A DNA stretch of 64,000 bases from Spinacia oleracea (lineage: Eukaryota > Streptophyta > Magnoliopsida > Caryophyllales > Amaranthaceae). Below the pieces are notes generated by a model. The model did no database searches, was not told the origin of the DNA, and was given only the letters and a program-made list of their open reading frames with translations. Position 1 is the stretch's first letter. Every line of letters starts with the position of its first letter. Positions 1 to 64,000 of this stretch are shown here, in pieces. The stretch spans positions 5,456,001-5,520,000 of the forward strand of contig NC_079490.1 in assembly GCF_020520425.1 (NCBI RefSeq), written 5' to 3'. Made by a program: the position numbers and the translations under genes.

Positions 1-1415
1 CTATTGAATGTGGTTGATGAGGACGTTAATCGATAGAGTTTGAGGATGTTAGGGTCGATGTGGTGAAATGTTAGGGAAGTGAGGTGGTGTGGCGGTGGTG
101 GTGTTGGTATCTCTTTATCTTTGTGCGCTTATGTTATGTTGCAGTTTTGCTTGTTTTGAATGCCATTAAGCTTTCTTTTGCCATTGAATGTGGTTGATGA
201 GGAGATAAAACCGCTTTTGAGGATATTAGGGTGGTCGTGGTGAAATGTTACTTGTTGGGGAAGTCTGGTAGTGGTGGTGTCTTGGACGATGTTTATATAT
301 TGCCAATATTGGTATTCGTGGATTGGATGGCCGTGTCTGTATATGCCTTTTCGAGGTTCCATAAACAGGTACATTTAGGTGACCAACTAGGCAACTAGGA
401 GGAGGAACCTAACATTGCTTCCCTGGAGGATGTTTTTTTCTAGATTACACGAACCTTAAGATTGTTGTCCACTTGTCGTGGAATCGTAGATAGGTCAGAA
501 GTGTGGTGGTTTCTTAAAATGGCTATGGTGTTATATGTTTATACTGGCAGTCTGGTACCTTGGACGGTTGTGCTGGTTTGTTTTACGGAATTATGGTGGT
601 ACGGCTGGTACCTCAAATAGGTATTTTTGGTGGCTGTGGTGGTTGAACTTCACAAAGTTTAACACCTTGTTGGGAGGATCGTATGATTGCTTTGCTTCCC
701 CCTTATTGTTCATAGCTTGATGGCTGGCGAAGCCATGAAGTTTCTGATTCTACCTTTATATATATCATTCTCTTATAACCAGAACCACCACACCTCACTG
801 CTGTCAATCTGTCATGTTGCTGGCGCGGTCATCTCAAGAAGGACCTTGTACCTTTCTTTGCCATTCTCTGCTGAATAGATACTGTTTTTAATTCTGCTTA
901 ATGTCTCAATCCAAGTTCAAATTAGAGTTGTGGTTGTTCTAAAGTTATAGGTTGCTAATTGGGCACATTTTATGAGCCCGGAATGAGTAACATGCTAGTA
1001 ATTTATCAAATTGACGTGTCATTAAGTTTAATCTATTGAAACAAAGAGGTTATAATAAGACCCCTCTGTATCTGGTGTGTATCATGAAAAGTTATTGCCT
1101 TGAAACTCCGTTTTAAGTGTAGGCAATTGCATTACATGTTATGGTAATTGGTAATCGGTAACTACTATTATGCTGTAATAACACTAGAATTATTGGTTAT
1201 TGCTTGCATGTGCTATTATTTATAATCATTTGGCCAGCCAAAAATCAGTCTCCTTTATGAGTGAGCCTCTCCTTGATCTGGTTGTATAATCTGTCACCCT
1301 TTCACCTTTTTTTGTTTTGGTTGGTAGACTCTTCTATGATTATACGGTTGAATACTGTGAACTTTTAATTACTTTTTCTGGCTTGTTTTCTTGTGAAATC
1401 TGTTCATTAACATAA
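1..1415. other. Non-coding or intronic sequence with a 180-bp-spaced imperfect repeat
   Basis: No credible coding exon is visible. The stretches near 1-110 and 181-290 are imperfect copies of one another (both begin with ATTGAATGTGGTTGATGAGG and continue with GGTGAAATGTTA and a GGTGGTGGTG tract). The rest is ordinary AT-rich sequence. It could be promoter, or intron of a gene that starts left of the window. Confidence 0.4.
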
Positions 1416-1430
1416 TTCTGTTTTTGGCAG

Positions 1431-1685
1431 AGAACACTAAAAGCTGGAAAATTAAATGAGAAGATTCTGAAATTGTTCGTAGCGTCTGGTGACGAAAAAC
1501 TTCTTTCCCTTATCCGGGAGCTCAATATCAACCCAGTAATTTCTCCAGTTCTTCCTACCCGTAAGTCCTGGTCTTTCCCCTTTTTTTAATCAATTCATTG
1601 CATCATACTCCATAGTTAATTTGATTGTGTTATAGCCTGATAAGTACGATTTATTCCTTTCAGGGTGTGACGGCCGCTGGTACTG
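1431..1685 (+). other. Possible spliced leader exons of the RGP5-like gene, or last exons of an upstream gene
   Basis: A strong acceptor (TTTTTGGCAG) precedes 1431, a strong donor (GTAAGT) follows 1560, and a second acceptor (CTTTCAG) ends at 1663. The 130-nt exon is open for 43 codons with coding-like composition. Joined to the segment from 1664 it continues for a few codons and stops at the TGA ending at 1685. That stop lies only 39 nt before the RGP5-like ATG, too close for two ordinary plant transcription units. I see two readings: the 5' leader of the RGP5-like mRNA carrying an upstream reading frame, or the 3' end of an overlapping upstream gene. I recognise no protein family in the translation. 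Confidence 0.35.
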
Positions 1686-1724
1686 ATTTTTTTTGTCTTA
1701 CGGTCCTTTGTATAAACACCGAAA

Positions 1725-2783
1725 ATGGCTCAGTTCAGCATTAAGGATAATGATGTGGATATCGTGATTGGTGCTCTACAGTCTGATCTCACATCATTTA
1801 TGAACGCATGGAAACCCATGTTCTCCCGATATCACTTGATCATAGTCAAAGACCCCGAACTGAAAGAAGATCTGAAGATTCCAGACGGATTCGATGCCCA
1901 GATCTTTACAAAGGCTGACATGGACAAGGCCGTCGGACCTTCACTGACTTCCCAGCTTTTCTCTGGCTATTCATGTCGTTACTATGGGTACCTCGTCTCT
2001 AACAAGAAATACGTCATCTCGATCGATGATGATTGCATCCCTGCCAAGGATGATAAAGGGTTCCAAGTAGATGCTGTTGCGCAGCATCTTTTCAACCTCG
2101 CAGCCCCCGCCACCCCTCTCTTCTTCAACACACTTTACGACCCGTTTTGCAAGGGAGCCGACTTTGTTCGCGGGTACCCGTTTAGCATGCGGGAAGGGGT
2201 CCCGTGTGCTCTCTCGTGCGGGCTCTGGCTCAATCTAGCTGACCTGGATGCTCCAACCCAAGCTCTCAAGCCCGAACAGAGAAACACCAGATACGTGGAT
2301 GCTGTTCTCACTGTCCCCAACAAGGCCTTGATGCCGTTAAGTGGAATCAACATAGGGTTCAACCGCGAGTTGCTGGGTCCCGCTTTGTTCCCCGGTTTGA
2401 AACTCACAAAGGAAGGGAAGGTAAGATGGGAAACCATGGAAGACGTGTTCTCCGGTATGTGTGCCAAAGTCGTGTGCGACCACTTAAAACTCGGAGTGAA
2501 AACCGGACTCCCGTACGTCTGGAGAGAGGAAAGAGGCGACGCAGTTCAGAGCTTGAAGAAAGATTGGGAAGGTATGAAGCTAATGGAGGACGCGATCCCG
2601 TTCTTCGAGTCCATCAAATTGCCGGCCGAAGCTGTTAACGCCAAGGAGTGTATGTTGGAGTTGGCGAAACTGGTTAAGGAAAGGTTTGGTGCTGAAAAGA
2701 ATTCGGTACTTACTCAAGCTGCTGATGGCATGATTGAGTGGGTTAAGCTATGGAAGAAGGTAGTAGTACCAGCTTCTAATTAG
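1725..2783 (+). CDS. RGP5: Reversibly glycosylated polypeptide / UDP-arabinopyranose mutase-like protein, RGP5 type
   Basis: The 352-residue protein is full length for the RGP/UAM family (GT75), which interconverts UDP-arabinopyranose and UDP-arabinofuranose for cell-wall synthesis in cytosolic and Golgi-associated complexes. Visible hallmarks are the N-terminal DVDIVIGAL block, the acidic triad D101-D103 (ISIDDDCIPAKD), and the FVRGYPFSMREG block with R149 and R156, the region that holds the reversibly glycosylated arginine in active mutases. The C-terminal block with VWREERGDAV and LKKDWEGMKLMED and the short N-terminus fit the RGP5 branch better than RGP1-3. Arabidopsis RGP5 has shown no mutase activity on its own and is thought to act within heteromers; I infer the same here. 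The gene is intronless across the coding region. The ATG context GAAAATGGC and family length support the start. Confidence 0.95.
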   Translation: MAQFSIKDNDVDIVIGALQSDLTSFMNAWKPMFSRYHLIIVKDPELKEDLKIPDGFDAQIFTKADMDKAVGPSLTSQLFSGYSCRYYGYLVSNKKYVISIDDDCIPAKDDKGFQVDAVAQHLFNLAAPATPLFFNTLYDPFCKGADFVRGYPFSMREGVPCALSCGLWLNLADLDAPTQALKPEQRNTRYVDAVLTVPNKALMPLSGINIGFNRELLGPALFPGLKLTKEGKVRWETMEDVFSGMCAKVVCDHLKLGVKTGLPYVWREERGDAVQSLKKDWEGMKLMEDAIPFFESIKLPAEAVNAKECMLELAKLVKERFGAEKNSVLTQAADGMIEWVKLWKKVVVPASN

Positions 2784-4050
2784 AAACTGCTGTTAATTTT
2801 AGTCGTATACAGTAGAGAATGAGAACTTTTGAAGTGGAGATGTTTCACTTTGTTAAGGTAGGCTATGCTTGTTCTCTTTCGGTGTTCTTGTTATCAGAAT
2901 TATGTCGAAAACGGATGTTATGTTACTATGTTAATTGTTGATTAGGGATATATTTCCCCTTGTTTGGAATGTTAACTCCAGTGATTTATAGTATATGATT
3001 ACTTCCATCACCTATTTTTCTCCCTTGCAAATTCTAATAAGTTTTATAAGTTCGATAAGGACCAATAATTTATATTATTAAAGAAATAAATAATAATTAC
3101 TTTATTAATTTGTATTTATTAATAATGGTTTTGTAATTAACTATATTGGAAAATTGTAATGACTACTCCGTAAAAGTTTAGAAATCAAGTTTAATAAGGT
3201 CCAGTAAAGTCTTATAACGTCCTCAATAACTCTAATAAGTTCCCATGAGGTAATATAAAGTCTTGTAAGTTGTAAGTTCAGATAAGTCAAGGTCTTATAA
3301 TTTTATTTTATTTTTTACAACATGTCTTATAAGCAGAAGAGAATGCATCCTATATGTGTCACTTAATATTAATCGGCAGATTAAAAGCTTAAATTATTGG
3401 GTAAACCTTGGACTTTTAGGTTTTTTTAATATATATAAATCCTATATATGATGAGATCTTGTGGAAAAAACCAATTTTTTTTGGGCATTTGTACGGAGAA
3501 AACAATAACAATGAGTTTAAAAATAATTGGTATAGAGATGGAAAATAATAACTTTCCGATATACAAAATTAGGGTCAAGATCCTCTAAAGTTAATAATCC
3601 TACAAAATGTAGACCATTAATCTCTCAATTCTTTCATCATTAAACACTTTGCTAACAAATGTTAAGTGTACGATTTATTTTTATCACAATTGATTCTACT
3701 ACTCGTATAACTTTTAACAAGATTTTTCGTTTTGAGGGAAAAGATGAGATGCGGATTTATTAAGCTAAATCAAGCTTAATAAATCCTAATACACCGGATC
3801 CCATCAGAACTCCACAGTTAAGCGTGACGAGAGTAGTATTAGGATGGGTTATCTCTTGAAAAGTCAAATTCGGATCACAAAATAATTGAATGAATAATTG
3901 AATGGAGTGATTTAGTTTGCCAAAAAGAGAATGTAACAAGTTAATTATTAGGAAGAATTAAGATTAAACATGGATATCCCGCCAAATCCTCCTCCCTAAA
4001 CAAATTTTATGCCTACCACTTGGCTTGGTTATGTTTTAATTTCCCCTCTT
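2784..4050. other. RGP5-like 3' UTR and AT-rich intergenic region
   Basis: The first 200 nt are presumably 3' UTR. From about 3030 to 3310 there are repeated CTTATAA/AATAAGT words in both orientations, suggesting a decayed MITE, but I cannot define its ends. No coding sequence is seen. Confidence 0.3.
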
Positions 4051-4054
4051 AATC

Positions 4055-4063
4055 CTATAAATA
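4055..4063 (+). promoter_or_regulatory. TATA box of the LEA-like gene
   Basis: CTATAAATA lies about 95 nt before the ATG at 4158, a normal spacing for a plant TATA box followed by a 60-70 nt leader. Confidence 0.55.
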
Positions 4064-4157
4064 CCGAAGGCATTAACAAGAAGTTATGTTCCACATTTAA
4101 ATACAAAGAAAAGTTGAAATAATTTTAGGTCAAATTCAAAACATAAAGAACACCAAA

Positions 4158-6164
4158 ATGGCTGGCCAATCTTTCTCTTTTGTTGCTAGAAACACAACCA
4201 ATCTTAAGGTTTTTCAGACAATTGCTCGAAGATATATTCAATCTGTAAGTCGCTTGTAGTCGTTGTTTTTCTTTGTTGGGGTTGCTTAAAGTGGCGGAGC
4301 CGGTTTTACAATGGCTATCATAAAATTGTAACTTTTGTATAACTATACATTATTTATAATAATGTTAAAAAATACAAGGTATGTTATTGTTAGATATATG
4401 GAGTAATTACCTTCCTATCTCCTGCATAAAGATTCTCACCAAGATATCCTGGACCAAGAAAATCTACCACAGCGAGACTTAACGGAGCAAATATATATAT
4501 AGAGGAAAAAACAGAGCCCTTTTCGACTTCACACCAGGAAGTAAGCAGAGTCATAAAACCCGAAGCAACAATTGCCTAGAAATCAAAATTAATCAATTAG
4601 ATTATACAGTTCTTTTAATCATAATTAAGCTAGAATAAAATAAAACAAAAAGTTGTTTCAATCTCAAAATACCGTATATCAGGGGCGGATCTTGGGGTGG
4701 GCCTTTGCCCCATTATTTAGAATACCTTTATGTATAAAAAGTTGCATATTAATTAGATTTAAATATGTGGTCGGTTTAGTGTAGTTGGTAACTTTTTGCG
4801 CATAAGAGACCTAACAACATATAATATATATTATACATATATTGCACATATATTATAATATATAATACGAATATTGTACATATACTATATTATATAGCCA
4901 ATATAGGTACTTAAATTGACATATGTATCAAAAGCCGGTAATTGCATTGAACTCACATGTTATTTTTCTCATTTTAACTAGCTAAAATAAGACATTATAT
5001 ATTCATATTCATATTTAAAGGAAATTTAAGGATTAAGTGATGTCAAAATGACCCATATTATTTAATCATAATTCTATCACAATCTCAAAATATAAACTTA
5101 GTTTTTCGTTTGAGAAAAATATATATATATGTAGATCTAGTTTATAGTATGCTTGTTGTAAACTTTTATGAAGAAATTAAAAAATTAACTTTCGGCCAAC
5201 CTAATATAAAAATGTTGCATGCGTCGCTGCCGTATACTCCGCCAATATGCAGGCAGCATAAATAAGACAATGAATGGCTCCCATTCCAACAATTAGTCCA
5301 TTAGCCTTTATGTAACTTGGGTACTTCTTTAGCAACTTATCCTAACAAACATAGATAAGTAAGATAGAGGTTTCATCCAAGAAATATAAAACCTAGGAAA
5401 ATGTACGTTCTTATTTATAGGCAAGATAAGTAGTGCGATATGTAACTTCGTACAAAAATTAAGAATTTTCTAGGCACGTGTAGGTATGTAACCTTTTTTT
5501 ATACTGAAAAATGTGGTTTTGATAATTTTAAGGGATCCGGCTCGACCTCTTAAGATGCAGTAAACGCAGCGAAACGAAGTCTCAACGAGGCAATGAGGAC
5601 CGGTGAAAACTTAAAAAAATAGGCTGCCTCCACCGCTGATCACGTATGTACTTCGAAAAATCACTAAAAAAAACACGATTACCTCCTTACTTAATTTTTA
5701 TTGTAATTTACCATATTTAAAAAAATTATTTGCCACCAAAATAATGTTTTCCTTCACTGTACAATTACATAAATCTTCACATTTTTCATTTTTGTGATGG
5801 AAAACGTTACTTGGTGGCAAAAGCAATTTTTTTAAAGGTAGTAAAATACAATAAAAAATTAAGTAGGGTGGTAAAAAAAACAAATTGTGTCTTTTCCAAA
5901 GATGGTGAAACACAATTTTCCTTAAGAAATTTTGTGTGTATTTTGTGCTATTATAATTAATCTATAATAAGGTACATTTTGTTTATTTTTCCTCAAAATC
6001 CATAGGTTGCCGATAGTACAAAGGAATCAGCGCACAACGTGGCTGATAAAGCAAAGAAAGCGGCGCAAGGAACTTGGGAATCAGCTAAGGAAACGGCCCA
6101 AAAGACTAAGGAAAGTGTCAAAGAGACCGCAAAACGCAGCATGAACACCAAGAACAACTCCTAA
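4158..6164 (+). CDS. Small LEA-like protein with possible mitochondrial presequence (two exons)
   Basis: Exon 1 is 4158-4244 and exon 2 is 6006-6164. The donor is GTAAGT and the acceptor CCATAG. The product is 81 residues. Residues 1-29 (MAGQSFSFVARNTTNLKVFQ... then ARRYIQS) are basic, hydroxylated and free of acidic residues, like a mitochondrial targeting peptide with an RRY processing motif. Residues 30-81 are hydrophilic Lys/Glu/Ala repeats (ADKAKKAA, ESAKETAQKTKESVKET) with the 11-mer periodicity of group 3 LEA proteins, which are disordered and stabilise membranes or proteins during drying. Targeting is inferred, not shown. The short length is typical of the small plant LEA proteins with an N-terminal presequence. 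Confidence 0.75.
4245..6005 (+). other. Long phase-0 intron of the LEA-like gene with transposon-like remnants
   Basis: The 1761-bp intron is large for a gene of 81 codons. It contains CAGGGGCGGATCTTGGGG near 4680, GTGGCGGAGCC near 4292 and GCCTCCACCGCTGATC near 5625. These resemble the GGCGGAGCC/GGCGGATC termini common at ends of plant DNA transposons. No complete element or coding sequence could be delimited. Confidence 0.35.
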
Positions 6165-6384
6165 TTTAACTAATTTAATTGTTATAGCCTACTTAATTAA
6201 AGGACTAACAATTCAGGGAATGATAACATATAATTCCCATTAATATTGATGATGATCAACCCCTACTAGCTAGCTAGGTATTTATTATACTAAGCATCAT
6301 AACTTTAATTTTTATTTTCCTTAAATCATCTTCTCTAGCTAGCTATTAGCTAGTATGAGGTTAGTAATAGTGTATACCTAAGCT

Positions 6385-9300
6385 AAAAAACATGAGAGAG
6401 AGAAAGAAACTTAGAGAGAGAAAGAGAAAAAAGAAAAAAAAGCCATATGAGATTCCAAAGAACAAAACGTACCCTAGCCCCCTACACCTCGGTTCATCCG
6501 CCTCCTTCCCCTCTCCTTCGCATCCATTGTTGAACCTTGATTTTGTTCGATTTGCTCTCCAAATCCAAAACCAGAAAAGCTCCTCTAGTTTACAGGGTAA
6601 TTATTACCCTACTTCCTACATTAATGCCTTTTTAATTAAGATTAATGAAGAGATTTTTTCAGTCTCTTTTTCTCCACCTTTGGATCTTAATCTGAGGGTT
6701 GAGATTTTCGTCTTGGGCGGCGGCCTTGGTTTCTCCGTCTGTAATTATGAGGGAAATCCACTTTCAATGGATTTAATCTTAATTGAGAATCCTTGCTACT
6801 CCATCTTGCCCAATCCTTTGTTTGGTTTGTCTTGGTTGACGAGTTCGGCGGCCTTTGCTTGCTTGAGTTGCTCTAATCCTTCGAAATTCTCAGGGAAGTA
6901 CCTATTTTTAGCTAATTATTATCTTGGAAATTGTCATATTCGTTTTATCGTTTCTGATCTGGTGTTTTCTTGCTCTGTTCGTATTCATGATGCCTTTGGT
7001 TTTGGTTTTTGGTTTAATGTGTGTTATTTATCTCACCTTGATGCTCACGTTTCTCTTAATCTCCTGTATAATCGCCCCTTAATTGCCTGTTCTACCCTCA
7101 GATCTAATATTGATTATGGATTATTGTTAATTGGTATTAATATTATCTACTTTCTCATTAACTATGTGTTTTTTTGCCATGGGATTCTGATTTTTGTGGT
7201 TAATAAGATGTCTCTTAATATGTCTTTCTGTATGGTCTCAGTAATTACCTTGGTTGTTTTTCCCCGCCCTTTTTTAAATCACCACCACTATAAATATGAA
7301 CCTCAATTGCACTGTTGTGATCACACCATCACACTCTCACATCTCCTTCTCCTACACTCTCACTATAATCACAACTACCTGTTAATTTCATTCATGTCTG
7401 ATAATCTTTCAACCTCCAACTATGCCTCACTTTTCAAGACAAACAATCCTACAGTTTCCTCTCAACCTCAATCTGCCTGTCTTCTTGGTAGTTCAGTTAA
7501 CACCATCCCCAACACCTTCTCCCACTCGGACTCAGAGTCTGTGGGAAGTCACAATTATATTGATGCTCCCAATTCCCCACCTTCGCACACTTCACACACT
7601 GTCCCTGCAGAGATTCACAGTGAATCTCTCGCTGTAATCTCCCTCAATGCCCCTCGTCTTGCTGATGATGAGGTCTCTCTTATGGAAAAGTCTTGTTTAT
7701 TTGGGAAAGCTTGGGGGGAGTTCATTCCTCAAGCTGCTATTCTAGCTAGACTTAACAAAGACTGGAATAACACTAAGGGTGAGATTAAATTCAGATATTT
7801 GGGCAATGGGTGGTTCTTAATTCAGTTTGATAACCCTCTCACTAAGCTTGATGTTTGGAATGGTCGACCTTGGTTTGTCCAAGGTCTGAACTTTGTGTTG
7901 ATGCCTTGGTATCCAGGGTTTAGAGCTCAGTTTTGTCGCATTACTAGTGTGGATCAATGGATTAAGATTCCATTTTTACCTACTGAATATTGGGCTTGGA
8001 GGTATCTTAACCAAATTGTGTCTTGTATTGGTCACCCCATCAGACTTGACCGCTTTACCCAACAAAATGTTGAAAAAGGGCAATTTGCTCGTGTTTGTGT
8101 TAATCTCAATATCACCAAACCTGTTCCACGATCAATCACTCTTAACTTTGGCTCTCATTGTCAAGAGTATTTCTTATCTTACGAGGGAGTGTGGGAAGTG
8201 TGTCCGCTTTGCGGAGATCCTAAACACACAATGAACTCATGCCCAAACAAGCCCCCTCCTTGCCTTGAATTAGTTGTTGCAAAGCTGGATTCTGCTTCTC
8301 TCTCTGCTCCAACCCACACTGATAAGGCAACCTCATCTGATTGGTGTACTGTCCTTCCTAAGAGGAGAGCCAAACCTCGTATTTTTGTTAAGGGCAACCG
8401 CTCTAGGTTTCACCCTTATGTCCCCCCAGTTACTGTCAAACCTACTGATACGAATTTGGTTGTTGCTGGTGAGCCCATTCCTGTTGCCAATCCCTTCACA
8501 AAGTTGGCTGATTTTCAAGTCTCCACAGGGGAGACTGTGACTCTCAAACCACCTACTATGACTACTGAATTCTGTGGTGTCATCAATGACATTGATGCTA
8601 CCAATGTTGCTTCTGCTTCTTTGCCTAATCCGGGCAATGATGACATCCTTCCTGATCTCACCTCTGATGATATTATGCTTGCCCCCGAAAGGCATGATGT
8701 TCCTCTTAATATGGTTGATGATGATGAGATGGATAATTGGGAGAATCATGATGATTTTCTCAATCCTGGAACGCCCCCAAGGCTGCCTGATCTTCAAAAG
8801 AGGAGAAAGAGAGACTCATCTAGCCTCTCTCCACCCTCTTCTCCTATCAATTAAGTTATGATAGGCCTGCATTGGCTTTTTTGGTCTACTTTTGCTTCCT
8901 GGTTCTGCCCAGACTTTTGCAGATGCTCGCTCCTCAATCCTATTGTTACTATGCAGCCTTTGAATTTCAAATGGTGTAGTTTGTGGGTTACTCTTTTTAA
9001 CTGGCTATGTAGCATGTTTTCTCTAAATTCTAGACTTCGTTTCCCTTATTGTCTGTATGTTCTAGATTTAGGTTTCTTTATGGCACGTTCCTCAATCATG
9101 TACTGGTTTTCTGGGCTCCAATGCAGGCTTCTTAATAGAATTTTAGTTTGGTTTGTTTTTGTTCGAATTGCCCCTCTGTTACTTCAATCTTCTGCAGTAT
9201 TACTCCTGGATGATTGTTTTTCTGCTCTCTTGTCTTGTGTTGCTACCTTTATTCAGGTTGCGACTGGGTTTTTTATGTTTGTGGTTGCCTTCCCCTTCGT

Positions 9301-9494
9301 CCCCTTGGTTACCTGTATGAGGTGGACTCGTCTTGTAGGTTCAGTTCTCCAGACTTGGCTCCCTTCCATGTTGAGATACCCATGCTTTGGGATGCTGCTT
9401 GGAAGGTTGATGCCTAATTCTGTGAGGCAAACCTTCTTTGAGTCCAAGTTCGATGATGCAACTAAGAATGCTCTTCATTCTTGGCCTGAGAACT
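6385..9494 (+). mobile_element. LINE (non-LTR retrotransposon) fragment with leader and ORF1 but no ORF2
   Basis: An AG-rich 5' end with GAGAGAGAAAG words and a leader of about 1 kb precede ORF1 (7394-8854). These are followed by about 640 nt of pyrimidine-rich spacer that stops abruptly at 9494. There the sequence switches to a segment duplicated in inverted orientation at 44327-44635. No endonuclease, reverse transcriptase, poly(A) or target-site duplication follows. Loss of the 3' part is unusual because LINE copies normally lose the 5' part. The 5' boundary is approximate. Confidence 0.65.
7394..8854 (+). CDS. LINE ORF1 protein (DUF4283 plus zinc knuckle)
   Basis: The frame is open from 6392, but I choose the ATG at 7394 because protein-like sequence (MSDNLSTSNYASL) and family similarity begin there, giving 486 residues. 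Residues about 95-185 form the DUF4283 domain of plant LINE ORF1 proteins (LFGKAWGEF, NGWFLIQFDN, GRPWFVQGLNF, LMPWYPGF). Around residues 268-284 is a CCHC knuckle (VCPLCGDPKHTMNSCP, spacing CX2CX4HX4C), followed by a Pro/Ser- and acid-rich tail. ORF1 proteins bind LINE RNA in the ribonucleoprotein. The frame is intact although the element lacks ORF2, so it cannot move by itself. It might be old gag-like coding capacity that has escaped mutation, or a young truncated insertion. Confidence 0.8.
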   Translation: MSDNLSTSNYASLFKTNNPTVSSQPQSACLLGSSVNTIPNTFSHSDSESVGSHNYIDAPNSPPSHTSHTVPAEIHSESLAVISLNAPRLADDEVSLMEKSCLFGKAWGEFIPQAAILARLNKDWNNTKGEIKFRYLGNGWFLIQFDNPLTKLDVWNGRPWFVQGLNFVLMPWYPGFRAQFCRITSVDQWIKIPFLPTEYWAWRYLNQIVSCIGHPIRLDRFTQQNVEKGQFARVCVNLNITKPVPRSITLNFGSHCQEYFLSYEGVWEVCPLCGDPKHTMNSCPNKPPPCLELVVAKLDSASLSAPTHTDKATSSDWCTVLPKRRAKPRIFVKGNRSRFHPYVPPVTVKPTDTNLVVAGEPIPVANPFTKLADFQVSTGETVTLKPPTMTTEFCGVINDIDATNVASASLPNPGNDDILPDLTSDDIMLAPERHDVPLNMVDDDEMDNWENHDDFLNPGTPPRLPDLQKRRKRDSSSLSPPSSPIN

Positions 9495-9803
9495 ATTCAT
9501 GCTTAATTGACCATTTTAAACTAATTGTGTTTTATACAAATTCAGATTTTTACTACGTCGTACCAAAATACTAGTTCATTAAAAATATTTTTTATTTATA
9601 ATATTATTAACGAGTAATTATAATACTCGGTAAACAAATTTAGCTATTTATATTTTTGAGTCGTTTCCCCGTGTTTTACAATTTTGATATTTTGCGTTTC
9701 CCCGTTTCTCCGTTTTTCGTTTTCGTGCAACCTAGCAAAAGACATAAATCCTTCTAATCATCGTTTACACATCATTGTTTGATCCGATTTCCCCTATGAC
9801 TGT
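9495..9803. repeat. Left arm of a 309-bp inverted repeat (partner 44327-44635)
   Basis: Read in reverse complement, this segment matches 44327-44635 with only one mismatch that I can see by eye. Its right edge continues uninterrupted through ACTGT into 9804 onwards. The partner is cut at exactly that point by the outer end of an LTR. The copy here therefore looks like the empty target site of the retrotransposon array. Confidence 0.85.
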
Positions 9804-10109
9804 GTAAGTAGTTCTCGCTGATTTTATTCCCCAACCGCTACATATTTTATAGAAAGCTGAGTAAGGTTGTTGGGAAGCATGAAAAAACAAGACGTGAACC
9901 ATATCATCATACCCAAACTTGTGTTCCTTTTCAACATTATCCAAGTCCATAACGATGTTCAGGTCCCATTTCCGAGAAGGCTCACGTCATCTATGATCTT
10001 ACCCGGATACTTCTGTTCAACATGAGACTTAAAACCAATTTAAGAATATTAATATAAATTAAATGTATAATCTAAATTAAGGAATTGAAATAAAGGATAA
10101 AGATTAAAT
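9804..10109. other. Intergenic sequence, continuation of the presumed empty target site
   Basis: AT-rich with no recognisable gene. It should be the other flank of the retrotransposon insertion if 9495-9803 is the unoccupied target, yet it is not found beside the array. Confidence 0.3.
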
Positions 10110-10510
10110 GGCCCTGTTCGGCAAAATTAGCGGTAACGGGTAGCGGTTAGCGGTTGAGTAGCGGGTAGCGATTAAAGTAGCGAGTAGCGGTGAATAGTAG
10201 CGGGTAACGGTTAGCTGTCAAAGTAGCGGTAACTAATATGAGTGTTCGGTAAAAGTAGCGGTTGATATTATAAAAATAAAAATAAAAGCAAGAATATTAT
10301 TTAAAACTTTATTATAGATTTGTCAAAAGCTACCCGCTACCTTAAACGCTACTAATTTTAACGTTTGACAAAAGCTACCCAACCGCTACCTCAACCGCTA
10401 ACCGCTACCTAAATCGCTACTTTACCAAACACTTACAAATTTTACAAGTAGCGTCTTGACTAGGTCAAAACGCTACCCGCTACCTCAAACGCTACCGCCG
10501 AATACGCCCT
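10110..10510. mobile_element. hAT-like foldback MITE, copy 1
   Basis: The left end (GGCCCTGTTCGGC) and right end (GCCGAATACGCCCT) share the GTTCGGC/GCCGAA core. The body is built from many copies of AGCGGGTAGCGGTTAGCGG on the left and its complement on the right, so the element folds on itself. No coding capacity. Two more large copies lie at 46183-46560 and 59511-59895. I did not find a clean 8-bp target duplication, so the superfamily is inferred from the ends only. Confidence 0.65.
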
Positions 10511-10524
10511 ATACCGAATTGAAT

Positions 10525-10554
10525 ATCTCGTGTATTAGCACGGGCATAGACTAG
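10525..10554 (+). mobile_element. Putative Helitron 3' terminus, + strand
   Basis: A short hairpin (CTCGTG-TATTAG-CACGGG with a G-U pair) is followed eight bases later by CTAG and then T, the layout of Helitron 3' ends. The 5' end could not be located. Confidence 0.4.
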
Positions 10555-10634
10555 TGTTGTAATTAAAGGGAGTATGGCGGTGAAGGAATTCTTGTTTCGG
10601 CAACATATAACATATGATGAAGTTTACTCCTTAT

Positions 10635-10740
10635 ATATGCGGTGTTGAAGTTGAGTCCATAATTCATGTCCTATTTAATTGTGTGGTAACGAAAGAAATA
10701 TGGACATGGAGAAACTTTTTCGATATAGACATTCGTGGAC
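10635..10740 (+). pseudogene. Fragment of a LINE reverse-transcriptase zinc-binding (zf-RVT) region
   Basis: One frame reads CGVEVESIIHVLFNC, then KEIWTWRNFF. This is the C..H..C and Ile-Trp signature of the zinc-binding domain that follows the reverse transcriptase in plant LINEs. Only about 35 codons survive, with no matching sequence on either side. Confidence 0.55.
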
Positions 10741-10750
10741 TATGAAAATA

Positions 10751-10785
10751 CTAGTTTAGGACTCGTGTAACGCACACTTACTATT
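10751..10785 (-). mobile_element. Putative Helitron 3' terminus, - strand
   Basis: On the minus strand a weak hairpin (GTGT-AACGC-ACAC on the plus strand) precedes TCCTAAACTAGT. The same TTTAG...CTAG end with a better hairpin occurs at 45331-45356. The element would extend to the right of here; its other end is not identified. Confidence 0.35.
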
Positions 10786-13130
10786 AAAATAATTTATTAT
10801 TTTAGTAGTAACTAAATAAAAGACTTGGGATATTAGGAAAACGTGAAAATAAAAAGGATATATGAAAAAATATATATTCAAAGTAAAAAAAAATTAATTA
10901 AAACATTAGGACAACCGTGAATCTGGAAACATGATGCCATAAGTCTCGTAAACATTAACTATAGAATTGCCCTGCAAAGTTGCATATGTATATAATTTGT
11001 TTTTTTTTATTAATTTGAAGCACGAGAAAACATATGTAAGCTCGAGAAAATAAATTACACAAATTATAAGATTATCTAATTGAAAAATTATTTGGCATGA
11101 TAAATGACGTAGTGTGTCTATGTAGTTGACAAACTTAATGGATGTTTTTCACTCTATGGAATACTAGTATTTTGGTCAAATATTAAGCTCAAAAAACAAT
11201 ATAAAATTTTAATTATTCAATGTAGCAACTGGGGCATCGCCCAAGCCACACACTATTTATTTGTTAAATCGCATGAATGATATCAAACATAAAGGATAAA
11301 AAGGAAGTTGTACTTCCTAATTCAATTTTAATGGCTCAATAGTTCATGAGACAAAAAATTACAAATAATATAATAAAATAAGGAAAGAAATATTTTCCTA
11401 AGTATATATACTAAATTTTGGCTTGTGCGATGCAGGAATTCGTTTTGAATTAAATTTCATTTTAGATTTGTTTTTCAATTATTAGAGTGTTTGATTTTGG
11501 ATGGAGTTGTATACCGTAGGTATATATTAATAATTAGTTAATTAAGATATCTATATGACACCTAATTATTTATTTACGTGGCACTCGACTTTTGTAATTC
11601 AAAAATAATGTAGAAATCTTAAATTTCATTGGCTGAAACCATTAGATATCCTACGTTTCGTTCTAGTATTGGATTAGTTTTTCATTTTGGATAGGATTTT
11701 ATTTTAGAGTAGTGTTTGATTTTGGATTGAATTTTATTTTAAATTTTTCTTTAATTATTAGAGTATTTGATTTTGGATGGCCGGAGTGGTATGTATTATT
11801 AGTTAATTAATTAAAATATCTATGTGACACATAATTATTTATCTACGTGATAATCTAATTTTTTAAATTAAAAATAAATTAAAAATCTTATCTTTCATTT
11901 GCCGATATCATTAGATTCCCTACGTGGCGCTCTAATAATTCAGCAAATATTTATTTATATAATAATATATATATAAATAAGATTTAATTATTAGAGCCAT
12001 ACTTACCGAATTATTAAAGCGTCGCTTAGGATTTAATTAAAATCCGACGAATGAGAAAAGAGATTTGTATTTTATTTTAGAATTATAAATATATAACTGA
12101 CACATAAGTAAAACAAACGAATAAGATTAATTAGAGTGCCACATAAAACCATCATATCATTAAAGGTAATTTAACATAAATATTATGTATAAAATAATAT
12201 GATAAGAGAAGTGTTGCATCATGTGGATAGACGAATAAATTACAAGTTTGATTAAGGTTTTATACTTTGCAAAACAAACCAAAAGATAAAAATGAGGAAT
12301 TAGAGTTAAAATACAATACTTTATACTAACTTCTCCAACCTATAGCTAGCTGCGAACAAAATTTTAAGTTTTGGTTCATTATCACATAGTCCAATATAAA
12401 TGTTGATAATTTTATGTTTTGGTTCATTATCAAAATTTTATGTTTTGGTTCATTTTAACGTTGCCTCGTGATTTGGTGAATTTTATCAAGTATTGAATAA
12501 ACGAAGAAACGTATGTTTTATAATTCTATGTGAATACCCATTTATTTCATATGTTGCAACAAATTATATGTATTTAAGAAAATAGAGTATGCGTAGTATA
12601 TCTTTTAATTATCGTATTTTTTTTTATTTGAGATTTTATTTTTATTTAGTAGTCAACTCACTCTTTTATGCGAATGAGTGACCTATTATACATTGGACCT
12701 TAATCTTTTACCGCCAGACAAATCTCATTAACAGTGGTCAAACTATGATACACCGGCAATTTTTGGCAGGATTTTGAAAGTAAACATGCACAAGTTTTTT
12801 TTTACTTATTTACTTTAATTTACGTAGATTTGCCATTGAATTGCATAATTGAAAGAAGTAGAGGGGTTAAAAATAAATATATTATGCTGTATATTAAATG
12901 GTAGATTTGGATAAGATATATATATATATATAAAATGTATGGGATAAGATATTTTACTCCCTACGTTTCTTTATCCTTTGTATATATCTTATACTTTTTG
13001 TTACGTTATTTGAAAGATGTATTATATCGTGAAACGTACCACAATAACAATTTTATGATATGTTAAATTAGAATCGAGTTAGGTATCCTAACATGTTTCA
13101 TATTATGTTAACCCTACGTCCCTACCCTTA
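10786..13130. other. AT-rich intergenic region with a direct repeat and MITE debris
   Basis: No gene seen. A direct repeat of about 205 bp occupies 11462-11667 and 11737-11944. A fragment at about 11262-11301 (AAATCGCATGAATGATATCAAAC) matches the right end of the Stowaway-like MITE found at 45769-46122. Short CTCCCTACGTTTC words near 12957 are probably another MITE remnant. Confidence 0.4.
11462..11944. repeat. Direct repeat, two diverged units of about 205 bp
   Basis: Both units run TTATTAGAGT-TTTGATTTTGGATGG, then TTAGTTAATTAA, TATCTATRTGACAC, AATTATTTAT-TACGTG and end near ATTAGAT-TCCTACGT. They are offset by about 275 bp with a short AT-rich spacer. Function unknown. Confidence 0.6.
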
Positions 13131-13146
13131 TATATATATATACTTG
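13131..13146 (+). promoter_or_regulatory. TATA-rich promoter segment of the F-box gene
   Basis: TTATATATATATATAC lies about 75-90 nt before the ATG at 13220. The run of alternating TA makes the exact box uncertain. Confidence 0.35.
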
Positions 13147-13219
13147 GTATAGTATATATTAAAATTGATCAACCAGATTTAAAATATAGAATCTTTAAAT
13201 TGTGAATTTAATTATCATC

Positions 13220-14404
13220 ATGATAGAATCAAGTGACGACCATGGACGCCTTCCATTGGAGTTGGTAAGTAATATCTTGGTTAGGCTACCGGCTGAAGAT
13301 CTTATGGATTATTGTAAGTTCGTTTGTAAGCGTTGGCGTGATGAAATCAATACCCCGAAATTCATTGAATCTCACAATCGGCGCATATTTAACAACGGTA
13401 ATAATATTATTAAAAGCATCGTGTTATATTCTACGTATAAGGAAACCCTAATGTGCATTGATTTCCATTCTAACGGTCATATCAAGATTAACCCAATAAT
13501 TCATAATGTCAATAGTGTAGACATGACACCGGTTCTCGTTGGTTCTTGTACTGGACTTCTATGCTTTGCATGTTATGATCGAAATACTAACATGGCTAAA
13601 TCTTTTTCGGTTTACAACCCGATTACCGGTGCCTCGAAACTTGTACCATGGTTGGAACAACATGGTCTAAACCCTAATTTCCGTAATGGGTTTGGTTATG
13701 ATTGTACGAGTGGTGATTATAAGATTTTATGCTTTGCCCTAGACGAGACAGAAACACCAAGAACAATATGTACTTGTGTTTACAGCTTCAACACCGATTC
13801 ATGGAAAGTCAATAAAGAACCTTGTCCACTTCCATTTGGATTATCTCAGGGTGGTATTGTCTTTTCCAATAATGCTTTGCATTTCATAACTTTGTCTTCA
13901 GATATAATAAAGATAATAGGGTTTGACCTAGGAACAGAAAAGTTTCACGAGATTCCATTGCCCGTGTCACACACTAGTATGATTTATTGTGCTCAACAAA
14001 TTGAGCTAGCTAATTTAAGGGGATGTTTGCATTTGGTAACAACAACAACGGAGGTATGGGTTATGAAAGAATATGGTGTTAAAGAATCATGGACTCAATT
14101 GTTTCACTATGATATTCTATCATCTACGATAACTGATTATAAAGCAATGTTGAGATGGGGGAACGAAAAGATAATGCCGTGTGCTTATTCAGAGGACGGT
14201 AGTGAAATTCTAGTAGTGATAGGGACTTACTCTATCAACAGGTTTTTCTGTTTGGATGTTCATACTCTACAATTGAGGAAACTCGAAATTTCTACTTCAC
14301 ATGAATGGGATTGGTCACGCTGGGAAGGTGTTATGCCATGGGTTGGTTCCTTTGTTTGCCCCTCAACTATGTACAAGGGATCGAGTCCATACATAGAACA
14401 ATAG
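13220..14404 (+). CDS. F-box protein with F-box-associated (FBA) interaction domain
   Basis: A 394-residue single-exon gene. I start at the ATG at 13220 because the upstream open frame has no ATG. Residues about 9-50 are an F-box (GRLPLELVSNILVRLPAEDL, then CKFVCKRWRDEI), which binds SKP1/ASK in SCF ubiquitin ligases. Residues about 105-340 carry the FBA pattern: GSCTGLLCF, YNPITGASKLVP, GFGYDCTSGDYKIL, VYSFNTDSWK, the LHFI strand, IIGFDLGTEKFHEIPLP and the MKEYGVKESWTQLF block. This region recruits substrates. The substrate cannot be told from sequence. These genes duplicate quickly, and a decayed antisense relative of this gene's 5' end lies at 45047-45259. Confidence 0.88.
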   Translation: MIESSDDHGRLPLELVSNILVRLPAEDLMDYCKFVCKRWRDEINTPKFIESHNRRIFNNGNNIIKSIVLYSTYKETLMCIDFHSNGHIKINPIIHNVNSVDMTPVLVGSCTGLLCFACYDRNTNMAKSFSVYNPITGASKLVPWLEQHGLNPNFRNGFGYDCTSGDYKILCFALDETETPRTICTCVYSFNTDSWKVNKEPCPLPFGLSQGGIVFSNNALHFITLSSDIIKIIGFDLGTEKFHEIPLPVSHTSMIYCAQQIELANLRGCLHLVTTTTEVWVMKEYGVKESWTQLFHYDILSSTITDYKAMLRWGNEKIMPCAYSEDGSEILVVIGTYSINRFFCLDVHTLQLRKLEISTSHEWDWSRWEGVMPWVGSFVCPSTMYKGSSPYIEQ

Positions 14405-14948
14405 ACCGCGTGGAAGGAGACAATTTTCTATGTACAACCAGTTTCACCAGGAGTAACATAACATAACGTATCAGATCCAACACTATTTCTTTAATATTTG
14501 CCCATGAGAGATGTAATCTCAGTACAAGTGCAACAATTTTTAATGATGTTTAATATGTTTTATTGTCATAGTTGTTGGTGATGTTTAAATTATAATAATA
14601 TCAAGCATATTTTTTCTATAATTGTTAATTATGATGTATGTTTTGACTTTGACTTTTTTTTTTTGTTTGTTTATTGGTCGAACGAATTATAAAAATTAAG
14701 AAACATAATTAAAAAAAACAAATAAAACCTAACCGGCTCTAGAGGAAAAACCCTCGAGCATATCATGTATTCATGTAGTCCACTGCAATTCTACTGGAAA
14801 CTTGGAGGAACACAGGGTTCACTGCAGAGAGTTGTGCAAGACTCTTTTTCAAATGGATCGATATGAATTACGAAGTATATTGCATCAAATGTCAATTCAA
14901 TCATATGAAATTTGATTAAATCTTCATGGTGACATGCACTTGATTAAG
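14405..14948. other. F-box gene 3' flank
   Basis: Presumed 3' UTR followed by AT-rich sequence. Nothing else recognised. Confidence 0.3.
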
Positions 14949-14950
14949 TA

Positions 14951-15208
14951 CTTCATCTGTTCTTATTTACATGACACAATGGGGTTTTAGACACTATTCA
15001 CACAAACACCTTTGACTTTGTTTTGTGATTTATACATAAGAAAAAACATAGTCGTATGGGGTCTTATTAGATTCGTATCAGAAAATATAATTTAAATATC
15101 AACTTTTTATAATATTTTACGATACACCATTAGAGATATTAATGTTTGAAATCGTGCATTGGCAAACGTGTCTAAATAATTGTGTCATTTAAAAAAGAAC
15201 GGAGGAAG
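14951..15208. mobile_element. Stowaway-like MITE, family 1
   Basis: Terminal inverted repeats (CTTCATCTGTTCTTATTTACA and the complement of AAAAAAGAACGGAGGAAG) are flanked by TA on both sides, typical of Tc1/mariner-derived Stowaway elements. No coding capacity. A close relative missing its left end sits in the p24 intron at 56214-56452. Confidence 0.7.
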
Positions 15209-15210
15209 TA

Positions 15211-16263
15211 TTAACCATGAGATGAATAAGATGGAAAAATTGTGTGATGTTTATTCCATATATATGGCACTTGGATTAAATCATGGTTCTTCCTTTACAA
15301 TCCCACATATGGATCTACTAGGAGAGACGAAAAGACACTACCCTAATACATAGTGACGCATCTTGAACAATTTTTACTAGGGGCAGTAGCAAAATTGTTA
15401 GATATTAGTCTTCAATTTGTGTGTGTAGGAGTATTCTCCCACATGGAAGAGAAATGATGTTTGGTTGTCTTTAAATATACTCATGTCCCTCATATATTGA
15501 ATATGAGATGGCTTGGGTTATTGGGCCTAGTGGAGCATTGGGCTTGGTTTGCTAGTATTGGGTTGGTAATATAGCTATTAATCAAGACTTAGCAATTAAC
15601 ATGCGCACGGTCATGGTCCATTTAATGACATACTTAACGTTAATTGTTTTTGCGGTTATTAATTAATTAATATTCCGGCATTAATTAATTAATTATTTTA
15701 AATAGGATAATATACCAAGGCAGCTATTTAGTAACTGTCATATTGGTTTTCTTATTTAATCTAATGCATTAGGTTAATGTGAATCACGTTCTTTACATCT
15801 CTCACAATGTCAGTTTCTTCCAAAATACATGTTCATGAAAAATGGTTGAATTTGCTGTATTCCATTCTTGATTAGGGAATCCTGGGGTAGATTAGCTTTG
15901 AATCCCATCAGCAATATAGTGGGGGCTAATATTATCCTAAGGACAGAGATTAACTCGTCCTAATCTAGTTTCTGTATTTTCGTTTTTCATAATTCAAAGT
16001 TTAGTACTTAACAAAAATAACCAACATAATGTGAATATAATAACATTATGTATTTATATTCATATGTTAGAGAGGGTCTGAATAAAATTACACTAAGGAA
16101 TTTTCCGCCTGGGGCCGAGCCCACCGAGGCCACAAGAAAGATACGTCACTGCTAATTCAGCTTACTCTAACACGAGTGTCTGTCTCTCAAATACTTTGTA
16201 CTTCTATACTTTACGTTATACGTGTTACATATACAATTACGGTAATAATCTTAGGTATACACT
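15211..16263. other. Intergenic sequence between the F-box gene and the LINE 3' end
   Basis: No coding sequence recognised. A palindromic TTAATTAATTAATATTCCGG stretch and its mirror occur near 15655-15695. The remainder is featureless AT-rich DNA. Confidence 0.3.
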
Positions 16264-16304
16264 ATTTTTTTTTTTTTTTTTTTTGAAAGGTAAGGAGAAT
16301 ATAC

Positions 16305-17005
16305 TTAGGAGCCTCTCCGCACGAGAGTCACTCCTGAGTAATCATTACACAAGATAGTAGCTAATCTCTGGCTATTAGTAGGATCTATATACATATTTCC
16401 AACAATTAGGTGACCGACATTCGCTATCCAATCTGCAGCCGAATTTGCTTCTCTGAAAATGTGCTTGATATCCCACGTGGTAAAGAGGGTGAGGAGATGT
16501 TTGATATCAGAAATAATGTTACTGATCTTCCAAGGAGTAGACCACACCCCTTTAACTGCATTAATGATAAGAAGATTATCACCTTCGATAAGGAGATTAT
16601 CGATCTGAAGACGCCTAGCTTCTTGTAGACCTTTGTGGAGAGCGATGGCTTCAGCCATGAAGGCTTGAGTTTGACCAAGATTAAAAGTACATGCTGAAAT
16701 TGAAATTCCTTCATTATTACGGATGATGATTCCTGCTGCTGCTGAAGAAGATTTACTGGAGCCGTCGAAGTTGAGTTTGAAGGTGCCGAGTGGAGGGGGG
16801 TACCAGCGAACCATGATTGGAGGGGAAGGGAGAGGTGGAGGGGTGGAATTGAGGGTAGTGATAGGGGTGCCCGTAAGCTGGTGATAGTCAAGTTGGAGAC
16901 GAGATTGCCATTCATGGTAAGCAGAGTTTGCCTTGTAGAAAACCCGGAATGGGTTGAAGGACGCATTGTTGAAGGTACAATCGTTTCTTTCCTTCCAAAG
17001 GCCGG
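16305..17005 (-). pseudogene. LINE RNase H region, frameshifted from ORF2
   Basis: This frame encodes the plant LINE RNase H: FDGSSKSS with the first catalytic Asp, AEAIALHKGL with the Glu, IEGDNLLI with the second Asp, and REANSAADWIAN with the last Asp. It follows the zinc-binding region but sits in a different frame. A single-nucleotide shift near 17000, just after the FLIWS block of ORF2, separates it from the reverse transcriptase. The stop is at 16305-16307. The break implies that this copy no longer makes the full ORF2 protein. Confidence 0.75.
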
Positions 17006-20000
17006 GACCAAATTAGGAAGGTGAACTTACATAAAGCAGAGGGGTACTTCCTGAGAAGGGTTAGATTTTCAAGAAGGTCGTGGGAGGTGATAAAATAATC
17101 CAGCCAGTGTTTAGTTAATTGGAGATCCCACAAGAGTTTAGAGGAAGGGCATTGAATGAAAAGATGATTCATAGTTTCAGCATAAGTATCACAAAGTGGA
17201 CAAACATCAAAAGGCAGGATATTACGTTTCTGGAGTGTACTTCGTACAGGAATGCTATTATGGCAAATTTGCCATATAAAAATAGCAATTTTAGGTGGGA
17301 CGTCTAAGCTCCAGATCCAGTTATAGTTCCAAGTATGGGAAGAGAAAGGTAACCCATGAGCTATCCAAGTCGCGGATTTGACGGAAAACTCTCCCGTCGA
17401 AGTAGCTCCCCAAATTGGAGAATCCTCAAGGTCTCTAGTTGGAATAGGTAATCCCTTAATTTTCATAGCTAAGGCGGGAGGAACTATAGATTTTAATTTA
17501 TCACTATCCCATTCGTGGTTAGGGAGGATGAAATCAGCAACACGTAGATTCGAATTAACTGTATTGATATTCAATTTTAAGTGACTAAGGAGATTATCCT
17601 GGATAACCCAGTTGTCAAGCCAGAAATTAATAGATTTGCCGTTCCCGAGTTTCCAACGAATACCTTTGCGCAGAATCTCTCTTTGACAAAGGATATGACG
17701 CCAGATAGAGGAGTCTTTTGGTTTAGGAATATATTCAAAAAAGGTTGAGTTGGAGAGATATTTTTTCCTAATTAATGAGACCCAGAGGTTTTCTTCGTTC
17801 ATTAAGATTTTCCAGCCAAGCTTCGCAAGGAAGGCTTGGTTAAGAGGTCTTGTTTTCCTGAGCCCTAGACCCCCTAGACTTTTAGGTTGACAAATCTTGT
17901 TCCATGAGATAAGCGGGGTATGGTTAGAGGAAGCGGATTGTTTCCAGAAGAAGTTACGATGGATAGAGTCTAAATTCGAGCATGTTTTTTGAGGTAATAA
18001 GAAGGAGGAGCAGACGTAAGCCGGTAGTGCTTCGAGATTACTTTGAATGAGGGTAGACCTACCTGCTTTAGAAAGGAAATTTGCATGCCAATGGTTGATC
18101 CGAGAGATATTTTTCTGGATTATCGCATTATAGTCTGATTTGGAAGGTTTAAATGAAGAGAAGTGGGCACCTAGATATCTTCCGAGTGAGGCAGATTTAG
18201 TCATAGAGAAATTCCCAGCAAGTAAATCTCTACGGGAATGTTCTATTTTTTTTGAGAAGATGATCGTCGATTTATGAAAATTGACTAGTTGACCTGATAA
18301 GTTGCAGAAGGAAGTTATCACAGATTTTAAATGATTTGTAGCTGATGAAGTAGCTTTAACAAACAGAAGACTGTCGTCAGCAAACAGGAGGCAGGGAATT
18401 TTCGGAGTGAGAGGGGCAATACGGATTCCAATTCCTGAGTTCGGAAGTGTGCTACTTTGGGAAAGCATAAAAATGAAAACTTCCATACAGATAAGAAAGA
18501 GATACGGGGATAGAGGGTCTCCTTGGCGGATACCTCTCGAAGGTAAGAAGTGATGCGTTGTAGAGCCGTTGATTTTAAGAGAGTAAGAGACTGTTGTAAC
18601 ACAAGCTTTAATCCAGGTAATCCACTTGTCCGGGAATCCAAGGGCGTAAAGGGCGGCCCAAAGGAAGTCCCATTCGATTCTATCATAAGCTTTTTCCATA
18701 TCGAGTTTAAGCGCACACCATCCAACCTTTGAAGTGGATTTTTGGAAGGTATTTAAAATTTCTTGTGCTATCAGTAAATTATCGTGGATAGAACGTTCGG
18801 CCGTAAAGGCATTCTGATAGGGGCTTATGTGATGTTGGAGAATAGGTCTTAGTCGGTTGACTAATAATTTCGATATTGCTTTATAGATGGTATTACATAG
18901 GCTGATGGGTCGAAAATGATTGGGATTTTCTGGGTTATCGTTTTTGGGAATAAGAGCAATTATGGTGTGATTCAGGGCTTTGGGGAGTTTGGCATGGTAG
19001 AAAAAGCCCTTGATTGCAGTAGTAACTTCTGGAGCAATTATTGGCCAGTAAGCTTTAAAAAACTGCGGACCAAACCCATCCGATCCCGGAGATTTGAGCG
19101 GATCCATTGAGAAGAAAGCTTCTTTAATTTCATCATCAGAGTAGGGTTGGATGAGATCGTTTTGTTGTTCCTGAGAAATCCAATGTGGCAGAAAGGAGAG
19201 ATCAAGTTGTCTATTAGGATCTGAAGTGGATACGAACCGATGTTTGAAGGATTTAAGAAGACAATCTTGGACCGTGGTGGGATCGGATTCCCATTGTCCT
19301 AAATCGTTTTGTAGACGATAGATCGTGTTCCTGGCCGACTGGGATTTGATTTTTTGGTGAAAGAAACGGGTGTTTCGATCACCTTGGGTAAGCCATTGTT
19401 TTTTACTAAAACTCTTCCAGGTGGATTGACCGAAAGCAAGTAATTTTTCTCGTTGTTTAATCATTCGAAGGAGGTGATCCTGAAGGATATTATTGAAAGG
19501 TTGAATTATTAATTTTGTTTGCAATTCCGTGATTTTGTCGCTATTTTTTTGTAACTTAGTAATATGATTCCCATATTTTGTTTTTGCCCAATCCCGAAGG
19601 CGAAGCTTAATATTATAAAGTTTAGATCGGATCCTGTAAAAACGAGAGCCTTCCTGTCGGACTCTCCATTCTTTTTTAACAATGTCATGAGAGTCTTGAT
19701 CAAGCGTCCACATGTTGTTAAAGCGGAAAAGGCGATTAGAATGGATGTATTCAGAGTTTGAGTCAAATATGACAGGAGCGTGATCAGATACCGAAAAAAT
19801 ACCATACTTAACGGTGCTCTTAGGAAAAAGGTTGTAAAAATGTGAATCAACAATGGCGCGATCAATACGTTCAAGGAGGGAGGAGTCTTGATTAGATTTC
19901 CAGGAGTACGCCGTTTGTACACAAGGAACATCGACAGCTTGGTGGTTAGACAGAAAGGTCGGGAGGCGTTTACATTGATGTGAGTGAATGGGGTTCCCCC

Positions 20001-20451
20001 CCAGTTTATCAATTGGGGAGAGGAGTTCATTAAAGTCCCCAATAAGGAGCCATGGGAGAGTGGTGTTTGCATAGAAGGAGGAGAGATCATCCCAAAAGAG
20101 CGATTTTTCCTCCTCTTTTGTTGGGCAATAGATACCTGATACGAGGAGAGTGGTGTGAGTTGGTTTATATAGAATTGTTAAATGTGCACATCTGGGTGTT
20201 AAAGTTGTATTCAAAACCTTGATGTTATCTTCATTCCAAAGCGCCCAAATACCCCCACAATGATTGACAGGGTCGATAATGAGATGTTTCTGGAATCGAG
20301 TCGCTTTAGTTATAGTTTGGCTGTTGATATTATTTGTTAGTGTTTCAATCACAAAACATAAGTCCGGTTTTTCTTGATATTTTAGGTTCATTAGTTCTGC
20401 TATGGCGTGATCACGTTTACCACCTCGGATATTCCATGCACAAATTTTCAT
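16912..20451 (-). CDS. LINE ORF2 (endonuclease - reverse transcriptase), C-terminus frameshifted
   Basis: 1179 residues from an ATG (MKICAWNIRGGKRDHAI). Residues 1-230 are an APE-type endonuclease (WNIRG, IGDFNELL, ERIDRAI, SVSDHAPVIFD). Residues about 480-760 are the reverse transcriptase (LIPKNDNPENPNHFRPISLC, DMEKAYDRIEWDFL, GIRQGDPLSPYLFL, and catalytic FADD near residue 690). Residues about 1010-1120 are the zinc-binding region (CPLCDTYAETMNHLFIQCP). The last 30 or so residues are out of frame relative to the RNase H that should follow. ORF2 nicks target DNA and primes reverse transcription there. The frame is otherwise uninterrupted for 3.5 kb, so the insertion is fairly young. Confidence 0.9.
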   Translation of the reverse strand: MKICAWNIRGGKRDHAIAELMNLKYQEKPDLCFVIETLTNNINSQTITKATRFQKHLIIDPVNHCGGIWALWNEDNIKVLNTTLTPRCAHLTILYKPTHTTLLVSGIYCPTKEEEKSLFWDDLSSFYANTTLPWLLIGDFNELLSPIDKLGGNPIHSHQCKRLPTFLSNHQAVDVPCVQTAYSWKSNQDSSLLERIDRAIVDSHFYNLFPKSTVKYGIFSVSDHAPVIFDSNSEYIHSNRLFRFNNMWTLDQDSHDIVKKEWRVRQEGSRFYRIRSKLYNIKLRLRDWAKTKYGNHITKLQKNSDKITELQTKLIIQPFNNILQDHLLRMIKQREKLLAFGQSTWKSFSKKQWLTQGDRNTRFFHQKIKSQSARNTIYRLQNDLGQWESDPTTVQDCLLKSFKHRFVSTSDPNRQLDLSFLPHWISQEQQNDLIQPYSDDEIKEAFFSMDPLKSPGSDGFGPQFFKAYWPIIAPEVTTAIKGFFYHAKLPKALNHTIIALIPKNDNPENPNHFRPISLCNTIYKAISKLLVNRLRPILQHHISPYQNAFTAERSIHDNLLIAQEILNTFQKSTSKVGWCALKLDMEKAYDRIEWDFLWAALYALGFPDKWITWIKACVTTVSYSLKINGSTTHHFLPSRGIRQGDPLSPYLFLICMEVFIFMLSQSSTLPNSGIGIRIAPLTPKIPCLLFADDSLLFVKATSSATNHLKSVITSFCNLSGQLVNFHKSTIIFSKKIEHSRRDLLAGNFSMTKSASLGRYLGAHFSSFKPSKSDYNAIIQKNISRINHWHANFLSKAGRSTLIQSNLEALPAYVCSSFLLPQKTCSNLDSIHRNFFWKQSASSNHTPLISWNKICQPKSLGGLGLRKTRPLNQAFLAKLGWKILMNEENLWVSLIRKKYLSNSTFFEYIPKPKDSSIWRHILCQREILRKGIRWKLGNGKSINFWLDNWVIQDNLLSHLKLNINTVNSNLRVADFILPNHEWDSDKLKSIVPPALAMKIKGLPIPTRDLEDSPIWGATSTGEFSVKSATWIAHGLPFSSHTWNYNWIWSLDVPPKIAIFIWQICHNSIPVRSTLQKRNILPFDVCPLCDTYAETMNHLFIQCPSSKLLWDLQLTKHWLDYFITSHDLLENLTLLRKYPSALCKFTFLIWSRPLEGKKRLYLQQCVLQPIPGFLQGKLCLP

Positions 20452-20563
20452 AATAATTTGGAAATGAGAAAATTGTTCGTTGACATACAGTTTTTGACAT
20501 AATGTGTACTAATAGGTGTGAAGTGTTGTTCCTGAAGCACAAAGGAATAAAGAAAGAAAAGAT

Positions 20564-20755
20564 ACAAGGCGGATTTAGAAATCCGGTTCCGATAAGGAGT
20601 AGAATCCTTAGGCAATTCAATAGCAGAGCTTTGGCTCTGGTTCACAATATTAAACAAAAACAAGGCGGATTTTAAAATCCGGTTCCGATAAGGATTGAAG
20701 TCCTTAGGCAAGTCCGTAGCAGAGTTTAAAGTCTGAGTTGACAAAATAAAAACCA
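20564..20755. repeat. Two 96-bp tandem units with strong hairpins upstream of LINE ORF2
   Basis: Each unit reads ACAAGGCGGATTT..AAATCCGGTTCC, then a second stem AGGA..TCCT and a third AGAG..CTCT. The self-complementary CGGATTT/AAATCCG stem is kept in both units despite base changes in the loop. They lie 113-305 nt upstream of the ORF2 start codon. Confidence 0.65.
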
Positions 20756-21028
20756 AAAAAAGTTCAAAGCAAAGAGAGTCCTTATACAAGCGGAATGAAA
20801 AATCAAACTTTGAGAGCGAACATAAAAAGAAATTCGCAAAGGTCCAATCTTGGAAGAGCTCCTGAAAAAGAGCAATCCAGCAGCAACCACCCTGTACTAT
20901 CAGCAAGAACCAGAGAAAAGTTGAACCTTCTGCAGCTAACGGAACACCGTAACACAAATTAGAGTAATACAAGGTATAGAGAACCCAAATGACCAGGCAT
21001 AACAAGGAAGAGCTTGCAATAAAACTGG

Positions 21029-21530
21029 TGTTCCGGGTGTGGAACTGGGGGAGCCCTGCCTGATGATGTTGCCCTGCTTGGTGATGCTGCCCTGTCGGAC
21101 AGAACGAACGTAAGCTAACCTCGGGGGTTTAACCGAGGAAACCCCCTCCGATGCCTAAGTCAGCAAATGAGATAATGTTCTAGAGAGAGAAAGTAGAGAG
21201 GGTTAAGAATTGTACTTTGTATTGAACGTGTCCGCAAATGAATGGGGACGGCAGTATTTATAGGCGTACTATTCAGTACTTTGGCCTATTCAGATGTTGC
21301 CGCGTGTACGCTAGTGATGTACTTGTTGTTTGTCCTTTTGCTTAACGACGTATCTATGTTGTCGTCTAGCAGGTCGTTGCCCCGCAGACCTAAGGGTCTG
21401 CGCGGTTCTTGAGGGCTTGTGGTACTTTCAATAGGTACTTCCTGCGGTTGCTTTGCTTGATCTGTCTTATCTGATGTCCGATGGTCTGCTGTGACATGAA
21501 TGATCTGCTAGGTTACTTCTACTCCGTACA
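21029..21530 (-). repeat. LTR A (3' LTR of the left copy)
   Basis: 502 bp, TG...CA. On the minus strand it contains CCTATAAATAC (plus-strand TATTTATA at 21255-21262), a good TATA box, and then a CT-rich stretch where transcription probably starts. It differs from LTR C at one visible position and from LTR B at three. Its left neighbour is LINE sequence. Confidence 0.93.
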
Positions 21531-21660
21531 ACTAGTCCCCAAGAGTAGGGCTGACTACTTGGAGTTAGACCTGCTCTTTCAGTGTTCTTTGGCTGCATCC
21601 TGTACAACTAGTCCCCAAGAGTAGGGCTGACTACTTGGAGTTAGACCTGCTCTTTCCGGT
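21531..21660 (-). repeat. Duplicated polypurine-tract region next to LTR A
   Basis: A block of about 55 bp beginning ACTAGTCCCCAAGAGTAGGG occurs twice with a 76-bp period, at 21531 and 21607. In element orientation each ends in CTTGGGGACTAGT and TGTAC. The inner copy therefore also reproduces the first bases of the LTR. The outer one would prime plus-strand synthesis. Confidence 0.7.
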
Positions 21661-21684
21661 CATAACTTGCGCGATTGTCTGTAC

Positions 21685-21740
<56 letters not shown>

Positions 21741-21744
<4 letters not shown>

Positions 21745-21879
21745 CGTCGTGGTTTTACTGTAGTTAGCATTTGGAAGGAAAATAAACCGTCATGGTTTAT
21801 TGCGCCCCACGTGTCCTTCATCCAGGTAGGTGACTTGAAGGGTCTTCAAATCTTGGCCGTTTAATTCTCCTTTTAAATA
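21741..21879 (+). promoter_or_regulatory. Promoter of the antisense gene, left copy
   Basis: Two palindromes of the form AAACCGTCRTGGTTT (21741-21755 and 21784-21798) are followed by a G-box CACGTG (21808-21813) and a TATA-like TTTTAAATA (21871-21879). A CT-rich start-site region follows from about 21898. A poly(T) run of more than 50 nt (21686-21740) lies immediately upstream. The arrangement reads as a complete plant promoter facing away from the adjacent LTR. Confidence 0.6.
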
Positions 21880-22495
21880 CGGGTTTCAGTTACTTTCTTC
21901 TTCTCTCTCCTCTTTCTTACCTTCTTCATTTTCTTACTCTCCTCTAACTTTACTTTGCTTTGAACTTAATTTCGCCATTTCCCGAGCACTCTAACTCCAA
22001 GTTCTTTGCTTTCTTGTGTTTTCGTATTATTCCGGTGATTGCGCATCCGCTGGTGGTGGTGTTTTCTTCTGAAATTGTCGAGATTTTCCGGGTTCGTGTT
22101 TTTCTTCGAGGGTTTCTAGTCCGCCATTGTTGAACCTTTTTCTTCGCCCTTCTCTTTTCCAGGTAATTCTTTTGCTTTTTCTTTGCTGCATTCTTTGGTT
22201 TTGCATGTACATTCAACTGTTTTAGTAATTTTTGTGGGTTTTTTGTGGTATGTGTTCTTTGAATAAAATGTGGGAGTGTTTGTGTTTTTTGGCTTCTCCA
22301 TTTCTGCGTTTCTTGGAGTTTTTCGTCTTCTTCTTCCTTTTCTCTTCTGTTTTTTTTTAATTTTTATTTTTATTTTTACATTACATGTATATTTTTGTGT
22401 CGTTTTGCTCTTTTTTCTCTGTCGTTTTGCCTTGACTTTTCTCCTTCTACCCTTTGTTTATTCTTCTTTCTTTCTTCTTTTTTCTTTCAGTCAAC

Positions 22496-23853
22496 ATGTC
22501 TGATACCTCTGATAGTGCCAACCCTAGTAGCCCTGGGTATATGAGCGATTCCTCCGAGCCATATTCTCCTTCTTCCCCTTCCTCTGTCTCTTTACCCTCT
22601 GATGAAGAGGCTAGGACAGTAGCAGAGAATAGAACTAAGTCTATGCATGATGTTATCCCTCGTTCTGAGCCTGCGGTGATATCTATCTCTAGTGGGTCTT
22701 CCTCTGGGGTGTGTCCCCCGTCGCTGGCAGGGCTACGCCTGTTGTGTCAGGGCCTACTCCTGCCTTTCGTCAACGTCTTAGAGAACTGCGCCATGAACAT
22801 TTGGCCAGTGCGGTTCGATTGAACCCTCCCCCTAATGCCCCTATTGGGCTAGACATCCAACCCCTGGCCGAAGTAGCTTGGTTGGACAGTTTTGATCAAC
22901 TAGACGGGCCTTTTATTGGGAGTACTGATGGGTCGTTGCATGTTTACCGCAGACGTTCTCCGATGGCAAGTGGTCCTAGCAGTGGTTGCGGCGACGCAGA
23001 GCATCATCCTGAGAATCCTATTCTCGAGGAGGTGGGGCTTCTCCGACCGTTTCCGTTGTATGTTGAGGAAGATCTACCCGTTGGCTCCACTGAGAGTTAT
23101 TTAGCTCCTGAAGTTTCATATGGTCCCTTAAACGCTGCGCCGGATGTGGATTGGCTCAAAGCAGCTCGTCAACATGATTATCCTGGTGTTGGAAGGGAGC
23201 TTTATGCTTTTCCCCCTGGATACGAGCTGGTTGTCCCCGCAGATGATGCTCGTATTACTGCTCCTCCCCCTGGTCATATTGGGTTGTATTCATATCATCT
23301 GGACTTTGGGCTGCGCTTTCCCTTGGATCCAACCTTGGCCAAATTTTTGAAGGCTTTTAATGTTTGCCTGGCGCAGCTTCATCCGTTTGCTATACGGACT
23401 TTGGTCTGCTACTTGTGGGTGGTGCGTTTCAAAGGCTTCCCTGAGACTCTCTCTTTGTGCAAACGACTGCACTGTATTCGAAGCAGTGATAATAAGGAAG
23501 GGAGCATTGGTTGGTTTACCACTTACACTGCTCGAGGCAAAATGACCTGCTTGGGCAACCCCACTGGGCAGAGGGATTGGAAGGGTCGATTCTTCTGGCT
23601 TCGAGTTCCCGCTGACTTTCCTTTGCCTCGTAGCTTTGTTCCTCCAAATGGCAAGATGGAGGGTGTGGAGGTTTTGGTTGGTCATAACTTGGAGGATGCT
23701 GCTTATGAGTGGTTCGACTCAGTGATTAAGCGCGACGCGAACGGAAAGGACGTCGGCCGTGCCCCTAAGAATTGGCTGCCTCAGTCGATGTATATTCTGC
23801 GGAATGATGTTCTTTCCGCTATGCACTTGTGCAACACTCATCCTCAGGGTACA

Positions 23854-23898
<45 letters not shown>

Positions 23899-24865
23899 AG
23901 CTTTTTTTTTTTATAGAACCCCTTGATATGAGCTCCCTGGGTTTAAATAACATTTTCTTATGTTTCCTTGTCCTGCTAGGTCGTCAACACCTTGATATGA
24001 GCTCCTTGGGTTTAGCTGCTGATGGAACCCCTCAGACTAACGAGCCAGCGGAAGACCCCGCCAATGCTTATCGTACCATAGCTGATGTTGTTGGCGGACG
24101 CAGAGCAAGCTCTCGACGAACTGTTCGAGGGGGGAGTTCTGCTGCTAGTCGTACTGCTAGAGGTGGGGGCTCTGTGGCTAGCCGCACTAGCAGGGGGGAG
24201 GCTCTGCAGGAATAACCGCTGGGGCGAGCACCTCAACGCCACGTTCTGCCCCTGTTTCTCGGGCTACCCCTTCTATATCTGCCTCTGCTCGGCGTGGTCA
24301 GACCACACGGGGAGGGGGTAATATTGCGGGCCAACGTCGGCCTCGTCCTGAGACGGAAAGCGTTTCTGTTGACGTTACGCGAACTGCTGCAGACCAATTG
24401 CAATCTGCTCATCCTGACCAAGTTGTGAATTCCTCTATCTCCGAGCAGGTGGAGATTGTGACCGAGGAGCAGGACGTCCCTTTTGTGCAGCGCCCAGGTA
24501 AGCGCATTTGCACTGGGGAGAGTTCTCGCTCGCAGGAGCAGGCCCAAGCTTCTGCCCCTGCTAACCAAAGCACCGCTTCTCTTCCTACTTCATCTGCTGC
24601 TCTTGCTGCTTACTTGGAGGAGCAACTGAGGTTGCCTGAGTCCTCTGTTCCTGCTTTTGTGAATATTAGGAACGGGGAATTTTTGGAGAAGGAGGCCATT
24701 GATGTTCGCCCTGCGGTGAACCCTGAGTTGGCTGCCTGTTTCTCCCCTGCGCCGATTAGCGATGACATCTTCGCTCCTCACTGGGATGTTAGAGCTAACG
24801 AGTCTTTGTATGCCAGCTTCCCAGAGAAAGGCGGAACGTTGGCATACCGGATGCTGAAGGGTTAA
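22496..24865 (+). pseudogene. Antisense gene of the left retrotransposon copy, exons 1-2, broken by two 1-nt deletions
   Basis: This corresponds to 33905-36259 in the right copy, with the same ATG (MSDTSDSANPSS) after a leader-intron acceptor TTTCTTTCAG. One G is missing from the run at 22706-22709, which truncates the product after about 108 residues. A second G is missing from the run at 24193-24198. An intron is predicted at 23849-23979, with a poly(T) tract about twice as long as in the right copy. The middle frame still encodes the PF04195-like region (PGHIGLYSYHLDFGLRFPLD and onward). A third break at the end is shared with the right copy. Confidence 0.75.
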
Positions 24866-24936
24866 CACTGCCAGCTGACCGCCCCCTTGAGCGTGTTTAC
24901 ACCCCTGGGGCTAATGCCTGCCAGAAAGTGCTAGAG

Positions 24937-25081
24937 GTAAGAAGCTTTTGAATCTATGCTGTTTTTATACTTAGCCATTTTTTGCATGTTTTTGTACTTA
25001 GCCATTTTTTGCATGTTTTTGTACTTAGCCATTTTTTGCATGTTTTTGTACTTAGCCATTTTTTTTTATTATTATTTGCAG
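24937..25081 (+). repeat. Intron with four 27-bp tandem units (left copy)
   Basis: The donor AG|GTAAGA at 24937 and acceptor TATTTGCAG ending at 25081 bound a 145-nt intron. Most of it is four copies of a unit containing GTACTTAGCCATTTTTTGCA. Confidence 0.7.
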
Positions 25082-25741
25082 GCTGGGGTTGCTGTGAAGG
25101 AGCTCTGTGACTTCTTTTTCTTCTATCAGAGGAAGCATGATCAACATCTTGCTCCTCTTGAAGAAAAGGACAGGCAGATCCGAGACCTGACCTTGGAAAA
25201 CGAAAGAGCATCCTCCTCCCTCACTATTGCCAATGCCAATGTTCAGACGATATCCGTCGAAAGAGACAACTTGGCTAGTGAGGTTGTAGCTCTGCGCCTA
25301 ACTGGGGAGAATTTAGCTAAAGCTCAGGCGGAGAGGAAACGCACTGAGGATTTGGCGGGGCAGCTAAGCTTTGTTGAGCAGAGGCATGCTGACGAGCTGG
25401 CAGAACTTCGCCTTTCTGTGCAGAAGGAGGTGGCTGCTGCTGTGCGAGAATTTTGTCGCTCTGACGCTCAGTATGCCCTTCTAACGCAGAGGTATGATGG
25501 CGGGTGGAAAGCGGCCTCTCTCATAATCAAGCACAAATATCCGCAGTTTGATTGGAGTTTAATCGAAGAGGACTGGCTTGCTGGCCTACACCTTACCATT
25601 CTTAAAGAACTGCGGGAGGCTGAAGCTGCTGAGGGTCATGCCGTAGAGCCTAGTGATGTGCCCGACTTCTGCGTCGAGAACATTCACCCTGGAGATTTGC
25701 CTTTCTCAGATGAAGATGATGTTGCAGGCAATGACGAATAA
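25082..25741 (+). CDS. Antisense gene C-terminal exon (coiled coil), left copy
   Basis: 219 codons plus stop, intact and identical in reading to 36475-37134. It begins AGVAVKELCDFFFFYQRK after the acceptor. A long amphipathic Glu/Leu/Arg-rich segment (LEEKDRQIRDLTLENERA to LAELRLSVQKEV) predicts a coiled coil. A conserved-looking AASLIIKHKYPQFDWSLIEE block and an acidic tail follow. It is the downstream exon of a gene whose first two exons are frameshifted here, so it is probably not translated in this copy. Confidence 0.6.
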   Translation, partial: AGVAVKELCDFFFFYQRKHDQHLAPLEEKDRQIRDLTLENERASSSLTIANANVQTISVERDNLASEVVALRLTGENLAKAQAERKRTEDLAGQLSFVEQRHADELAELRLSVQKEVAAAVREFCRSDAQYALLTQRYDGGWKAASLIIKHKYPQFDWSLIEEDWLAGLHLTILKELREAEAAEGHAVEPSDVPDFCVENIHPGDLPFSDEDDVAGNDE

Positions 25742-26127
25742 TGGGTGTGGCGGCTATCCCCCTGTTCTTCTTGTGTGACTGGGCCTGTTATGTAATAGTT
25801 TAGTTTTTTAAACAATATTATTTAGGGTTTGCCCTGTTGGGTGGTGGCGTTTGTGCCATTCTGTTTTTGGAACAATTTACAGTTAGTTTATTTCTGCCTT
25901 TCTTCTCAGATATTCTTGAGCTGGGCTGGTGTATTTACTGCCCAGAGCCATTTTGTAGGGCTGTACTTTATTTGTTTCCTTGGTTTTTAATGAAGGTATA
26001 GCCGCCGGCATTTGATATGCGTGTTTTTTCTAGGTACTTAGCCAATTTTTGATATCTTGTTTGTCTTTTGGAAGTTCTAGCCTTGATCAAAGTCAAGCTT
26101 TATAGCATGTTTTATTACTATCTCCCC

Positions 26128-26616
26128 TTCTGAATTGTCTTGGCTTTTGCCAAGGCAAACTTAGGGACTGCTCTGTGACATTTGTGCGGTATTCTAGCTA
26201 GCCTTTTGAGCTACCTTCAACCTTGAATTGCTTTGGCTTTGGTCAAGGCAAAAACTCGGAAATTGTTTTGCGTATTTTAAATAGGCTTTTTGGGCTGCTT
26301 CCAATTTTGAATTGCCTTGGTTTTAGCCAAGGCAAAACTCAGAAATTGCTCTGCGATATTCTAACTAGCCTTTTGGGCTGTTTCCAATTTTGAATTGTCT
26401 TGGTTCTAGCCAAGGCAAAACTCGGAAATTGCTCTGCGATATTCTAACTAGCCTTTTGGGCTGTTTCCAATTTTGAATTGTCTTGGTTCTAGCCAAGGCA
26501 AAACTCAGAAATTGCTCTGCGATATTCTAACTAGCCTTTTGGGCTGTTTCCGATTTTGAATTGTCTTGGTTCTAGTCAAGGCAAAACTCAGAAATTGCTC
26601 TGCGATATTCTAACTT
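26128..26616. repeat. 83-bp tandem array with stem-loops, left copy (about six units)
   Basis: Units repeat GAATTGTCTTGGTTCTAGCC, AAGGCAAAACTCRGAAATTG, CTCTGCGATATTCTAACTAG and CCTTTTGGGCTGTTTCC. Each holds an inverted repeat CTTGG-TTCTAG-CCAAG. The first two units are the most diverged and the last four nearly identical, as in an array expanding from one end. It lies between the 3' end of pol and the antisense gene. Confidence 0.85.
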
Positions 26617-26842
26617 AGAAATTCATCATGACACTGTTCTTCAGCTGACTTGAGTGATCAAGTCAAGTCATCTGTTGAATGTGTGTATCATGACGTATTT
26701 CTAAGTTACGTCGTGCTTTGCTTATTACTTTATCTTTTCTTGGAACCGCCAAGCTCATTTTATTATATGTATTCTGTAAGAAGGAGTACAAAGAGGGATA
26801 ATTTTGGCTTATCCTGCCTTATCATTATATAGGTCATCTGTA

Positions 26843-29800
26843 CTAAACATAGTATTTTTTGAGCATGTTGGCGTTCCAACTATTCTTTAGCTCTTTTCCA
26901 TCCATTGTCATAAGATGATATGAGCCAGGGGCTATCTCCCTTGTGATCTGGTATGGTCCTTCCCAATTTGCAGTGAATTTCCCCTCTGCCTTGCCCTTTC
27001 CTGTAGCTGCTGTTCGTCTAAGTACCAGGTCTCCCACATGCATAGGCCTGTGCTTGACTCTTTTATTGTAAGCTCTGCTCATTCTCTCTTTGTTTGCTGT
27101 GAGCCTCAGCTCTGCTAGCAACCTTACCTCTGGCAGAAGGTCTAACGATTCCCTCATGAGTTGTTCATTAGTGCTTTCATCATAGTACTGCACTCTGAAA
27201 CTGGGCAGGCCAACCTCCACCGGTAATACTGCTTCTGCTCCAAAGGCTAACTTGTAGGGACTTTCTCCTGTCGCCTCCTTCTCAGTTGTTCTATTGGACC
27301 ACAAAATTTCTGGTATGAGGTCTGCCCATGCACCCTTAAAATCCTCTATTTTCTTTCGCAGAGCTCCAAGGATTTGTTTGTTCGCCGCCTCGGCCTGTCC
27401 GTTGCTCTGTGGGTGGCATACTGATGCGTAAGCAAATTTGATTCTTAGCTCTGCGCAATAATCTTTCACCGGTGTGCAATCGAATTGTGTCCCGTGATCA
27501 AAGACCAGACTTTCTGGGATGCCAAATCTTGTGATGATGTTTCTCCAGATGAAGTCTTTCATTCGTTTCGCTGTTATGCTTTTTGTGGGCTCTGCTTCTA
27601 TCCATTTGGTGAAATAATCCACCGCCACGATCAAGTATCTTCTTCCTCCACTCGCAGCTGTAAACGGACCTAGGATGTCCATTCCCCACTGAGCGAATGG
27701 TATGGGATTGACGATTGGTTGCAGATCATTTGAGGGCTGATTGATTACTGGAGCGAATTTCTGGCATTTGTCGCATTTCTTCACGTATGATTGCGAGTCA
27801 CTCACCATAGTTGGCCAATAGTACCCTGCTCTGAGGGCTTTCAAAGCTAGTGTTCTACCCCCAATATGATTACCGCATATGCCCTCATGAATTTCTTCAA
27901 TGATTCTCTGTGATTCCTCTGTTGAGACGCATCTCAGCAGGGGTAGGGAGAAGGATTTTTTGTATAATCTGCCCTGGTAGATCACAAACCAGTGTTCATT
28001 TCGCTTTATCTTCTTCTGTTCTGGCTCTGTTGTAAGGAGACCCCTGCCAAGCTTGTACGATACTATACTGTCGTACCACTGAGGCTCTGTGCTGATGGCG
28101 TTTACCATGGGCCTCTTATCGATACTCTTCTCTTCCTGTACTTCCACCATCACTGTTCTTTCCAGGTCTTGCAGCGAAGAGCTTGCTAATTTTGAGAGAG
28201 CATCTGCTTGGCTATTCTCTGCCCTGGGGACCAACTGGATCTCGAAGCTTTCCAACTGGGCTACTGCTTCTTTCATCAGTGTCAGATACCTCTGCATGGA
28301 CGGTTCTCGAGCTTCATACTCGCCTTTATACTGACTGGCCACTAACTGGGAATCTGTTTTCAACACGATTTTCTTAGCATCCGCTGCCTTGCACATTTGA
28401 ATGCCTGCGATCGCTGCTTCGTACTCTGCTTCATTATTTGAGGCTTTGAATTTGAACTTTATGGCATATTCAAAGACATTACCTTCTGGTGAGGTCATTA
28501 TAATGCCTGCTCCTGACCCTGTTACCGCGGCTGAGCCATCTACATATATCTGCCAGGTCCCCAGAGGTTCTTCTTCTTCTTCGTACGATGCCTCAGCTAT
28601 GAAGTCTGCTAATGCCTGTGCCTTTATGGCCGTTCTTGGCCTGTATTCAATATCGTACTCTGAGAGTTCTACCGCCCATTTCAGCAATCTGCCTGAGGTA
28701 TCCAGCCTTCGCAATGATTTCTCCAAAGGCTGATTTGTTAATACTTGTACCTTGTGAGCGTCGAAATATGGTTTCAGCTTCCTGGCAGCTATCATAATTG
28801 CGAAGGCCATTTTTTCGATCAGTGGGTACCTCTGCTCTGCGGGGTTGAGAATGTGACTGACGAAATATACTGGTTGTTGGGCTTTGTCCTTTTCCACTAT
28901 TAAGGCTGCTGCTACAGTCTTTTTGGAGGCCGAGATGTACAACTGCAAAACATCTCCTACTTCTGGTCTGGCTATTGTTGGGAGGCTCTTTAGGTGATTC
29001 TTTACCTCTGCGAATGCCTTTTTTTGCTCTGCTTCCCACTTGAATGTTTTGTTGCCTTTCAGTACCTGAAAAAATGGGAGGGATCTATCTGCAGATTTAC
29101 TGATAAAACGAGTGAGTGCTGCCATCTTTCCCGTTAATCTCTGCACATCTCGTATGTTCTTTGGCTCTGGCAAGTTGAGTATGGCCTCCACCTTCTCGGG
29201 GTTGGCATCTATTCCCCTTTCACTGACCAGAAATCCCAGGAACTTTCCTGACTTAACACCGAACACACATTTCTTTGGGTTTAGTTTCATGCCGTACTGT
29301 CTCAACGTAGCAAATGTTTCTCGCAGGTCTGCGATGTGATTGGCCTCTTTTTTGCTCTTGACTATGGAATCATCCACATATACTTCCACATTCCGGCCCT
29401 TTTGCTGTGCGAATATCTTATCTACAAGCTTTTGGTAGGTTGCACCCGCATTTTTCAGGCCGAATGGCATAGCTTTGTAGTTATAAACTCCAGCGTCTGT
29501 GATGAAAGCAGCTTTCTTACGATCTGATTCGAGTAAACTGATCTGATGGTAGCCGGAAAATGCATCCATGAAACTCAAGAGAGCGTGCCCACTGGTGGAA
29601 TCAACCAGCTGGTCTATTCTGGGCAATGGGTAACAGTCCTTCGGACAGGCCTTGTTTAGGTCCGTGAAGTCTACACACATCCTCCATTGACCGTTTGCTT
29701 TCTTTACCATCACAACGTTAGCCAGCCATTCTGGGTAATCACACTCTTCTATGAACTTGGATGCTAGCAATTTGTTGATTTCTTCTTGGATGGCCACATT

Positions 29801-32368
29801 CTTCTCTGTCGAAAAATTTCTTTTCTTCTGTTTCACTGGCCTAACTTCTCTGCTGACATTCAGTCTATGGACCATGACACTGGGGTCAATCCCTGGCATT
29901 TCGTCCGCTGAGAAAGCAAATATGTCTGCGTGCTCTCTCAGCAGACCGATGAGGTTCACTCTGAGGGATAGGTCTACGTCTATGCCAATTCGAACTGTCC
30001 GGTCTGTCAACCCTTCCTCTAATTCTATCTCCTCAGTTTCGTCAGTTGGCGTGGGTTCCAACAGACCTTCCTCCCGATGCTCGAAGTTTTCCATGCTTAA
30101 CAACTTGTCTTTTTTGCGCTCTGCTCTCTTTCTTTTTCGAGATTGGGGAAGTTCTTCTTCTGCCAGTGGTGGGGGTCTGGGTGGTTGTTTTAGCGCAGTG
30201 TGGTAGCACTTCTTGGCCTGCTCCTGACTGCCTTTTACCTTGGCTGAGCGGCCATCATTTGTCGTATACATCATGGTAAGGTGATAAGTGGAGACTACAG
30301 CCCCTGCGTCATGGATGAATGGTCTGCCAAGAATGACGTTGTAGGCTGCGGGGACTTTCACAATCATGAAGTCTACCATGATATCCTTGATATCCTTCCC
30401 TTGGCCAATCTGCACCGGCAAACTGACTATCCCCTCTGGTATGACTGTGGCTCCTGTGAATCCGATTACTGGGTAATTGACTGATCTTACATATTTCTCA
30501 TCAATTTGCAACTCTTGGAAAGCAGGCCAGAACAGGATATTCGCAGAGCTACCTCCGTCTATCAGAATACGGTGGATTTTTCTGTTTGCTACATTCAGGG
30601 CTAGTACCATGGGGTCGTCATGGGGGTATATTATGCCTTTACAGTCCTCCTCTGTGAAAGTGCACTGCGGGATTTTTGGAGGGGCGGGCCACCTGCCAGA
30701 ATTATGGTAATTAACCTGGTGCTTGAATTCGCTCACACTGGCCTTGGCCCCGCTAACAGTGGTTCCCGCGTAAACTGGCCCTCCTGTTATGACCAAAATG
30801 TCGCCCATTCTCTTTTGGTCTGCTGGGTAGCTCTGCTTGGGTTCCGCCTTCTTATTGTCGGACCTATTATCATTATCTCTGTTCTCATAGGTCCTGCTAT
30901 ACGAGCTTTTTGCTTTGAATTGAGTCAAGTATGCCCTCCGGATCAGATCTTCGATATTATCCTTCAAATGAGTGCACTCTTCTGTGAGGTGGCCATGGTC
31001 TCTGTGAAAGTCACAGTACTTTTTTGGGTCCCTGTACTTGTTGTACATTTTGGGAGGTCTCTGCCACTTCTCGTCCTCTTTGCTGATGGAAAAAATTTGA
31101 GTTCTGGATGCCACTAAGGGGGTATACTCATTAAACTTCCCCCTTTTCTCAGTTTTAAACTCGTTACCTTTGCCTCTGCCTGGTCCCTGCCAGTCTCTTC
31201 TTGGCTGTGGGTTTTCTCTTCTGTCTGAGTACTCTTTTTTGTATGGCTCTTTCTTGCTCTGACTACCGTAATTGTTCTCACTTGCCACATATCGACGTGA
31301 GGTTGCTCTGCCAATTTCTTCACTCTTTATAAATTCATTTGCCTTTCCCAGCACCTCTGCGAGGGTTGTGAATGATTTTCTGCCCAGATAACTCTTGAAC
31401 TCTCCATCCCGCAGACCAGTCATCATGGCCAGGACTGCCACCTCTTGCTGCAACTTGGGTATATTCGACGCCTCCATATTGAATCTGGATATGTATTCCC
31501 TCAGAGATTCCTGAGGCCCCTGGATGACTGACATCAGCTCCCCTGTCATCCTTTCTCTGGCAATGTTTGCCACGTATTGGGTGCGAAACAAGATAGCTAG
31601 CTGCCGGAAAGATGTTATGGTGCCTTTGGGTATTTTACCAAACCAGCTCTGTGCCATCCCCTCTAGAGTGGAAGGAAAGACCTTACACCACATAGAGTCT
31701 GTGTTGGTATATAGCATCATATGTCCCCCAAAGGCAGAGAGGTGATTCGTTGGGTCTGTCTTTCCGGAGTATTTGCAGGTGGGCATTTTTATCTTCTCCA
31801 TTCTTTCAGAGAGTATTTCATCGCAGAAGGGAGAATTATCAGGTTTAACTATTGCTCGGATGGGATTGGGCATACCTGACACGGAGTGGTGTCTTTGACT
31901 GGGTGCTTGCTCAGTCCTTGCCCGGGGTTGAGCTCTGCTTGGTGTGATACTCTCTGCTTCATACTCTTGATTATCAGCCCCTTCCATGTCCTGCTGCAGA
32001 TTCCTCCTCCAAACATTCGGACTATGCTGGGGTCTGGGACGTTTTCTCCTCTGCTCAACCTCAACCTCTGGGGCTGTTCTCATGACCTGGGCTTGTGGGG
32101 TTGTTTGAGTAAGGAATGTCAGGACTTCTATTGCTGTGCGCATCTGGTCGGGTGAGAACTGTGCCCCCAATCGTGCTAGTGAAGCACTGGTTGGAATTGG
32201 GATACCCTGGCCCTGGCTAGGGGTTGCCATAGCTCTGGGTTGTGGTGTCTCTCTTGGCGGACCAAGACTCTGAGGCATGCCGAATAAGGGTACATTTGTG
32301 GTTCTCTGGTTGTTTTTTGAGGTGGGTGGTTCTATCTGCTGGATTATCGGTTCGCTTGACTCAGTCAT
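26843..32368 (-). CDS. Gag-Pol polyprotein of the left retrotransposon copy
   Basis: 1841 residues from the first ATG (32366-32368), 64 nt inside LTR B, with no internal stop. Domains, approximate residues: Gag 215-310 (MWCKVFPSTLEGMAQSWFGK); His/Cys region near 450 (YCDFHRDHGHLTEEC); aspartic protease DGGSSA near 603; reverse transcriptase with YVDD near 997; Ty3-type RNase H 1140-1255; a second, archaeal-type RNase H 1272-1400 (YVDGSA, NEAEYEA, KTDSQL, ENSQADALSKL); integrase zinc region 1490-1535; integrase core with WGMDILGP, FDHGTQFD and GQAEAANK; then WEGPY. There is no chromodomain. Gag and Pol are in one frame. About ten residues differ from the right copy. The copy appears coding-competent. 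Confidence 0.95.
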   Translation of the reverse strand: MTESSEPIIQQIEPPTSKNNQRTTNVPLFGMPQSLGPPRETPQPRAMATPSQGQGIPIPTSASLARLGAQFSPDQMRTAIEVLTFLTQTTPQAQVMRTAPEVEVEQRRKRPRPQHSPNVWRRNLQQDMEGADNQEYEAESITPSRAQPRARTEQAPSQRHHSVSGMPNPIRAIVKPDNSPFCDEILSERMEKIKMPTCKYSGKTDPTNHLSAFGGHMMLYTNTDSMWCKVFPSTLEGMAQSWFGKIPKGTITSFRQLAILFRTQYVANIARERMTGELMSVIQGPQESLREYISRFNMEASNIPKLQQEVAVLAMMTGLRDGEFKSYLGRKSFTTLAEVLGKANEFIKSEEIGRATSRRYVASENNYGSQSKKEPYKKEYSDRRENPQPRRDWQGPGRGKGNEFKTEKRGKFNEYTPLVASRTQIFSISKEDEKWQRPPKMYNKYRDPKKYCDFHRDHGHLTEECTHLKDNIEDLIRRAYLTQFKAKSSYSRTYENRDNDNRSDNKKAEPKQSYPADQKRMGDILVITGGPVYAGTTVSGAKASVSEFKHQVNYHNSGRWPAPPKIPQCTFTEEDCKGIIYPHDDPMVLALNVANRKIHRILIDGGSSANILFWPAFQELQIDEKYVRSVNYPVIGFTGATVIPEGIVSLPVQIGQGKDIKDIMVDFMIVKVPAAYNVILGRPFIHDAGAVVSTYHLTMMYTTNDGRSAKVKGSQEQAKKCYHTALKQPPRPPPLAEEELPQSRKRKRAERKKDKLLSMENFEHREEGLLEPTPTDETEEIELEEGLTDRTVRIGIDVDLSLRVNLIGLLREHADIFAFSADEMPGIDPSVMVHRLNVSREVRPVKQKKRNFSTEKNVAIQEEINKLLASKFIEECDYPEWLANVVMVKKANGQWRMCVDFTDLNKACPKDCYPLPRIDQLVDSTSGHALLSFMDAFSGYHQISLLESDRKKAAFITDAGVYNYKAMPFGLKNAGATYQKLVDKIFAQQKGRNVEVYVDDSIVKSKKEANHIADLRETFATLRQYGMKLNPKKCVFGVKSGKFLGFLVSERGIDANPEKVEAILNLPEPKNIRDVQRLTGKMAALTRFISKSADRSLPFFQVLKGNKTFKWEAEQKKAFAEVKNHLKSLPTIARPEVGDVLQLYISASKKTVAAALIVEKDKAQQPVYFVSHILNPAEQRYPLIEKMAFAIMIAARKLKPYFDAHKVQVLTNQPLEKSLRRLDTSGRLLKWAVELSEYDIEYRPRTAIKAQALADFIAEASYEEEEEPLGTWQIYVDGSAAVTGSGAGIIMTSPEGNVFEYAIKFKFKASNNEAEYEAAIAGIQMCKAADAKKIVLKTDSQLVASQYKGEYEAREPSMQRYLTLMKEAVAQLESFEIQLVPRAENSQADALSKLASSSLQDLERTVMVEVQEEKSIDKRPMVNAISTEPQWYDSIVSYKLGRGLLTTEPEQKKIKRNEHWFVIYQGRLYKKSFSLPLLRCVSTEESQRIIEEIHEGICGNHIGGRTLALKALRAGYYWPTMVSDSQSYVKKCDKCQKFAPVINQPSNDLQPIVNPIPFAQWGMDILGPFTAASGGRRYLIVAVDYFTKWIEAEPTKSITAKRMKDFIWRNIITRFGIPESLVFDHGTQFDCTPVKDYCAELRIKFAYASVCHPQSNGQAEAANKQILGALRKKIEDFKGAWADLIPEILWSNRTTEKEATGESPYKLAFGAEAVLPVEVGLPSFRVQYYDESTNEQLMRESLDLLPEVRLLAELRLTANKERMSRAYNKRVKHRPMHVGDLVLRRTAATGKGKAEGKFTANWEGPYQITREIAPGSYHLMTMDGKELKNSWNANMLKKYYV

Positions 32369-32411
32369 TGCGTGAGAGGGTAGGTCTTTTAGAAGCAAGG
32401 TCTGGGAATTG

Positions 32412-32429
32412 CCCCTCCTTCTAGCGCCA
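32412..32429 (-). other. Primer-binding site, left copy
   Basis: Two bases inside LTR B the minus strand reads TGGCGCTAGAAGGAGG, beginning with the TGG expected for pairing with a tRNA 3' CCA. I do not assign the tRNA. Confidence 0.6.
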
Positions 32430-32431
32430 CT

Positions 32432-32934
32432 TGTTCCGGGTGTGGAACTGGGGGAGCCCTGCCTGATGATGTTGCCCTGCTTGGTGATGCTGCCCTGTCG
32501 GACAGAACGAACGTAAGCTAACCTCGGGGGTTTAACCGAGGAAACCCCCTCCGATGCCTAAGTCAGCAAATGAGATAATGTTCTAGAGAGAGAAAGTAGA
32601 GAGGGTTAAGAATTGTACTTTTTATTGAACGTGTCCGCAAATGAATGGGGACGGCAGTATTTATAGGCGTACTATTCAGTACTTTGGCCTATTCAGATGT
32701 TGCCGCGTGTACGCTAGTGATGTACTTGTTTGTTTGTCCTTTTGCTTAACGACGTATCTATGTTGTCGTCTAGCAGGTCGTTGCCCCGCAGACCTAAGGG
32801 TCTGCGCGGTTCTTGAGGACTTGTGGTACTTTCAATAGGTACTTCCTGCGGTTGCTTTGCTTGATCTGTCTTATCTGATGTCCGATGGTCTGCTGTGACA
32901 TGAATGATCTGCTAGGTTACTTCTACTCCGTACA
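32432..32934 (-). repeat. LTR B (shared central LTR)
   Basis: 503 bp, TG...CA. It serves as 3' LTR of the right copy and 5' LTR of the left copy. The TATA box is at 32658-32665 (plus-strand TATTTATA). Relative to LTR A it has three private differences: T for G in TACTTTTTATTG, one extra T in TTGTTTGTTTG, and A for G in GAGGACTTG. LTR C differs from it at those three positions plus one of its own. Confidence 0.93.
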
Positions 32935-33064
32935 ACTAGTCCCCAAGAGTAGGGCTGACTACTTGGAGTTAGACCTGCTCTTTCAGTGTTCTTTGGCTGC
33001 ATCCTGTACAACTAGTCCCCAAGAGTAGGGCTGACTACTTGGAGTTAGACCTGCTCTTTCCGGT
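32935..33064 (-). repeat. Duplicated polypurine-tract region next to LTR B
   Basis: The same 76-bp-period duplication as beside LTR A. The ACTAGTCCCCAAGAGTAGGG block is repeated at about 32935 and 33011. Confidence 0.7.
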
Positions 33065-33088
33065 CATAACTTGCGCGATTGTCTGTAC

Positions 33089-33141
<53 letters not shown>

Positions 33142-33145
<4 letters not shown>

Positions 33146-33280
33146 CGTCGTGGTTTTACTGTAGTTAGCATTTGGAAGGAAAATAAACCGTCATGGTTTA
33201 TTGCGCCCCACGTGTCCTTCATCCAGGTAGGTGACTTGAAGGGTCTTCAAATCTTGGCCGTTTAATTCTCCTTTTAAATA
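33142..33280 (+). promoter_or_regulatory. Promoter of the antisense gene, right copy
   Basis: AAACCGTCRTGGTTT palindromes at 33142-33156 and 33185-33199, G-box CACGTG at 33209-33214, and TTTTAAATA at 33272-33280, all as in the left copy. A poly(T) run of about 50 nt precedes it (33090-33140). AACCG is a MYB-type core and CACGTG a bZIP/bHLH core. Their use here is inference. Confidence 0.6.
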
Positions 33281-33563
33281 CGGGTTTCAGTTACTTTCTT
33301 TTTCTCTCTCCTCTTTCTTACCTTCTTCATTTTCTTACTCTCCTCTAACTTTACTTTGCTTTGAACTTAATTTCGCCATTTCCCGAGCACTCTAACTCCA
33401 AGTTCTTTGCTTTCTTGTGTTTTTGTATTATTCCGGTGATTGCGCATCCGCTGGTGGTGGTGTTTTCTTCTGAAATTGTCGAGATTTTCTGGGTTCGTGT
33501 TTTTCTTCGAGGGTTTCTAGTCCGCCATTGTTGAACCTTTTTCTTCGCCCTTCTCTTTTCCAG

Positions 33564-33899
33564 GTAATTCTTTTGCTTTTTCTTTGCTGCATTCTTTGGT
33601 TTTGCATGTACATTCAACTGTTTTAGTAATTTTTGTGGGTTTTTTGTGGTATGTGTTCTTCGAATAAAATGTGGGAGTGTTTGTGTTTTTTGGCTTCGCC
33701 ATTTCTGCATTTCTTGGAGTTTTTTGTCTTCTTCTTCCTTTTCTCTTCTGTTTTTTTTTTATTTATTTTTTTTTATTTTTATTTTTACATTACATGTATA
33801 TTTTTGTGTCGTTTTGCTCTTTTTTCTCTGTCGTTTTGCCTTGACTTTTCTCCTTCTACCCTTTGTTTATTCTTCTTTCTTTCTTCTTTTTTCTTTCAG
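33564..33899 (+). other. Leader intron of the antisense gene, right copy
   Basis: The exon end TTTTCCAG is followed by GTAATT at 33564. A long pyrimidine tract with TTTCTTTCAG ends at 33899, six nucleotides before the ATG. A first intron in the 5' UTR is common in strongly expressed plant genes. Confidence 0.6.
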
Positions 33900-33904
33900 T
33901 CAAC

Positions 33905-36259
33905 ATGTCTGATACCTCTGATAGTGCCAACCCTAGTAGCCCTGGGTATATGAGCGATTCCTCCGAGCCATATTCTCCTTCTTCCCCTTCCTCTGTCTCT
34001 TTACCCTCTGATGAAGAGGCTAGGACAGTAGCAGAGAATAGAACTAAGTCTATGCATGATGTTATCCCTCGTTCTGAGCCTGCGGTGATATCTATCTCCA
34101 GTGGGTCTTCCTCTGGGGGTGTGTCCCCCGTCGCTGGCAGGGCTACGCCTGTTGTGTCAGGGCCTACTCCTGCCTTTCGTCAATGTCTTAGAGAACTGCG
34201 CCATGAACATTTGGCCAGTGCGGTTCGATTGAACCCTCCCCCTAATGCCCCTATTGGGCTAGACATCCAACCCCTGGCCGAAGTAGCTTGGTTGGACAGT
34301 TTTGATCAACTAGACGGGCCTTTTATTGGGAGTACTGATGGGTCGTTGCATGTTTACCGCAGACGTTCTCCGATGGCAAGTGGTCCTAGCAGTGGTTGCG
34401 GCGACGCAGAGCATCATCCTGAGAATCCTATTCTCGAGGAGGTGGGGCTTCTCCGACCGTTTCCGTTGTATGTTGAGGAAGATCTACCCGTTGGCTCCAC
34501 TGAGAGTTATTTAGCTCCTGAAGTTTCATATGGTCCCTTAAACGCTGCGCCGGATGTGGATTGGCTCAAAGCAGCTCGTCAACATGATTATCCTGGTGTT
34601 GGAAGGGAGCTTTATGCTTTTCCCCCTGGATACGAGCTGGTTGTCCCCGCAGATGATGCTCGTATTACTGCTCCTCCCCCTGGTCATATTGGGTTGTATT
34701 CATATCATCTGGACTTTGGGCTGCGCTTTCCCTTGGATCCAACCTTGGCCAAATTTTTGAAGGCTTTTAATGTTTGCCTGGCGCAGCTTCATCCGTTTGC
34801 TATACGGACTTTGGTCTGCTACTTGTGGGTGGTGCGTTTCAAAGGCTTCCCTGAGACTCTCTCTTTGTGCAAACGACTGCACTGTATTCGAAGCAGTGAT
34901 AATAAGGAAGGGAGCATTGGTTGGTTTACCACTTACACTGCTCGAGGCAAAATGACCTGCTTGGGCAACCCCACTGGGCAGAGGGATTGGAAGGGTCGAT
35001 TCTTCTGGCTTCGAGTTCCCGCTGACTTTCCTTTGCCTCGTAGCTTTGTTCCTCCAAATGGCAAGATGGAGGGTGTGGAGGTTTTGGTTGGTCATAACTT
35101 GGAGGATGCTGCTTATGAGTGGTTCGACTCAGTGATTAAGCGCGACGCGAACGGAAAGGACGTCGGCCGTGCCCCTAAGAATTGGCTGCCTCAGTCGATG
35201 TATATTCTGCGGAATGATGTTCTTTCCGCTATGCACTTGTGCAACACTCATCCTCAGGGTACATTTTTCTCTTTTTTTTTTTTTTTTTACTTAGCTTTTT
35301 TTTTTATAGAACCCCTTGATATGAGCTCCCTGGGTTTAAATAACATTTTCTTATGTTTCCTTGTCCTGCTAGGTCGTCAACACCTTGATATGAGCTCCTT
35401 GGGTTTAGCTGCTGATGGAACCCCTCAGACTAACGAGCCAGCGGAAGACCCCGCCAATGCTTATCGTACCATAGCTGATGTTGTTGGCGGACGCAGAGCA
35501 AGCTCTCGACGAACTGTTCGAGGGGGGAGTTCTGCTGCTAGTCGTACTGCTAGAGATGGGGGCTCTGTGGCTAGCCGCACTAGCAGGGGGGGAGGCTCTG
35601 CAGGAATAACCGCTGGGGCGAGCACCTCAACGCCACGTTCTGCCCCTGTTTCTCGGGCTACCCCTTCTATATCTGCCTCTGCTCGGCGTGGTCAGACCAC
35701 ACGGGGAGGGGGTAATATTGCGGGCCAACGTCGGCCTCGTCCTGAGACGGAAAGCGTTTCTGTTGACGTTACGCGAACTGCTGCAGACCAATTGCAATCT
35801 GCTCATCCTGACCAAGTTGTGAATTCCTCTATCTCCGAGCAGGTGGAGATTGTGACCGAGGAGCAGGACGTCCCTTTTGTGCAGCGCCCAGGTAAGCGCA
35901 TTTGCACTGGGGAGAGTTCTCGCTCGCAGGAGCAGGCCCAAGCTTCTGCCCCTGCTAACCAAAGCACCGCTTCTCTTCCTACTTCATCTGCTGCTCTTGC
36001 TGCTTACTTGGAGGAGCAACTGAGGTTGCCTGAGTCCTCTGTTCCTGCTTTTGTGAATATTAGGAACGGGGAATTTTTGGAGAAGGAGGCCATTGATGTT
36101 CGCCCTGCGGTGAACCCTGAGTTGGCTGCCTGTTTCTCCCCTGCGCCGATTAGCGATGACATCTTCGCTCCTCACTGGGATGTTAGAGCTAACGAGTCTT
36201 TGTATGCCAGCTTCCCAGAGAAAGGCGGAACGTTGGCATACCGGATGCTGAAGGGTTAA
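33905..36259 (+). CDS. Antisense gene of the right retrotransposon copy, exons 1-2 (PF04195-like)
   Basis: The start is the ATG at 33905, not the earlier TTG-initiated extension. Residues 1-65 are Ser/Pro-rich and acidic. Residues about 220-380 resemble the plant 'putative gypsy type transposon' domain (PF04195): GHIGLYSYHLDFGLRFPLDP, FAIRTLVCYLWVVRFKGFPE, DWKGRFFWLRVP. An intron with donor G|GTACAT at 35259 and acceptor CTGCTAG ending at 35372 is 114 nt, so reading through it also stays open. Exon 2 encodes an Arg/Gly/Ser-rich region, then a TAA at 36257-36259. The downstream coiled-coil exon is one frame away, so a 1-nt loss near the stop is likely. Function is unknown. Comparable antisense ORFs are known in Tat-lineage elements such as Grande and Retand. 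Confidence 0.75.
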   Translation: MSDTSDSANPSSPGYMSDSSEPYSPSSPSSVSLPSDEEARTVAENRTKSMHDVIPRSEPAVISISSGSSSGGVSPVAGRATPVVSGPTPAFRQCLRELRHEHLASAVRLNPPPNAPIGLDIQPLAEVAWLDSFDQLDGPFIGSTDGSLHVYRRRSPMASGPSSGCGDAEHHPENPILEEVGLLRPFPLYVEEDLPVGSTESYLAPEVSYGPLNAAPDVDWLKAARQHDYPGVGRELYAFPPGYELVVPADDARITAPPPGHIGLYSYHLDFGLRFPLDPTLAKFLKAFNVCLAQLHPFAIRTLVCYLWVVRFKGFPETLSLCKRLHCIRSSDNKEGSIGWFTTYTARGKMTCLGNPTGQRDWKGRFFWLRVPADFPLPRSFVPPNGKMEGVEVLVGHNLEDAAYEWFDSVIKRDANGKDVGRAPKNWLPQSMYILRNDVLSAMHLCNTHPQGTFFSFFFFFYLAFFFIEPLDMSSLGLNNIFLCFLVLLGRQHLDMSSLGLAADGTPQTNEPAEDPANAYRTIADVVGGRRASSRRTVRGGSSAASRTARDGGSVASRTSRGGGSAGITAGASTSTPRSAPVSRATPSISASARRGQTTRGGGNIAGQRRPRPETESVSVDVTRTAADQLQSAHPDQVVNSSISEQVEIVTEEQDVPFVQRPGKRICTGESSRSQEQAQASAPANQSTASLPTSSAALAAYLEEQLRLPESSVPAFVNIRNGEFLEKEAIDVRPAVNPELAACFSPAPISDDIFAPHWDVRANESLYASFPEKGGTLAYRMLKG

Positions 36260-36330
36260 CACTGCCAGCTGACCGCCCCCTTGAGCGTGTTTACACCCCT
36301 GGGGCTAATGCCTGCCAGAAAGTGCTAGAG

Positions 36331-36474
36331 GTAAGAAGCTTTTGAATCTATGCTGTTTTTATACTTAGCCATTTTTTGCATGTTTTTGTACTTAGCCATT
36401 TTTTGCATGTTTTTGTACTTAGCCATTTTTTGCATGTTTTTGTACTTAGCCATTTTTTTTATTATTATTTGCAG
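36331..36474 (+). repeat. Intron with 27-bp tandem units (right copy)
   Basis: Donor AG|GTAAGA, acceptor TATTTGCAG. Inside are four units with GTACTTAGCCATTTTTTGCA, of the same number and phase as in the left copy. Confidence 0.7.
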
Positions 36475-37134
36475 GCTGGGGTTGCTGTGAAGGAGCTCTG
36501 TGACTTCTTTTTCTTCTATCAGAGGAAGCATGATCAACATCTTGCTCCTCTTGAAGAAAAGGACAGGCAGATCCGAGACCTGACCTTGGAAAACGAAAGA
36601 GCATCCTCCTCCCTCACTATTGCCAATGCCAATGTTCAGACGATATCCGTCGAAAGAGACAACTTGGCTAGTGAGGTTGTAGCTCTGCGCCTAACTGGGG
36701 AGAATTTAGCTAAAGCTCAGGCGGAGAGGAAACGCACTGAGGATTTGGCGGGGCAGCTAAGCTTTGTTGAGCAGAGGCATGCTGACGAGCTGGCAGAACT
36801 TCGCCTTTCTGTGCAGAAGGAGGTGGCTGCTGCTGTGCGAGAATTTTGTCGCTCTGACGCTCAGTATGCCCTTCTAACGCAGAGGTATGATGGCGGGTGG
36901 AAAGCGGCCTCTCTCATAATCAAGCACAAATATCCGCAGTTTGATTGGAGTTTAATCGAAGAGGACTGGCTTGCTGGCCTACACCTTACCATTCTTAAAG
37001 AACTGCGGGAGGCTGAAGCTGCTGAGGGTCATGCCGTAGAGCCTAGTGATGTGCCCGACTTCTGCGTCGAGAACATTCACCCTGGAGATTTGCCTTTCTC
37101 AGATGAAGATGATGTTGCAGGCAATGACGAATAA
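36475..37134 (+). CDS. Antisense gene C-terminal exon (coiled coil), right copy
   Basis: 219 codons plus stop. It starts AGVAVKELCDFF directly after the acceptor. A heptad-like region of about 90 residues (QIRDLTLENERASSSLTIAN to RLSVQKEVAAAVREF) predicts a parallel coiled coil. It is followed by YDGGWKAASLIIKHKYPQFD and an acidic C-terminus (FSDEDDVAGNDE). The identical left-copy exon suggests a recent common origin. The joining frame runs through the 70 nt between 36260 and 36330 in a frame other than that of exon 2. Confidence 0.65.
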   Translation, partial: AGVAVKELCDFFFFYQRKHDQHLAPLEEKDRQIRDLTLENERASSSLTIANANVQTISVERDNLASEVVALRLTGENLAKAQAERKRTEDLAGQLSFVEQRHADELAELRLSVQKEVAAAVREFCRSDAQYALLTQRYDGGWKAASLIIKHKYPQFDWSLIEEDWLAGLHLTILKELREAEAAEGHAVEPSDVPDFCVENIHPGDLPFSDEDDVAGNDE

Positions 37135-37520
37135 TGGGTGTGGCGGCTATCCCCCTGTTCTTCTTGTGTGACTGGGCCTGTTATGTAATAGTTTAGTTTT
37201 TTAAACAATATTATTTAGGGTTTGCCCTGTTGGGTGGTGGCGTTTGTGCCATTCTGTTTTTGGAACAATTTACAGTTAGTTTATTTCTGCCTTTCTTCTC
37301 AGATATTCTTGAGCTGGGCTGGTGTATTTACTGCCCAGAGCCATTTTGTAGGGCTGTACTTTATTTGTTTCCTTGGTTTTTAATGAAGGTATAGCCGCCG
37401 GCATTTGATATGCGTGTTTTTTCTAGGTACTTAGCCAATTTTTGATATCTTGTTTGTCTTTTGGAAGTTCTAGCCTTGATCAAAGTCAAGCTTTATAGCA
37501 TGTTTTATTACTATCTCCCC

Positions 37521-38009
37521 TTCTGAATTGTCTTGGCTTTTGCCAAGGCAAACTTAGGGACTGCTCTGTGACATTTGTGCGGTATTCTAGCTAGCCTTTT
37601 GAGCTACCTTCAACCTTGAATTGCTTTGGCTTTGGTCAAGGCAAAAACTCGGAAATTGTTTTGCGTATTTTAAATAGGCTTTTTGGGCTGCTTCCAATTT
37701 TGAATTGCCTTGGTTTTAGCCAAGGCAAAACTCAGAAATTGCTCTGCGATATTCTAACTAGCCTTTTGGGCTGTTTCCAATTTTGAATTGTCTTGGTTCT
37801 AGCCAAGGCAAAACTCGGAAATTGCTCTGCGATATTCTAACTAGCCTTTTGGGCTGTTTCCAATTTTGAATTGTCTTGGTTCTAGCCAAGGCAAAACTCA
37901 GAAATTGCTCTGCGATATTCTAACTAGCCTTTTGGGCTGTTTCCGATTTTGAATTGTCTTGGTTCTAGTCAAGGCAAAACTCAGAAATTGCTCTGCGATA
38001 TTCTAACTT
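37521..38009. repeat. 83-bp tandem array with stem-loops, right copy
   Basis: Same six-unit structure as 26128-26616, with each unit retaining the CTTGG/CCAAG hairpin. Unit number and order appear unchanged between copies, so the array has not been altered since the copies separated. Confidence 0.85.
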
Positions 38010-38235
38010 AGAAATTCATCATGACACTGTTCTTCAGCTGACTTGAGTGATCAAGTCAAGTCATCTGTTGAATGTGTGTATCATGACGTATTTCTAAGTT
38101 ACGTCGTGCTTTGCTTATTACTTTATCTTTTCTTGGAACCGCCAAGCTCATTTTATTATATGTATTCTGTAAGAAGGAGTACAAAGAGGGATAATTTTGG
38201 CTTATCCTGCCTTATCATTATATAGGTCATCTGTA

Positions 38236-41200
38236 CTAAACATAGTATTTTTTGAGCATGTTGGCGTTCCAACTATTCTTTAGCTCTTTTCCATCCATTG
38301 TCATAAGATGATATGAGCCAGGGGCTATCTCCCTTGTGATCTGGTATGGTCCTTCCCAATTTGCAGTGAATTTCCCCTCTGCCTTGCCCTTTCCTGTAGC
38401 TGCTGTTCGTCTAAGTACCAGGTCTCCCACATGCATAGGCCTGTGCTTGACTCTTTTATTGTAAGCTCTGCTCATTCTCTCTTTGTTTGCTGTGAGCCTC
38501 AGCTCTGCTAGCAACCTTACCTCTGGCAGAAGGTCTAACGATTCCCTCATGAGTTGTTCATTAGTGCTTTCATCATAGTACTGCACTCTGAAACTGGGCA
38601 GGCCAACCTCCACCGGTAATACTGCTTCTGCTCCAAAGGCTAACTTGTAGGGACTTTCTCCTGTCGCCTCCTTCTCAGTTGTTCTATTGGACCACAAAAT
38701 TTCTGGTATGAGGTCTGCCCATGCACCCTTAAAATCCTCTATTTTCTTTCGCAGAGCTCCAAGGATTTGTTTGTTCGCCGCCTCGGCCTGTCCGTTGCTC
38801 TGTGGGTGGCATACTGATGCGTAAGCAAATTTGATTCTTAGCTCTGCGCAATAATCTTTCACCGGTGTGCAATCGAATTGTGTCCCGTGATCAAAGACCA
38901 GACTTTCTGGGATGCCAAATCTTGTGATGATGTTTCTCCAGATGAAGTCTTTCATTCGTTTCGCTGTTATGCTTTTTGTGGGCTCTGCTTCTATCCATTT
39001 GGTGAAATAATCCACCGCCACGATCAAGTATCTTCTTCCTCCACTCGCAGCTGTAAACGGACCTAGGATGTCCATTCCCCACTGAGAGAATGGTATGGGA
39101 TTGACGATTGGTTGCAGATCATTTGAGGGCTGATTGATTACTGGAGCGAATTTCTGGCATTTGTCGCATTTCTTCACGTATGATTGCGAGTCACTCACCA
39201 TAGTTGGCCAATAGTACCCTGCTCTGAGGGCTTTCAAAGCTAGTGTTCTACCCCCAATATGATTACCGCATATGCCCTCATGAATTTCTTCAATGATTCT
39301 CTGTGATTCCTCTGTTGAGACGCATCTCAGCAGGGGTAGGGAGAAGGATTTTTTGTACAATCTGCCCTGGTAGATCACAAACCAGTGTTCATTTCGCTTT
39401 ATCTTCTTCTGTTCTGGCTCTGTTGTAGGGAGACCCCTGCCAAGCTTGTACGATACTATACTGTCGTACCACTGAGGCTCTGTGCTGATGGCGTTTACCA
39501 TGGGCCTCTTATCGATACTCTTCTCTTCCTGTACTTCCACCATCACTGTTCTTTCCAGGTCTTGCAGCGAAGAGCTTGCTAATTTTGAGAGAGCATCTGC
39601 TTGGCTATTCTCTGCCCTGGGGACCAACTGGATCTCGAAGCTTTCCAACTGGGCTACTGCTTCTTTCATCAGTGCCAGATACCTCTGCATGGACGGTTCT
39701 CGAGCTTCATACTCGCCTTTATACTGACTGGCCACTAACTGGGAATCTGTTTTCAACACGATTTTCTTAGCATCCGCTGCCTTGCACATTTGAATGCCTG
39801 CGATCGCTGCTTCGTACTCTGCTTCATTATTTGAGGCTTTGAATTTGAACTTTATGGCATATTCAAAGACATTACCTTCTGGTGAGGTCATTATAATGCC
39901 TGCTCCTGACCCTGTTACCGCGGCTGAGCCATCTACATATATCTGCCAGGTCCCCAGAGGTTCTTCTTCTTCTTCGTACGATGCCTCAGCTATGAAGTCT
40001 GCTAATGCCTGTGCCTTTATGGCCGTTCTTGGCCTGTATTCAATATCGTACTCTGAGAGTTCTACCGCCCATTTCAGCAATCTGCCTGAGGTATCCAGCC
40101 TTCGCAATGATTTCTCCAAAGGCTGATTTGTTAATACTTGTACCTTGTGAGCGTCGAAATATGGTTTCAGCTTCCTGGCAGCTATCATAATTGCGAAGGC
40201 CATTTTTTCGATCAGTGGGTACCTTTGCTCTGCGGGGTTGAGAATGTGACTGACGAAATATACTGGTTGTTGGGCTTTGTCCTTTTCCACTATTAAGGCT
40301 GCTGCTACAGTCTTTTTGGAGGCCGAGATGTACAACTGCAAAACATCTCCTACTTCTGGTCTGGCTATTGTTGGGAGGCTCTTTAGGTGATTCTTTACCT
40401 CTGCGAATGCCTTTTTTTGCTCTGCTTCCCACTTGAATGTTTTGTTGCCTTTCAGTACCTGAAAAAATGGGAGGGATCTATCTGCAGATTTACTGATAAA
40501 ACGAGTGAGTGCTGCCATCTTTCCCGTTAATCTCTGCACATCTCGTATGTTCTTTGGCTCTGGCAAGTTGAGTATGGCCTCCACCTTCTCGGGGTTGGCA
40601 TCTATTCCCCTTTCACTTACCAGAAATCCCAGGAACTTTCCTGACTTAACACCGAACACACATTTCTTTGGGTTTAGTTTCATGCCGTACTGTCTCAACG
40701 TAGCAAATGTTTCTCGCAGGTCTGCGATGTGATTGGCCTCTTTTTTGCTCTTGACTATGGAATCATCCACATATACTTCCACATTCCGGCCCTTTTGCTG
40801 TGCGAATATCTTATCTACAAGCTTTTGGTAGGTTGCACCCGCATTTTTCAGGCCGAATGGCATAGCTTTGTAGTTATAAACTCCAGCGTCTGTGATGAAA
40901 GCAGCTTTCTTACGATCTGATTCGAGTAAACTGATCTGATGGTAGCCGGAAAATGCATCCATGAAACTCAAGAGAGCGTGCCCACTGGTGGAATCAACCA
41001 GCTGGTCTATTCTGGGCAATGGGTAACAGTCCTTCGGACAGGCCTTGTTTAGGTCCGTGAAGTCTACACACATCCTCCATTGACCGTTTGCTTTCTTTAC
41101 CATCACAACGTTAGCCAGCCATTCTGGGTAATCACACTCTTCTATGAACTTGGCTGCTAGCAATTTGTTGATTTCTTCTTGGATGGCCACATTCTTCTCT

Positions 41201-43761
41201 GTCGAAAAATTTCTTTTCTTCTGTTTCACTGGCCTAACTTCTCTGCTGACATTCAGTCTATGGACCATGACACTGGGGTCAATCCCTGGCATTTCGTCCG
41301 CTGAGAAAGCAAATATGTCTGCGTGCTCTCTCAGCAGACCGATGAGGTTCACTCTGAGGGATAGGTCTACGTCTATGCCAATTCGAACTGTCCGGTCTGT
41401 CAACCCTTCCTCTAATTCTATCTCCTCAGTTTCGTCAGTTGGCGTGGGTTCCAACAGACCTTCCTCCCGATGCTCGAAGTTTTCCATGCTTAACAACTTG
41501 TCTTTTTTGCGCTCTGCTCTCTTTCTTTTTCGAGATTGGGGAAGTTCTTCTTCTGCCAGTGGTGGGGGTCTGGGTGGTTGTTTTAGCGCAGTGTGGTAGC
41601 ACTTCTTGGCCTGCTCCTGACTGCCTTTTACCTTGGCTGAGCGGCCATCATTTGTCGTATACATCATGGTAAGGTGATAAGTGGAGACTACAGCCCCTGC
41701 GTCATGGATGAATGGTCTGCCAAGAATGACGTTGTAGGCTGCGGGGACTTTCACAATCATGAAGTCTACCATGATATCCTTGATATCCTTCCCTTGGCCA
41801 ATCTGCACCGGCAAACTGACTATCCCCTCTGGTATGACTGTGGCTCCTGTGAATCCGATTACTGGGTAATTGACTAATCTTACATATTTCTCATCAATTT
41901 GCAACTCTTGGAAAGCAGGCCAGAACAGGATATTCGCAGAGCTACCTCCGTCTATCAGAATACGGTGGATTTTTCTGTTTGCTACATTCAGGGCTAGTAC
42001 CATGGGGTCGTCATGGGGGTATATTATGCCTTTACAGTCATCCTCTGTGAAAGTGCACTGCGGGATTTTTGGAGGGGCGGGCCACCTGCCAGAATTATGG
42101 TAATTAACCTGGTGCTTGAATTCGCTCACACTGGCCTTGGCCCCGCTAACAGTGGTTCCCGCGTAAACTGGCCCTCCTGTTATGACCAAAATGTCGCCCA
42201 TTCTCTTTTGGTCTGCTGGGTAGCTCTGCTTGGGTTCCGCCTTCTTATTGTCGGACCTATTATCATTATCTCTGTTCTCATAGGTCCTGCCATACGAGCT
42301 TTTTGCTTTGAATTGAGTCAAGTATCCCCTCCGGATCAGATCTTCGATATTATCCTTCAAATGAGTGCACTCTTCTGTGAGGTGGCCATGGTCTCTGTGA
42401 AAGTCACAGTACTTTTTTGGGTCCCTGTACTTGTTGTACATTTTGGGAGGTCTCTGCCACTTCTCGTCCTCTTTGCTGATAGCAAAAATTTGAGTTCTGG
42501 ATGCCACTAAGGGGGTATACTCATTAAACTTCCCCCTTTTCTCAGTTTTAAACTCGTTACCTTTGCCTCTGCCTGGTCCCTGCCAGTCTCTTCTTGGCTG
42601 TGGGTTTTCTCTTCTGTCTGAGTACTCTTTTTTGTATGGCTCTTTCTTGCTCTGACTACCGTAATTGTTCTCACTTGCCACATATCGACGTGAGGTTGCT
42701 CTGCCAATTTCTTCACTCTTTATAAATTCATTTGCCTTTCCCAGCACCTCTGCGAGGGTTGTGAATGATTTTCTGCCCGGATAACTCTTGAACTCTCCAT
42801 CCCGCAGACCAGTCATCATGGCCAGGACTGCCACCTCTTGCTGCAACTTGGGTATATTCGACGCCTCCATATTGAATCTGGATATGTATTCCCTCAGAGA
42901 TTCCTGAGGCCCCTGGATGACTGACATCAGCTCCCCTGTCATCCTTTCTCTGGCAATGTTTGCCACGTATTGGGTGCGAAACAAGATAGCTAGCTGCCGG
43001 AAAGATGTTATGGTGCCTTTGGGTATTTTACCAAACCAGCTCTGTGCCATCCCCTCTAGAGTGGAAGGAAAGACCTTACACCACATAGAGTCTGTGTTGG
43101 TATATAGCATCATATGTCCCCCAAAGGCAGAGAGGTGATTCGTTGGGTCTGTCTTTCCGGAGTATTTGCAGGTGGGCATTTTTATCTTCTCCATTCTTTC
43201 AGAGAGTATTTCATCGCAGAAGGGAGAATTATCAGGTTTAACTATTGCTCGGATGGGATTGGGCATACCTGACACGGGGTGGTGTCTTTGACTGGGTGCT
43301 TGCTCAGTCCTTGCCCGGGGTTGAGCTCTGCTTGGTGTGATACTCTCTGCTTCATACTCTTGATTATCAGCCCCTTCCATGTCCTGCTGCAGATTCCTCC
43401 TCCAAACATTCGGACTATGCTGGGGTCTGGGACGTTTTCTCCTCTGCTCAACCTCAACCTCTGGGGCTGTTCTCATGACCTGGGCTTGTGGGGTTGTTTG
43501 AGTAAGGAATGTCAGGACTTCTATTGCTGTGCGCATCTGGTCGGGTGAGAACTGTGCCCCCAATCGTGCTAGTGAAGCACTGGTTGGAATTGGGATACCC
43601 TGGCCCTGGCTAGGGGTTGCCATAGCTCTGGGTTGTGGTGTCTCTCTTGGCGGACCAAGACTCTGAGGCATGCCGAATAAGGGTACATTTGTGGTTCTCT
43701 GGTTGTTTTTTGAGGTGGGTGGTTCTATCTGCTGGATTATCGGTTCGCTTGACTCAGTCAT
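38236..43761 (-). CDS. Gag-Pol polyprotein of the right retrotransposon copy
   Basis: 1841 residues, ATG at 43759-43761, uninterrupted. Domain order is as in the left copy: Gag, protease (DGGSSA), reverse transcriptase (YVDD), Ty3-type RNase H, archaeal-type RNase H, zinc-binding and catalytic integrase with the WEGPY module. Differences from the left copy are scattered. Examples are HHPVSG for HHSVSG, KSYPGRK for KSYLGRK, IFAISK for IFSISK, FTEDDC for FTEEDC, LLAAKF for LLASKF and PFSQWG for PFAQWG. None hits a catalytic residue. The LTR C promoter would drive it, with genomic RNA ending in LTR B or LTR A. Confidence 0.95.
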   Translation of the reverse strand: MTESSEPIIQQIEPPTSKNNQRTTNVPLFGMPQSLGPPRETPQPRAMATPSQGQGIPIPTSASLARLGAQFSPDQMRTAIEVLTFLTQTTPQAQVMRTAPEVEVEQRRKRPRPQHSPNVWRRNLQQDMEGADNQEYEAESITPSRAQPRARTEQAPSQRHHPVSGMPNPIRAIVKPDNSPFCDEILSERMEKIKMPTCKYSGKTDPTNHLSAFGGHMMLYTNTDSMWCKVFPSTLEGMAQSWFGKIPKGTITSFRQLAILFRTQYVANIARERMTGELMSVIQGPQESLREYISRFNMEASNIPKLQQEVAVLAMMTGLRDGEFKSYPGRKSFTTLAEVLGKANEFIKSEEIGRATSRRYVASENNYGSQSKKEPYKKEYSDRRENPQPRRDWQGPGRGKGNEFKTEKRGKFNEYTPLVASRTQIFAISKEDEKWQRPPKMYNKYRDPKKYCDFHRDHGHLTEECTHLKDNIEDLIRRGYLTQFKAKSSYGRTYENRDNDNRSDNKKAEPKQSYPADQKRMGDILVITGGPVYAGTTVSGAKASVSEFKHQVNYHNSGRWPAPPKIPQCTFTEDDCKGIIYPHDDPMVLALNVANRKIHRILIDGGSSANILFWPAFQELQIDEKYVRLVNYPVIGFTGATVIPEGIVSLPVQIGQGKDIKDIMVDFMIVKVPAAYNVILGRPFIHDAGAVVSTYHLTMMYTTNDGRSAKVKGSQEQAKKCYHTALKQPPRPPPLAEEELPQSRKRKRAERKKDKLLSMENFEHREEGLLEPTPTDETEEIELEEGLTDRTVRIGIDVDLSLRVNLIGLLREHADIFAFSADEMPGIDPSVMVHRLNVSREVRPVKQKKRNFSTEKNVAIQEEINKLLAAKFIEECDYPEWLANVVMVKKANGQWRMCVDFTDLNKACPKDCYPLPRIDQLVDSTSGHALLSFMDAFSGYHQISLLESDRKKAAFITDAGVYNYKAMPFGLKNAGATYQKLVDKIFAQQKGRNVEVYVDDSIVKSKKEANHIADLRETFATLRQYGMKLNPKKCVFGVKSGKFLGFLVSERGIDANPEKVEAILNLPEPKNIRDVQRLTGKMAALTRFISKSADRSLPFFQVLKGNKTFKWEAEQKKAFAEVKNHLKSLPTIARPEVGDVLQLYISASKKTVAAALIVEKDKAQQPVYFVSHILNPAEQRYPLIEKMAFAIMIAARKLKPYFDAHKVQVLTNQPLEKSLRRLDTSGRLLKWAVELSEYDIEYRPRTAIKAQALADFIAEASYEEEEEPLGTWQIYVDGSAAVTGSGAGIIMTSPEGNVFEYAIKFKFKASNNEAEYEAAIAGIQMCKAADAKKIVLKTDSQLVASQYKGEYEAREPSMQRYLALMKEAVAQLESFEIQLVPRAENSQADALSKLASSSLQDLERTVMVEVQEEKSIDKRPMVNAISTEPQWYDSIVSYKLGRGLPTTEPEQKKIKRNEHWFVIYQGRLYKKSFSLPLLRCVSTEESQRIIEEIHEGICGNHIGGRTLALKALRAGYYWPTMVSDSQSYVKKCDKCQKFAPVINQPSNDLQPIVNPIPFSQWGMDILGPFTAASGGRRYLIVAVDYFTKWIEAEPTKSITAKRMKDFIWRNIITRFGIPESLVFDHGTQFDCTPVKDYCAELRIKFAYASVCHPQSNGQAEAANKQILGALRKKIEDFKGAWADLIPEILWSNRTTEKEATGESPYKLAFGAEAVLPVEVGLPSFRVQYYDESTNEQLMRESLDLLPEVRLLAELRLTANKERMSRAYNKRVKHRPMHVGDLVLRRTAATGKGKAEGKFTANWEGPYQITREIAPGSYHLMTMDGKELKNSWNANMLKKYYV

Positions 43762-43804
43762 TGCGTGAGAGGGTAGGTCTTTTAGAAGCAAGGTCTGGGA
43801 TTAC

Positions 43805-43822
43805 CCCCTCCTTCTAGCGCCA
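43805..43822 (-). other. Primer-binding site, right copy
   Basis: Two bases inside LTR C the minus strand reads TGGCGCTAGAAGGAGG, the same site as in the left copy. Confidence 0.6.
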
Positions 43823-43824
43823 CT

Positions 43825-44326
43825 TGTTCCGGGTGTGGAACTGGGGGAGCCCTGCCTGATGATGTTGCCCTGCTTGGTGATGCTGCCCTGTCGGACAGAA
43901 CGAACGTAAGCTAACCTCGGGGGTTTAACCGAGGAAACCCCCTCCGATGCCTAAGTCAGCAAATGAGATAATGTTCTAGAGAGAGAAAGTAGAGAGGGTT
44001 AAGAATTGTACTTTGTATTGAACGTGTCCGCAAATGAATGGGGTCGGCAGTATTTATAGGCGTACTATTCAGTACTTTGGCCTATTCAGATGTTGCCGCG
44101 TGTACGCTAGTGATGTACTTGTTGTTTGTCCTTTTGCTTAACGACGTATCTATGTTGTCGTCTAGCAGGTCGTTGCCCCGCAGACCTAAGGGTCTGCGCG
44201 GTTCTTGAGGGCTTGTGGTACTTTCAATAGGTACTTCCTGCGGTTGCTTTGCTTGATCTGTCTTATCTGATGTCCGATGGTCTGCTGTGACATGAATGAT
44301 CTGCTAGGTTACTTCTACTCCGTACA
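43825..44326 (-). repeat. LTR C (5' LTR of the right copy)
   Basis: 502 bp, TG...CA, TATA box at 44051-44058. Its only visible difference from LTR A is GGGTCGG for GGGACGG. Immediately right is ACAGTCATAGGGG, which continues into the inverted copy of 9495-9803. Confidence 0.93.
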
Positions 44327-44635
44327 ACAGTCATAGGGGAAATCGGATCAAACAATGATGTGTAAACGATGATTAGAAGGATTTATGTCTTTTGCTAGGT
44401 TGCACGAAAACGAAAAACGGAGAAACGGGGAAACGCAAAATATCAAAATTGTAAAACACGGGGAAACGACTCAAAAATATAAATAGCTAAATTTGTTTAC
44501 CGAGTATTATAATTACTCGTTAATAATATTATAAATAAAAAATATTTTTAATGAACTAGTATTTTGGTACGACTTAGTAAAAATCTGAATTTGTATAAAA
44601 CACAATTAGTTTAAAATGGTCAATTAAGCATGAAT
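44327..44635. repeat. Right arm of the 309-bp inverted repeat (partner 9495-9803)
   Basis: Inverted, near-identical copy of 9495-9803. Its left edge coincides with the outer edge of LTR C and its right edge with the point where 9495 meets LINE spacer. Non-coding. Confidence 0.85.
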
Positions 44636-45046
44636 TATACTATGTACGTAAACTACAAATTAAACCTCGTTATTTTAAATTTTTATTTTCATTTTTTCGG
44701 AAAAATTGAATAGAAATTATGTTTAAAAATAAGTTAAGTTTAAGAAACATAAGAGCTAAATGATTTCTCGAAATTTTTATATTGAAGTTGAAATACATTT
44801 GTTAATATTGTAAAATCATATATTTTTATTATAGTTATTAGTAACATAAAATGCAATATTAGAAAATCAATAGTAATAGTGCAATGTATAATTTGCAAAA
44901 AAAGTTCATGTTAATTAAGTGATTGATATTTTTCATATTAATATTAGAAAATCAATATTAATAGTGCAGTGTAGTATTTTCAATTTTTGCTATAATAAAT
45001 GAACTCGTAATATTTCTTATAATATAGTCCGTATATTGCTCTATAA
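44636..45046. other. AT-rich intergenic sequence
   Basis: Contains a short duplicated phrase (AATATTAGAAAATCAATA-TAATAGTGCA twice, near 44856 and 44941). Nothing else recognised. Confidence 0.3.
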
Positions 45047-45259
45047 TACCAACTCTAATGGAAGGCGACAATGGTCGTTGTAACTTAGTATCGATACAAC
45101 TTTTGCTTTCTTTTGTAGAGTTTTTGGTCTTTTTACCAACAGTTCGCGATACTTAAATCATATCGTTAACCTTCTTCCCTTAGATTCCGTCATGATAATT
45201 AAATTCACAATTCAAAGATTCTATACTTAAATTTGGTTGATCAATTTTAATATATACTC
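45047..45259 (-). pseudogene. Decayed 5' fragment of an F-box gene related to 13220-14404
   Basis: Two blocks match the inverted start of the F-box gene. 45180-45259 covers its TATA-proximal leader and start codon (ATG at 45191-45193). 45047-45083 covers the codons for DH.RLPLELV. About 100 nt of foreign sequence separates them and brings an early stop. The remainder of the gene is missing. Confidence 0.65.
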
Positions 45260-45330
45260 CATTGTCAGATTTAATCAATCTATTTTCTTAATTTATTTCA
45301 TCAAATATGGACATGTATTTATACTACATA

Positions 45331-45356
45331 CTAGTTTAGATCCCGTGCACGCACGG
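45331..45356 (-). mobile_element. Putative Helitron 3' terminus, - strand
   Basis: A perfect hairpin CCGTGC-AC-GCACGG (45343-45356) lies eight bases from CTAG with T beyond it, in minus orientation. This is the best of the Helitron-type ends here. The element should extend to the right; its 5' end is not identified. Confidence 0.5.
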
Positions 45357-45768
45357 ATTTTGATCATTTTTTTCACAAAATATTTAACTGAACATCTACC
45401 AACTAATGCATAGTTATAACATTTTTAACATACTTGTTTAAATTTATTCATCTAATATGCATATTTAAAATGCTAATATGTTAATTTGACCAAAATATTG
45501 AGTGATATATTTTCCATTATTAATATAGCGATTTGACTAAAATATTACCAATTTAGAATAATTATTATTACGTCGTATCTATTATTGACATAATTTATAA
45601 ACTAACTTTTGTTTCCATACTTAAATAGTTTATAAAAAATGTAGAAAATAAAAATAAAAATAAAATAAAACAGATACACTTTTTTTGAAAAGTGATTTTG
45701 GCGGGAAAAAATTGCACCAGGAAGTGACATGTGTCATTCCTGGTGTCTCTTTTAGTATATATATAGTA

Positions 45769-46122
45769 CTCCCTCCGTCTCTATTTGTTTTTTACGTTTT
45801 CCTTTTTGGTATCTCAAAATGTTCTTTACATTTCCTTTTATATTATCACATAAATGACTTATTATTCTATCAAAATTTGTGTCCAATTATTATTTTAACC
45901 AATTAAATTCATTGGGACATTAAAATTTTCACACTTTTCCATTAGGACATTAAATTTTTCTCATTTCCCAATATCAGAATTTTGATAAAAGTGAAAACAT
46001 TATAAATAAACGTAATTTACCTTGTTTAACTAAAAAAAATTGAGGAATCCCGATGCAAATTAATTAATCGTTAAAATGCGTGAAAAATACCAAACGCAAA
46101 AAACAAAAAGAAACGGAGGGAG
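45769..46122. mobile_element. Stowaway-like MITE, family 2, complete copy
   Basis: Terminal repeats CTCCCTCCGTCTCTATTTG and the complement of CAAAAAGAAACGGAGGGAG, flanked by TA on both sides. 354 bp, no coding capacity. Relatives are at 52985-53304 and, inverted, at 53398-53726. Confidence 0.8.
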
Positions 46123-46182
46123 TAATAGATAATTCAACGTCTACTAGTATTAATTAGGAACTTATACCAACCCTTAGTAATA

Positions 46183-46560
46183 GACAAATTTATAATAAAG
46201 TTTTAAATAATATTTCACCTTTTATTTTATTTTATTTTATAATATCAACCGCTACTTTTACCGAACACTCATATCAGTTACCCGCTACCTTTGACAGCTA
46301 ACCGTTACCCGCTACTATTGACCGCTACCCGCTACTCCAACCGTTACCCGCTACTGAACCGCTACCCGCTACTCGCTACCGCTACTTTTGCCGAACAGGG
46401 CCTAATTTTAACGTTTGATAAAAGCTACTCAACCGCTACCTCTACCGCTAACCGCTACCTAAATCGCTACCTCGCCAAACACTTACAAATTTTACAAGTA
46501 GCGTCTTGACTCGGTCAAAACGCTACCCGCTACCTCAAAAGCTACCGCCGAACACGCCCT
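46183..46560. mobile_element. hAT-like foldback MITE, copy 2, with left half inverted
   Basis: 46183-46402 is the reverse complement of the left half of copy 1 (10110 to about 10325), so the outer terminus (GCCGAACAGGGCC) now sits in the middle. 46403-46560 is the right half in normal orientation, ending GCCGAACACGCCCT. The piece equivalent to 10328-10352 is missing. Confidence 0.75.
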
Positions 46561-47006
46561 ATGTCAAGTGAGCAACAATTATAATTCCCTTCAAATGCTC
46601 CTAGCCAAATAATAATGATCCAAAATTAAGAAAATACTTGAAATATGAACATGTAAAACATACAAAGTATTAAATAAATTAAATTAAATGTACCAATACC
46701 TATTCATGTAAGGTAAATTGAAAAATGTTATTGATTAAAAAAAAAGATTAGATTTTCTATTGAACTTTAAAATAATATATATGGACTACTACAAATCTCT
46801 TCTATTAATCTTTTGCAGTGATAAAAAATTAGATTTTTTGTTAGGATCGGATAAGATATGCTATATACTCCGTAGCATTTTATAAGAAGATATACTATGT
46901 ACTCAGTATTAACATCAAGATAAAAGAAAATAATAAATACGAATCTAAAAGATTATTAAATTAAAAAATAAATATTAAATTATGTAAAAGTGAAAGACAA
47001 TTTTGC
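46561..47006. other. AT-rich intergenic sequence
   Basis: No gene or repeat recognised apart from A/T-rich simple stretches. Confidence 0.25.
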
Positions 47007-47009
47007 CCT

Positions 47010-47303
47010 TACTACAAAATTATGCATCAATTAGAGATGGATTTTGAGACGGATACAACAAACGTCTCAAAATAAAGACGGATTACTAAATTTCGTCTCT
47101 AAATTAAAATTGAGATGAAATTATATAGGGAGTTTCAAAAATTCCGTCTCAAATTTGTAATGGATTTGCAAGAATTCCGTCTCAAATTGTTTTGAGACGC
47201 TCTCTATAGAGACGCCCTATTTTCGTCTCAAATCCATCTCTAAGCAGCATTTTGAAACGAATTTGGACTATATAAGTCTCTATAAAATGATTATTTTGTA
47301 GTG
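47010..47303. mobile_element. Mini-CACTA element
   Basis: The right end reads TTTTGTAGTG, the complement of CACTACAAAA. The left end reads TACTACAAAA, with C changed to T. Both are flanked by CCT, a 3-bp target duplication as expected for CACTA (En/Spm) transposons. Subterminal GAGATGGATTTTGAGACG motifs are repeated in both orientations. 294 bp, no transposase. Confidence 0.75.
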
Positions 47304-47306
47304 CCT

Positions 47307-48590
47307 CTTCTTCACCCTCCACTCCTTTAACCTCCGTTAACAGACATGAAAAACTTTTCTTTAAGAAATTACGAAGTACTATTTTTGCATAGAACCACAA
47401 AAATATACAATTGATTTGCAACCACAAAAATATACAATTGATAGGAACTAATGATAAATAAATTCAAAATAGAAAAACTGACGTTGGGTTTAGAGATAAA
47501 TCAGGCTCGAACCCAATTTTCCTGCTGCCCTTTGAGACTCGAGAGGACCTCAATGGTTGTCTTCTCCTGTTAGGAGTGTGACTTAGCACCCAGGCTTGCT
47601 TCTTTCCTTATGCTTAAGGAGTTAAGCGATGCGTTGGGTAAGCTTCTTAAGGTGCCTTTCTTGGTCGGACCAACCCAACCGGTGATTTCCGTTCAAGTTT
47701 GTGAATTTATTTCAGTCTAATTCGATAAATAATTATCCTCTCAAGTCTCAACTACGCAATTGTTTATCCTACCAAAAATTTATCAAATTGCTGCTTGATA
47801 ATTAAATCATAAGAGAACCATGAAAATTTTGTTTATTATACCCAAATTCATCAAAATTGCTACTTCATAAGTAAATCATAAAAAGACCATGAAAATAAGG
47901 AGGAGATTGAATAGGTTAGGGCTTTTTTGTATTAAAAAGCCAGTCAAATCTGCAGTCAAATCTGCTAAACTATAAAGTAATCAGCTAACTACTAATACAA
48001 ACAGTAAACCGCTAAACGCTATCCTCTAGTTACCAAACAGGCCCAAAAAGGCTTCTTTATAAGCGTACATGCACGGGTATGTACTTTAGCAGTTTGATAA
48101 TAAAAGGGACAAAGTGAGTTAATTACCAGCAGATTAACAATACTCATCTAATAATCCAATGTAGTTCTCACTTTTCAGTAATGCCATATGACTAAAAAAG
48201 ACTCAGAATTATTAACTTCAGAAATGCCAGAAATATAATTTGCAGCAAACCTCGAGTATCATATTAGTTGATAGTGCCTCCAGTAAATAATTCAACCAAA
48301 CATGCTAACAATTGGCCAATAAAGCTCAAAAAATGAAAAATCGTGGAACACTTGATGATATGCTTTTGTGTGGACTAATGTTTCTAGCCTGTGAATTTTG
48401 TTGCTCTGCAACCTTGATCCGTGTTTACTGATTTGAATAATTTCTTGCATGGTATCTGAACTTTTTGACCTGTTATGGTGAACAAGTGTTGTGAAAATAA
48501 GACTCAAGACAACTAATCTGTGTTTATCTAAAGTATTGAACATCAAATCAATGAAAACCCTCAATGAAGTCCCCAAAGATCAAAAGAGTA
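47307..48590. other. Intergenic sequence with a hAT-like MITE remnant
   Basis: A 48-bp remnant (ACCGCTAAACGCTATCC to CCAAACAGGCCC) at 47996-48043 resembles the end of the hAT-like MITE. 47470-47720 is a GC-richer block of unknown nature with a GGTTCGAGCC-like box on the minus strand. No coding sequence. Confidence 0.35.
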
Positions 48591-48591
48591 A

Positions 48592-49028
48592 CCACCAGCC
48601 CCTTGGTTATCAAGAAACAGAAGGATTCCTTCAAAAAAAAAATGATCAAAAAAAAGAATGTCAAAAAAAAAAAATGATCAAAAATCTGCTTCCTTTTACA
48701 CTCATTTGACAAAACCCAGATAAAACTGTAAACTCAACAAAAGCCACGAAGAATGATAAAGAATACCCAAAAGATTTGCAATCAAAACAACAATAGCAGT
48801 CGCAAACGAAACATATTATTCACAGAACTTCAAACATATGGTATACCAGCAGCCCCTGGTTAACAGGAATCAGAACAATAGTAGTCACAAACCCAGATAA
48901 AACTGTGAAATCAACAACAAAAGCAACCAAGAATGGTATATAGCATGTCCCAAAAGATGGTAGAACATTGCAAAATCAAAACAGCAAAAGTAGTCACAAA
49001 CGAAACATCTTATTCACAGAACTTGAAG
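48592..49028. repeat. Imperfect direct duplication downstream of the polyubiquitin gene
   Basis: Blocks 48592-48836 and 48846-49028 share ACCA.CAGCCCC.TGGTTA, ACCCAGATAAAACTGT, CAAAAGAT and GTCRCAAACGAAACAT-TTATTCACAGAACTT in the same order. The left one has A-rich inserts. Because it lies at the 3' side of the minus-strand ubiquitin gene, it probably includes duplicated 3' UTR or flank. Confidence 0.6.
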
Positions 49029-49193
49029 TTCTAATCATTCAAAGAACCCACAATAGGCTGGAACCAACAATTAATTCCAACCAAACTAAAGTTTTCATTG
49101 TTCAAGGGATACTACTAGATTCACAAAACATAAAAGAAACCACAAATAAATCCTTCAAAGCCAACATCAGAGACAGAAAACAACACCATGAAC

Positions 49194-50795
<1,602 letters not shown>

Positions 50796-51333
50796 CTATA
50801 TGATCAGAAATTTAGAAAGAAATCAGCAATCACCCAATCAATCAAAACACAATCAACCGCAAATCTATAACTGATAACCTCATCTAAAACCTTAAATTGA
50901 AGTAATTTGATCAACAACTATCAGATCTAAGAAAATCACATCCAGCCAGACAAAAAGAAACCATAATTCGCAAACTGAAAGCAAAAATTCTTACGAAAAA
51001 AAGTCTATTTCAACTCATTTAAACAATTCGGATAATATGAAACCCTAAATTCAATTATTATTGAAGACGATTATCATGTCTAAACAAAATCAAATTCAAT
51101 CAACCAAAAGAATAACCTCAATCAATATTGAAGACGATTATCGTTTAATAAAATTAGATTCAATCAACTAAAAGAATAACCTTAATCGCAAATTAAAACG
51201 CAAATTCAAATAATATCAGCAATTCATATCAAAATCTAAGCAGAAAGAAAGATCTAATCGATCCTAAAAACAAGAAAATCTACAAAATCAAATCAAAATC
51301 GAGCTGAAAGAAAAGAGGAAATTAGGGAATTAC
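50796..51333 (-). other. Leader intron of the polyubiquitin gene
   Basis: The donor CAAG|GTAATT at 51333 and acceptor ATATAG ending at 50796 place a 538-bp T-rich (sense strand) intron directly before the start codon. This is the arrangement of plant polyubiquitin genes, where the leader intron boosts expression. Confidence 0.85.
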
Positions 51334-51427
51334 CTTGACGGAGATATTGGGAGAAGATGAGAGAGAAAATCGATTGATTAATGTTGAAGAAAACTGAAGG
51401 ATGAGAAAATGATGAGAGGAAGAGACC

Positions 51428-51520
51428 CTATTTAAAGAATTGGTTGACCGACTTATTCAAGGAAGGCACCTCACAGTTTCCAATAATATTCTGCCACGTG
51501 TGGATTGTGCTGACGTGGCT
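51428..51520 (-). promoter_or_regulatory. Polyubiquitin promoter: TATA box and two ACGT elements
   Basis: On the minus strand TTTAAATAG at 51428-51436 is a TATA box about 95 nt upstream of the leader-exon donor. A G-box CACGTG (51495-51500) and a second ACGTG with TGACG (51511-51517) lie 60-90 bp further upstream, suggesting bZIP input. The first exon (about 51334-51400) is non-coding. Confidence 0.6.
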
Positions 51521-52982
51521 TGACCTAGCCCTCACGGCTACCGCTTCTTTTCTTTTCTTGGAGGGGTTCTAAAAAATGACGGGAATTCTTAAGAGACGTT
51601 TTGCAACATCCAAGCTAAAGATAGGCCGAGGGCGTCAAAATCGCAGCCAGGCATGTATTATGAAATATATGTCATGGGCTTGTTTGTAATTTCTCAGCCA
51701 TTTTGAAATGGTTGAATAGTCAACCCCGTTTGCCAACTTGGATCTCGTTACTGCCAATTTTGTAATATGAATACCATTTAAAAATATTTAGCACCATTTT
51801 TGTGATATTAATACCACTTTATAAAATTTAGTACAAAACGAGTACCATTTAAGGAAAATGAATTTCATTTAGAAAAAGTTTAGTACCATTTTTGTAATAC
51901 CAATACCATTTTTCTAATGAATTGCCAACTCAGCAATGCCAAGTCAGCACCCCGTTTTACAAGTGTACAATACCGTTTTACATTTCCCCCCAAAAATTTT
52001 TACCATTTAGATTTACCTTTTTATTTGGAGTTGGCATGTTTTTGCAAATACATGCCTGGCATGTATTTGGACTTCCTCAGATAGGCCCGACACCGTCGAG
52101 CATGAAAAAAATACGGCCCGGTATAGGTTTTGAATCGAAATCGATAAAACACGTATAGGTGTAGATATCGATAAAAATACGTTAATTTGAGTGAGATTAG
52201 GCTTAGAAATTTTTCCCGTTACTTAAGGCACGTGGGCTCGACACGAAATACGATCTGACCCGGCTCACAACCATCTTTAAAGCATTTGGTTTTCAGAAAA
52301 TGTTTTCATGAACTCATTTTCTCTCTTGGACTCACACCAAGCATATGTCCTTAAAAAATATTTCCACGAAATCAATTTCTCGTTGGTGGCTCGCACCAAA
52401 TATGTGATCCTTTCAAAAAAAAATTCACTTTCTCATTTTGGCCTCTATCTCTCTTTTGTTCTCGCTCATCTCTATGACGGAGTATTATTTTTAATATCTA
52501 ACATATTCTCTCTTCTCAAATCCAAAAATTTAGATGTCATTGAACAAGCTCTTAATTTTAGCTTACACTTCCTTGTAATTAATCCACATTTGGTTGTGAA
52601 AAAATCGAAAAATATTGCTCTCTTCAAGTTTGAGAAGGTGGAATTACCCTCAAATATGCTTACAATTACTAACAATTGTTTTGACGATGAAAATTGTGTT
52701 TATTATCAATATTTGTGTTTTACCTACCGTGCTGATAATTGTAGATAGTGTATGCCTTACTATTGATGACATTTCTTCTTCCTTGGGGGGAACGAACAAT
52801 CATTTGGAGAACGGCAAGGCGGCAATCAGAAATACATTAGCAAAAATATATCAAATACATAAAACGCCATTTTCAAAAAAACAAACGTCATTTTCACATA
52901 AAAGCAAAATTTAATTGTTGTATTTTGTCCTTTTAGTGCATGTCCTTCCCCTATTTTATTTTGGTGTTGGCAGATTCAGAAG
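51521..52982. other. Intergenic sequence with short degenerate repeats
   Basis: 51740-51990 is filled with variants of TTTAGTACCATTTTTGT-ATACCAATACC, a short degenerate direct repeat. 52270-52420 repeats TTTCTC-TTGG-CTC-CACCAA phrases. No gene supported. Confidence 0.35.
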
Positions 52983-52984
52983 TA

Positions 52985-53304
52985 CTCTCTCTGTCTCTTT
53001 TTGTTTTTTACGTATTCCATTTCGGGTGTCCCATTTTGTTCTTTACATTTCCTTTTATATTATCACATAATGCATTAATATTCTATCAAAATATGCCCAA
53101 ATATTATTTTAACCAATTAAATCCATTGTACATTAAATATTTCTCATTTTTCCAATGTCAGATTTTTGATAAAAGTGAAAAATTATAAATAAACGTAATT
53201 TTTCTTGTTTAAATAAAAAAGTAGAAGAATCTCAATACACATTAAATAGTCGTTAAATCGCGTGAATAACATCAAACGTAAAGAATAAAAAGAGACGGAT
53301 GGAG
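52985..53304. mobile_element. Stowaway-like MITE, family 2, second copy
   Basis: CTCTCTCTGTCTCTTTTTG at the left and the complement of AAAAAGAGACGGATGGAG at the right, flanked by TA. The body matches 45769-46122, including TTGATAAAAGTGAAAA and TATAAATAAACGTAATTT. Confidence 0.75.
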
Positions 53305-53397
53305 TATTTAGTAAGACATATCTGATATGTGTTTTTACTTTCTCAACCATTTGCAGTTATTTTACCCATTTTAATTTCGTACTAGCTTGGACCGTTT

Positions 53398-53726
53398 GCA
53401 CATTTATTAACGACTAATTAATGTGCATTGAGATTCCTTTATTTATTTTTTTATTTAAAAAAGGGAAATTACGTTTATTTATAATGTTTTCACTTTTATC
53501 AAAATTATGATATTGGGAAAATGTAAAAAAAATAAAAATTAATGTCCTAATAAAAAGTGTGAAACATTAAATGACTCAATAAATTTATTAATTGGTTAAA
53601 ACAATTATTGGACACAAATTTTGATAAAATATTAAAGCACTTATGTGATAATATAAAAGAAAATGTAAATAAAATTTTAAAACACGCAAAAAGGAAAACG
53701 TAAAGAACAAAAAAAAACGGACAGAG
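53398..53726. mobile_element. Stowaway-like MITE, family 2, inverted truncated copy
   Basis: Reverse complement of the same family, ending AACGGACAGAG before TA at 53727. The other terminus is lost near 53398. It faces the copy at 52985-53304 across about 90 bp, so the pair can fold into a long hairpin. Confidence 0.7.
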
Positions 53727-53728
53727 TA

Positions 53729-54027
53729 CGAACTACGAAGGCAGTGTTTCAATTACTTGCAAACGTAGGGAGTATACACGTACAAAAATGACTAACACCA
53801 TAATGGTGTGTTACAAAACATCTAAGCAAACTGGTATATATAACTTAAATTGAGAACTGGAAAATTCGGTGTGTACGAAGAAGAAGGGTTAAACTAGAGT
53901 ATAATGTATTAAGAGGGAGCAGGGGTTTTCATAACATTAGAAAACAAGCCATTTTTAAACAAAATTTCGAAGTTTCAGAACGTGTTCCTGTTACCATCAT
54001 TCATTCATCTTCTACAATGGTAAACAT
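53729..54027. other. 3' flank and 3' UTR of the p24 gene
   Basis: No other feature seen. The stop codon of the p24 gene on the minus strand is at 54028-54030. Confidence 0.3.
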
Positions 54028-57000
54028 CTAGATTAGCTTCTTCTTTTGAAAGTAACGCTTCAAGTACAATAACTGGAAGCTGGAAACTGTAATGCAAACT
54101 GCTAAAGACATTATACTGAACATTGCCACTCTCGTATTCGTCTTTTCACTCACTATCCTCATTTCAGCTTCCCTGCAAGTATTTAGAGTGGTAAGTTATC
54201 ATAAAATTTGATGCAGAACAAACAGTAACAAAGCATGAACAAAGACTTTTGATGATGATGATATTATCTGAGTATTTTTCCTGAATTTACCTGTTCCTCA
54301 GATACAGTAGATTCTCGTGTATGGCTTCCACAGCTCCCTCGAGTTTCCTTAGTTCGAGCTCAACACCCTGCAAAAGATAGAAAATTACCATATTACCCAC
54401 CCATGCAATCCTGGGAATATATTCGAAGATAGGGGTACAAAGCTAAAAGCAAAACCCTCATAATTGTTAAGGTTTCAAGGGAAATCCTGACCACAAAATG
54501 CAGAATATCGTACTTTTTCCACATCCCACCGGAAAATCAACCTAGACCTACAATGTCTATTCTTTCCCTCTTTAAAGGTGTAGTACGGAACCTTATAAAG
54601 AAAGATGTCTTTCAAATCCCAAGCTAGTGTTACAGAATCAGTTCGAAGGTTAACAAGATTGAACAGTCTTCATTACTTAAGGAGTTCCAACTTCCAAGTA
54701 ATAGCTCATTTATTCGTCTAATTAGTAGGTTTAATTTAGCGGGATATTACAACATCAGTCCTCAAAAAGTGACCTAGCCTGAGTTATTGTTTTTCCTATG
54801 TTCTGAGCAAAAAAAACAAGAAAAAAGGAGACAGAAAGGTTCCTTGGTGTTACTTAAGTTTGTATCACAAACAGCCCTTAAACCAGGGAACAAACCTCAG
54901 GAAATTTACAAGTATTAAGAGAGATCAAGCTAGAAATTTTCAAGTTCATACCTCAATATGCTCTTTCCTTGCAACTGACTCCCAATCCTTTGCAGCAACT
55001 CCAGTTCTCCAGTCGAGATTGACACTCACTTCTGCACCTTTTGCGTTATGTTCAACCACAGAGAAACAAGCCAAATAGTTACCAGCCTCGTGTGTAGTAA
55101 ATGCAAATTGACCATGTGTAACATTTTCCTTGGAGTGAAGGTCGTTGCCATACGGTGATGTTACCTGTAAAGGCAAAATACACGAGGTTTATCATTTTAA
55201 ATTATACACATAAATATGATTGATACATTTAAGTTGATGATTTTCAAATAAAACTAGGCATTTCGGCTGTTTCCCAAAGCACAACCACCTTCACACAGGC
55301 AATGCATAAAAATCACTATCTCCTCTCTTTATTTAAAGTAAGCTTCCACCCAATTAAGGACTCCTCAGCTTCATGAGGCACTTCCGCACTATAGTGCTCT
55401 GTCAAAATATGCTGCATTTAAAATTTACCTTAACCCTATTGAAGTCCTAATTTCTTCACCGAAATATAATTACATCACTAGGCAAAGCAAACTAACTTGG
55501 TCAAAAATTAGAGATAACAATGGCAATCTAGCCTATTTCCCTAAATCCAATCGAATAACCCTTTTCCGTGAAATAAATACATTAACTTCAACTAACACAT
55601 CTTTGTTCCTGTCATCAGTTTAGGGAAACCTCACAGTTCTCAATTCACATAAGTTTTTCAGAATCTTGGTGACAGAGAAATTGCAAAAATGTGCACAGGT
55701 TTCGAAATAACAGGAAGATAAGCTTCCAAACAAACAATATCCTAAAGTGTCCAATGAAGTATCAATATTTTCCCAAATTGACAAGTAGCAGCGTGGAGGG
55801 TATTTCCCAAACTTTGAATCCCATGATGATATTGAAACAGGGAGGAGGGTATTTCAGAATTTTATCACATATATAAAGGTTTGGCAACTATATTCTCCAT
55901 TTTTTCAACCCAACAAAAGAGGGAAACAATTTTGGGATAAGACTCGCCAGGAAACAACTACCAATTCATATTCCTCTGAAAAATGATACTTATTACAATA
56001 ATACAAAACACTTTCAGATTTTAGATCGAATTTTAAAACTCGTCATATTTTGAGAAAATTCAAAACTGATTCTTAAAAAAATATTCATACTACCGAGAAA
56101 TAAAAATTCAAGCTCAAAAATACAAATAAAAGTCCTCATAGAACAATACGATGAAACCAAGGCAACCTAACCCAACAGCTTCAAATCTAAATCACAAAAT
56201 GTTCAATGAATTAGACACAATGGGGTTTTAGACACTATTCACACAAACACCTTTGATTTCCTTTTGTGGTTCATATATAAGAAAAAACATAGTCGTGTGG
56301 GGTCTTATTAGATTTGTATCAGTAAATATTATTTAAATATCAACTTTTTATAAAAAAATTCGATCCACAATTAGAGATATTAATGTTTGAAATCGTGCAT
56401 TGGCAAACATGCCTAAATAATTGTGTCATTTAAAAAAGAACGGAGGAAATATAATCTATACAAAGACTAACTCAACCAGATAGCTCAAAAACTCAATTCG
56501 CTTCCGAAATTCCAAACCTCAGTTAGACCTTAGCTAAGTTGATTTCTTATGTGACATCAAGCGAGCTAACCAAATTCCAAACAAAACTTGACCTCCATTG
56601 AATTCTGACACGAGAGATCAAGAGCAAATTTAGCTCATTAGGTACTGATGCAGGCCAACCCCTCTTGCACTAGCACCTAAGTTTCCTAGGTAACAAGCAA
56701 CCCAAAGAGGAAGCAAGTCAAAGGTAATTAAGTGACAACAGACACTGCAAATTTCTGTAACATGACAACTTTCGGAAACAAAATGAAGCTTCGGGTACAC
56801 TGGGGCATTTTAGTCAAGATTAGTGGGCATTTGGTAGCTTGAAGTAAGACCCACCAACAGCAGCAAATTTGAACAAAACCACAACAGCTATTCCCTGGAC
56901 AGATCAAGTCCGTCAAACAAGAAGTAAATTAACAGGCCTAATTTTATTAATCCTACCAAATGGGTTGATGTAAAAAAAGGATTATGGAGGGAAATATGAA

Positions 57001-59290
57001 ATTTCGGCAGCAAGGTTCACATTTATGAGACATCCGATCTGCTAAATCAATCCATTTGTCATGAATAGGAAACTGCATTCTGCAGGCATTATCAAAGGCC
57101 AGAATTTAAACCGGGCTATTGAAGTTTGAAGAAGAACCAACACATGGTTGGGAAGCAAAAACAGCTAGATCCAGTTCACTGAAACAAAACACTGGTATAA
57201 GCAGTAAGCACAGCAGAACTCGTACTTGGATTTTCAAAAGCCTGATTCAGAGAGGAGAAAGTGAAATAACCTAAATTCATGACAGTATGGGTAAGGCTCT
57301 GCATATTAGGAACCTTCACCTGAGTAGAAGTCTACCATGGGACAGACAGTATTGGTGGTAGATTCAGGCATATTTTTTCGAGAGGAAGTTCCATAATCAG
57401 ACTTTTAACGTAGTTAACTACATCTGAGTTCATTGTAGTACAAACACTAATCCGAAGCTGAGACCTAGTTATTCTACCTTTTGCTACAAATGTGCAACAA
57501 TTTTGTGGTAGTAAGTTAGTAACATGGCTAAATGAGACAATAAAACCTAAATTTGAATGATACAAATGACATGTAATCTGAATGTTGTGGCTTAATAAAC
57601 ATGATATAAACCTAATTAATGGACTAAAGATAAATTATCCCTAGAATGGAAGTAAAGTGAGGCAGAGCCGCATAGGTGGTTGAAACTATCTATCTCTTGC
57701 TCATTCAACCAACGCTACTAATGAATGAAATTGGCACTCTCTATTATGAGAATAAGTGAACAATGTCCTCACCCTCATTCCTCAATCCACAAAAGCAATA
57801 ATAGTAGGCATCAGTTTAATAAAATAATGCCTGCCATTTCTTCAGAATCAGAGAACATAAACTACAACTAAAAAACTAGGCAATTGCAGATCATAATCCA
57901 CAAAAAGTTATTGCATGTCTTAACATTGTCGACACTGGGTTGGCACTTGGATTTGGAAATAATCAAATAAGATGAACAGTTTGAAGTGTAGGTAAGAAAT
58001 GATTGTTGCAAAGGCACATTCCATTCACTGAGAACACACACGTGTTAGTCCCAGGGGTCTAAATGAAATTACCTGTCCACTGTGAGTATCATCAAAATGT
58101 ATAACATTTCCAATCAGCATTGTAAGTTTGTAACATGCCTAACATCATCCTTTTCAGCTTTGCAGGTGTTGTGATTGACACCCCTTACCGAATTTTACAC
58201 CATTAATCAACAAATGATAACTAAAGAGAAGCCAACAGACAGAATGGCAAGCAAATTGACTCCATAATACCATAACTATGAAAGACTTGCACTTCAAAAG
58301 GTAGGATAGGTGAAGCAGATTTTTGAGAGTTTCCATGTGACATACAGATTCAACCCACTTCAACTAACCTTGGCAATGGACCAACCAAGACAACTTTAAT
58401 CTCAATCAAACCGATACGGTGAACAAATGATCCATTTCAAAGACAGAACAAAACTTCTGACATAAAAAGACTTCCCTATAAGAAGAAAAAAAACAAAAAT
58501 TACTACTGCTACATTTTTGATACCTAGCTCAAATTGATTTTTTTTCAGTTTTCGAAATAGAAATTCAGATAAAGCCATAAAGTAGTACTTCTATTTCAAA
58601 AAAAGGAATTGGGTGCATACTGCTATTAAGCAACAGAACTGACGGACATATCGAAGAACACATCTGGGAGAATGGAGCTGACCACCACCGGAGATGATAT
58701 TACCAACAACGGAGACCAGGAAAAACTCCCCGGAAATTTCTGTCACAAACCATGCGACATGCAACTTCCAATTTTCTCTCACTCGAAAATTAGGGTTTTG
58801 TACCAAAATTGAGGATGTTGATTTAGAGTCCAATTTGAAGCGAATTCATGCAATTAATTGAGGGATACGATCGAATTAGCATAATTAAGCAAAGTAAGAT
58901 GTTAATTGAAATAAAATTAAGCTGGTTGAAGTCTTAAAAACTAGGATCATCGTTAGTATCGGACATACATTGCCATCAACCCAAATCAAAAAAATCTAAG
59001 TTACACTATAATTCATCAACCGAAATCGAAACAAGGATGAATTCATAAACAGATCTAACAAATAATTCGAAAGCGGGGAATACCTTGACAGTAATGGTGG
59101 GCTCATGGGAGGTGTGATCATCGGAAATGACATAGTAATCGGATAAAACGACGACGTTAGTCTGAATTTCTTCAGAAACACATTTGGTGCCAGATGGTGG
59201 TAGATTCAACCAAATTGACGTACCCAATTGCCATAGATTACTTGCCCAGATTAACCAAATCAATCCCATCTTTAACATTTTCTTCCCCAT
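54028..59290 (-). CDS. p24-family (emp24/GOLD) cargo receptor, delta type, four exons
   Basis: Exons on the minus strand: 59084-59290, 54952-55164, 54291-54367 and 54028-54172. All have GT/AG borders and phases that join to 213 residues. Residues 1-25 are a signal peptide ([20 protein letters not shown]). The lumenal GOLD domain has the paired C37 and C102 and an NVT sequon at residue 83. Residues about 141-178 form the coiled coil ([20 protein letters not shown]). Residues about 181-202 are the membrane span. The tail [10 protein letters not shown] has the aromatic and dilysine signals used by COPII and COPI coats. p24 proteins cycle between ER and Golgi and sort cargo such as GPI-anchored proteins. 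Length and tail are typical of the delta subfamily. Intron 1 is unusually long. Confidence 0.92.
55165..59083 (-). other. 3.9-kb first intron of the p24 gene
   Basis: The donor AAG|GTATTC at 59083 and acceptor TTACAG ending at 55165 are clear. The intron holds a family 1 Stowaway-like MITE at 56214-56452 and otherwise moderately complex AT-rich sequence. I see no nested gene. Confidence 0.7.
56214..56452. mobile_element. Stowaway-like MITE, family 1, left end missing
   Basis: Nearly collinear with 14951-15208 from GACACAATGGGGTTTTAGAC to AAAAAAGAACGGAGGAA. The left terminal repeat is replaced by unrelated sequence. Confidence 0.7.
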
Positions 59291-59510
59291 TTTTCTTCTT
59301 CTCTCTCTGTCTGTCGTGGGATCTTGGTTTCAGGTTTGAACTGTCGTGTGTATTACTGAATGTTGATGAAGAACAGGTGTAGCCGTGTAGCTAGTCTTAC
59401 CGTGAACCGTTGAATTTCTTTTTAAAAATTAATTATTTGACTTTAAATTCGATTTTGTTCAATTTATTTTCACTTATTTTCATCACGTAAATTCATATAA
59501 TCACATAGTC
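59291..59510. other. p24 5' flank
   Basis: The CT-rich leader/promoter region of the p24 gene (about 59291-59400 on the minus strand), followed by a TTTTCACTTATTTTCATCACG segment. That segment matches 59966-60020 and is probably part of a small foldback MITE interrupted by the next element. Confidence 0.35.
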
Positions 59511-59895
59511 ATATGTCGGACAAAACTAGCAATAGCGGATAGCGGTTGAGTAGCGAGTAATAATTAGCGGTTGAGTAGCGAGTAATAATTAGCGGTCAAA
59601 ATAACGGGTAAATAATACGAGTGTTCAGTAAAGTAACGGTTGATATTGTAAAAACAATAAAAGCTACTTAGTATATACGAATTACTACGTATACTGTTTT
59701 AAACTTTATACCTTTATTTGCTACGGAGTACGAATTATTAATTTTAATGTTTGACAATAGCTACCCAATTGTTACCTCTACTCCTAACCGCTACGTAAAT
59801 TGTTATATTTCCAAACACTTACAAAATTTAAAGGTAACGTCTTGACTAGGTCAAAGCAATACTCGCTACCTCAAGCGATGCCGCCGAACACGCCC
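59511..59895. mobile_element. hAT-like foldback MITE, copy 3
   Basis: Diverged copy of 10110-10510 with TAGCGGTTGAGTAGCGAG repeats at the left, AACGTCTTGACTAGGTCAAA near the right and the end GCCGCCGAACACGCCC. The left terminus is eroded (GTCGGACAAAAC). Confidence 0.7.
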
Positions 59896-60580
59896 ATAAA
59901 TTCAAATAAGATAAGTTCAAGAAAATTAAGTGAAACACAGGTGAATAAGACGCAGTCTTAATATCGGTTTTGTTTATCTTATTTCCACTTATTTCAGTCA
60001 GGTAAGTTCATATAAATTCAAATAAGATAAGTTAAAGAAAAATAAGTGAAAAACAGGTGAATAAAATGCACACTTAACAAAGAGTATTATTCAGTCGTTG
60101 ATTTTAACTAAGGGTTATCCATAGTATTATAGGACGACTCCAAAGGATTCAAACTTGTTACAAACTTACGATGTTATAGCTAAATATGGTTGTGGGTAGG
60201 AGCAAATTGTGTTTGGTACCAAGCCCATGCAACTTGGGCTTGAACGCCATTGACTCACTCTCAGTAGGCCCGGCTTTGGGCGGTCCAACCGGACCTACAA
60301 CACCGGGCCACAAAATTTTGGGGCCCAAAAGAAATGTTGCTAGTTGAACCTCAATAATGTTATATCTGATATATTTTCAGTTACTTAGTTAAAACAATAA
60401 TGCACTTGTCCTAGTTGGTAGGGATGTATGTATCATCGGATATGACACCCGAGTTCATTTCATGCCCATGTACTCCCCCCCCCCCCCCCCCTCCTTTTTT
60501 GGATATGATGAAAAGAATCACCCATTTTTATGTCTATCAAACCTTTCAATTTTTTTTTAAAACCAACCCACATAAAATAT
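59896..60580. other. Small foldback repeat, degenerate intergenic sequence and a C17 run
   Basis: 59966-60078 is a short foldback (TTTATCTTATTTCCACTTATTT and the complement AAATAAGTGAAAAACAGGTG region) related to the segments flanking copy 3. A run of 17 C lies at 60475-60491. No gene. Confidence 0.4.
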
Positions 60581-60582
60581 TA

Positions 60583-60910
60583 CTCCCTCCGTCCCGAAAT
60601 ACTTGACCTGTTTTCCTTATCGGGTCGTCCCTTAATACTTGACCTGTTTCTAAAAATGGAAATATTCTAACAATATTATATTATTTCTCACTCCACCCCT
60701 ATTAACCCACCTACCCCCTACTCCATACAAAAAATAATTAAAAATTCAACCTCTACTCTCCCCCAACCCCACCTCTTAACCCACCTCCCACTAACTACAT
60801 TAAAATAACACCCCACTATCAACTACTACCTATTAAATTAAATAAGTCAATTCAAGTCCCTTAAACTCTGTGCCGGTCAAACCGGGTCGAGTATTCCGGG
60901 ACGGAGGGAA
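60583..60910. mobile_element. Stowaway-like MITE, family 3
   Basis: CTCCCTCCGTCCCGAAATACT at the left and the complement of AGTATTCCGGGACGGAGGGAA at the right, flanked by TA. Internal CTTGACCTGTTT is repeated. No coding capacity. Confidence 0.8.
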
Positions 60911-60912
60911 TA

Positions 60913-61341
60913 CATCGTAACATTCATTTGGCTCTATATTTTTATATACACAAAACAATACTAATACTATAGTAATTATGCATTTTACCTTAAATAATTG
61001 TCCTCAAAATTTTATAGGGCCTAATATTTGATTTTAGCACAGGGCCTCCGAATTTCCGGAGACGACCCTGCGTACACTAAGCCCACTCGTTTCCTGACAA
61101 GTCCGATCGAAATTTTCAAAAAAAAAAAAACAATATAGGCACGGCCCAAGCCAATATGCTCTCATGCTAGGCGGGGCCTTCGTGCCTAAATCTTATTCCA
61201 CACAATTTAACACACATTGTCTTGTCATGCTTCTCTACCCTTTAAAAATTGGGAGATTAGTTACTGTTCCTTATGAACAGTAACTCCCCATATACTAATT
61301 ATTTATTTTACTTTTTTTAACTAATTATCCAAATTTCTCTT
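60913..61341. other. Intergenic sequence
   Basis: No recognisable gene. The GGGCCTCCGAATTTCCGGAG region near 61045 resembles remains of a transposon protein gene's 3' end, but this cannot be supported. Confidence 0.2.
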
Positions 61342-62483
61342 TAACTATTTGGAAAATTTGTAATTATTAATCCAATCTTTACCCGGTTTTTTTAATTAAG
61401 CCTACCTATGCGATATTTCTAAATAATCCAACCTTTATGACCCAACTACTATTATTAAGCCTGGATGACCGGTTACCTGCTACAAAGTCAAGGAAAATTT
61501 GTAATTATTAATCCAACCTTTGTCCAATTTTCTTTAATTAAGCCTGCCTATGCGATATTTCTAAATAATCCAGCCTTTATGACCCAACTACTATTATTAA
61601 GCCTAGATGACCGGTTACCTGCTACGAAGTCAATGTTAAAAACGTTGACAACCTAAAGTTGGTGTCCCTCCTAAAATATTGGACACGTCATCATCACTTG
61701 CCACCTAAACAAGGATTTCATTTTTTTTTCAAAAAACCCTTAACCCTTCTCTTATCTGTACCGTATTTCAATCCCTCTCTCCTCCATTAATGCTGCTTCA
61801 ACCACAATTGTACTGGTTCATGACATCATCAGCGATTTTCTTGTGGAAATAAGTGACTTCATCCACGCGCATTCAAATTTTGTGAACTTATGAACCTTAG
61901 CGTTTTTGTTCCTTTTTTGGTAAATTTTGAATTTTGGGCTTCCTTGATGGTCAGTTCGTAAAAACCCGAGCTGTTGCAATAATATAGTTTTTTTTTTTAT
62001 GTTGTGGGATGTTGGTTATTGTGGTTTTGTTGAAAATTTAGAAAGAAAAAAAACCTTGAATTTGAAGAAGATCCAGATCCAACAGGCAATTGCTTTACCC
62101 CAGCCATAGCAATTGCTGATTATTTTTGATGAACTTCGAATGGAGAAGTATGACTGTATGAGGGATCGACAATGGTGGGGAAGAGGTAGAAGAGAAATAA
62201 TGGAGAGGAGTGCAGAGATGAAGTTGAAAATCGCAGAGGAGAGAAGAACGAAAATTAAAATAGCAATTAAAGAAAATAAGGGGAATTTTTTTTAAAAAAA
62301 ATTATAATTGTTATATGCCACGTAAGGGTGAATACCGCCTATAGCAGGTTAGTAACTTGTTAGGCTTAATAATAGTAGTTGGGTCATAAAGGTTGGATTA
62401 TTTAGAAATATCGCATAGGTAGGCTTAATTAAAGAAAATCGGGCAATGGTTGGATTAATAATTACAAATTTTCCTAACTATTT
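61342..62483. mobile_element. Non-autonomous Mutator-like element (MULE) with 9-bp target duplication
   Basis: The 9-mer TAACTATTT at 61342-61350 and 62475-62483 flanks an element (61351-62474) with long terminal inverted repeats of about 140 bp. These start GGAAAATTTGTAATTATTAA. The left repeat is present twice in tandem (61351-61485 and 61488-61640), the right once (about 62336-62474, inverted). The interior of about 700 bp shows no transposase. A short open frame at 62113-62295 (basic, Glu/Arg-rich) is of unclear meaning. Confidence 0.85.
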
Positions 62484-62760
62484 TGTTAACTACCTTTGTC
62501 AAGGTAATAGTCTTATTGAGACTTAATCTAAACACTTCACTGCATATTTCTTAGGTACTTACTCAACTCATACTCCTTAATATAATAATCTTGCTCCTAA
62601 CTACGAAGTATATTTAGAGTTGGGTACATGTACCAAATGTCTTTTTTGTACTAACTTTATTGATTTTGTTTATTTACGATTTAGTACAACCGATCAATAA
62701 GATAAAAACCGATTTTGAGTACACCTAATTATAAATATAGTCGGGAATAAGATAAAAGTT
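62484..62760. other. Intergenic sequence
   Basis: AT-rich, nothing recognised. Confidence 0.2.
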
Positions 62761-63105
62761 CTCATATTCGTTTGCATTTCCTTTTTTATTCAAATGAAAT
62801 GTAGAACATGTACTGTGTATAGTATCGAGTTTCGAGTATCCAATTTTAATTTTCAACTCTTTTTGTTGAAAAGAATTCTCATATACTTTTGCATTTCCTT
62901 TTTTATTCAAATGAAATGTAGAACATGTACTGTGTATAGTATCGAGTTTCGAGTATCCAATTTTAATTTTCAACTCTTTTTGTTGAAAAGAATTCTCATA
63001 TACTTTTGCATTTCCTTTTTTATTCAAATGAAATGTAGAACATGTACTGTGTATAGTTTCGAGTTTCGAGCATCCATTTTTTCAACTCTTTTTGTTGAAA
63101 AGGAA
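62761..63105. repeat. 117-bp tandem repeat, three units
   Basis: Units start at 62761, 62878 and 62995 (CTCATATACTTTTGCATTTCC ... TTTTTGTTGAAAAGAATT). The third lacks a few bases. Because 117 is a multiple of three, open frames run through the array on both strands, but the translations look non-biological. Confidence 0.85.
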
Positions 63106-63347
63106 AAAAACATTGAAATTAGGATAGAATTTTGTCATTATTATATTCTAATTTATCTAAGGTTATAAAACATAGAACATATACTACATAGGGGTGTTTA
63201 ATTTTCAGATATAGGATCTGATCCGATCGATATGAATTTTTTGGATCGGATTCCCAAAAATCCGAAATCGATCCAAATTCAAAAAAAGTTAAAAAAATTA
63301 GGGTGCTAGAACACTATCGGAGCCAAATTTAAATATCCAGCCACACT
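63106..63347. other. Intergenic sequence, probably inside a Helitron
   Basis: A GATCCGAT-rich stretch with self-complementary parts (GGATCTGATCCGATCGAT, TTGGATCGGATTCC) lies before the terminal hairpin. No gene. Confidence 0.3.
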
Positions 63348-63375
63348 GCGCGCAACGCGCGCGACCATCCACTAG
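63348..63375 (+). mobile_element. Putative Helitron 3' terminus, + strand
   Basis: A GC-rich hairpin (GCGCG-CAA-CGCGC) stands out from AT-rich surroundings. It is followed by GACCATCCA and CTAG (63372-63375), with T next, as in Helitron ends inserted between A and T. The 5' end (TC...) was not located. Confidence 0.55.
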
Positions 63376-64000
63376 TTTTCCAAAAAATATGCAGCCCATA
63401 TATATGGCCCGAGAATTTGTGCTCGTGTCGGGTAGTACTTTTTTCCGTGTTGGGTCGTGTCGTACATCGTGCAGTTTGACCCAGTGTCATCTTTAGTTAT
63501 CGTAGATTGCCACTCTCTCCTATGTTTTTGTTTCTTCTTATCGCAAAATTTGCTTGTCCTAGTTCCATCTTCACTTAAGGTATTGTAATCGTTAATTGCA
63601 GTGTCGATCCTGCCATTTTATGAATTCTAGGTAAATCGAATTGTAAGGGCCCTTACGGCCTTATGTGAACGAGTAATTGTAAGGATTATATTTACGTATA
63701 TATTTAATAAAAATAATTGATTAGTTAAATAATTATTTTAGTTACTCGTTTCATAAAATACATTCAATTAAATTGACTAAATAACCCAGATTACTAAATA
63801 CAAAGTACGAGTAATGAATTAGATGCATCAAAATTTTCTTTCAACCTATACAAACAATATCATCTTAGAGGTGTAGGGAATTGTAAATAAAAAATGAAAC
63901 AACCACTGACATGAACATTACCGATGAACCACAAGTAGTAGAACTGTAAAAGTGTCATAATACACGTCAACAAAAATATCACCACAATAAATCTAGCTAG
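63376..64000. other. Intergenic sequence to the window end
   Basis: AT-rich; no gene, RNA or complete repeat recognised. Confidence 0.25.

What the first reader, a model, noticed from the sequence alone, without database searches (positions are those of the whole stretch)
33142..37134. A spliced gene on the opposite strand inside the retrotransposon, with its own promoter-like region
Between pol and the 3' LTR each copy carries, on the strand opposite to Gag-Pol, two AAACCGTCRTGGTTT palindromes, a G-box, a TATA-like box, a leader intron, an ATG and at least three coding exons. These give a PF04195-like domain and a coiled-coil C-terminus. Antisense ORFs are known from Tat-lineage elements. 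The paired palindromes with a G-box and the exon structure are the part I have not seen described. Antisense transcription over the genomic RNA could feed small-RNA silencing, or the protein could regulate the element.
Basis: partly seen in the sequence, partly recalled or inferred. Interest (0 to 1): 0.75.

Follow-up and report, generated by a model that had tools for sequence, protein, structure and literature searches.

The report
Spliced antisense gene in a retrotransposon
A spinach-type jumping gene carries, on its opposite strand, an accessory gene with its own promoter-like region and three introns whose protein has been preserved by selection in related copies, although both copies in this window are broken.

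Summary
The window lies in an 894-Mb genome (spinach, by inference). It holds a tandem Tat-clade Ty3/gypsy element: three LTRs and two internal regions, gag-pol on the minus strand. Each pol-3'LTR region carries a plus-strand gene with a paired-palindrome/G-box/TATA-like region, a leader intron, an ATG and three coding exons.

I compared 40 genomic copies, 36 covering the whole gene. Each splice site is GT or AG in 35 or 36 of 36. Introns are full of indels, exons are not. Codon position 3 changes about 3 to 24 times faster than positions 1 and 2 in each exon's predicted frame. Median dN/dS is 0.12, against 0.05 for integrase. Nine of 36 copies are open from ATG to stop (992 or 994 codons) when spliced as modelled. 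So this is a selected, protein-coding, intron-bearing antisense gene.

Both window copies are frame-broken: a break in exon 3 cuts off the last exon. PF04195 similarity is weak and sub-threshold. Antisense Transposase_28 genes are already reported as typical of Retand elements, and an own promoter is reported for Grande. I did not find the introns or paired palindromes in the papers I could search.

The parts
33142..33156 (.). palindrome 1, AAACC-N5-GGTTT, next to a 52-nt T run
   Evidence: at least one site in 38 of 40 rows, both in 28 of 40
33185..33199 (.). palindrome 2; perfect arms of 8 bp around the 5-nt centre in the window copy
33209..33214 (.). G-box CACGTG
   Evidence: 39 of 40 rows
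33273..33280 (+). TATA-like TTTAAATA, followed by an initiator-like TCAGTT at 33287
   Evidence: TTTAAATA in 37 of 40 rows; TCAGT in 36 of 40
33291..33563 (+). presumed leader exon (5' end inferred, not mapped)
33564..33899 (+). leader intron 1
   Evidence: GT 36 of 36, AG 36 of 36; 12.7 gap runs per kb per row
33900..35258 (+). exon 2, ATG at 33905; TRP28-like stretch about 34706-34891
35259..35372 (+). intron 2 (phase 1)
   Evidence: GT 35 of 36, AG 36 of 36; 51.5 gap runs per kb per row; retaining it brings a stop or frame change in 16 of 22 copies with open exon 2
35373..36330 (+). exon 3
   Evidence: codon-position pattern
36193..36256 (+). interval within which the reading frame changes in the right-hand copy; the left-hand copy has the same sequence here
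   Evidence: stops by frame; identity of the copies here; no phase-consistent bridging intron with both sites at 2 bits or more among the donors and acceptors scanned; no slippery heptamer at 36150-36259
36331..36474 (+). intron 3 (phase 0), with a 27-bp tandem repeat
   Evidence: GT 36 of 36, AG 35 of 36
36475..37134 (+). exon 4, 219 codons and stop, presumed C-terminus
22496..25741 (+). copy 1 of the gene (ATG to exon-4 stop), frame lost after 108 codons
32432..32934 (-). shared middle LTR; the others are 21029-21530 and 43825-44326
38236..43791 (-). gag-pol ORF of the right-hand unit (1851 aa as listed); left-hand unit 26843-32398
   Evidence: domains from pieces of the left-hand unit
37578..38008 (.). 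83-bp tandem array between the antisense gene and pol

Best explanation
This is the antisense accessory gene of a Retand-like Tat retrotransposon. RNA polymerase II would start at about 33290 from an internal promoter outside the LTR (paired palindromes, G-box, TATA-like box). The transcript would be spliced at three introns and, in open copies, give a protein of about 994 residues with a weak Transposase_28-like stretch. The introns can persist through retrotransposition because the genomic RNA that is reverse-transcribed is the other strand and carries only the reverse complement of these splice sites. The protein most likely acts in trans in the nucleus as a regulator of the element's expression or integration. 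Shown here: exon-intron structure by comparison, conservation, purifying selection on the protein, and the frame break in both window copies. Inferred: transcription, the splicing itself, nuclear location and the regulatory role.
For: In 19 divergent copies, change rates at codon positions 1/2/3 are 0.061/0.035/0.191 (exon 2), 0.071/0.062/0.231 (exon 3), 0.061/0.011/0.263 (late exon 3, 75 nt) and 0.041/0.045/0.206 (exon 4), each in its predicted frame. Median dN/dS is 0.116 in 20 pairs, against 0.047 for an integrase segment of the same copies. Gap runs per kb per row are 12.7, 51.5 and 18.5 in the introns and 0.22, 1.32 and 1.66 in exons 2-4. 9 of 36 copies are open from ATG to stop when spliced; 0 of 36 when introns 2 and 3 are kept, 1 when only intron 2 is kept, 0 when only intron 3 is kept. 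Splice sites and promoter-like elements are conserved. Published precedent: antisense Transposase_28 ORFs in 97% of Retand clusters (PMC11963269, text parts 1-3 of 5 read), and Grande gene23 with its own promoter and a nuclear protein (PMC7264820, passages).
Against: No RNA data were available. Both window copies cannot make the full protein, and 27 of 36 copies in all are not open. The PF04195 match is below its cut-off in every piece where it appeared, with none reported for one of six copies tested or for the 784-aa piece. Over all 39 promoter rows the palindromes change little less than their surroundings, 0.050 against 0.060. The two window copies alone would not show selection: the non-coding 3' flank also has no substitutions between them.
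Confidence: 0.85

Rival explanations
1. The antisense RNA, not a protein, is the functional product: it pairs with genomic RNA and feeds siRNA silencing or blocks reverse transcription.
For: The whole gene lies antisense to the gag-pol strand; this role has been proposed for antisense aORFs (PMC7264820, passage), and antisense transcripts are said to reduce Ty1 retrotransposition (PMC12786077, passage).
Against: Codon-position and dN/dS patterns in three exons point to a translated protein. An RNA-only role does not explain them.
Confidence: 0.08
2. The constraint reflects template switching or gene conversion among copies rather than selection on the gene.
For: Divergence is mosaic between regions, for example L026-L029 are 4-10% from the window copy in intron 1 but about 20% in exon 3.
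Against: Conversion should lower all sites alike; it does not spare codon positions 1 and 2 while position 3 moves about 3 to 24 times faster.
Confidence: 0.03
3. The paired palindromes are sites for a host transcription factor that drives the antisense promoter, unrelated to the element's protein.
For: They lie beside a G-box and TATA-like box, about 90-150 bp upstream of the presumed start.
Against: I matched them to no known motif, but searched no motif library; only recalled motifs were considered. No test here separates this from binding by the element's own protein.
Confidence: 0.5
4. Only relics: the gene was once active but the family is now dead, and the window copies are simply decayed.
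For: 27 of 36 copies, both window copies among them, are not open.
Against: 9 of 36 copies are open, and dN/dS is 0.17 even for the close pair W2-L022, on 37 synonymous and 20 nonsynonymous differences.
Confidence: 0.2

Closest known systems
Retand-lineage antisense TRP28 (Transposase_28) ORFs, Vicient 2025 (PMC11963269)
   Same: Same place (pol-3'LTR) and same orientation. LTR about 502 (published range 315-1,194), internal about 10,890 (7,380-12,869) and pol-3'LTR about 5,300 (2,933-6,566) lie in the published ranges. A tandem array sits next to pol. Spinacia oleracea is among the species listed.
   Different: That survey predicted ORFs with ORF Finder; its text has no 'intron', and 'splic', 'exon' and 'palindrom' only in the reference list. 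Here three introns are shown by comparison. The TRP28 match is sub-threshold. The listed spinach cluster has a 425-bp LTR, not about 502.
Maize Grande gene23 (Gomez-Orte 2013, not held; seen only through PMC7264820 passages)
   Same: Antisense accessory gene between pol and the 3' LTR, transcribed from its own promoter; nuclear protein.
   Different: No sequence was available here to test homology, and whether gene23 has introns could not be read.
HTLV-1 HBZ and other antisense retroviral genes (named in PMC11963269)
   Same: An antisense gene in an LTR element; regulatory roles described.
   Different: The HTLV antisense promoter is described as lying inside the 3' LTR (PMC7264820); here the promoter-like region is outside the LTR. 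No homology is claimed.
Ogre elements (Tat clade)
   Same: Same RT-RH-aRH-INT order.
   Different: Ogre has an intron in the sense strand between its two gag-pol ORFs (PMC6317226, passage); here gag-pol is one ORF and the introns are in the antisense gene.

Membership tests
Tat clade of Ty3/gypsy (Ogre/Retand type) | two RNase H domains, the additional one between RH and integrase (PMC6317226) | tested here: met
   RT_RNaseH PF17917/PF17919, then RVT_3 PF13456, then Integrase_H2C2/rve, all above cut-off, in pieces of the left-hand unit
Retand lineage | reverse-transcriptase phylogeny | not tested
   no plant RT reference set in the tools; hence 'Retand-like'
Retand lineage | LTR, internal and pol-3'LTR sizes in the published ranges | tested here: met
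   LTR 502-503, internal about 10,890, pol-3'LTR about 5,300, against ranges in PMC11963269
Retand lineage | antisense ORF of 600 bp or more in pol-3'LTR | tested here: met
   33863-36259, 798 codons as listed
Transposase_28 (PF04195) | Pfam gathering score 26.2 bits | tested here: not met
   best 14.4 bits in the window, 13.1-14.5 in four other copies, none reported in a fifth
Transposase_28 (PF04195) | six conserved positions G21 P25 L34 P46 N47 F55 (PMC11963269) | tested here: inconclusive
   4 of 6 at exact spacing where the HMM aligns, but 2776 of 20000 shuffles reach 4 or more somewhere
Own-promoter antisense gene (Grande gene23 type) | mapped antisense transcript from an internal promoter | not testable with these tools
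   no RNA data; only conserved promoter-like sequence

The most novel reading that the evidence does not exclude
The paired palindromes, about four helical turns apart, are an operator bound by the antisense gene's own protein, giving the element an autoregulated, intron-bearing regulator that works independently of the LTR, like a phage repressor circuit. In the two most divergent promoters (L033, L040) the five-base arms are unchanged in 40 of 40 positions while 61 of 236 surrounding positions changed, and all four sites there are more palindromic than in the window (AAACCG-NNN-CGGTTT).
Probability: 0.2. Interest if true: 0.75.

Novelty: new variant of a known kind. Interest (0 to 1): 0.55.

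Why it matters
Antisense accessory genes of Retand elements are widespread in flowering plants, and the 2025 survey that described them used an ORF finder and left their function open (PMC11963269). Showing that one is a multi-exon gene with a constrained protein (dN/dS about 0.12) and a conserved paired-palindrome promoter-like region means that ORF-only surveys may truncate such proteins. It gives exact splice junctions to look for in RNA-seq and a concrete candidate DNA target for the protein. It also illustrates why an intron can survive in a retroelement: it lies on the strand that is not reverse-transcribed.

Tried and rejected
Selection from the two window copies alone: 8 substitutions in leader plus intron 1 against 3 in coding sequence looked like constraint (Fisher 7.7e-5), but the non-coding 3' flank also has none, so I dropped it and used other copies.

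A bridging intron from a strong conserved donor at 35892 (rank 1 of 209) to 36268 would be phase-consistent, but its acceptor scores -1.75 bits (rank 67) and exon 3 shows coding constraint through 36190; rejected as the normal form. Programmed frameshifting: no slippery heptamer at 36150-36259. RNA hairpin role of the palindromes: folding not clearly better than shuffles on either strand, z -0.81 and -1.28. Relatives in viral and bacterial/archaeal collections: none confirmed. An identical 5-bp target-site duplication was not seen by eye at the element's ends.

Not obtained: structure prediction; genome-wide counts of the palindrome pair and of PF04195 (genome search busy).
Full report
What is there. 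The window contains one composite Ty3/gypsy element at about 21029-44326. It has three LTRs of 502-503 nt (21029-21530, 32432-32934, 43825-44326) separated by two nearly identical internal regions, with gag-pol on the minus strand. Pieces of the left-hand gag-pol show gag, RT, RNase H, a second RNase H (RVT_3) and integrase, in that order. This is the Ogre/Retand arrangement of the Tat clade as given in PMC6317226 (passages). [quoted passage not shown] copy 1 is in the left-hand unit.

The genome. The genome search placed the window in an unnamed assembly of 894,210,420 bases in 242 contigs. The contigs met number six, of about 115-189 Mb. The spinach line Monoe-Viroflay has an assembly of about 894.3 Mb in six pseudomolecules (PMC8668906, passages). 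Spinach is therefore my inference, not a label from the tools.

The promoter-like region. Two AAACC-N5-GGTTT palindromes lie 43 nt apart; the only 4 matches in the window are those of the two copies (0.14 expected). I compared 40 rows: 38 fetched copies and the two window copies, which are the 40 places scored out of 76 first-look candidates, so the family is larger. Of the 40, 28 have both palindromes, 10 have one and 2 have none. Spacing is 43 in 24 of the 28. The G-box is in 39 of 40 and TTTAAATA in 37 of 40. In the two most divergent promoters (L033, L040), which I picked for divergence after seeing the alignment, the arms show 0 changes in 40 cells against 61 of 236 in the rest, gaps counted (Fisher 4e-5). 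Against this, over 39 rows (L034, which lacks the region, left out) the palindromes change at 0.050 and the rest at 0.060; several rows have lost or scrambled site 1, which abuts the T run. The palindrome footprint is suggestive; the G-box is the steadier element (0.005).

The gene model. Exons 2 and 3 read in one frame (codon starts at positions 2 mod 3) and exon 4 in another (1 mod 3). Introns are T-rich, 0.53-0.60 T. I dropped 4 of 40 rows (L016, L018, L034, L045) because they do not cover the whole gene, leaving 36. GT/AG counts are: donor 1 36, acceptor 1 36, donor 2 35, acceptor 2 36, donor 3 36, acceptor 3 35, each of 36. The ATG is kept in 39 of 40. Nine of 36 copies are open from ATG to stop, eight at 994 codons and one at 992, when spliced. 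None is open with introns 2 and 3 kept, one with intron 2 alone kept, none with intron 3 alone kept. Among 22 copies with open exon 2, retaining intron 2 brings a stop or a frame change in 16.

Selection. In 19 rows more than 5% divergent from the window copy in exon 2, codon position 3 changes about 3 to 24 times faster than positions 1 and 2, in each exon's predicted frame. Against the window copy, dN/dS of the antisense gene is 0.10-0.17 (median 0.116) in 20 pairs, and that of an integrase segment of the same copies is 0.03-0.09 (median 0.047) (20 of the 38 fetched copies). The antisense protein is thus under strong constraint, looser than integrase. The pairs share one partner and are not independent.

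The window copies are broken. In the right-hand copy the frame of exons 2-3 ends at a stop at 36257 while the rest of exon 3 and exon 4 are in another frame; the change of frame lies in 36193-36256, and the left-hand copy has no difference there. The predicted product is 746 residues, with the stop 71 nt before the last junction, a position that often triggers nonsense-mediated decay (established knowledge, not tested). 26 of 36 copies have exon 3 in a different register from both window copies. Copy 1 also loses the frame after 108 codons, with length differences in G runs. Assembly error in homopolymers cannot be excluded.

The protein. PF04195 aligns at the same place (profile 6-68 of 69) in the window and four other copies with 13.1-14.5 bits, below the cut-off of 26.2; one further copy gave no match. 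The six positions that PMC11963269 calls conserved are met at 4 of 6, which 2776 of 20000 shuffles also reach. I therefore call it Transposase_28-like by position and weak similarity, not a confirmed member. The C-terminal exon gives only weak sub-threshold matches, several to coil-rich Pfam families, and a crude heptad test is negative. No structure could be predicted because the machine was busy.

How it most likely works. Shown: a conserved, intron-bearing, protein-coding antisense gene. Inferred: it is transcribed by RNA polymerase II from the internal promoter-like region. Its introns survive because the packaged genomic RNA is the opposite strand, on which these are not splice sites, so reverse transcription copies them intact. 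The protein acts on the element, most plausibly as a nuclear regulator.

What is known. PMC11963269 (text parts 1-3 of 5 read, plus a word search) reports antisense TRP28 ORFs in 97% of recent Retand clusters, with a spinach cluster in its table, using ORF Finder. The words intron and G-box are absent from it, and splic, exon and palindrom occur only in its references. PMC7264820 (passages) reports the own promoter and nuclear protein of Grande gene23, and asks that antisense and spliced transcripts be looked for. Passages of PMC11728184, PMC12786077 and PMC3352295 added nothing on introns in such genes. Searches listed no paper that I recognised, from titles and abstract beginnings, as describing introns or paired palindromes in such a gene; several of these lists were capped well below the number of matches. 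The primary gene23 paper was not held, so prior description of introns there cannot be excluded.

Verdict. It belongs to a known kind of gene, with an exon-intron and promoter-like architecture that I did not find described.

Noticed in passing
window 21029-44326: The element is a tandem LTR-internal-LTR-internal-LTR composite with a shared middle LTR, and no identical 5-bp target-site duplication seen by eye at its ends; probably unequal recombination or a concatemer.
   Followed up: partly
L026-L029, L030-L033, L035-L046: Divergence from the window copy is mosaic along the antisense gene (for example 4-10% in intron 1 but about 20% in exon 3 in L026-L029), as expected from template switching or recombination between subfamilies.
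   Followed up: no
window 35889-35897: The best-scoring donor in the whole gene (CAGGTAAGC) lies inside exon 3 and is kept as CAGGTAAGC or CAGGTAAAC in 36 of 40 rows; a possible alternative donor, or simply constrained coding sequence.
   Followed up: partly
window 35310-35345 and 35380-35415: Intron 2 contains a near-copy of the start of exon 3 (seen by eye), with a second strong acceptor at 35309.
   Followed up: no
window 33090-33141 and about 21686-21740: A T run of 52 nt or more (A run in the genomic RNA sense) sits between the antisense promoter-like region and a duplicated segment next to the 3' LTR.
   Followed up: no
window 16912-20451: A 1179-aa minus-strand ORF that looks like a LINE-type reverse transcriptase lies just left of the element (identity judged by eye, not searched).
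   Followed up: no
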